The notes under the pieces were generated by a model that was given only the letters and a program-made list of their open reading frames with translations, was not told the DNA's origin and did not search any database. Below are positions 1-25,062 of a stretch of DNA of 25,062 nt, piece by piece. This stretch comes from a virus. Both the position numbers and the translations under genes were made by a program. The stretch covers positions 1 through 25,062 of the IMG/VR virus record IMGVR_UViG_3300025806_000206; one strand, given 5' to 3'. Every line of letters begins with the position of its first letter. Within the stretch, counting starts at the first letter, position 1.

Positions 1-257
1 ATCGCGGCTGCACTTGAGAAACATTCTCGATAGCCTTGGCCGCTGCCGTTGTCGAGCTGGCTGAAGTAGGGGATGTAGACCTGTTGATCAATGCCTGATG
101 CTTTCCACGCATCAACCCAGGCGGCATCTTCCTCAAGTAGCTCTTGAGGCAAGGAGTCTTCAAGCTCTTTAACAGCGGCAAGTTGGTGAGGAGTGCCACG
201 GAACCAGTGAAAGAAAGGGAGCAACGATAGAGCCACAACTACGACCCACAGCCACAT
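1..257 (-). CDS. Membrane-anchored C39-like cysteine protease, partial (C-terminus beyond left edge)
   Basis: Translating down from the ATG at 257 gives 85 residues that run off the left edge without a stop. Residues 2-18 (WLWVVVVALSLLPFF) form a hydrophobic anchor or uncleaved signal. After an acidic linker the protein reads YIPYFSQLDN (61-70) and then GYRECFSSAA (75-84). In C39-like (papain-fold) peptidases this pattern precedes and contains the nucleophilic cysteine, here Cys79; the histidine and aspartate would lie outside the window. I recognise the family from cyanophages. Placement next to several small membrane proteins would suit an envelope- or wall-directed enzyme, possibly in lysis, but the substrate is unknown. 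The gene starts directly after the TAA of the upstream gene (no gap), so the two are probably co-translated. Confidence 0.7.
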   Translation of the reverse strand, partial: MWLWVVVVALSLLPFFHWFRGTPHQLAAVKELEDSLPQELLEEDAAWVDAWKASGIDQQVYIPYFSQLDNGSGQGYRECFSSAAA

Positions 258-431
258 TTACTTCTCAACGCGCTCTCCAGGAAAGAGTAGGTCTTGGACA
301 TACTTGCAAGCTACATCGTCTAGCTGGTTGTCTGTTTGCTCGCTGATCTTGATCAGACAATCCAACAGCAACTGTTTTACGGCTTTTGACTTGATGAAGC
401 CGAACAGGATTGGCTTTAGCAGTAACACCAT
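258..431 (-). CDS. Small conserved cyanophage-type protein, 57 aa
   Basis: The frame runs from ATG (431) to TAA (260-258) and encodes 57 residues beginning MVLLLKPILFGFIKS. The N-terminal part is hydrophobic and amphipathic (LLLKPILFGFI), followed by a helical stretch with alternating charged residues (KISEQTDNQLDD) and a basic end. It reads like a short helical or peripheral membrane protein. I recognise similar short proteins from marine cyanophages and cyanobacteria, without a known function. The stop codon abuts the ATG of the C39-like protease, and the gene lies 24 bases downstream of the 84-residue membrane protein. The three probably form one transcript, and a lysis-accessory role is only a guess from context. 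Confidence 0.65.
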   Translation of the reverse strand: MVLLLKPILFGFIKSKAVKQLLLDCLIKISEQTDNQLDDVACKYVQDLLFPGERVEK

Positions 432-455
432 GACGGCACTGTATGTGCCGAAATT

Positions 456-710
456 CTAAACGCGGTTTTGATGACCCTCAAGCCTTGCAACATTCTGCTC
501 TAGGTCTGAGATTCGAGCGAATAGCTCCTGATCTCGAACCCTCAGATCAGCGTGGAGCACATCCATTCGTGACGCTAAATTATCGACAGCTGAAGTCAGA
601 CGCACCAAACTATCCCTTCCATGTTGGTTGTCACGGTTGGCACCTTTAATACCAGAAGCGGCCACGCCTATTGACGCACCAGCAACAGCAGCCCAGATTT
701 CAACCACCAT
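456..710 (-). CDS. Small membrane protein with C-terminal coiled coil, 84 aa (holin/XhlA-like?)
   Basis: The protein begins MVVEIWAAVAGASIGVAASG, a Gly/Ala-rich hydrophobic segment at residues 4-20 able to span or insert in a membrane. A charged, heptad-like helix follows (about 32-80: LVRLTSAVDNLASRMDVLHADL, then ELFARISDLEQNVARLEG). One membrane segment plus one coiled coil resembles XhlA-type haemolysin/holin accessory proteins, but with the membrane segment first rather than last. It leads the minus-strand set that includes the C39-like protease. AGGT lies four bases before the ATG on the minus strand and could serve as a weak ribosome binding site. Function is inferred from architecture only. 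Confidence 0.7.
   Translation of the reverse strand: MVVEIWAAVAGASIGVAASGIKGANRDNQHGRDSLVRLTSAVDNLASRMDVLHADLRVRDQELFARISDLEQNVARLEGHQNRV
671..699 (+). promoter_or_regulatory. Weak candidate promoter for the plus-strand secreted-protein cassette
   Basis: TTGACG at 671-676 is followed after 17 bases by CAGATT at 694-699, a poor -10 match. It would start transcription about 30 bases before the ATG at 734. It lies inside the oppositely oriented 84-residue gene, because only 23 bases separate the two divergent start codons. No better promoter was seen, so this is a placeholder. Confidence 0.18.
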
Positions 711-733
711 TCGACCTATAGCGTCAATTCATC

Positions 734-997
734 ATGGCAGAAGAACAGGCAAAGCAAGACCAAGAAAACGACAACTCACGTCTAGGCGATGTAATTAAGG
801 TTGTCCTGCTTGGCTGGGCAATGGCAATCTTGACTGCTAATTACCTTGGCGTCTTTAAGCAGTCGCTTGATCCGACCTACCCAGCTTCCATTTTGAGTGG
901 TACGGCAGCGTCCTTCGGCCTAGCTGTCGGCAACAATAAAAAGAAAAAAGAAGAGCCTACAATCAAGGAACAGTCCTCTACATCCAAACCCAAATGA
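734..997 (+). CDS. Small inner-membrane protein, holin-like, 87 aa
   Basis: The protein has a charged N-terminus, a clear membrane helix at about 19-40 (VIKVVLLGWAMAILTANYLGVF), a second weaker hydrophobic stretch at 50-66 (PASILSGTAASFGLAV) and a lysine-rich tail (KKKKEE). One or two membrane spans with charged ends and this length suit a class II/III-like holin or a small phage membrane protein. It belongs to a family I recognise from cyanophages, with no proven function. It opens the plus-strand cassette, and its TGA overlaps the next ATG by four bases (994-997), so the genes are translationally coupled. There is no clear Shine-Dalgarno sequence before the ATG. Confidence 0.7.
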   Translation: MAEEQAKQDQENDNSRLGDVIKVVLLGWAMAILTANYLGVFKQSLDPTYPASILSGTAASFGLAVGNNKKKKEEPTIKEQSSTSKPK

Positions 998-1491
998 GAC
1001 GTTTTCTCTTTGTATCGTGCCTAACATTTTTTGCGATAAGTCCTGCTTCGGCAGACATTACGCACGCTATTAAATCCTCAATCTCGCTAACTGTTGATGG
1101 AGCAGCCTCCCAGTCGATTCGGCAACCTAGTTCACTTGCAGTATCTGGCTCTAACATTAGCTTGGACACTACTCCTAAGTTCGCAACACTTACTTCCGGC
1201 ACCGCTCTTGGGTACACTCCTGGTGCTTACAGTATTACTACTGCTGGTGACAGCTTTTCGTATTCAGAGTCGTACATAGAAGGTGATGATGTCCCAGCTT
1301 TACTTTCTACAACTGTTACTGGTGGCGTAGTCCCTGCACTGCCTACTTTTTCTAATCAAACAGTTACCTCCGGAGGCACAGCAGGCACATTGGCCGGTAC
1401 GCTCGCGACCGACGGGGCACTCACAATCACTGCAGGTGGTGCAGGGACAACTGCAATTGGTCAAGTTATTCAGGAGCTAACTATTCGATGA
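994..1491 (+). CDS. Secreted Thr/Ser/Gly-rich beta protein, 165 aa
   Basis: A classical signal peptide is visible: MRR, a hydrophobic core (FLFVSCLTFFAI), then SPASA with probable cleavage after Ala20 before DITHAIKS. The mature part has no lysine after the first few residues. It is rich in Thr, Ser, Gly and Val, with alternating beta-type patterns (SISLTVDGAA, ALTITAGGAG), as expected for an exported beta-sheet protein. I recognise this family from marine cyanophage genomes, where it travels with the next two genes; no biochemical function is known to me. It overlaps both neighbours by four bases (ATGA). The protein would act in the periplasm, at the outer membrane or on the virion surface. 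Confidence 0.75.
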   Translation: MRRFLFVSCLTFFAISPASADITHAIKSSISLTVDGAASQSIRQPSSLAVSGSNISLDTTPKFATLTSGTALGYTPGAYSITTAGDSFSYSESYIEGDDVPALLSTTVTGGVVPALPTFSNQTVTSGGTAGTLAGTLATDGALTITAGGAGTTAIGQVIQELTIR

Positions 1492-1910
1492 GGATCCTGC
1501 TGCTGTTGCTTTTGGCTGCTCCAGCTGCAGCAATTCCTGTAGTGCCAAATTTTCAGCAAGGTGTGCTGTCTTCCACGACACGCACCAAAACAAAAGTGAC
1601 TGAAGTGATCAACTCATACGAGTACAGAACAGGGTATGAGTACAGCGCAAGCGGAACTAATATTGCCCCGATTGGTGGCAGCATTGCCCCAGCTAGTCTT
1701 ACGACAACGACCAATACATTGAATGGTGTTTCTAGTCGTTGGACTGGTCTTGACCCTGCTAGCAAACCTGCTTGGAACATCGTCAACCAAGGCGCATCGT
1801 TCCAGTTTGTTGAAACACTCCAAGGGCCAGGACTCACAAATCACACATTGATCAACAGAGAAACAGACATTGAATCTTTAACAGAGACGACAAGCACGTT
1901 TAGCCAATGA
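1488..1910 (+). CDS. Secreted hypothetical protein of the same cassette, 140 aa
   Basis: The signal peptide is MRILLLLLLAAPAAA, with likely cleavage near residue 15 before IPVVPNFQQG. The mature protein contains STTRTKTKVTEVINSYEYRTG, a tract ending in a QFVETLQGPG motif, and a threonine-rich tail (ESLTETTSTFSQ). There are no cysteines, no further membrane spans and no enzyme motif. It is a family I associate with marine cyanophages and Synechococcus, always beside the proteins encoded on either side. ATGA overlaps at both ends (1488-1491 and 1907-1910) imply equal, coupled synthesis, which would fit subunits of one envelope or surface complex. That last point is inference. Confidence 0.75.
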   Translation: MRILLLLLLAAPAAAIPVVPNFQQGVLSSTTRTKTKVTEVINSYEYRTGYEYSASGTNIAPIGGSIAPASLTTTTNTLNGVSSRWTGLDPASKPAWNIVNQGASFQFVETLQGPGLTNHTLINRETDIESLTETTSTFSQ

Positions 1911-2641
1911 AGCGAGTCATCGCAACGCTTTTGCTGCTAACCGCTCCAGCACAAGCACAGGTTTCAAGCACTGCCGCTCCAGTAGCAAACAGTTCAGGAT
2001 CAGTTACCAACCAAGCTGTTCAGGTCGTCCCAGCAAGACAGTTTACTAATACTTACGGCGGTGGAATTAGCTGCCAAGGTGCAACGTTAAGCATCAACCC
2101 TTTCATCAGTACAACAACAGGCTGGGCGCAACCATACGAAAGCCACTACAACGAACCTGTATATGACACGATTGATGTTGTTGGTGCGTTTGACCCTGAA
2201 GGAAATGCAATTCCAGATGGCAGGCCAGATAATCCGGGCGATGTTCTTTTTTACAAGCCAATTAGAACAGGGCAAAAAACAAACCTATCAATTAACGGCG
2301 GCATCACTGCCACGATTTCGATACCGCTGGATCGTCATCACGTACGAACTTGTCGCAAAGCCGCCGAAAAACAGGTGGCACTTCTAGACGCAACCCTTGC
2401 TGACAAAAGACTCAACTACGAAATTGCAAGGCTGAAGAATTGCGCTGGCTTAATGAAAGAAGGCATAATTTTTCACCCCAGCAGTCCTTATGCGTCAATC
2501 TGTGCTGATGTTGTCCTGACTAACCCGCCAGGTGTCCTTCCGCCCCACACACATTCAATACCTACTTCTTCAAAGACCGCTGAAACTTCCGACGCTGCCA
2601 AGCAGACTCAACAGCGACCTTCTTCCCAAGCTTCTCTTTGA
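1907..2641 (+). CDS. Secreted hypothetical protein with four cysteines, 244 aa
   Basis: The signal peptide MKRVIATLLLLTAPAQA is probably cleaved before Gln18. The mature part starts with a Ser/Val-rich region (GSVTNQAVQV, 31-40), then GGGISCQGATLSINPF, an acidic Pro/Asp-rich stretch (95-113), a beta segment (SINGGITATISIPLD) and a helical C-terminal domain. The cysteines are at 56, 149, 179 and 199 (TCRKAAEK, RLKNCAGL, SICADVV), consistent with two disulfides in the periplasm. The acidic stretch looks like an insertion relative to the family as I remember it. The last 80 bases overlap the 3' end of the opposite-strand proline-rich membrane protein gene. Function is unknown. Confidence 0.75.
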   Translation: MKRVIATLLLLTAPAQAQVSSTAAPVANSSGSVTNQAVQVVPARQFTNTYGGGISCQGATLSINPFISTTTGWAQPYESHYNEPVYDTIDVVGAFDPEGNAIPDGRPDNPGDVLFYKPIRTGQKTNLSINGGITATISIPLDRHHVRTCRKAAEKQVALLDATLADKRLNYEIARLKNCAGLMKEGIIFHPSSPYASICADVVLTNPPGVLPPHTHSIPTSSKTAETSDAAKQTQQRPSSQASL

Positions 2642-3320
2642 TCTTCTTAATCGTCTTTTTAACGATGGGTTTGACAACCTTCAGCAAAATATCGCCTAAC
2701 GGTTTGGCAAAGATAGCTGCCGTTGTCGCTACTGCTGCAATCGTTGCCGTCGTGACCACAACAGGGCCACCAGGCAAATAATTGCCGATGATCGTTGGTA
2801 CGTCCAACGGGTCGAGCTGTGCTTTGCATTCTCCATCGACTCGCTTGTAACCAGTAATGACAGCAGTCTGAAGCTTATTCTTAGCGCCAATAGGTATTGC
2901 GTCCGGTGGCGGACATGGCAGTTCCGTGTCTACATTTGGAATGCCAGCAAGTTGGGAGGCTGCTGGTGAAGGGGACTTAACCGGTTGTTTCGAGGCAGCC
3001 GGTTTTTCTTTTGGTACTTCAATTGCTGGCGGCTTGGCTGACCCATAAGTCAACGTGCCAGGTGTAATATCCATCGCGTTAAACGACGGCATCGTCCCAT
3101 CACAAACAACAAAGTTCCCTTTTGGGTCATTGTCATAAGCTTTTTCGTTTCCAGGCTGTGTATTTCTGGTCTCAACGCAGCCGGGTATATCAGCAACCGG
3201 AAAACCCAGCATCAACGTGATCGGTGGCTCTTGCGGAATACTTTGCGGCGGAATACCTCTCCAAACTGGTATTTCTGGGACGTACACACGCCCCACACCA
3301 ATCTCAGGTATTTCAGGCAC
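2562..3320 (-). CDS. Proline-rich membrane protein with basic tail, 252 aa
   Basis: The frame starts with GTG at 3320, five bases after the upstream TGA; no in-frame ATG gives the conserved-looking start PEIPEIGVGRVYVPEIP. The first 140 residues are proline-rich and extended, with cysteines at 48, 73, 136 and 165 that could pair. A hydrophobic segment lies at 187-205 (VVVTTATIAAVATTAAIFA). It is followed by a strongly basic amphipathic tail (VKPIVKKTIKKIKEKLGKK), which suggests an N-out/C-in membrane protein with a cationic cytoplasmic end. I recognise the family from cyanophages, without a known role. It is convergent with, and overlaps, the last plus-strand cassette gene. Confidence 0.7.
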   Translation of the reverse strand: MPEIPEIGVGRVYVPEIPVWRGIPPQSIPQEPPITLMLGFPVADIPGCVETRNTQPGNEKAYDNDPKGNFVVCDGTMPSFNAMDITPGTLTYGSAKPPAIEVPKEKPAASKQPVKSPSPAASQLAGIPNVDTELPCPPPDAIPIGAKNKLQTAVITGYKRVDGECKAQLDPLDVPTIIGNYLPGGPVVVTTATIAAVATTAAIFAKPLGDILLKVVKPIVKKTIKKIKEKLGKKVAVESAWQRRKFQRSLKK

Positions 3321-3324
3321 CGAA

Positions 3325-3564
3325 TCAGAACGGCAACTTAGGTGTTTCGATTGCTGGGCCTGTAGCTGATGGCAGCTCAGGCATCACGTCATCAATCTGA
3401 CCAGGAAGCATGTCAGTCACTAGCTTTGTAAGCTCAAGCTTTAGCTCACTCATGTAGTGCTTTGTGATTGATGGGATGCGCGTGTAAAGCGTCACCGTCC
3501 CAATCACCATGCCTGCGGACATTGTGAATGCTGCGACCGACATTACGTTGAAAAGTTTTTGCAT
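3325..3564 (-). CDS. Small single-pass membrane protein, 79 aa
   Basis: The ATG at 3564 is preferred over an in-frame TTG at 3570. The protein begins MQKLFNVMSVAAFTMSAGMV, giving one membrane helix at about 7-27. An amphipathic helix follows (ITKHYMSELKLELTKLVTDM) and then a proline-rich end (PELPSATGPAIETPKLPF). I recognise this family from marine cyanophages, next to the proline-rich membrane protein encoded four bases downstream; together they may form a membrane complex. The start codon lies only 12 bases beyond the T-tract of a strong intrinsic terminator, and there is no clear Shine-Dalgarno sequence. Expression may therefore depend on read-through or on an unseen promoter. Confidence 0.7.
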   Translation of the reverse strand: MQKLFNVMSVAAFTMSAGMVIGTVTLYTRIPSITKHYMSELKLELTKLVTDMLPGQIDDVMPELPSATGPAIETPKLPF

Positions 3565-3575
3565 GATCAAATTGC

Positions 3576-3616
3576 AAAGAAAAAACCTCCCCTGCTGTGT
3601 GAGACCAGGGAAGGTT
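3576..3616 (-). terminator. Rho-independent terminator after the beta-barrel gene
   Basis: On the minus strand AACCTTCCCTG (3616-3606) pairs with CAGGGGAGGTT (3594-3584) over 11 positions with one G-T wobble. The loop is 11 bases, and the T-tract TTTTTTCTTT ends at 3576 (its first two T's are also the last two bases of the stem). It begins 25 bases after the stop of the beta-barrel gene. This is the clearest intrinsic terminator in the window and probably ends the barrel transcript, and perhaps the whole late operon. Confidence 0.85.
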
Positions 3617-3641
3617 GCAGTTGCTCTGTTAAAAGACTAGC

Positions 3642-4004
3642 TCAGAATGCGTACTTGAGGCCAAGCTTTGACCCCCAGCTGAAGTCGTCGCCAGTTACGC
3701 CGCTGAGTTCTCCATAGACGGAAACGCTTTCAGCAACCTGAACTGCGCCACCGAATTTACCGGCAAACTCAACTTCGTTTTCTGAACCGTTTGGCATCAG
3801 GATTGCAGGGCCGCCCTGGATGAACCAGGAATAAGCGCCTTGGCCGCCTTCGTAGCCAACGTCAAGGTTCAACGCACCACCCAAGTAATCGTCGCCAACA
3901 GTTGCGCCGTTAAATTCTGGGTTCAGGTAAGGACCAGCGAGGGCAGACGTTGGTGCCAATGCAACTGCCGTAGCGGCTGCACCAAGAACAAGAGACTTGA
4001 TCAT
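3642..4004 (-). CDS. Secreted small outer-membrane beta-barrel-like protein, 120 aa
   Basis: The signal peptide is MIKSLVLGAAATAVALAPTSALA, with cleavage predicted before Gly24 (GPYLNPEFNG). The mature chain of about 97 residues alternates short beta strands with Gly/Asp turns (NLDVGYEGG, SWFIQGGPAI, VEFAGKFGGAVQV, VSVYGELSGVTG, SWGSKLGLKYAF). It ends in phenylalanine, the usual C-terminal residue of outer-membrane barrels. The strand pattern and final F point to a small porin/OmpA-like barrel, or half of an oligomeric one. I recognise homologues in marine cyanophages. The gene has its own 77-base leader with a promoter candidate and is closed by a strong terminator, so it may be an independent unit that modifies the host outer membrane during infection. 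Confidence 0.75.
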   Translation of the reverse strand: MIKSLVLGAAATAVALAPTSALAGPYLNPEFNGATVGDDYLGGALNLDVGYEGGQGAYSWFIQGGPAILMPNGSENEVEFAGKFGGAVQVAESVSVYGELSGVTGDDFSWGSKLGLKYAF

Positions 4005-4022
4005 TTTTAGAAAGGGTTGAAG

Positions 4023-4053
4023 TTCCTAGCACCAGATTAACTGGCCCAGTCAA
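4023..4053 (-). promoter_or_regulatory. Candidate promoter with internal palindrome upstream of the beta-barrel gene
   Basis: On the minus strand TTGACT (4053-4048) is followed about 19 bases later by TAGGAA (4028-4023), a weak -10. The perfect inverted repeat ACTGG-C-CCAGT (4040-4050) partly overlaps the -35 and could be an operator. This 77-base gap is one of the few real intergenic spaces on the minus strand, which supports a regulatory role. The -10 match is poor. Confidence 0.3.
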
Positions 4054-4081
4054 TGGACGGTTTTGGATGTGATCTACAGGA

Positions 4082-4285
4082 TCAGTTTTCGTCACTACCA
4101 GGGAGCCATAGATGATGCTTTTTAAAAAGCCCCGTGTATAGGCCCCGTTGAGGATGATCAGCTCTGTCGCGACCTTCGTGCAAATAGAGCATCTCAAGCC
4201 ATGTGACTCGATTGGCGTTCGCCTCAATGTCCTCTGCGCCCGGTTTGCCGCAGATCAATGGATCGGGTTTAGTAGTCACGCTCAT
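4082..4285 (-). CDS. Small conserved hypothetical protein, 67 aa
   Basis: The ATG at 4285 (MSVTTKPDPLICGKPGAED) is chosen over an in-frame TTG at 4312. The core reads DPLICGKPGAED, then ANANRVTWLEMLYL, then a His/Asp-rich HEGRDRADHPQRGLYTGL. The single cysteine and the charged C-terminal half look soluble. I think similar short proteins occur near tail-fibre genes of cyanophages, but I cannot name a function. The start overlaps the end of the 33-residue ORF by 17 bases, and the gene is the last before the 77-base leader of the beta-barrel gene. Confidence 0.55.
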   Translation of the reverse strand: MSVTTKPDPLICGKPGAEDIEANANRVTWLEMLYLHEGRDRADHPQRGLYTGLFKKHHLWLPGSDEN

Positions 4286-4370
4286 CCTCGTAAAGGTCGT
4301 CGTCTGGGTCAAACGCTAGAAAGAGGGTTGTTAATACAGCCCCCGCTAGCGCACCAAAGATAAAGGTCAT
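4269..4370 (-). CDS. Tiny membrane protein, 33 aa
   Basis: The ATG at 4370-4368 overlaps the TGA of the upstream fibre-associated gene (ATGA), and the frame ends at TAA (4271-4269). The product is a hydrophobic segment (MTFIFGALAGAVLTTLFLAF) followed by a very acidic tail (DPDDDLYEDERDY). A single membrane span with an acidic end is plausible for a small phage membrane protein. The overlap with the upstream stop is the main support; the size is below usual gene-calling limits. Confidence 0.5.
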   Translation of the reverse strand: MTFIFGALAGAVLTTLFLAFDPDDDLYEDERDY

Positions 4371-5026
4371 GCAGGATCCGCTGGCCAAGCTGTAGCAATA
4401 GCAGGGTTGACAATCATTTGCACGTTGCCATCGCTGTCCAAGTCATTGACGGTTTCCATCACAGGCTTGTCGTCAGAATCGACAACACCATTTCCGTCAG
4501 AGTCAGTCTGCTGCTGCTGCTTGGTTTTTACGATCATTGACGCTCCAAACAACAGCTCTTTGAGTTCTTCTGCAGTCTTGCAAGCGTCGATTTCGGTTTG
4601 GCGCGTATTGCATGACGTACGAACAGCAGCTCGATACGTTTGCCATGAAGTTGGGAATGCGGTCTTAGCAGCAGCGAAACTGCTGTTGACTTCTAGTTCT
4701 TTGACAACGCGCCAATCAGATGGGGCAAGCAACGATGAAGCGATCTGATCTTGCTGTGCTTTCCACTGTGTCTTCAGACCTGTGGTTTTGACTTCAACGC
4801 CATCAACAGTTTCTGTTTTGTCGTCTAGTTGCTTGGGGTTGCCAACGCCCCAGAAAAATCTTTGATCCCAGCCTTGGGCAGCTGCACCATCAGCGACCCA
4901 GCTAATGCCAAGCATGGCACGATCTTGTGAACTGCTTAATCGCAGCCAGTTAGCTGGGTATTGAACATCGTTGTACTCCCACGGAATATCCAGGGGTAAC
5001 GCACGACTGCCGATTTGATAGCCCAT
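4367..5026 (-). CDS. Tail-fibre-associated protein with Ca-binding-like loop, 219 aa
   Basis: The ATG at 5026 lies 24 bases after the giant adhesin. The N-terminal half has Trp-rich patterns (PANWLRLSSSQDRAMLGISW, QRFFWGVGNPKQL). The middle (about 83-165) is helical, with APSDWRVVKELE, SWQTYRAAVRTSCNTRQTEI and TAEELKELL. This W..YRAAVR layout matches proteins I recall directly downstream of cyanophage tail fibres, where an accessory or assembly role is supposed. Residues 175-186 (DSDGNGVVDSDD) fit an EF-hand or dockerin-like calcium loop, with acidic or Asn ligands at positions 1, 3, 5, 9 and 12, and DLDSDGN follows at 195-201. This acidic segment looks inserted before the conserved end (VNPAIATAWP). 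The role is inferred from context. Confidence 0.65.
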   Translation of the reverse strand: MGYQIGSRALPLDIPWEYNDVQYPANWLRLSSSQDRAMLGISWVADGAAAQGWDQRFFWGVGNPKQLDDKTETVDGVEVKTTGLKTQWKAQQDQIASSLLAPSDWRVVKELEVNSSFAAAKTAFPTSWQTYRAAVRTSCNTRQTEIDACKTAEELKELLFGASMIVKTKQQQQTDSDGNGVVDSDDKPVMETVNDLDSDGNVQMIVNPAIATAWPADPA

Positions 5027-5050
5027 GAGGATGCAGGTGATGAACGAAGT

Positions 5051-8000
5051 TTAACGAGCAAGCCCGCCATTAGCCTGGAACGGATTTTCTGCGAAGGCAA
5101 GATATATATAAGTACCGCCACTAGCGTTGTTATGAGGGCCTGAAGTTCTAATTTTGAATCCATTTGACAAGAAATCGTATGGATCTTCTGTAATTGTTGA
5201 GTTATTAGTATCTGCGTACAAGACATCTTCAATTGCGTTGTAGGTACCACGTGCGGTATCTCTAATCCGCCAGTTACCAACACCGTCAGTACGTTTTTGT
5301 ATTAAAAATGCCGGTCTAAACCCGGTAAACACAAAAGGACCATCAGTGGATCCATTGCCGGTGTACGAACCCATTGCGCTGTAGCCCGCGACAGGTGCGA
5401 AGCAGTAGGCAATATGCACTTGTTGACCTCCTGGCTGCATTCCTGTGCCCGCATAACACACCGAGCTGTCAGGGTCTGAAGTCCAATAAGTATTAGTTGT
5501 GCCCAACTCTGCGTTGGTTGAATTTAACCATATAAACTTGCGCCCAGAGCTAAGTGCAGTGAGTCCTTTGTGATAAGTTTGCCAATTACTTGTAGCTCCT
5601 TTTGGTCGCATAACAAAAAATTCAGGAGCCGCGTTCAATCCATGGCCAAACGTCCAGGTACCCGATGACGGATTTGTAAACTCAACAATCGAGAAGCCAC
5701 TTTCGGGTGACGCCATCACCTGGCTCGCGATTGATGGGACGTTCGTTACTGATACGCCGGAATCAATTAAGAGTTTGCCGTCAATTTCAATTCCACTAAA
5801 CCGTGGGTTACTAACACCAGAAGCAATAGTAATACTTGTTATAGGCGAAGTAATGCCTAAATCTGTAAGATTAACTGCAGTTTGTGTAACCCCAGTAGTA
5901 ACAGAGCTACTAAAGTCAAGAGTCCCACCAGCGTGTACGCAAGTAAATTGATTACCAGAAGGCATTCCGTCACCAGCACAATAAATAATTGCCGAACCAG
6001 TAAAGGCATAACCACCTGTTGGAGTCCAGGTCATAGTGCTGTTGCCGTTTACCCTGCAGCCAAGACCAGTAAGAGTTCCATTAAAACCTGATGTTGCTGG
6101 ATTAGCAGGCTCGATACCATTACCAGTGGAAGTCATCATGCCACTCCACGTCTGACTCTGGTCATACACCGAGCTATTTAAACCACCAGCAGGAATCGTG
6201 TAGCCGCCCTTATCGCTTGTATTGACCTGGAAGCCCATTCCAGAATGATTCGTGCAATACGCATATAACGTTGGTGCGCTTGCTGCAATCACAATTTGCG
6301 TAAACGCTCCAGCACTACCTGGCGTTCCAGCAGTCGTTACACCTGTTGTGTACTCTGATCCACCGCCATGCGTTCCATCGCTAGTGGTTGAGAACCGCAA
6401 AGGATGGCTGCTATTGGTGCTGGCTGATTGGTCAAACTTGTAGGTGCTGCCTTCCGCAAGAGTTAGCGTTGGCTGCTGCACACCATCGATGTAGAACTTA
6501 CCGCCCGAAACAGTAACGGTGTAGGTGTTGTTGCCATTCCCTCCGTCCCAATTCCATGAAACGTAACTACGCCCATTTATATTTACGCTTCCTGCGGTTG
6601 TATTAGCACCTAAGCTGTAACCGTCCGAGTTAAATGCAGTTATACCTGTTGCGTCAGTACCTTCAGCAGCCGTATCGTTTGAATACAGTGTTTTGCTTGG
6701 CCCTCTAACCGCATCAATAAGAGTGTGAAAGTCAGTGTGACTGCGAGCCTTAGTCCAAACCCAATCAGGACTAAAATTCAAGCCTGTAATATTTTGGCTT
6801 GAGCCCGTACCAGAATATAACTTCGTATCAAAATACTTACTGCCATCCGCAATCGCTGGGGTCGGTAAGTTTGCGGTGTTTAAAGACTTGTAGCCGCTTG
6901 GTGCGGCATACGCAAAGGCACGTTGGCCAAAGTTGGCAATCATTGTTGAAGAGGATCCCAAATCTCCAATCTTTGGTACAAATTCGCCACTAAGACTCGT
7001 GAAAGCTGTGCCTTGCGAGGCTCCGTTTTTGTAAAAAGCTAATGTCCCATTGTCTAAATCAAGCGCAACACCTATAACATCCCCTGTTGTATATGAAACT
7101 CCGTAGGAGCTTGAAGAGGCATTATTCATTTTAGTGCTGTTAGATCTATAAGACCAAGAAGTGGCAGGGTATCCTGGATAATCTGTTGTTTGTTCTGAAG
7201 CGTAGGCAATACCGATAGCGACTCCACTGCCAATGTTTGTAGGAGTAATCTCCCAATACCATTTACCTGACGAAACAGCAATGGTTGCTGACATCGCACT
7301 ATTGCCGTTTGAACCTGCGGTTACAAACTTCAAATTGCCATCACTCAATACTGCACCAGAGCTGGTGGTGTAAAGAGAATTGAGCGTCGCATAGCAGCCC
7401 ACGACTTCTCCGCCGACTCCGGTGTCGTCCTGCGTACCGTTGCTTGGTGAGTCAACTAGGCTGTCTTGATCAACAACGTCACTACCGGTCAAATAAGCTC
7501 CATTGTTGTCAATATCAATGTAATAAATGACTGGTTGGCTTGAGCTTTGTATGCCAATCGTATTTAACGTTCCAGAAAAAGAAATGTTGTGCTCTTGCGC
7601 TCCAGTACCTGCCAAAGCTGTTGCAGAGCCATTTAAATAAACATTGCCGCTTGTGGCGCTTGAATATTTAATTTTGACAGAAGAAGAAACTGCAATCCCA
7701 TCAGGAAAAACAAATTGCCCTAACGCAGCTGATGTATTTACTTCAGCATAAGTTCCGGTATTGCCGTCAAACGCATTACCAGGATTGGTAAATCCTGCAT
7801 TGGCAAATAAACCGCTAGCCAGTAAGTTATTCGGCGTCCAGTTGTTTCCTGGCCGGTCCGCAAAGGCTGCGTAGATAAATGTACCGCCCGAGCCGTTGAT
7901 GTCTGGCGCTGTATTTGTAATTTGAAAACCAGTAGACGTAAAGCTAACCGACAAAGTAGAACCTTCAGCGGCTGACAAGTTTGCAAGTAGTTCTTTATTG

Positions 8001-9931
8001 GTGCCACGCTTTGCGTCAATTATTGCCCAGTGATAACCGCTTGAGTCTGTCCGCTTAATTAACACGTAAGTAGGTTTAAAACCAGTCGTGATTGTTGGCC
8101 CTGTTGCAGAACCATTGCCTGTGTACGATCCAAACTTGGAAAATCCGGCAACTTCAGACCAGCAATAGGCAATTAGGCTATCGCCTGAAGTATCTAAGCC
8201 TGTAAAATAATTTGTGCTAAAAACACTGCTAGTTGGGTCTGATAGCGAACCACCTGACGAAATATCGTATTCGGCCCAGTCCTTAAAGAATAAAACTTTA
8301 TTAGCAGAAAGGAGGGGACTTTGGATTACCCAATCAGAGTTAGAGGCTCTAGATTTAGTTATGACTAGTTTTGGAGCACTCGAAAGGCCGTGGCCTACGG
8401 TGTTATTACCAGCACTTGAACGGCCACCAGTATAGCTAACAATACTAAATCCATAGTCATTGTTTGCACTTACTTGACTATTCAAACTTCCGTCAGTGTT
8501 TGATACTGCAGCGCCGTTGGCCTTCCAGCACCAGGCAACGTAATCTTTAGAGCTGCCATTGACTCCAGCTGCATTGCCCAACGAAAAGCCATCAGAATCG
8601 AAACTCATCAACTCATTTGTTGCTGTACCTTCTGCAGCAGTCAGATGACTGGAAAGATACTTGTTAGCACCGCGCACACTGTCATATAAGTTGTGTCCAT
8701 TGGTGCTTGTCCGTGACTTGATCCAGACAAAATCTGGTTGGAAGGCAAGCGATGATATTGACTGCGTTCCACCATTACCGGAGTAGGTCACCACGTCCAT
8801 CCCGCCTTTGGGATTTAGCGTGACCGTTTCCTTCTGATCGTATCCAAGGGCTTGAGTGGTGCTGTTGTCTGTAAACGGCAGGCGGAAAGAATTGTCGGCT
8901 ACGGATATACCAGAGTCAATAAGTAACTTCCCATCAACACGGACCCTTGCAACTAGTCCATATCCAGTTGAACCAATACTGGTTAAGTTGCCTGAGCCAG
9001 TAAGCGCAGTAACCCAACCAAGGTTAGTGTCAGACGTTCCAATGTTGAATCCAGAAACAGCACTGCCGTTTACCCTAATTTGATTGCTTGAACTAAATTT
9101 ATAGCCGTAAATTTCGACCTTTGATGTATAAGGGATTCCGCTGGTAAATGTAAGGTCGGAACCTCCCGCACTCCAGGTATAGGTTGTTGGCGATATGTCG
9201 AACGCTGATTGCCACCCACTACCTGTCGTATTACTTGTGCTACCAGAGTGGCTTCCATAAGTGCTCCACGTCTGGCTATTGTTAAACCAGCCATATGTCC
9301 CAGTAAATTCCTTAGCTTGCCAGACCCCGTTAGCATCAGTTTCGCCAAAGTCAGTCGGCGCAAGCGCCTGCCCGTCCACAAAGTTGACTTCAGCTAGGTA
9401 GCCGTCGTGATAAGTGCTGCCCGGAGCGTAACCAATAGTGTGCGAAATATTGTTGTTAAAAGTAAGGTCTGCGTTTTGCGTTGGATAGGAAGAACTAAAA
9501 AACGACGTCTCCTGAACTCCATTAACGTATATTTTTACCCTGTTCGCTGCTGTAGATTCAGTCGTGTCAATTGCAACAACAAAATGATACCAAGCACTTG
9601 TGTCACGAAATTTTCTGTCAGTAATTACGTCGTATCCACCCGTTGCTGCATCAAGAACCCTAAGGTTATCGCCTCCATCATCATTGTTAAAACGAATCAT
9701 GGAGTTAGTGCCACTTCCACCAAACAAGCCGTGCTTTTGACCACCTATTTGGCTGCGCTTTACCCAACCGCTCCAAGTCCACGTCTTTCTATTACCTGCA
9801 GATCCAAAAGTTCTGGACAGATTCGCGCTATCACCGCTGTTAAATCTCAGCGACTTCGACACAGAAAAAGCATCCGCCGCTCCAGCAGTCGTTGCTAGAA
9901 ACAGCGGACTCGCAGCACCAGGAATACTCAT
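5051..9931 (-). CDS. Giant modular receptor-binding adhesin/tail spike, 1626 aa
   Basis: The ATG at 9931 overlaps the fibre stop as ATGA, so I prefer it to an in-frame upstream start at 9979. Residues about 25-195 are LamG/concanavalin-like (KTWTWSGWVKRSQ, WYHFVVAIDTT, VKIYVNGVQET, DGYLAEVNFVDGQAL). A SQTWS beta module ending VDGKLLIDSGISV lies at 217-345. The first A-B-C beta module (SYTGNG/DUF7483-like) spans 393-695 and a second beta-sandwich 697-815. A SPRY-like domain (SSGKWYWEI, GVALDLDNGTLAFYKNG) covers about 844-1022, and the A' module 1048-1130. A cupredoxin-like domain with His1176, Cys1226, His1229 and Met1232 lies at 1134-1240, a second SQTWS module at 1255-1397 and B'-C' at 1412-1615. 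This is the architecture of a host-binding tail appendage. Which domain binds the host is unknown. Confidence 0.8.
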   Translation of the reverse strand: MSIPGAASPLFLATTAGAADAFSVSKSLRFNSGDSANLSRTFGSAGNRKTWTWSGWVKRSQIGGQKHGLFGGSGTNSMIRFNNDDGGDNLRVLDAATGGYDVITDRKFRDTSAWYHFVVAIDTTESTAANRVKIYVNGVQETSFFSSSYPTQNADLTFNNNISHTIGYAPGSTYHDGYLAEVNFVDGQALAPTDFGETDANGVWQAKEFTGTYGWFNNSQTWSTYGSHSGSTSNTTGSGWQSAFDISPTTYTWSAGGSDLTFTSGIPYTSKVEIYGYKFSSSNQIRVNGSAVSGFNIGTSDTNLGWVTALTGSGNLTSIGSTGYGLVARVRVDGKLLIDSGISVADNSFRLPFTDNSTTQALGYDQKETVTLNPKGGMDVVTYSGNGGTQSISSLAFQPDFVWIKSRTSTNGHNLYDSVRGANKYLSSHLTAAEGTATNELMSFDSDGFSLGNAAGVNGSSKDYVAWCWKANGAAVSNTDGSLNSQVSANNDYGFSIVSYTGGRSSAGNNTVGHGLSSAPKLVITKSRASNSDWVIQSPLLSANKVLFFKDWAEYDISSGGSLSDPTSSVFSTNYFTGLDTSGDSLIAYCWSEVAGFSKFGSYTGNGSATGPTITTGFKPTYVLIKRTDSSGYHWAIIDAKRGTNKELLANLSAAEGSTLSVSFTSTGFQITNTAPDINGSGGTFIYAAFADRPGNNWTPNNLLASGLFANAGFTNPGNAFDGNTGTYAEVNTSAALGQFVFPDGIAVSSSVKIKYSSATSGNVYLNGSATALAGTGAQEHNISFSGTLNTIGIQSSSQPVIYYIDIDNNGAYLTGSDVVDQDSLVDSPSNGTQDDTGVGGEVVGCYATLNSLYTTSSGAVLSDGNLKFVTAGSNGNSAMSATIAVSSGKWYWEITPTNIGSGVAIGIAYASEQTTDYPGYPATSWSYRSNSTKMNNASSSSYGVSYTTGDVIGVALDLDNGTLAFYKNGASQGTAFTSLSGEFVPKIGDLGSSSTMIANFGQRAFAYAAPSGYKSLNTANLPTPAIADGSKYFDTKLYSGTGSSQNITGLNFSPDWVWTKARSHTDFHTLIDAVRGPSKTLYSNDTAAEGTDATGITAFNSDGYSLGANTTAGSVNINGRSYVSWNWDGGNGNNTYTVTVSGGKFYIDGVQQPTLTLAEGSTYKFDQSASTNSSHPLRFSTTSDGTHGGGSEYTTGVTTAGTPGSAGAFTQIVIAASAPTLYAYCTNHSGMGFQVNTSDKGGYTIPAGGLNSSVYDQSQTWSGMMTSTGNGIEPANPATSGFNGTLTGLGCRVNGNSTMTWTPTGGYAFTGSAIIYCAGDGMPSGNQFTCVHAGGTLDFSSSVTTGVTQTAVNLTDLGITSPITSITIASGVSNPRFSGIEIDGKLLIDSGVSVTNVPSIASQVMASPESGFSIVEFTNPSSGTWTFGHGLNAAPEFFVMRPKGATSNWQTYHKGLTALSSGRKFIWLNSTNAELGTTNTYWTSDPDSSVCYAGTGMQPGGQQVHIAYCFAPVAGYSAMGSYTGNGSTDGPFVFTGFRPAFLIQKRTDGVGNWRIRDTARGTYNAIEDVLYADTNNSTITEDPYDFLSNGFKIRTSGPHNNASGGTYIYLAFAENPFQANGGLAR
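5087..6790 (-). repeat. Second copy of the A-B-C module, split by a cupredoxin and a beta module
   Basis: A' is at residues 1048-1130 (FSPDWVWTKAR, AAEGTDATG, SDGYSLG, SYVSWNW). B' is at 1412-1511 (GFSIVEFTN, FGHGLNAAPEFFVMRPKG, IAYCF) and C' at 1512-1615 (VAGYSAMGSYTGNGS, GFRPAFLIQKRTD). Between A' and B' lie about 280 residues, where the first copy has only about 20. Confidence 0.7.
6212..6532 (-). other. Cupredoxin-like (type 1 copper) domain inside the adhesin
   Basis: Residues 1134-1240 of the adhesin read NTYTVTVSGGKFYIDGVQ, then GSTYKFDQSAS, SSHPLRFSTTS, SAGAFTQIVIA and TLYAYCTNHSGMGF. His1176, Cys1226, His1229 and Met1232 reproduce the ligand set of type 1 copper sites, with a C-x2-H-x2-M spacing. 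I recognise similar domains in marine phage and bacterial structural proteins. Copper binding itself is not shown by the sequence. Confidence 0.65.
7847..8755 (-). repeat. First copy of the A-B-C module in the adhesin
   Basis: Residues 393-695 hold A (FQPDFVWIKSR, AAEGTATNE, SDGFSLG, DYVAWCW), B (GFSIVSYTGG, VGHGLSSAPKLVITKSR, IAYCW) and C (VAGFSKFGSYTGNGS, GFKPTYVLIKRTD). The same order recurs at 5087-6790. The repeat is at protein level and diverged in DNA. Confidence 0.75.
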
Positions 9932-12357
9932 GAAACGTTCAGCAGCGAAGTAACCGTGATGCGCGTTGCGCTCTCGCAATAATAAGCCAATACATCAACA
10001 GCAGCAGCCGTTGTCGTCAACGTTGGTGCCGTACCACCAGCAAACTTATACTTCGTGCCCGCATAAGCAAGCGTCCTGCTTCCCGTTCCATCCTGCGTAA
10101 TCACAATCACACCGGACTGACCAGCAGTCACATTGCTTGGATCACCAAGTGTTCTTCCACCCCCGAGCGTGACGCTGAAGTTGTTACCCAAACTCATGTC
10201 AACAGCAATGGTTGCCCCATCCGTCAATGCAACAGGCGTTCCACGCTGTGCCTTCGTAAAGCTCTGAGTAACGGCAAGGCCAGCAAGCGTTGTAGTCGAA
10301 GCAGGAATCGTGACCGTAACGTCAGCGCCTGGATCAGCAACACTCAACGTCAGCTCATGAGCGTCAGGCGTTGCACCTTCAAAAATCAGGCTGCCATTAA
10401 ACGTAGCGTCACCAACAAAGGTTGATGTGCTGTCGAACGTTGCAACACCTGTGACATCTAGCGTTCCAGGGACATCGACGTTGCTTGTAAATTCAACGTC
10501 TGTGCCGTTAGTCGCTGTTTGCAGCAGTTGGCGAGCACTGCCGTTTGCAAGCTTGCTAACTGCAATCTCAGCTGAAGCGTTGATGTCCGCATTGGCAATC
10601 GTGCCATCCAGAATCATCGTGCTCGTAACAGTCCCCGTGTCACCAGTTGTTATTACCGTTCCGGTAATATCGGGGAACGTAATTGTGCGATCAGCGGTCG
10701 GATTAGCGCAAGTAATTGTTAGTTCAGATCCATCGTCAGCGGAACCTTCAAACGCCAATACAGCGTTCTGTCCTAACAGCACCGTTCCAGTAAATGTTGG
10801 GCTTGCTGCACCTAACTTCTCAATGTCAAGCTCCTGCAATGCAGCCTGAACATCAGTCGCTGAAATGCTTCCTGAAGCGGTAAAGCTGATATTTGAAGCA
10901 GTCTGACCAGCGATTGCATTTGATACATCGATCAGAATAAAATCTGCACCTGCCCCAGTAGACAGAAGCATGTCTGGGGGCGCTAGCGAGACTGAAGGCG
11001 CTGAACCTGAGCCAGTACCGCTGGCACTGACAACCACGTAATAATTTTGGTTGGTCGAAGCAGGTGCTGGCAAGGCTTGCCCGCTCGTAAAGCCAGCAGC
11101 ACTGCCCTCACTCGTTACGCTGTCCAGCAAGTTTGTGCTGGCGTCATACGTTCCAGCAAGAATAAGGTTCCCGCTAATAACCGTAATCGGCAAGAATGAT
11201 GACCCAGTGTGGATATAAAGGTCTTCGTTAAGCTCGTCAAAAAAGAACTGACCTTTAAAATCTGCTGCCGGGAAAGTAACAACATTGTTAGTTGCACCCG
11301 CACCACCAAATTTGGTGATTGACGAGTCAGCTAGCTTTTCCCCCGTAATCGCATCGCTTGCAATTCGATCTGATGGGATTGTGCCGCTTGTGATTTTTGA
11401 CGCCGCAAGATCAGGTATATCAGTAGCGGCAAGAGTCGCACCACTTGAGACATGACCTTGGCCGTCAACCGTTACCTTCGTGAAGGTGCCAGTTGATGTG
11501 GTGTTGCTGTGGTTCAGATTGCCGCTACCGTCAACAGCTAAGCCCGTTCCAGGGATAACAGCACCCTTTGCGCTGCTAGTGGCTGCAGGCAAATCACTAC
11601 CCGTTAAGGCACGGCCGCCAGTTACTAGACCTTTGACGTTGTAAGTGACGACATGGTGCGTTGAGCTGGCCGTTACATCGTTATCAACTTCAATCGTGTT
11701 GGAGTCCATGCGGAGCCCTTCACCATTGACAATCACACCGCCTTTGGCGCTTGTCGTTGCAACAGGAATATCACTGCCATCAATCGTTCGATAAGCAACC
11801 GTTCCACCAGCACCGGTTGGGCCAGCCATGAACTGGTTGGCTGAAGCCGTGTCATCAATCGTTGCTGCAATCTGAACGCTTGAACCCGTTGTAGTGGCAA
11901 CAATGTCAACTAGACCAACCGTGCTCCCAGTAACAGTGTTGACAGAGCCAGCCGCCTTAAGGCTTAACCATGCTGACCCTGACCATGCGTACAAATTATT
12001 GTCGTCAGTGTCTAAAGCAAGCTGACCTATAAACGCTCCAGAGGCAGGCAGCGTTGTGACTAGGTCAACCGTTGATTCGTTTGCAAGCTTGGCTGCTGTG
12101 ATTCCATCATCAGCGACCTTGGCCGTTGTAATTGCAGCATCAGCAATGTCTGCTGTGGCGATGCCACCTGCAGCAAACAGAATCTTTGCGCCTGGGATTG
12201 TGTCGTCACTGATTAAGGTGACACCGTTTGCGACCAGATCGCCAATCGTCAGCTTTTTTGTCTCGCTTGCACTGTTGTCAACAACAGCAACCAAGTCAGC
12301 AGTAGCTAAAGCAGAGCCAGCTAACGCATTTAGCTCACTAATTTTTAGGTCAGCCAT
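9928..12357 (-). CDS. Tail fibre with internal repeats, 809 aa
   Basis: The N-terminus MADLKISELNALAGSALATA is the typical start of marine cyanophage fibre or baseplate-attached proteins. The chain is low in cysteine, rich in Thr, Ala, Gly and Ser, and built of short repeats. Examples are IADAAITTAKVADDGITAAK (70-89), GSDIPVATTSAKGGVI (194-209) against GSDLPAATSSAKGAVI (253-268), and two FEG-ELT-P-AD-TITFP units (536-570, 659-692). The C-terminal 110 residues (QRGTPVALTDGATIAVDMSL to the end) form a separate beta domain found at the end of many marine phage fibres. Elongated, probably trimeric structure is inferred. GGAG lies 12 bases before the ATG. The stop overlaps the adhesin start (ATGA), so the two appendage proteins are made together. 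Confidence 0.75.
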   Translation of the reverse strand: MADLKISELNALAGSALATADLVAVVDNSASETKKLTIGDLVANGVTLISDDTIPGAKILFAAGGIATADIADAAITTAKVADDGITAAKLANESTVDLVTTLPASGAFIGQLALDTDDNNLYAWSGSAWLSLKAAGSVNTVTGSTVGLVDIVATTTGSSVQIAATIDDTASANQFMAGPTGAGGTVAYRTIDGSDIPVATTSAKGGVIVNGEGLRMDSNTIEVDNDVTASSTHHVVTYNVKGLVTGGRALTGSDLPAATSSAKGAVIPGTGLAVDGSGNLNHSNTTSTGTFTKVTVDGQGHVSSGATLAATDIPDLAASKITSGTIPSDRIASDAITGEKLADSSITKFGGAGATNNVVTFPAADFKGQFFFDELNEDLYIHTGSSFLPITVISGNLILAGTYDASTNLLDSVTSEGSAAGFTSGQALPAPASTNQNYYVVVSASGTGSGSAPSVSLAPPDMLLSTGAGADFILIDVSNAIAGQTASNISFTASGSISATDVQAALQELDIEKLGAASPTFTGTVLLGQNAVLAFEGSADDGSELTITCANPTADRTITFPDITGTVITTGDTGTVTSTMILDGTIANADINASAEIAVSKLANGSARQLLQTATNGTDVEFTSNVDVPGTLDVTGVATFDSTSTFVGDATFNGSLIFEGATPDAHELTLSVADPGADVTVTIPASTTTLAGLAVTQSFTKAQRGTPVALTDGATIAVDMSLGNNFSVTLGGGRTLGDPSNVTAGQSGVIVITQDGTGSRTLAYAGTKYKFAGGTAPTLTTTAAAVDVLAYYCESATRITVTSLLNVS
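10282..10383 (-). repeat. FEG beta repeat, copy 2 (fibre residues 659-692)
   Basis: FEGATPDAHELTLSVADPG followed by ADVTVTIPASTTT aligns with the copy at 10648-10752. Such units are common in marine phage fibre shafts. Confidence 0.6.
10648..10752 (-). repeat. FEG beta repeat, copy 1 (fibre residues 536-570)
   Basis: AFEGSADDGSELTITCANPT followed by ADRTITFPDITGT aligns with copy 2 at 10282-10383, with conserved FEG, D, ELT, P, AD and T-T-P positions. Confidence 0.6.
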
Positions 12358-12374
12358 GGGTGGCTAGCTCCGGG

Positions 12375-13244
12375 TTAAATGTCCTGCTGTAACAGCAGTT
12401 TAGCGCCACTGTCTTGATCCAAGCGTATGTCACCAGAGTCCTCTTGCAAGAGAGCATCTGGCGTATCAGTTGACATTCTTAAGAGCAGCGGACCTGTTGT
12501 TATGAAATCAGCCGTAATTTGAACAGTGCTGTCAGGTGAAAACTGTATGGCGGCTGACGTAATAATTCCTACAACGCGCCACCAAATCTCATCGTCATTG
12601 CGCTCTGCAACCCCACTCGGGTTGTAGCCGTTCTTTTTAATATAAAAACGCCCGATAAAGTTACTGCCAACTTTTGTGCGATGCGCTAGCTCGTACAAGT
12701 ACATCGGCACCTCTTGGGTGCTATTGCCGGTATATTCCCAAAAAGCACTAATACGACCAGAGCCGGAAATTAAAGTATTAACTCTGGAACGAAACTCATC
12801 AGATAGCACCGTTGTGTCAACCGTTTCACGCTCAGTATTGATTTCAAAGCTATTAACTTGGGCCAAAATACGCGGCGCAGCAGATTCAACAATGACCTTG
12901 ATAGGTATTGAGTTGCCTGGAGTGGCAAGCGCAATCGCATTTGATTTGCCGCCACTGACCGCATTGGCAAAACTGTCGTAAAGCCTGATCCCGTCTAGCT
13001 CGTCAACATGAATAAACTTTTTTACAGCCGAGTCCGTGTAACCGTTGATAAAATCAAGACCGCTACCATCCGTACTTGTAATTTCGACTTGATCGCCTGA
13101 AACAAGTTGACCGTGCTCAAAATCAAAGCTAAACCGTTTTTGAGCTGCGTTTACGTCAGGAACATCAATCGTTGACCGCAACTCGCCGCCATTGAAAACA
13201 CGTTCTAATTCAATCTCGCCAAACGTTCCAAGATATACAGTCAT
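12375..13244 (-). CDS. Tail protein containing a tail-tube-like domain, 289 aa
   Basis: The ATG at 13244 overlaps the previous TGA (TGATG), so it is preferred to an in-frame GTG at 13274. Residues 1-110 form a beta-rich domain (TVYLGTFGEIELERVF, EHGQLVSGDQVEIT). Residues 125-205 resemble the tail tube protein: RETVDTTVLSDEFRSRVNTL then ISGSGRISAFWEY aligns with KETLDTSKQGDTFRSFVGSM then ISGSGTVELVY of the tube gene at 22152. The C-terminus carries a short acidic repeat (LLQEDSGDIRLDQDSGAKLL). It lies between the tip genes and the fibre, so a role as adaptor ring or fibre-attachment collar built on the tube fold is plausible but inferred. Confidence 0.65.
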   Translation of the reverse strand: MTVYLGTFGEIELERVFNGGELRSTIDVPDVNAAQKRFSFDFEHGQLVSGDQVEITSTDGSGLDFINGYTDSAVKKFIHVDELDGIRLYDSFANAVSGGKSNAIALATPGNSIPIKVIVESAAPRILAQVNSFEINTERETVDTTVLSDEFRSRVNTLISGSGRISAFWEYTGNSTQEVPMYLYELAHRTKVGSNFIGRFYIKKNGYNPSGVAERNDDEIWWRVVGIITSAAIQFSPDSTVQITADFITTGPLLLRMSTDTPDALLQEDSGDIRLDQDSGAKLLLQQDI

Positions 13245-13714
13245 CAGATATTCACGAATGTTGGAGCGCCACACCCTTGGAACGCAATGTCAGCCGCAAA
13301 AATTTCACCTACTGACATCGTTAGCGTCACATTCGTAATTATTACCCGCAACTCAATGTAAAGACCGTCTGCCGACCCATCATCAACCTTTAGTCGAAGA
13401 CTAGATCGAACTTCGTTTGGTGTATTTTGATCGCCTTGCAATAGGCTTGCCCCTTTCCCAGGGCTTCCGTCTCTCGCTTTAATTACTTTGTTAATAAACG
13501 TACTAGCGTTGTTTAAATTTGATTCATCTCTGTAATAAAGAACACGACAGCTGCCACTGGTGTTGCGGCTATCAGGCTCGAAAAAATCATCGCTCTCGCT
13601 AAGAGTCCTTGTGTTCAGCACGGAAACAGTCGTGCTGACAGTCCAATTCTGAACTGAGGCAATGGTGTTGCCTTCAAGCAACAGACTTCCCTTTGTGCCA
13701 GTAAAAAAGGGCAT
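13244..13714 (-). CDS. Second tail-tube-like protein, 156 aa
   Basis: The protein begins MPFFTGTKGSLLLEGNTIAS and has the general tail tube layout: an N-terminal strand pair, a central W..STT....NTRTL segment (24-38), SGSCRVLYYRDE (53-64) and a beta-rich end (GLYIELRVIITNVTLTMSVG). It matches the pattern, not the identity, of the tube protein encoded at 22152. Both ends are stop/start overlaps (TGATG at 13714 and 13244). It sits on the distal side of the tip gene and could form a tail-tip ring or an adaptor to the fibres. Similarity is by eye only. Confidence 0.6.
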   Translation of the reverse strand: MPFFTGTKGSLLLEGNTIASVQNWTVSTTVSVLNTRTLSESDDFFEPDSRNTSGSCRVLYYRDESNLNNASTFINKVIKARDGSPGKGASLLQGDQNTPNEVRSSLRLKVDDGSADGLYIELRVIITNVTLTMSVGEIFAADIAFQGCGAPTFVNI

Positions 13715-14094
13715 CAGAGCACGCCAATCAGATTAACTGTAACAGTGCTAATCCCTGAACGCACCTGGACGACCTGCGGGGGGCCTTCGTACCTGTACTT
13801 ATTCCCAAAAGTCTTTGCGTCAATCTCACTTGTATTGCCCTCCCAGCCTTTCGCGTAACCACTAGGCATAAAGTCAAACGTGCCAAACGTCCCCTGTTCT
13901 TCTTCGTAGTGGTCTAGAAACAGCTCAGCGCTGTAGTCCGGAATGTTTGCGTAAGTCAGGGACAGCTTCATGTTGGTGCGGTTGCTGCCGTACAAAATCC
14001 TATGCTCAACGCCGTTTTGACTCTTAAAGACCTTGACGGGAAAGTCGCCAGCGTCAAACGTGCGAGCGGTAGGGATTAAATCAGGGAAAGCCAT
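13714..14094 (-). CDS. Minor tail protein, lambda gpM-like, 126 aa
   Basis: A short beta-rich protein with AGDFPVKVFKSQNGVEHRIL, then YGSNRTNMKLSLTYANI, ELFLDHYEEEQGTFGTFDFM and VVQVRSGISTVTVNLIGVL. A signal-free start, a central ILYG...LSLTY...F..HY...GTF..F pattern and about 110-130 residues fit lambda gpM-type tail-tip proteins, which help join the tube to the tip. Unlike in lambda it is encoded after the J-like gene. It overlaps J by one base (TAATG at 14094). The assignment is by pattern and position. Confidence 0.55.
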   Translation of the reverse strand: MAFPDLIPTARTFDAGDFPVKVFKSQNGVEHRILYGSNRTNMKLSLTYANIPDYSAELFLDHYEEEQGTFGTFDFMPSGYAKGWEGNTSEIDAKTFGNKYRYEGPPQVVQVRSGISTVTVNLIGVL

Positions 14095-17000
14095 TAGACA
14101 TCCTCCACTTCTACAGAGTTGGGGTCTTCAACGAATTTGGCAAGCTCACTAGCTCCATCACTAGTGCAATTATGCTCGGAAGCCACAATATCCACTGTGC
14201 CCTCCTGAGAAAACGTTAACTGCTCAACAACATAAACGTTTTCGCTCTTGTTGCCGTCTTGGACAGTGAACACAGAATCGTGGAATCTGGTGTCAGCCAC
14301 CCTCCCACCGCTAATTTCCATCTGTCCATCTTCTACGTCTTCTGAACCTACTTGGAAGAAGGTGACGTTATACATTCCATCAGGGAGGCTTTCGACACTT
14401 GTCACCGCCCCGGATGAACTGACCGTACCATTTTTTGAGCTTCTATACGGAGAAGACTCAGTAATGACCTTAATGTATGAACCCGCTCTTAAATTTAAAC
14501 CTTCTATCGTCGTTGAAAAACTAATTGTATGAGTGACAAACTTACGAAGACCTAAGAAGTATTGCGCGACCTTAACAGCGTGACCCCTAGACGTGCAGAA
14601 CCGTGTCAAATCAAAATTCTCTTCCGGCAGGTTTGCTGATGGGCTACCTTTTATTTTTACTTTCATAACTCTTTCTTCTGGGAGTTTATTACGCGACTCA
14701 AACCGATACCGAACCGTGGCTGTAAAGTTTCTGCGCTCTTCGCTTCTTAAATATTCGAGCTTGTAGCTGTCTTCCAAGATGTTGCCTGACGTGAACAGCT
14801 GATCAATTGGTACTGGCCCGGTGTTGATGTGACCGCTTGCTTTGTTATACGGGAGAGCTGGCAGCAGAGAAAATTTCCCATCCATCATCACAAAGTTGCA
14901 CAAGAAATAAGGCGCAGTGTCTATGATGTATTGACGAAGATTTGTGCGTTCTGTAATCGCTCCATTAAAAAATAATTCTTGCTGGTGAATGAACCTAGCG
15001 GCCTCTCTAAAATCATCTACGTTTAGCAAGAACGCATTATCTGGGGTCATGCCCATAAGATTGCCCGCTCCGCCTTGCCTGTCGGTCAGCAGGTAAAAGA
15101 CAAGGTCGGAGTATAAGTGGCTTGGGCCAAACGAAGCTTGGTAATACAAATCGCCTGGTTCGTCATAAGGGTTATTTACAGAAGCAGTCGTATCAGGGTG
15201 CAAACGTTTAACAGGTATCCCCTGCCCGATCCAGCAACGCAGCTGATCCAAGCTTGTAAAGTTACGGCTAGCCTTGAGCGATAACCCGGCAATTGTTAAA
15301 CCGTTATATTCTGGAACTTTGCTATTAGGCAAAACTTCGTTGACGTAAACAATACTGTGCTCAGGCTCTGATTCGTTTGATTTTTGCACCAAACCTCTAT
15401 AGAAACTTAGATCTGCATACTGACTATGATTTTCAAATTCGGTATCTCCTGTTAACTCAGACGTGCCAGGAACAGTCACAAGATCAGCGACCCTGTATTG
15501 AAAACCTACTTGGTTATAAGTCCAGTAGAAAGCGTTATTGGCAGGAGAAATGGTCTCGGTGTGCGTAAAAGTTTCTTCCTTATTCCAATCGCTTGTCGTG
15601 TAACCGTCATCAATAACTTCGACAGGGCCAGAAAAATTCCACTTCTTTGTCAGGCCAGTAAAGTGGCCCGGAGGCAAACTCATCACCTCAACATTAAGTC
15701 TGATTTTTATTCTTTTATTTCCTTCTTGAATGCTTTTAATTGCGCTGTTTTTTGTACCAAGTGCAAGATTTTCTGCATCACCAAAAATGTCGTAGAAGTA
15801 GCCACCCATGCGCCCTTCAGGCACGCTTGTGGTATTAATGTCCGTAATCCTGTAATAAAACCCGGACCACCGAATTTCTTGGCCAGAGGGATGGTTGTTT
15901 CTGAAATTATTGCTGCTTGGATAAGGCGAATTAGAGTATCCTGGCTGCTCTGTGCCTTCTGTCGAACCCTCTCCGCGCCTAATAAGAATAAGATCGTTCT
16001 TATTAAACCCTGGAGAGCTACCAATTACTTGAGCACTAAGTATATTCCAAACATAAGTTTGGCCTTGGTTCACTCTTGCATAGTGGTCAGCTTCCAATCG
16101 TCGCTTGTTGACCGTCCATTGCACCCTTATCCATCTATTGCCGGGCAAATCTTCGCGAGTGTTTAAAGTTCTTTGTGTTCCTTCACCGCCTGGATAATTA
16201 TCAGGATTGCCAAAAATTGCAAAGGTAAAAGAACCCATCCTGCCGGGAGGCTCCAGATTGCCTGCGTTCCGGTCTACGACCATTGAGATGGCCCGGCGAA
16301 ATACACCACCCTGATCCGCAGGTCTTGCAGAATTTGGTTGTACCGCTGAAGGCACCGTGGTCTGTTGACCAACTATTCTGGTTCTTGGGTTGCGTAAAAA
16401 TTCTTTGTTCTTTTCAATATCTTTCTTTCTAATCCGGGAGCCAGCCATTTCTATTTCAAATTTTCCAAGACCTGGAACATCCTTATCTTCAAAAATAAGG
16501 GGTTTTTCTACATCAGATATTGACGCAGAGAGAAGAATCATTCCCTGATCGTCAGAGAGCTGCGCCACCTCAGATGCCGCAACTGACACAAACTTAAATT
16601 CAAGCTCTTTAGGCTCTCCTTGTGGATGCTTGAACCTAATAAAATTGTATTGATCGACAGGCGTGCTGCCCCTGACAACAAAAAATAAATTTATACGTCT
16701 AAACCTAAAAGCATTCCCACTGCTATCTACGCCAGCTTCACGAACGTAAACTTGAAACACAGAAGACCTGACAATTGAGCCTGTGTACGTTCCAGAGCGC
16801 ACTGATACTTCGTTCTTTTGAAATTCGTCTAACTGGTCTGGAGTGGGCAGGTTGTTAAAAGAGCAAATACCATTTAACCGTTGAAAAACTCTACTTCGGA
16901 TGCCTATCTCAGTTACAACAGCGGGCTTGTTGTTTCTGACGATAGCGGTAGCAATTCTTGTTACGGGATAAAATATAGGCTTAACCCCACTCCCATCAGC

Positions 17001-18536
17001 AATAAAGTCTTTTTCAGGATCTATAACTTCATGGTCGTTTACGAAACCAATTCTTGCGTCTTGCGACTCTTCAGTATCAATACACCTTAAGCTAATTTTT
17101 TGAGTCATATTAATCGTAGGGTCAAACCGTTGATGCCTGCGCCCTATAACCACGAACAATACGTTGCCTACAGCAAATTGCTCTCCAACCTGCATTGCTG
17201 CATCGGCTGCAATCTGCTCTGCCTCGACCGTAGCGTTAATGTCATCGACATTTTCACCGCCTCTATTCTTGCTGCGCTGATACTTGTCTTCCGGAATTTC
17301 TCCTTTCTTGATTTCAAATTCAACAATGTCGCCAACATCAACTCGATCTCTTTCCGTTAAGTTAGTACCTGGCACGTCAAGCACTGTTCCGTTTGTTCTT
17401 ATAAGTGCGCTTAAACCCATGCGGGGGCTGTACTGACGACCTTCGCCATCCATATAAAACCGCCGTACTTTTTTTAACAGATCTTCGTCGCCTATGTCAA
17501 AGTTTGAATCCTTGTCGCCAGTAATCTTCATTTGGCGCAACGTTAATGCGTGCTTTTGCTTGTCCTCAGTTCCCTTAATGATTGGCACAAGCTCAAAATT
17601 TACCCTGTAACCAGTGCCATTGGGAATAGCCCCGTACACCCCAAACTGAGTGTTATTAGTAGGCGAAAACGCATGACAAAAACTTTTAGATTTGGCTCCC
17701 GTATCGCTTGGGCATTCAAATACATCATCATCAAGCGCATACTCAAACGGATCTCCTTTACTTGGATCGCCAGCCGATCCATAAAAAAGATTTCTCCGCT
17801 CCAAACGGTTAAAGCCTGACGCTGAATCAGTTAGCCCATCCGTCCGCATCGGTGAGTTTCGCTTCCAATAAAACGCAAAAAAGTCGTTAAACAAAATATC
17901 TAAGGCGTTGTTGCCGAGAAAAATACCTTCAAGCTCAGGCTCAATAATCCCATCAGGGCTGACACCATCGGCAAAACCGTGTTCGCCAACAACAAACATC
18001 AGCTTGGCTGATTGCTGCGTTCCATGGCTAAACATCCGGGACCAAACCAGCTTTGGCGTAACCAACATCCCGCCAACTTTTTTAGCCTTGACATAACGAC
18101 CAAAAATGATCGGTATGGGAGAACCGTAATCTGCAAGCTCATTTAAGCTGTCAAATCCACGGCTTGGGACGAAACGGCTTGCAGCATTGATGCTGCCAAG
18201 GTCTAGCTGTGATCGTTTTGAAGCTTCAGGTGCTTTTGGCTTTGGCGTCAGCAGGTATGAAACGCCAGTTAATACAAGACTGACCGCAATACTTACAATT
18301 GCGGCGGTTATTGGATCGCCGTTAACTACATGAGGAATGTGTTCATATTCTGCAGGTCTTAATCGACCACGCCGCCTTACTTCAGCCGCAAATAGTTGAT
18401 ACTCTTCTTTTGTGATTCCAATTGTCTTGATTAATTCTCTTTCGTACGGAAGCAGTGGTACGTCGTAAACAGTTGGACCGAAGACCATTGCACCTTCTTT
18501 GACATTCGATTTACGTACAAAATTCCCGTCTGCCAT
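14094..18536 (-). CDS. Tail tip/host-specificity protein, J-like, 1480 aa
   Basis: This is the largest tip protein. Residues 17-70 form a helical head (YDVPLLPYERELIKTIG). Residues 75-96 are a hydrophobic segment (ITAAIVSIAVSLVLTGVSYL) of the kind seen in J- and I-type tip proteins. From about 130 the hub begins (ELADYGSPIPIIFGRYVKAK, GGMLVTPKLVWSRM, KLMFVVGEHG, GIFLGNNALD). Residues 764-1019 hold two copies of a GRMG-x5-IFG domain. About 1165-1360 corresponds to the phage-tail hub domain of J proteins (FREAARFIHQQELFFNGAI, LEYLRSEERRNFTATVRYRF, ARLRAGSY-type GLNLRAGSYIKVI). It closes the tail distally and is expected to contact the host or the fibres. The start at 18536 overlaps the NlpC-like gene by 106 bases; an ATG at 18488 is an alternative. 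Confidence 0.8.
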   Translation of the reverse strand: MADGNFVRKSNVKEGAMVFGPTVYDVPLLPYERELIKTIGITKEEYQLFAAEVRRRGRLRPAEYEHIPHVVNGDPITAAIVSIAVSLVLTGVSYLLTPKPKAPEASKRSQLDLGSINAASRFVPSRGFDSLNELADYGSPIPIIFGRYVKAKKVGGMLVTPKLVWSRMFSHGTQQSAKLMFVVGEHGFADGVSPDGIIEPELEGIFLGNNALDILFNDFFAFYWKRNSPMRTDGLTDSASGFNRLERRNLFYGSAGDPSKGDPFEYALDDDVFECPSDTGAKSKSFCHAFSPTNNTQFGVYGAIPNGTGYRVNFELVPIIKGTEDKQKHALTLRQMKITGDKDSNFDIGDEDLLKKVRRFYMDGEGRQYSPRMGLSALIRTNGTVLDVPGTNLTERDRVDVGDIVEFEIKKGEIPEDKYQRSKNRGGENVDDINATVEAEQIAADAAMQVGEQFAVGNVLFVVIGRRHQRFDPTINMTQKISLRCIDTEESQDARIGFVNDHEVIDPEKDFIADGSGVKPIFYPVTRIATAIVRNNKPAVVTEIGIRSRVFQRLNGICSFNNLPTPDQLDEFQKNEVSVRSGTYTGSIVRSSVFQVYVREAGVDSSGNAFRFRRINLFFVVRGSTPVDQYNFIRFKHPQGEPKELEFKFVSVAASEVAQLSDDQGMILLSASISDVEKPLIFEDKDVPGLGKFEIEMAGSRIRKKDIEKNKEFLRNPRTRIVGQQTTVPSAVQPNSARPADQGGVFRRAISMVVDRNAGNLEPPGRMGSFTFAIFGNPDNYPGGEGTQRTLNTREDLPGNRWIRVQWTVNKRRLEADHYARVNQGQTYVWNILSAQVIGSSPGFNKNDLILIRRGEGSTEGTEQPGYSNSPYPSSNNFRNNHPSGQEIRWSGFYYRITDINTTSVPEGRMGGYFYDIFGDAENLALGTKNSAIKSIQEGNKRIKIRLNVEVMSLPPGHFTGLTKKWNFSGPVEVIDDGYTTSDWNKEETFTHTETISPANNAFYWTYNQVGFQYRVADLVTVPGTSELTGDTEFENHSQYADLSFYRGLVQKSNESEPEHSIVYVNEVLPNSKVPEYNGLTIAGLSLKASRNFTSLDQLRCWIGQGIPVKRLHPDTTASVNNPYDEPGDLYYQASFGPSHLYSDLVFYLLTDRQGGAGNLMGMTPDNAFLLNVDDFREAARFIHQQELFFNGAITERTNLRQYIIDTAPYFLCNFVMMDGKFSLLPALPYNKASGHINTGPVPIDQLFTSGNILEDSYKLEYLRSEERRNFTATVRYRFESRNKLPEERVMKVKIKGSPSANLPEENFDLTRFCTSRGHAVKVAQYFLGLRKFVTHTISFSTTIEGLNLRAGSYIKVITESSPYRSSKNGTVSSSGAVTSVESLPDGMYNVTFFQVGSEDVEDGQMEISGGRVADTRFHDSVFTVQDGNKSENVYVVEQLTFSQEGTVDIVASEHNCTSDGASELAKFVEDPNSVEVEDV
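15480..16247 (-). repeat. Tandem duplicated domain in the J-like protein
   Basis: Copy 1 (residues 764-900) runs from GRMGSFTFAIFGNPDN to SGFYYRITDI. Copy 2 (908-1019) runs from GRMGGYFYDIFGDAEN to VGFQYRVADL. The conserved start, the middle (RWIRVQWTVN against KRIKIRLNVE) and the end occur in the same order, so this is an internal duplication at protein level. Confidence 0.65.
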
Positions 18537-18802
18537 GTGACTGCGAATGCCCAGGATTGCTGCGGTAACAGCAGAATGTCCCCATCATACTCAGGCTTCT
18601 TGACCCGAAAACCCCACTTCAACAAATCACGCGATACTTCCCATTTGCTTGCCTCGTACCAGGACTGCTTAAACGGCGGCGGTTCAATGCCGATATAACC
18701 CAAAGCCTTGTAGCAAAGGTGGATACAGTCGATATAACCATCGCTGCCGTCAGCGCCTAGCCGATACGGCATCCCAATTAGATCACTGCAATCGGACACC
18801 AT
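18431..18802 (-). CDS. NlpC/P60-like tail assembly protein, gpK-like, 123 aa
   Basis: Short protein with GMPYRLGADGSDGYIDCIHL, where Cys26 after Asp25 is in the place of the NlpC/P60 nucleophile. PPPFKQSWYE and KPEYDGDILLLP follow, then AFAVTWQTGILYVN. In active family members a histidine precedes the last block (H-x-G-I/V); here Phe or Ala occupies that place, so the catalytic pair looks incomplete. Position between the tip protein and the J-like gene matches gpK-type peptidases of lambda-like tails, which may cut peptidoglycan during entry. The gene overlaps its neighbours by 20 bases (upstream) and 106 bases (J-like gene). Confidence 0.65.
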   Translation of the reverse strand: MVSDCSDLIGMPYRLGADGSDGYIDCIHLCYKALGYIGIEPPPFKQSWYEASKWEVSRDLLKWGFRVKKPEYDGDILLLPQQSWAFAVTWQTGILYVNRMSKKVQWSSVQLFTTYHCFRTKEN

Positions 18803-19289
18803 TACTAATTGGCAGGTTGCCTACAAGTGTTTGAGTCAAAGATCGATTTGGCACGTCCGTACCAACAGCATCCAAGACAGAACTAAGCTCTATGTTGAGC
18901 GAAACGTTGTCCCACTGTCCACCACTGACGACACCTGTGTAAGTGTGAACAACAGTAGCGCCAGGACTGGTCACTGTCTGATCTTCAACAGAAGTGGAGT
19001 TTTCAATAATTAACACCTGAACCATCATTTGGTAGCTTTTGATAACTGCGTCCCTACCCCACTCCCTCGTCAAAGCATTGTTTGGGAAAACAAGGGATGC
19101 GTCCATCCCATCGCCTGTGCGGTTAACAGTGACGCCAGAAAAACCAAATGGCACAAACTGAAAATTCGTATTTACATTGTCAGCGCCAGTGTGAGTCATG
19201 TTTTTCCCAATAAAAAAGTTCTGAAAGCGGAAATCAGCACCGCCTTCAATCACAATTTGCAAGGCATGACCAAATGCAAAGCTTGTCAT
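18783..19289 (-). CDS. Tail tip protein (DUF1833/gpL-like), 168 aa
   Basis: A beta-rich protein: ADFRFQNFFIGKNMTHTG, then FQFVPFGFSGVTVNRTGDGM, ASLVFPNNALTREWGRDAV, VQVLIIENST, WDNVSLNIELSSVLDAVGTD and LTQTLVGNLP. The order after the tape measure and before NlpC/P60 is that of minor tail proteins M/L. The VLDAVG-x-D-VP-x-R-x-LT signature is one I associate with cyanobacterial phage tail-tip proteins. The ATG overlaps the tape measure stop by four bases (ATGA at 19286-19289). It probably forms the ring between tube and J. Confidence 0.6.
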   Translation of the reverse strand: MTSFAFGHALQIVIEGGADFRFQNFFIGKNMTHTGADNVNTNFQFVPFGFSGVTVNRTGDGMDASLVFPNNALTREWGRDAVIKSYQMMVQVLIIENSTSVEDQTVTSPGATVVHTYTGVVSGGQWDNVSLNIELSSVLDAVGTDVPNRSLTQTLVGNLPISNGVRLQ

Positions 19290-21562
19290 AGGCCCAACCT
19301 CTTACGCGTACCACCGCTCATTTGTAACCTCTTTAACGTTTGCTGTTCACCCTGTTTAGCACCTTGGCTGGCGGCTTGCCTCATGCCAGATTGGAACTGA
19401 TCAGCGGTTACATAGTCAACGCTGTTGATACGTTCCACGGTGTAGCGAACGTCGATTGGTGCGGCGACTGCTGTTCCGCCACCGCTGTCTTCCGCTCCAC
19501 CGCTACTGGTAGGAATAACGCTGTTTCCGCGTGAGCCGCGTGAATAACGCGACATGCTTTCACGCATTTTGGATTCAGGGATGACGTACTCAGGCTCACC
19601 ACCCTCACCAATCAATGCGTTGGTTGGCTTGTTGACAAAACCGCCTTCTGCGAAGGGGCTAACCATTCCGCCGCCAATTTGATTGACACTAGTAAGCCCT
19701 GTGCCAAAAGGATCAGTAGAGCTGCCACCACCACCAGGCATTGAAACACCCAGTGCCTTCATGATCGTGCCGTACAAAATCATTGCTAACTGCTGAGCAA
19801 TAATCTTTTTCGCCATTGCTAAGAAGTCAGAAGCAATAGATTTCAACATGTCTGCTAATGCTTCTTGCCCAGTTTTGGCACCAGTAACAACATCCCCAAA
19901 AGCATTCGCAAAAGCACTGCCCATTGATGTAGCAGCAAATGCAACTTGGTTTTGTGTCTCTAAAAGCTTTTCAAGCTGCTGTTGCATCTGGAAGCCAGGG
20001 TCAGCTTCAAGCCGACGTTGCGCTTCTTCTTCTTGGCGCTTAGCTTCTTTCGCTGCTTTTTTATTTGCTTCGTCCGTAACCTTTTGCTGTTTTTCGCGCC
20101 GATCTAAAATATCTTGTTCAAAACCAGCCGCCGCTTCTAATAGTGCTATTTCTTCTTCACGCGGCAATAAGTTAGCTTCTGAAATTTTTTGCTTTTCAAT
20201 TTGAAAATTAAGAACAATTCGTTCTGCTTCAGTTAAAGCATCTGACTGACCAAGCAAACGCTTGTTTAAATCAAATAACTCTTGCGACATATCAACACGC
20301 TCTTTTGCTGCAGCGCCGCCACCAGAATCTTTGGTTGGCAAAGTAATAGGCGAAGTCCCCGTAGCGCTTGAAGCAATATCAGCGGCACTGGCCGGGAGTT
20401 GTCCAGGCACAGCCCCGCGGGCAATGGCTAGACGCCTTGACAGCTCACGCTCAAGAACTTCCTCACGAAACTGTTGAGCCTCAGTAGACCTTCCAAACGG
20501 GCCTGGTTTGCCAAATTTATTGTTCGTCTGCAAAGTTGCTGCTTGTTCTGCCGCAAGCCGTGCAGCAGTAGTTTTGCCGCCAGAGGAAACGCCCTCAACA
20601 ATGTTGCCAACAGTTTTTGCGACACCAGCAAGCAACCCACTGATAAATCGAATAGCAGGCTCAAGCTGTCTAATAACGGTGCCTAGTTCGGATATTGCAT
20701 CAGTAATCGCAGGTATTGCACTTTCAGTAGCCGCAACCTGAGCATCTTCAACTGCATTTTGGAACTCTTTAATTTTTGCAGCAGGACCATTTAATGCCTG
20801 AGCAAGACTTTCAGCACCATCAGACTCAATGCGCTTAAGTGCCTTAATAACAATGTCACTTGTTAGCAACCCTTGGGCTGCATATTCTTTTAGCTTGCCT
20901 GCGGCAATCCCTGTCTCATCAGAAATAGCTTGAAGGACTAATGGAGCTTGTTCTGCAATGCTGCGGAACTCATCGCCACGCAATGCGCCAGAGCCTAAAG
21001 CTTGCGACAACTGCGTAAAGGCGGCAGAGGCTTCTGCGGCTGTTGCCCCACCAAGGACTGCTGCGGTTCTGAAACCACCAAAAGTCGAAGTTATATCTTC
21101 TAAGGAAACACCAAGCGGTCGCAAACGTGCAAAAGCATTTGCAAGTGATTGATTTGCTTCTGTTTGACTAAGTTTAAATTTCTTTGCTGCCTGCGCTGCA
21201 GCATTTTGAAGGCCAGCTACTTCGCCAAAACGTTTTCCTAGCAGTTGAATCCTGCGTTCTGATTCAAGCCTTGCTATACCAGTTTGAACACTTTTAAATC
21301 CAGCAAAAGCAACAGCAGCCTTGACGATCCCACCACGCAACCCGCCCATGCTTCTACCAAGCCGGGCAGCATTGCTTTCAAGATCCCGAAAACTTCTTAT
21401 GCCATTTCGACCCATTCGTTGGAATGCGGCCTCAACGTCCCGCGCACTTTTTTGATTTTTCTTTAACGCTTGATCAACTTTTTTACTGTGTTGCTCAACC
21501 TTTCGCAGCGGATTAATAGCCTTAGCGGCTTCGACGATCAGTTCTACGTTCGCTCTTGCCAC
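19286..21562 (-). CDS. Tape measure protein, 758 aa
   Basis: The frame starts with GTG at 21562, with GGA six bases upstream; no in-frame ATG precedes it. The N-terminal 110 residues are a charged coiled coil (VEQHSKKVDQALKKNQKS). Residues about 100-270 match the tape-measure N-terminal domain (GGATAAEASAAFTQLSQALG, SGALRGDEFRSIAEQAPLVL, GKLKEYAAQGLL). Further helices follow, including an EAKRQEEEAQRRLEA stretch, and then a C-terminal part with hydrophobic helices (FLAMAKKIIAQQLAMILYGT) and GGFVNKPTNALIGEGGEPEY, common at tape-measure ends. At the usual 0.15 nm per residue the tail would be about 110 nm long. It follows the frameshifted chaperone gene, as in most long-tailed phages. Confidence 0.9.
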   Translation of the reverse strand: MARANVELIVEAAKAINPLRKVEQHSKKVDQALKKNQKSARDVEAAFQRMGRNGIRSFRDLESNAARLGRSMGGLRGGIVKAAVAFAGFKSVQTGIARLESERRIQLLGKRFGEVAGLQNAAAQAAKKFKLSQTEANQSLANAFARLRPLGVSLEDITSTFGGFRTAAVLGGATAAEASAAFTQLSQALGSGALRGDEFRSIAEQAPLVLQAISDETGIAAGKLKEYAAQGLLTSDIVIKALKRIESDGAESLAQALNGPAAKIKEFQNAVEDAQVAATESAIPAITDAISELGTVIRQLEPAIRFISGLLAGVAKTVGNIVEGVSSGGKTTAARLAAEQAATLQTNNKFGKPGPFGRSTEAQQFREEVLERELSRRLAIARGAVPGQLPASAADIASSATGTSPITLPTKDSGGGAAAKERVDMSQELFDLNKRLLGQSDALTEAERIVLNFQIEKQKISEANLLPREEEIALLEAAAGFEQDILDRREKQQKVTDEANKKAAKEAKRQEEEAQRRLEADPGFQMQQQLEKLLETQNQVAFAATSMGSAFANAFGDVVTGAKTGQEALADMLKSIASDFLAMAKKIIAQQLAMILYGTIMKALGVSMPGGGGSSTDPFGTGLTSVNQIGGGMVSPFAEGGFVNKPTNALIGEGGEPEYVIPESKMRESMSRYSRGSRGNSVIPTSSGGAEDSGGGTAVAAPIDVRYTVERINSVDYVTADQFQSGMRQAASQGAKQGEQQTLKRLQMSGGTRKRLGL

Positions 21563-21586
21563 GACTGATCCAGCACTAGCCCTATC

Positions 21587-22116
21587 CTACCGCCGTCTTG
21601 TTTTTGCGCGATCCATTGCCTGCTGTTCCCGTTCACCCTTCAACTCGTAGTACGCAGCAAAATGCACAAGCTCCGCATCGGTTAGTTCCGTACGAAGCCT
21701 GCTAAGCGTCATTCCCAATTCGCAGCACAAGAAGAACTCAAAATTGAGCCAGTTGTCCTGCTTTAGTCGTTTTTTGCTTCTTCAAGGTCAGCCTCTTCAC
21801 CAAGGCCAAACAAGAACAGCTCAAGCTCGTTCAATACAGACTCAGGCAACTGCCGTTGCAGCTTTGGAGCGTCGGCAGAAACAAAAGCCTTTGAGCCATC
21901 TTCAAGCTCTGCCATCTGGCACAGCATCTGCGTGCTGATGTCTAATGCTTCTTCAGTGCCAGAAAGGCTTTGTGCTTTCTTGCGGTCAGCGCGTGTGATC
22001 GGCTTAAAAAACAGATCAACAACTTTCTTGCCTTCAGCGTTTTTTAGTTCAAACTTGCGGCGCTGGTTGAGATCAAACGCCCCAACCAGCAGATCGACGG
22101 TGCGATTTTGAGCCAT
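21587..22116 (-). CDS. Tail assembly chaperone fusion, gpGT-like, by -1 frameshift (176 aa)
   Basis: Reading 22116-21769 in frame, slipping back one base and continuing 21769-21587 to TAG adds 60 residues to the first 116. The extension reads RLKQDNWLNFEFFLCCELGM, then TLSRLRTELTDAELVHFAAY, then YELKGEREQQ and a basic end. The TLSRLRTELTDAEL...FAAYYEL block fits the gpT-type (DUF4035-like) chaperone domain. The second frame lacks an early start codon and ends 24 bases before the tape measure GTG. The layout is that of lambda G/GT, where the fusion recruits tube subunits to the tape measure. Confidence 0.85.
21763..22116 (-). CDS. Tail assembly chaperone, gpG-like, 117 aa
   Basis: The zero-frame product begins MAQNRTVDLLVGAFDLNQRR and contains FKPITRADRKKAQSL and LPESVLNELELFLFGLGEE. 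It is a soluble helical protein of normal gpG size, located between the tail tube and the tape measure. By analogy with lambda it coats the tape measure during tail assembly and is absent from the virion. Its last codons contain the slippery sequence, so a fraction of ribosomes make the longer fusion described separately. There is no Shine-Dalgarno sequence in the 35-base gap before the ATG. Confidence 0.8.
   Translation of the reverse strand: MAQNRTVDLLVGAFDLNQRRKFELKNAEGKKVVDLFFKPITRADRKKAQSLSGTEEALDISTQMLCQMAELEDGSKAFVSADAPKLQRQLPESVLNELELFLFGLGEEADLEEAKND
21769..21775 (-). other. -1 ribosomal frameshift slippery site A AAA AAC
   Basis: The codons GCA AAA AAC (21777-21769) hold a canonical X-XXY-YYZ heptamer, two codons before the zero-frame TAA. 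After slippage the -1 frame opens directly into a gpT-like domain. No stimulatory stem was established by eye. Confidence 0.85.
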
Positions 22117-22137
22117 TAAATAAAAGCTTGCGCTTAA

Positions 22138-22143
22138 ATTATA
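22138..22143 (-). promoter_or_regulatory. TATAAT box in the gap between tail tube and chaperone genes
   Basis: The 35-base gap on the minus strand contains a perfect TATAAT. The best -35 at the right distance (ATGAAC) is poor. It could be a late promoter that resets expression after the highly expressed tube gene, or it may be chance in an AT-rich gap. Confidence 0.3.
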
Positions 22144-22151
22144 GACCTAAA

Positions 22152-22574
22152 TCACTCCAAGTTCATAGTGATCGCGCCGCTGGTGACAAAACTGCAGGAC
22201 ACAACAACAAGTTCACCGGCAGTTGAAGTAATCTCCATGTCCGTAATAATGCCAGCAAAACTGACGGAATCAGTGCCAGAACTTGTACCGGTTGTAAACA
22301 ACTCAAAAGTTGCGTCGGCTGTGTCAGCAGTCGTAACCACATCTTCGAGGAAAGCTGCTTGGCCTGTTGCATCCGGGTCGTAAACCAGCTCAACAGTGCC
22401 AGATCCAGAAATCATGCTGCCAACAAAGCTGCGAAAAGTATCGCCCTGTTTTGAAGTGTCAAGCGTTTCTTTCGTAGTGGTTAAGCTCCAACTACGAGTG
22501 CCGACGATTGTTGCGTTGGATGAGCCTGCAGCGTCAAACTGGACTGCTCCTTGTTCGCCTCGGATTGTGGCCAT
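22152..22574 (-). CDS. Major tail tube protein, 140 aa
   Basis: The protein starts MATIRGEQGAVQFDAAGSSN and is beta-rich, Ser/Thr/Gly-rich and almost free of lysine. The central WSLTTTKETLDTSKQGDTFR, then SFVGSMISGSGTVELVYDPD, is the tail tube signature. The C-terminal half is FAGIITDMEITSTAGELVVV, then SCSFVTSGAI. Its place between the tail terminator and the chaperone pair is that of the tube protein in long-tailed phages, and many copies would form the tail. AGGA nine bases before the ATG gives it one of the better ribosome binding sites here, as expected for an abundant product. Two relatives are encoded at 12375 and 13244. Confidence 0.85.
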   Translation of the reverse strand: MATIRGEQGAVQFDAAGSSNATIVGTRSWSLTTTKETLDTSKQGDTFRSFVGSMISGSGTVELVYDPDATGQAAFLEDVVTTADTADATFELFTTGTSSGTDSVSFAGIITDMEITSTAGELVVVSCSFVTSGAITMNLE

Positions 22575-22576
22575 GG

Positions 22577-23002
22577 TCAGAGTTCCTCGATGGATTCAAA
22601 GGTCACACGGACCTGGGTTTGGAAGTAGCCCTCGGGTGCTGCTGAAAGCAGTGCCTCTGGACCTGTTGCAGCGTCGAAGAAAACCCCCGACACGATGACC
22701 CTATTGTAAAGGTCCCGAATCCTTTTGCCGATGACAAAATTGGCTCCAGGGCCAACACCTTTGGCTGAAAAGATATTGATGGTGACAATCCCGATAATTC
22801 TGTTTTGAGAATTAGTTGTCAGCCCTTGGCTTAAATATTCGTTTGCGCCAAAGCTGACAAGGCATTGAACGAATGAAGAATTAGGTGTTGGCTCAAATGC
22901 CATGTTGTGAAACACAACAGGAATAGCAGGATCGCCAGCTAGCTCTGTTGCAAGCCTGCCTTCAATGGTGGCCCTAATTGCATTGAGATCAGCAGCGGCC
23001 AT
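22577..23002 (-). CDS. Tail terminator protein (DUF4128-like), 141 aa
   Basis: The start MAAADLNAIRATIEGRLATE, followed by DPAIPVVFHNMAFEPTPNSS, fits the DUF4128/tail terminator family. These proteins have an N-terminal helix, then a P-x5-N-x6-P motif, and a beta sheet ending in a strand such as QTQVRVTFESIEEL. GIVTINIFSAKGVG and KRIRDLYNR are in the expected places. It caps the finished tail tube and docks it to the head. The ATG overlaps the preceding TAA (TAATG at 23002) and the stop is two bases before the tube gene. Confidence 0.8.
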   Translation of the reverse strand: MAAADLNAIRATIEGRLATELAGDPAIPVVFHNMAFEPTPNSSFVQCLVSFGANEYLSQGLTTNSQNRIIGIVTINIFSAKGVGPGANFVIGKRIRDLYNRVIVSGVFFDAATGPEALLSAAPEGYFQTQVRVTFESIEEL

Positions 23003-23355
23003 TAGTTACGCCTCCTGAAAGCACGGATAAATTGCGGGACTTCTTTAGTAGCAATTTCTTTCCCGATTAGATCAGGAAAGCCAGGGACCGTGCCTTGCCG
23101 TGTGCGGTACTGACCGCCCCAAGATGATGGCAAACTGTTTCCATACAAAACAGGCTCGGCGTATTCCATGTTGTTTGTGATCTCTGCTTCAAGCTTCCCG
23201 ATCTTTGTCTGCCAAGCATTGCGCAAACGACCAGTGTCAAAAGGGGTTTGCTCTTTAACCTGACCAGACCAGCTCAATGCTGTCAACTTGACCACTTCTT
23301 GAACTTCCTCTTCCATCAGATCAGCAATCTGATCAATTCTGATCCGACGTGCCAT
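23002..23355 (-). CDS. Neck/tail completion protein, HK97 gp10-like, 117 aa
   Basis: The N-terminal helix (MARRIRIDQIADLMEEEVQE) is followed by TPFDTGRLRNAWQ, then ITNNMEYAEPVLYGNSLP and RTRQGTVPGFPDLIGKEI. The T-P-x-D-T-G-R-L-R-x-A-W and Y-A-x-x-V-x-Y-G motifs are hallmarks of HK97 gp10-like proteins. They act at the head-tail joint during completion of head or tail. Length and order (after the stopper, before the terminator) are normal. Confidence 0.85.
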   Translation of the reverse strand: MARRIRIDQIADLMEEEVQEVVKLTALSWSGQVKEQTPFDTGRLRNAWQTKIGKLEAEITNNMEYAEPVLYGNSLPSSWGGQYRTRQGTVPGFPDLIGKEIATKEVPQFIRAFRRRN

Positions 23356-23357
23356 CG

Positions 23358-23714
23358 TTATGCCCTCAGAATTAGTTCGTAAGTGAGCGCCGTGTTGTCT
23401 TGCTCTGTCGTTTCAACACGAATGATCTGATGCACAACCGTGCTGATCACGACGCGGTCTTTGGTCTCAGGGGCTGATGGCAGCTCTTTGGCTGCAACCG
23501 TTAAACGTTTATCGCCCTGTTGAACAAGCTCATTCACCTCGCGGACGTTTACATCTTCCAAGACACCTTTGACGTTGGTGTCGCTGACTGTCTCAGTAAT
23601 TGCGCCCGTCGTGGCGTTATAACTGCCAGCGGAAACGTAACGAACTGTCACATCACCACCGAACGTTGCGATGACGGTACCGGCCACTTTTTCAAGGGAT
23701 TGAGCAAGTCCCAT
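23358..23714 (-). CDS. Head-tail stopper/adaptor protein, 118 aa
   Basis: A small beta-rich protein: LEKVAGTVIATFGGDVTVRY, NATTGAITETVSDTNVKGVL, KRLTVAAKELPSAPETKDRV and VISTVVHQIIRVET. This is the beta-barrel pattern of the SPP1 gp16/HK97 gp9-like stopper group, which seals the portal channel and receives the tail. It sits directly before the gp10-like gene, as expected. The start overlaps the previous stop at 23714, which suggests coupling. Confidence 0.65.
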   Translation of the reverse strand: MGLAQSLEKVAGTVIATFGGDVTVRYVSAGSYNATTGAITETVSDTNVKGVLEDVNVREVNELVQQGDKRLTVAAKELPSAPETKDRVVISTVVHQIIRVETTEQDNTALTYELILRA

Positions 23715-23959
23715 CAGACGCTATAAACAACGACATGACCAGAGGTCAAAGTAATTGAAGTAAAAAGTACGCCTTCAATACAAGCTCCGGTATTGATGTC
23801 GATTGCAGACGGGGCGCCTGATCCGTTCTCAGTAATGCCTTCAGAAGTCATCGCAGCAATAACTGAGTCCTTCAAGGCTTCCACCTTGTAAAACCTGCCA
23901 GTGTGTGCAGCTGTATCAGTGATGATGATTGCCTTTGACGGCGAATAACCCATGCCCAT
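23714..23959 (-). CDS. Small virion-associated hypothetical protein, 81 aa
   Basis: The protein starts MGMGYSPSKAIIITDTAAHT and contains GRFYKVEALKDSVIAAMTSE and a beta-rich end (GACIEGVLFTSITLTSGHVV). It has no membrane segment, signal peptide or enzyme motif. The alternation of short strands and its position between connector and stopper suggest a small head, neck or decoration protein. Similar small ORFs with an IEGVFTSITL-type end occur in cyanophage structural modules as far as I recall. The second ATG, two codons in, is an alternative start. Confidence 0.55.
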   Translation of the reverse strand: MGMGYSPSKAIIITDTAAHTGRFYKVEALKDSVIAAMTSEGITENGSGAPSAIDINTGACIEGVLFTSITLTSGHVVVYSV

Positions 23960-23961
23960 GA

Positions 23962-24522
23962 TCAGCTCCGTTTAATAGCGATGTTGCCCGGTCCGCTAAT
24001 TCTAAGCCCTGTCAAGAACCTTTCAAACATCGGCGGTACATGATCAGCGCCAACAGCGCCGCTCTTATCAGGCGTTACATCGATGCTGCCAATCTTGACG
24101 TTTTTGAAATCATTCAACCCGCTTAAGCTGATGCCATCAACATTGCTGTGCAAGTAAACAGCAAGCTCAATTTGAGCACGCTTGATTTGATCAGGAATTT
24201 CGGTGTCGGTGAAGTAATCGTCGGATATGCGGAATGGAAACCCGGTCGCGTAAGTATTGACGTAAGTATCGGGCTTTCGCACGCCAGTACGCGGCCATTG
24301 CAATGCCTGTGTGTCGGTGGCGCGTGCGCCTAAAAATCTTTCGCGGTCAAGCCGCTGTGCTGCCGCCGTCAAAGCACGGTTGCGAGAATCTGCGTTGCCT
24401 GTGTCCCACTTAGCAGCGTCAGTGCTGAGCACCATCGCTTCGACAAAGGCGTCAGCCTCAGCCAGCGTTATGTAGCTGTTCGCGCTTGCGTCGCCCGCTG
24501 TTGCGTTGATTGTTACTGCCAT
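23962..24522 (-). CDS. DnaT-like/head-tail connector protein, 186 aa
   Basis: The N-terminus MAVTINATAGDASANSYITL, then AEADAFVEAM, then NRALTAAAQRLDRERFLGAR and ALQWPRTGVRKPD matches the phage family often named putative DnaT-like ssDNA-binding protein. The S-Y-x-x-L-x-E-A-D, helix, L-x-W-P-R order is diagnostic. IPDQIKRAQIELAVYL forms the following helix. Despite the name, its constant place after the capsid gene and before stopper and neck genes argues for a head-tail connector (HK97 gp6-like). The start lies inside the preceding 56-residue ORF, giving a 65-base overlap. Confidence 0.75.
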   Translation of the reverse strand: MAVTINATAGDASANSYITLAEADAFVEAMVLSTDAAKWDTGNADSRNRALTAAAQRLDRERFLGARATDTQALQWPRTGVRKPDTYVNTYATGFPFRISDDYFTDTEIPDQIKRAQIELAVYLHSNVDGISLSGLNDFKNVKIGSIDVTPDKSGAVGADHVPPMFERFLTGLRISGPGNIAIKRS

Positions 24523-24628
24523 CGGGCTTCACGTTAGAAGTCTTGGATTTGGGCTTTTCAGGGGCGGAGGCCACCGCTTGCGCAGCAGCCTCGCGTTCCT
24601 TCATTCGCCTGAAAGCGAATAAACCCAT
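24458..24628 (-). CDS. Small basic overlapping ORF, 56 aa
   Basis: The ATG at 24628-24626 shares a base with the previous TGA (TGATG), and the frame ends at TGA 24460-24458. The product is MGLFAFRRMKEREAAAQAVA followed by a Lys/Ser/Pro-rich and Arg-rich tail. Short proteins starting M-L-F-x-F-R-R and ending basic follow the capsid gene in many phages, with unknown role. The last 65 bases overlap the connector gene in another frame. Coupling at the start and the recognisable N-terminus support it; its size is a caveat. Confidence 0.55.
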   Translation of the reverse strand: MGLFAFRRMKEREAAAQAVASAPEKPKSKTSNVKPDGSNNQRNSGRRKREQLHNAG

Positions 24629-24993
24629 CAGGAGCTTGCGCCCTTCAGAGCTACAAAGGAAAGGACAATGGCCTCTCCCAATGAACCTCCGGACAGGTTT
24701 GCGACGGTAATCGCGAACGAGCCAGCAGCAATTGTGTTGGCCTGAACGAGATAAGCGCCAGCAGTCCCGGCGGAGCTGTGGTTAACCACAACAACGTCAG
24801 TAGCTGCAATTTCGCTGTTAGTAACCGCAAAGGTCACTTCAGCGGCAGCCGCTAGGGCTGCGTCGTCAAGGGTGATTTGACCTGAAGCTGCGTTCAGAGT
24901 CACACCTGTCGCTTTGCTGGTGGCCTGGGTAACAGTGCCGCCAGTTGTCGGGCCAATGAGTTTGCCCGCTGTTGCCTCAAAAATGGATGCCAT
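24628..24993 (-). CDS. Head decoration-like protein, 121 aa
   Basis: A beta-rich, Ala/Thr/Ser-rich protein: TQATSKATGVTLNAASGQIT, LDDAALAAAAEVTFAVTNSE, VVVVNHSSAGTAGAYLVQAN and LSGGSLGEAIVLSFVALKG. This arrangement (KATGVTLN...GQIT, F-x-x-T-N, T-A-G-A-Y, SL-x-EA-V-L-x-F) is a recurrent family beside phage capsid genes. There it is thought to be a capsid decoration or accessory protein. A good ribosome site (GAGGGAG, 9 bases before the ATG) implies high expression. It follows the probable capsid gene by 14 bases. Confidence 0.65.
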   Translation of the reverse strand: MASIFEATAGKLIGPTTGGTVTQATSKATGVTLNAASGQITLDDAALAAAAEVTFAVTNSEIAATDVVVVNHSSAGTAGAYLVQANTIAAGSFAITVANLSGGSLGEAIVLSFVALKGASS

Positions 24994-25007
24994 GGTTAAT
25001 TACTCCC

Positions 25008-25062
25008 TCAATCAAGGTTAGAAGTGGAAGTAATCCGCACGATTCCAATGTTGTTGGTCTCG
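25008..25062 (-). CDS. Probable major capsid protein, C-terminal fragment (cut by right edge)
   Basis: One minus-strand frame from the edge reads ETNNIGIVRITSTSNLD and ends at TGA (25010-25008), 14 bases before the ATG of the decoration-like gene. The next gene's strong ribosome site overlaps this stop. A capsid identity is inferred from position ahead of the decoration protein and connector; 17 residues cannot prove it. Confidence 0.4.
   Translation of the reverse strand, partial: ETNNIGIVRITSTSNLD

Follow-up and report, generated by a model that had tools for sequence, protein, structure and literature searches.

We describe a 107-residue cupredoxin-like domain with all four ligands of a type 1 copper site that lies inside a giant phage adhesin and that, judging from alignments with homologous proteins, is a mobile insert. 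That the domain is cupredoxin-like and that its ligand set is intact we regard as very likely. The fuller interpretation, which we consider probable, is that a cupredoxin-derived beta-sandwich, its mononuclear copper-type ligand set intact, has entered a loop of DUF7483 in an adhesin of marine, cyanophage-like character, where it would serve as a metal-binding module for display on the virion surface.

The analyzed stretch of DNA (the window, 25,062 nucleotides of an IMG/VR record) also contains a tape-measure gene and further tail genes. The adhesin, a tail fibre-like protein encoded at 5051..9931 on the minus strand, comprises 1626 amino acids when read from the ATG at 9931, which overlaps the stop codon of the upstream gene (ATGA). 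An alternative TTG start at 9979 yields the listed open reading frame of 1642 amino acids, in which the ATG (MSIPGAASP) is codon 17; the ligand numbering of the earlier note, retained here, runs from the ATG. The protein matches DUF7483 (E 5e-201) and SPRY (E 2.4e-20) as well as virion structural and tail fibre families of the PHROGs collection. Judged by eye, a module ending in DGKLLIDSG(I/V)SV occurs in two copies, at about residues 235-365 and at 1257-1407 of the TTG reading frame, with perhaps a further module of this type at about 727-845. Elsewhere in the window, a phage-encoded 120-residue protein (3642-4004, minus strand) resembles an outer-membrane beta barrel, starts like a signal peptide and matches PF24653 Phage_OMP (E 4.7e-35), and four successive open reading frames are found at 734-2641 on the plus strand, with DUF6450 in the first and DUF6322 in the third; all but the first open with a stretch that resembles a signal peptide. 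The host is likely a cyanobacterium, because the relatives of a 1480-residue tail protein of the window in the phage collection are only those of Synechococcus phages S-CBS1, S-CBS3 and S-LBS1, and because of the cyanophage outer-membrane-like protein.

The cupredoxin-like domain spans residues 1134-1240 (6212..6532, minus strand), and its identification draws on translation, an AlphaFold2 model, a fold search of the PDB and a profile match to PF00127. The minus-strand translation of 6212-6532 contains no stops and reads NNTYTV...SSHPLRF...LYAYCTNHSGMGFQVNTSD. The earlier note had named His1176, Cys1226, His1229 and Met1232 as a complete type 1 ligand set, and all four residues are present in the translation in that order and with that numbering: the N-terminal ligand His1176 in SSHPLRF (6404..6406), the thiolate ligand Cys1226 in YCTNHSGMG (6254..6256), the C-terminal ligand His1229 (6245..6247) and the axial ligand Met1232 (6236..6238), all on the minus strand. 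Type 1 sites are recognized by His, Cys, His and either Met or Gln, with the last three arranged as Cys-x2-4-His-x2-4-Met, and the translated domain has exactly this arrangement; its Cys-x2-His-x2-Met spacing is one that we take to be the spacing of amicyanin. A degenerate pattern for the stretch coding for CTNHSGMG matches once in the window and not at all in 100 shuffles. The residue two positions before the Cys ligand is Ala in the window (LYAYC, 6254-6268, minus strand), while a single residue, Tyr according to the LYYYC consensus, fills this position in 98-100% of the clustered ligand-bearing relatives.

The AlphaFold2 model of the domain, for which relatives were taken only from the loci gathered in this analysis, is a beta-sandwich with pLDDT 91 and pTM 0.85. 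The first His is predicted to lie just before a strand, the Cys to end another strand, and the second His and the Met to fall within the next loop or on its border, so that the model places the four residues, at the level of topology, where they usually stand in the secondary structure of cupredoxins; at that level it agrees with the convergence that the earlier note had made a condition. When the model was compared with the PDB by Foldseek, cupredoxins and multicopper enzymes with the cupredoxin fold made up over 30 of the 50 top matches, including rusticyanin, AcoP, amicyanin, plastocyanin, nitrite reductase and laccases. The scores are moderate (best E 1.8e-3; TM 0.36-0.58 across the best 50, for the cupredoxins mostly 0.5-0.58) and speak to the fold level only, and the matches also include a semaphorin at rank 1 and antibodies and other immunoglobulin folds lower down.

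Comparison of sequence profiles independently relates the family to cupredoxins. Against a profile of 27 genuine PF00127 cupredoxins, taken from cellular genomes that carry the domain and from genomes of the class to which one of these carriers belongs, the family profile gives P 3e-5 and a probability of 73-75%; its score of 31.2 compares with a maximum of 16.5 in 100 column shuffles, and the alignment is in register, pairing His with His, Cys with Cys and His with His. The score without the Cys-His-Met segment is 19.4, versus a maximum of 17.4 in 100 shuffles. The domain of the window had no match to the Pfam family PF00127 Copper-bind or, as a single sequence, to the PDB sequences, and Copper-bind is the Pfam family most often matched by its relatives, in 12 of 81 cases, all below threshold (E up to 0.1, best 0.0062). 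Profile searches of the PDB sequences gave only weak matches; these include pseudoazurin, correctly aligned at the ligands (E 0.26-0.33), but also unrelated chains, SUMO among them. Since the domain of the window falls below the Pfam cut-off, we assign it to the cupredoxin superfamily and not to PF00127 itself. Its best Pfam match is PF02018 CBM_4_9 (21.9-23.2 bits, E 1e-4 to 2e-4), an identity that was rejected because the score is below the curated cut-off of 25.9. Nine of the 81 members of the alignment of relatives weakly match PF25489, the At5g54830-like domain (best E 0.0016), which is perhaps a eukaryotic relative.

The conservation of the ligands among relatives goes beyond chance. A first scan of IMG/VR, with search patterns that included the ligand motifs, returned at least 593 relatives among at least 599 matching stretches, and all 75 distinct close copies (80 loci among those listed, plus the window) carry His, Cys, His and Met. 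The scan was then repeated with a query from which the ligand motifs had been cut out, so that the patterns hold no ligand residue, and 53 of 53 complete distinct copies retain the four ligands, one further copy being cut by a contig end. Ascertainment bias in the first scan is rejected on this ground. In an alignment of 81 relatives (38-100% identity to the copy in the window) no column is invariant except those of the ligands His, Cys and His, and Met is found in over 90% of the sequences. The ligands are therefore among the most conserved columns, which agrees with the contention of the earlier note that the site is not a degenerate remnant.

A wider set of 370 distinct full copies combined those from the scans with relatives from Pelagibacter phage Mosig, Syn1 and S-RIM2 and with copies from bacterial and archaeal genomes; the alignment of the very diverse phage copies is too divergent to serve pattern scans. 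Four ligands are retained in 324 copies, three in 2, two in none, one in 6 and none in 38, and after clustering at 50% identity the corresponding numbers are 15, 1, 0, 3 and 4. No copy with two ligands is found after clustering at 70, 60, 50 or 40% either. The three-ligand copies are two relatives (loci L098 and L374) in which the axial position is occupied by Gln instead of Met (HCHQ); Gln as an axial ligand is known from stellacyanin-type copper proteins. The copies without ligands belong mostly to one baseplate lineage, a strongly supported clade of 18 tree rows, so that only few events of joint loss are counted; further losses are suggested by the copies of Cyanophage PSS2 and of one gammaproteobacterium. 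The ligands are thus kept or lost jointly, as expected of a single site, and the free loss of individual ligands that would have spoken against the earlier note is not seen.

These results bear on the possibility that the domain is an ordinary immunoglobulin-like or carbohydrate-binding beta-sandwich in which the four residues are coincidental or serve some other purpose. The sub-threshold CBM_4_9 match, the antibodies and semaphorins among the fold matches, and the recording of relatives as 'Immunoglobulin domain-containing' or with PF07686 are what one would expect in that case. However, the invariant columns are exactly the ligands, and the profile matches genuine cupredoxins far above shuffled columns, and we regard this possibility as very improbable. 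The fold matches, the profiles and the conserved ligands all point to a cupredoxin-like domain whose type 1 ligand set is complete, which is what the earlier note had proposed.

The insertion is visible by comparison with Methylophilales phage MEP301, whose homologue is continuous where the protein of the window has ~260 extra residues. The part of the adhesin before the insert, with SPRY and the first part of the split DUF7483 (6539..7489, minus strand), corresponds to residues 831-1147 of the TTG reading frame and aligns to MEP301 242-556, and the second part of DUF7483 (5054..5758, minus strand; residues 1408-1642) aligns to MEP301 557-788, that is, directly after 556. Because the MEP301 homologue is continuous at this point, we conclude that an insert consisting of the cupredoxin-like domain and one further module splits the DUF7483 fold. 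The co-inserted module (5759..6211, minus strand; ...EIDGKLLIDSGVSV...) lies between the parts aligned to MEP301 and by eye resembles residues ~235-365 of the TTG reading frame; it is the second copy of the DGKLLIDSG(I/V)SV module. A separate insertion was found in relation to the minor tail protein of the window (13714..14094, minus strand), whose homologue at locus L359, a protein that matches phrog_15525 minor tail protein, is likewise interrupted by a copy of the cupredoxin-like domain: the two proteins are 53% identical over 118 columns before the insert and 89% identical over the last 28 residues after it.

The earlier note had treated the domain as a peculiarity of one adhesin, and this description has to be widened. 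Phages of Synechococcus, Prochlorococcus, Pelagibacter and Methylophilales carry the domain in tail fibres, baseplate wedge proteins and virion structural proteins, and it also occurs in the minor tail protein at L359 and in bacterial and archaeal lipoproteins. The laboratory phages S-TIM5, P-SSM2 and HTVC028P are among its carriers. In the phage collection it is found in 158 records, all or nearly all of marine phages, and the records that carry it are generally mostly of marine origin. Cyanophage baseplate wedge proteins of phrog_708 (L334, L340, L346, L350 and others) contain two or more copies each; some of these copies have all the ligands and one lineage has none.

This distribution is relevant to a purely structural role, in which the metal site would pin the C-terminal loop and stiffen an exposed fibre domain without taking part in receptor recognition. 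Such a role would suit a domain found at different places in many unrelated virion proteins, and T4 gp37, whose HxH motifs hold iron (cited in PMC11705849), offers a precedent for metal in phage fibres. Yet at least one baseplate lineage has lost all ligands and kept the domain, so the fold may not need them; the ligand-free baseplate copy gives a poor model (pLDDT 74) with meaningless PDB matches. We consider a purely structural site a serious possibility, though not the probable one.

Copies on cellular contigs are found in proteins of SAR86, SAR92, OM182 and marine Euryarchaeota, many of them with an N-terminal lipobox. Eight lipoprotein-like carriers (L361, L362, L364, L369, L370, L384, L387 and L392) have the full ligand set, with the domain mostly C-terminal, and one SAR86 lipoprotein of 183 amino acids consists of little beyond the domain. 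Some contigs binned to cellular genomes carry tail genes and look phage-derived. Viral and cellular copies are intermingled on the tree, where well-supported branches force at least four switches between viruses and cells; the tree is built from few columns, has weak forks and gives no direction of transfer between viruses and cells. Plasmid sequences contained no match to the domain.

With respect to function, we consider it fairly likely that the domain binds metal on the virion, in which case the metal would most likely be copper, and the spread of the domain through tail and surface proteins suggests that the tails of some ocean viruses may bear metal. Free copper is almost absent from the cytosol, which counts against this proposal. 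Virion proteins are synthesized there and this one has no export signal, so the site would be expected to take up its metal after lysis. Once loaded, the domain would be displayed on the tail surface rather than serve as a soluble electron carrier, and it might act in two ways: a) by metal-dependent docking to a ligand on the host surface or b) through rigidification of the exposed ligand loop by the metal. The second His of cupredoxins is near the surface, and a loaded site on the adhesin could for this reason join in docking. We prefer to read the domain as a module for surface display or adhesion that would depend on metal, while our confidence in any particular function is low.

A working redox centre on the virion, exchanging electrons with partners in the host or its envelope, would be in keeping with the usual occupation of type 1 sites, which is electron transfer, and the ligand set and the Cys-x2-His-x2-Met spacing fit it. 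However, it has neither a partner nor an export signal to recommend it, and diverse phages have the domain in their fibres or baseplates, or in a minor tail protein. Surface binding is favoured over electron transfer because the domain sits beside SPRY and DUF7483 in an adhesin and also occurs in surface lipoproteins, and we regard a redox centre as highly unlikely. Iron in the fibres of marine phages has been proposed to act in a Trojan Horse manner (PMC11705849), and a copper version, in which the displayed metal engages a metal-uptake receptor of the host, would extend this existing hypothesis to a domain whose records are mostly marine. It is nevertheless unlikely, since both the receptor and the copper would have to be assumed.

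Should the site be metallated, a cupredoxin would be in use as a part of the virion in at least several hundred viral contigs, and both the role of metals in phage attachment and that of phages as metal ligands in seawater would become testable through a domain of 107 residues that lends itself to purification. A more ambitious and rather doubtful extension is that a functional type 1 copper domain moves between marine phages and the microbes around them, that tail copper is used in attachment, that virions belong to the copper-ligand pool of the ocean and that infection is linked to copper. Regions that records label 'hypothetical', 'virion structural' or 'immunoglobulin domain' can also be identified through this domain.

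Literature on cupredoxins in connection with phage tails, cyanophages and virion or viral structural proteins, in a search that covered few subscription journals, contained nothing on this domain, and several known systems offer a comparison. The domain resembles the PF00127 cupredoxins (plastocyanin, amicyanin and pseudoazurin; also rusticyanin and AcoP) in its predicted beta-sandwich, its ligand positions and its significant profile similarity, but it differs from them in being part of a giant virion protein without a signal peptide, in scoring below the cut-off and in having no known electron partner. Its fold differs from that of the HxH fibre motifs. According to PMC11705849, the iron-binding HxH motifs of T4 gp37 and Alteromonas phage R22Y likewise place metal-ligand residues in tail fibres, but as paired His in contrast to the two His, Cys and Met found here, and for a different metal. 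Modular immunoglobulin-like beta-sandwich domains also occur in phage surface proteins (e.g. PMC13370021); these have no such metal site, whereas the nearest fold matches of the domain of the window are mostly cupredoxins. A further parallel is plastocyanin (PetE), a cupredoxin encoded by cyanophages as an auxiliary metabolic gene (PMC3037559, PMC5083919). PetE is a separate small electron carrier, stand-alone and exported, that is thought to be active in the infected cell, whereas the domain described here lies within a 1626-residue protein of the virion and belongs, in this and other phages, to virion structural proteins.

Follow-up and report, generated by a model that had tools for sequence, protein, structure and literature searches.

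Two tail-tube homologs, one with an inserted domain, encoded with the lambda-like tail-tip genes of uncultured aquatic phages are probable tip rings

In the T5 paper (PMC10038345), p140 is described as a duplicate of the tail tube protein (TTP) that forms a tip ring between the tube and the distal tail protein; it is a trimer, its ring is pseudo-hexameric, and it is 9% identical to the T5 tube protein. The same source places a collar of p132, which holds the side fibers and has an Ig-like fold rather than a tube fold, around p140. The T1 tube protein gp41, as described in PMC11945409, begins its sandwich with residues 2 to 15, continues with an Ig-like domain (residues 16 to 94), and then resumes the sandwich. 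The lambda tube is connected to the L/J hub by a ring of gpM, and the tip also contains the C-terminal helix of gpH (PMC10721106). T4 gp54 and gp48 are reported as additional tube-like rings between the baseplate hub and the tube (PMC8718954, PMC10038345). Among open-licence PMC articles, represented mostly by their titles and the beginnings of their abstracts, no paper beyond the T5 work was found on two tip-located tube paralogs in a siphophage.

The window analyzed here is a 25,062-base virus record, and the virus infects bacteria. Its tail operon lies on the minus strand, as do all features given below, and encodes in order a head-tail adaptor, a stopper, a neck protein, the tail terminator, the tube protein, a chaperone, the tape measure protein (TMP), L-, K-, J-, and M-like proteins, p156, p289, f809, and f1642. 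The adaptor, stopper, and chaperone were named from position, the terminator and neck protein with PHROG matches, and the designations M, L, K, and J come from position and weak family matches. The major tail tube protein (140 aa; 22152-22574), encoded between the tail terminator and the chaperone and TMP genes, matches phrog_10528, “major tail protein” (E = 3.6e-20), and its profile matches the R4C tail tube 8gtb (E = 1.3e-4). The TMP gene (19286-21562) is followed by those of the L-like tip protein (18783-19289), named from its position after TMP and a weak match to PF05100, Phage_tail_L, found in 1 of 21 family members (E = 0.029), and the K-like protein (18431-18802), with a weak, below-cutoff NlpC/P60 match (PF00877, E = 0.021). 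The J-like central tip protein (14094-18536) matches phrog_31, central tail fiber J (E = 4.6e-9), and probably has an I-like N terminus; its residues 76 to 148 match phrog_32, tail assembly protein (E = 4e-5). The M-like distal tail protein (126 aa; 13714-14094) was assigned from phrog_15525, minor tail protein (E = 2.3e-18), and position; it has no Pfam match, and its profile has no match among PDB sequences. An M-like gene lies directly after TMP in MED4-184 and S-H1. The window thus carries a lambda-like tip set, with J identified via phrog_31, M via phrog_15525 and position, and L weakly. Directly downstream of p289 lies the gene of the fiber-like protein f809 (9928-12357), which matches phrog_7389, tail fiber protein, over a short stretch (E = 5.6e-6); its best match is phrog_4757, a PHROG without known function. 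The large protein after it, f1642, carries tail-fiber and SPRY domains.

A preliminary description of this DNA had placed three proteins of the tail-tube fold at 22152-22574 (the tube), 13244-13714 (p156, 156 aa), and 12375-13244 (p289, 289 aa). All three open reading frames are present there, and both motifs that it quoted were found, each followed by SGSG. Translation of p289 is taken to begin with the ATG at 13244, and starting instead at a GTG farther upstream would lengthen it to 299 aa. In single-sequence BLASTP comparisons, the tube protein matched p289 (E = 2e-7, 47% over 34 aa) and p156 (E = 0.002, 20% over 137 aa), and the match between p156 and p289 was below significance (E = 0.36). 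PHROG “major tail protein” models matched the tube protein (E = 3.6e-20), p289 (E = 0.0039), and p156 (E = 0.0095); phrog_1407 matched 24/25 members of the p156 family, and phrog_10528 matched 20/27 members of the p289 family.

Families were assembled from relatives on viral contigs, with open reading frames sorted by best match, one retained per group at 92% identity, and those shorter than 0.75 or longer than 1.4 times the query length excluded. The resulting hhalign profiles comprised 26 tube, 26 p156, and 28 p289 sequences. The tube profile aligned with that of p156 at a probability of 98.58% (E = 1e-15, 132 columns) and with the C-terminal part of p289 at 97.12% (E = 5.5e-11, 130 columns); p156 aligned with the C-terminal part of p289 at 83.24%. 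The other 63 of the 66 pairs among 12 tail-gene profiles reached at most 5.71%, and column shuffles of the three pairs (60 per pair, 180 in total) reached a maximum of 4.34%. With wider families (113 p156 and 101 p289 sequences), E values were 5.5e-19 for tube and p156, 1.1e-17 for tube and p289 without its insert (see below), and 9.3e-11 for p156 and p289 without the insert. In a survey of far relatives, the tube HMM matched 74/74 p289 and 87/87 p156 open reading frames, and it matched M in 0/83, L in 0/44, and K in 0/47. The p289 profile found nothing at E ≤ 1 among PDB sequences. The relationship between the three proteins that the preliminary description had proposed is real: the tube protein, p156, and p289 are homologous and all have the tail-tube fold, which for p289 rests mainly on profiles.

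The preliminary description had assigned the fold to the C-terminal half of p289 only. The fold is present, but it occupies the whole protein, with an insert after the first strand. In the weak part of the hhalign output, the first 13 to 14 residues of p289 were in register with the first 13 to 14 of the tube protein and of p156, and when residues 15 to 122 (or a stretch with close borders) were removed from the p289 profile, the match spanned residue 1 to the end. Dropping the insert columns raised the tube-p289 score from 66 to 72-76 (97.7%, E = 1.8e-12, full length) and the p156-p289 score from 38 (72%) to 48-51 (93-94%). There was no gain with five fake first strands cut from the insert, the scores being 67-68 and 39, respectively. 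Because the match is full length without the insert and fake strands do not reproduce it, the fold begins with residue 1 and continues on the far side of an interruption of about 108 residues. Judged from the profiles, p289 is a single tube fold with an insert of about 108 residues after strand 1.

The first strand (residues 1 to 14; 13203-13244) aligns with tube residues 1 to 14 only without residues 15 to 122, and a strand-1 motif of our own wording occurs in 73/74 p289 open reading frames of at least 260 aa. The inserted, putative decoration domain (residues 15 to 122; 12879-13202) is a block with AlphaFold2 pLDDT values of 63 to 89. The rest of the fold (residues 123 to 262; 12459-12878) is the part that aligned with the tube profile over 130 columns, and the C-terminal tail (residues 263 to 289; 12378-12458) is conserved in the alignment, with pLDDT below 50 over residues 261 to 289. 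The insert had no match among 10 other tail profiles and one weak PHROG match, phrog_28626, of unknown function; in structural comparison, the region resembles unrelated beta domains and FCWL1 chain E at a middling Z of about 5 to 6. The absence of a standout family for the insert is no proof of a new fold.

AlphaFold2 models of p156 (pLDDT 67.0, pTM 0.60) and p289 (pLDDT 71.3, pTM 0.56) were of moderate confidence, and the strand and helix pattern of each fits a beta-sandwich with a long loop and a flanking helix. For p156, 16 of 503 Foldseek matches had E ≤ 1e-3, and all 16 were phage tails, gene transfer agents (GTAs), or tail-like particles, including R4C, RcGTA, and lambda V; a second structural comparison gave Z values up to 9.2, with nearly all rows being tube, tip, or Hcp proteins. 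The best PDB match of p289 in Foldseek was the T1 tail tube 9l0f_G (E = 3.7e-4), but the whole-chain superposition was poor (TM 0.27, rmsd 15.9). In the second comparison, none of its matches reached Z ≥ 8; the top row was an unrelated PilZ protein (Z = 7.7), below which stood mostly tail tube and baseplate proteins at Z 6 to 7, spanning residues 6 to 259. A fold search of BFVD with p289 returned nine matches at E ≤ 1e-3, mostly uncharacterized proteins with low TM, which were set aside. Structure prediction, which the preliminary description had proposed as a check, bears out the fold for p156, with a moderate model, and lends weak support for p289. As the structural matches of p289 are weak, the profiles carry its fold assignment.

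Relatives of p289 numbered at least 300 in viral contigs, and those found with the p156 profile numbered at least 534; 80 were kept in each case. In loci fetched mostly by p289, a query-biased sample, M, p156, and p289 were present in 65/65 of those that contain J and run on for 2.2 kb or more, and f809 lay directly downstream of p289 in 79/80. With J as the query, 17/23 loci continued for 2.2 kb or more after the match, and M, p156, and p289 were all present in 17/17 by hand count. The p156-profile survey, which reaches about 32 to 35% identity in p156, covered 75 loci, including additional cuts of contigs that had been sampled before; among loci with room, p289 was adjacent to p156 in 63/63 and M in 67/67, and f809 was downstream in 58/58. 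All p289-bearing records retrieved were metagenomic. Searched by tblastn against 50,697 isolate-phage records, three p289 queries and two of three p156 queries had no match, and the third, far p156 query matched only tube-like genes of the cyanophages S-H1 and MED4-117. MED4-117 was rejected as a phage with two tube genes, as the record carries the same genes at both ends and breaks off within the second tube copy. Isolated cyanophages and roseophages do encode relatives of the tube proteins. Many uncultured aquatic phages share the tip gene set. The only pointers to a host were two contigs of metagenome-assembled genomes (Flavobacteriaceae and Planctomycetaceae), and these were not trusted. 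Marine picocyanobacteria would be a guess at the host, prompted by the Phage_OMP gene and by the tube relatives in cyanophages.

The tip module has the order TMP C terminus, L, K, J, M, p156, p289, and fiber. Co-divergence was analyzed in 15 loci (window included) with tube, p156, and p289, and correlations were calculated on 13 after two near-copies were dropped. In one locus, L010, the upstream genes are only distantly similar to those of the window (tube 28%, chaperone 25%, and TMP 29% identity), and its tip genes are nearly the same (L 95%, K 91%, J 94%, M 91%, p156 99%, and p289 87%), in line with the earlier idea that the extra tube-fold proteins go with the tip. Taken together, L010, L026, and L058 have tubes 28 to 31% identical to that of the window, yet their p289 proteins are still 70 to 87% identical. 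The rank correlation of divergence was 0.88 between tube and chaperone; with the tube, it was 0.37 for p289 and 0.23 for p156. The divergence of p289 correlated with that of L at 0.64 (n = 12), J at 0.59, M at 0.48, and K at 0.47. Shared DNA with the window starts at TMP nucleotide 1911/1912 of 2277 in L010, L026, and L003, with nothing shared upstream, and L005, L015, L025, and L041 share a longer TMP end. The identical breakpoint in the first three loci indicates that the last ∼122 residues of TMP (19286-19651) move with the tip. By these comparisons of gene divergence, it is well supported that p156 and p289 belong with the tip genes and not with the tube, and the tip module, as read from the breakpoints and identities, recombines as a block onto unrelated tubes.

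The preliminary description had envisaged a duplication of the tube gene followed by specialization. The paralogy stands, and the phylogeny bears on its age. In a tree of 14 tubes, 12 p156, and 12 p289 sequences (insert left out), p156 (98/98) and p289 (99/98) form two separate clades outside the window-type tubes. Their stems measure 1.48 and 2.37 changes per column, respectively, and deeper joins are unsafe on such long branches; the stem of p289 groups with the CRP-406 tube at weak support (79/83). This tree rejects a recent duplication of the window's own tube, although long branches meet in it. The phylogeny points instead to one duplication or two, both old, or to copies acquired from other phages.

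Two types of p156 were distinguished, A in 19/80 loci and B in 61/80. Type B is only 26 to 37% identical to the p156 of the window, and p289 stays at or above 59%. The divergence of p156 correlates with nothing beyond 0.27 (13 loci) and follows no tip gene except p289, weakly (0.26 to 0.33; 15 loci). In L010, p156 has 99% DNA identity to the window and is flanked by M at 94% and p289 at 89%. Given this loose coupling to the other tip genes, p156 may be swapped singly, or it may face something outside.

We consider it probable that p156 and p289 are old tube paralogs fixed in a lambda-like tail tip, where they would act as a tube-like ring or rings; most likely, the tip gains one or two further rings of the tube fold, for which T5 p140 and T4 gp48 and gp54 are precedents. 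Each protein would form its own ring, or the two would share one, of tube-like subunits, extending the DNA conduit through the tip beside the M-like protein and the hub of L and J. The p156 ring would be plain, like that of T5 p140. The inserted domain of p289 would point outward, and of the two proteins p289 would be the more likely attachment point for f809. In assembly, the hub would form first, M, p156, and p289 would be added in some order, and the tube would then polymerize around the tape measure. The gene order speaks against rings, in that p156 and p289 are encoded after J; in lambda, the distal ring protein is encoded between TMP and L. That p289 holds the fiber is suggested by gene order and by covariation of its insert with the N terminus of f809 (0.60 versus 0.24 to 0.35 for segments of J; 15 loci, 19 before near-copies were dropped), a role that we regard as possible but short of probable. 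The correlation of p289 with f809 as a whole (0.86, n = 11 loci) may be plain linkage of neighbors, and because neighboring genes are linked, the attachment stays a guess.

Placement of p156 and p289 in an outer collar that surrounds the tip and anchors fibers, outside the DNA conduit, would explain why their genes lie directly upstream of the fiber gene in nearly all loci and why p289 tracks f809 best, and T5 has such a separate collar, p132, around p140. Against this, the covariation comes from 11 to 15 loci with linked neighbors, T5 p132 is Ig-like and not of the tube fold, and the tube fold and its long loop, which point to ring stacking, are kept, most clearly in p289; we judge a collar unlikely. 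Somewhat less likely still is a place in the tube itself, with p156 and p289 as minor subunits that are interspersed in it or cap it, comparable to long and short tube forms. The clear homology with the tube would fit such subunits, as would S-H1, which has two tandem tube-like genes, the second being the best isolate match of the far p156, but subunits of the tube would not be expected to stay at 70 to 87% identity (p289) beside tubes at 28 to 31%, or to follow tube divergence so loosely when the chaperone follows it at 0.88. Assembly or fiber chaperones that have the tube fold and remain outside the virion would be compatible with p289-bearing records that are all metagenomic; both proteins are nevertheless conserved in every module with enough sequence, and we know of no tube-fold protein with an assembly or fiber chaperone role, which makes this reading very improbable. 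Convergence or chance similarity among beta-rich proteins, to which the nonsignificant p156-p289 BLASTP match might point, is refuted by the 63 other profile pairs and 180 shuffles at or below 5.7% and by the full-length collinear match once the insert is dropped.

If p156 and p289 are tip rings, duplication of the tube protein has supplied parts of the tail tip in a siphophage that is lambda-like and stands outside the T5-like group, and the similarity between tube and tip proteins is still readable in sequence. The seven-gene tip module with the end of the TMP gene is conserved and common in viral metagenome contigs, and p289 was not found in the isolate collection searched. Two protein families that match only major-tail-protein PHROGs, and weakly, become candidate tip rings. 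More tentatively, and with a little less than even confidence, we suggest a widespread tip type of uncultured aquatic siphophages that would add a plain and a decorated tube-fold ring to the lambda set, in which the decorated ring would be a fiber platform, a duplicated tube protein standing in for the dedicated collar of T5, and the module would be grafted onto unrelated tubes via recombination inside the TMP gene.

Several known systems resemble parts of this arrangement. As in S-H1, which has two tube-family genes of 138 and 140 aa in one tail operon, extra tube homologs are encoded with the tail genes, but those of S-H1 stand in tandem where the tube gene lies, ahead of the chaperone and TMP. 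T4 gp54 and gp48 offer a parallel as additional tube-like rings, though in a contractile tail with a sheath. The lambda tip (gpM, gpL, gpI, gpJ, and the gpH C terminus) has counterparts here in the M-, L-, K-, and J-like genes and the I-like N terminus on J, and the TMP C terminus inherited with the tip parallels the gpH C terminus that is reported to sit in the lambda tip; unlike lambda, the module has two further tube-fold proteins, and M is encoded after J instead of before L. T1 gp41 carries its decoration domain after the first strand of the tube fold, the same place as the p289 insert. However, gp41 is the main tube protein, whereas p289 comes in addition to the tube, with its gene following those of J and M, and the p289 insert is the longer one. 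Similar to T5 p140, p156 and p289 are extra tube homologs encoded and inherited with tip genes. p140 would have two tube domains per chain, as the T5 tube protein has, given its trimeric pseudo-hexamer, whereas p156 and p289 have one each; here, two proteins, one with an insert, are still recognizable by sequence. The preliminary description had called tube-derived tip or collar rings an unusual design, which is half right, as T5 p140, a TTP duplicate in a tip ring, and T4 gp54 and gp48 precede it (PMC10038345). Since T5 p140 and T1 gp41 each cover one of its main features, the design is not of a wholly new kind but would unite features described separately in these two phages.

The p156 protein, an additional tail-tube-fold protein encoded at 13244-13714, occurs as two highly diverged types, which seem to have been swapped independently of the neighboring genes. 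A recombination point common to three related viral loci (L003, L010, and L026) lies within the tape measure gene, at 19286-19651 of the window. At this breakpoint, related tip modules, which run from the C terminus of the tape measure protein to the fiber, are joined to differing tape measure and tube genes.

Elsewhere in the window, the 1,642-residue protein (5051-9979) matches a virion structural protein family; DUF7483 occurs in three stretches of it, and it also has a SPRY domain. Three consecutive genes on the + strand (994-2641) belong to PHROGs of unknown function (phrog_564, 650, and 848), and their products have signal-peptide-like starts, as read by eye. The gene at 3642-4004 encodes a Phage_OMP protein, a cyanophage outer-membrane-like beta barrel (PF24653; E value, 4.7e-35), and this gene, together with the cyanophage relatives of the tube protein, hints at a picocyanobacterial host.

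The gene for the M-like distal tail protein (13714-14094) follows J, the gene of the central tip protein, in the window, whereas it directly follows the tape measure gene in phages MED4-184 and S-H1; M has therefore moved within the operon. Synechococcus phage S-H1 carries two tandem tube-like genes at the tube position (L169:14001-14842); among isolate phages, the second of these genes gives the best match to a distant p156. Two M-like genes follow J in both S-CBS3 (L170:17265-18154) and S-LBS1 (L171:17970-19403), as though a duplication had affected M as well in these phages.
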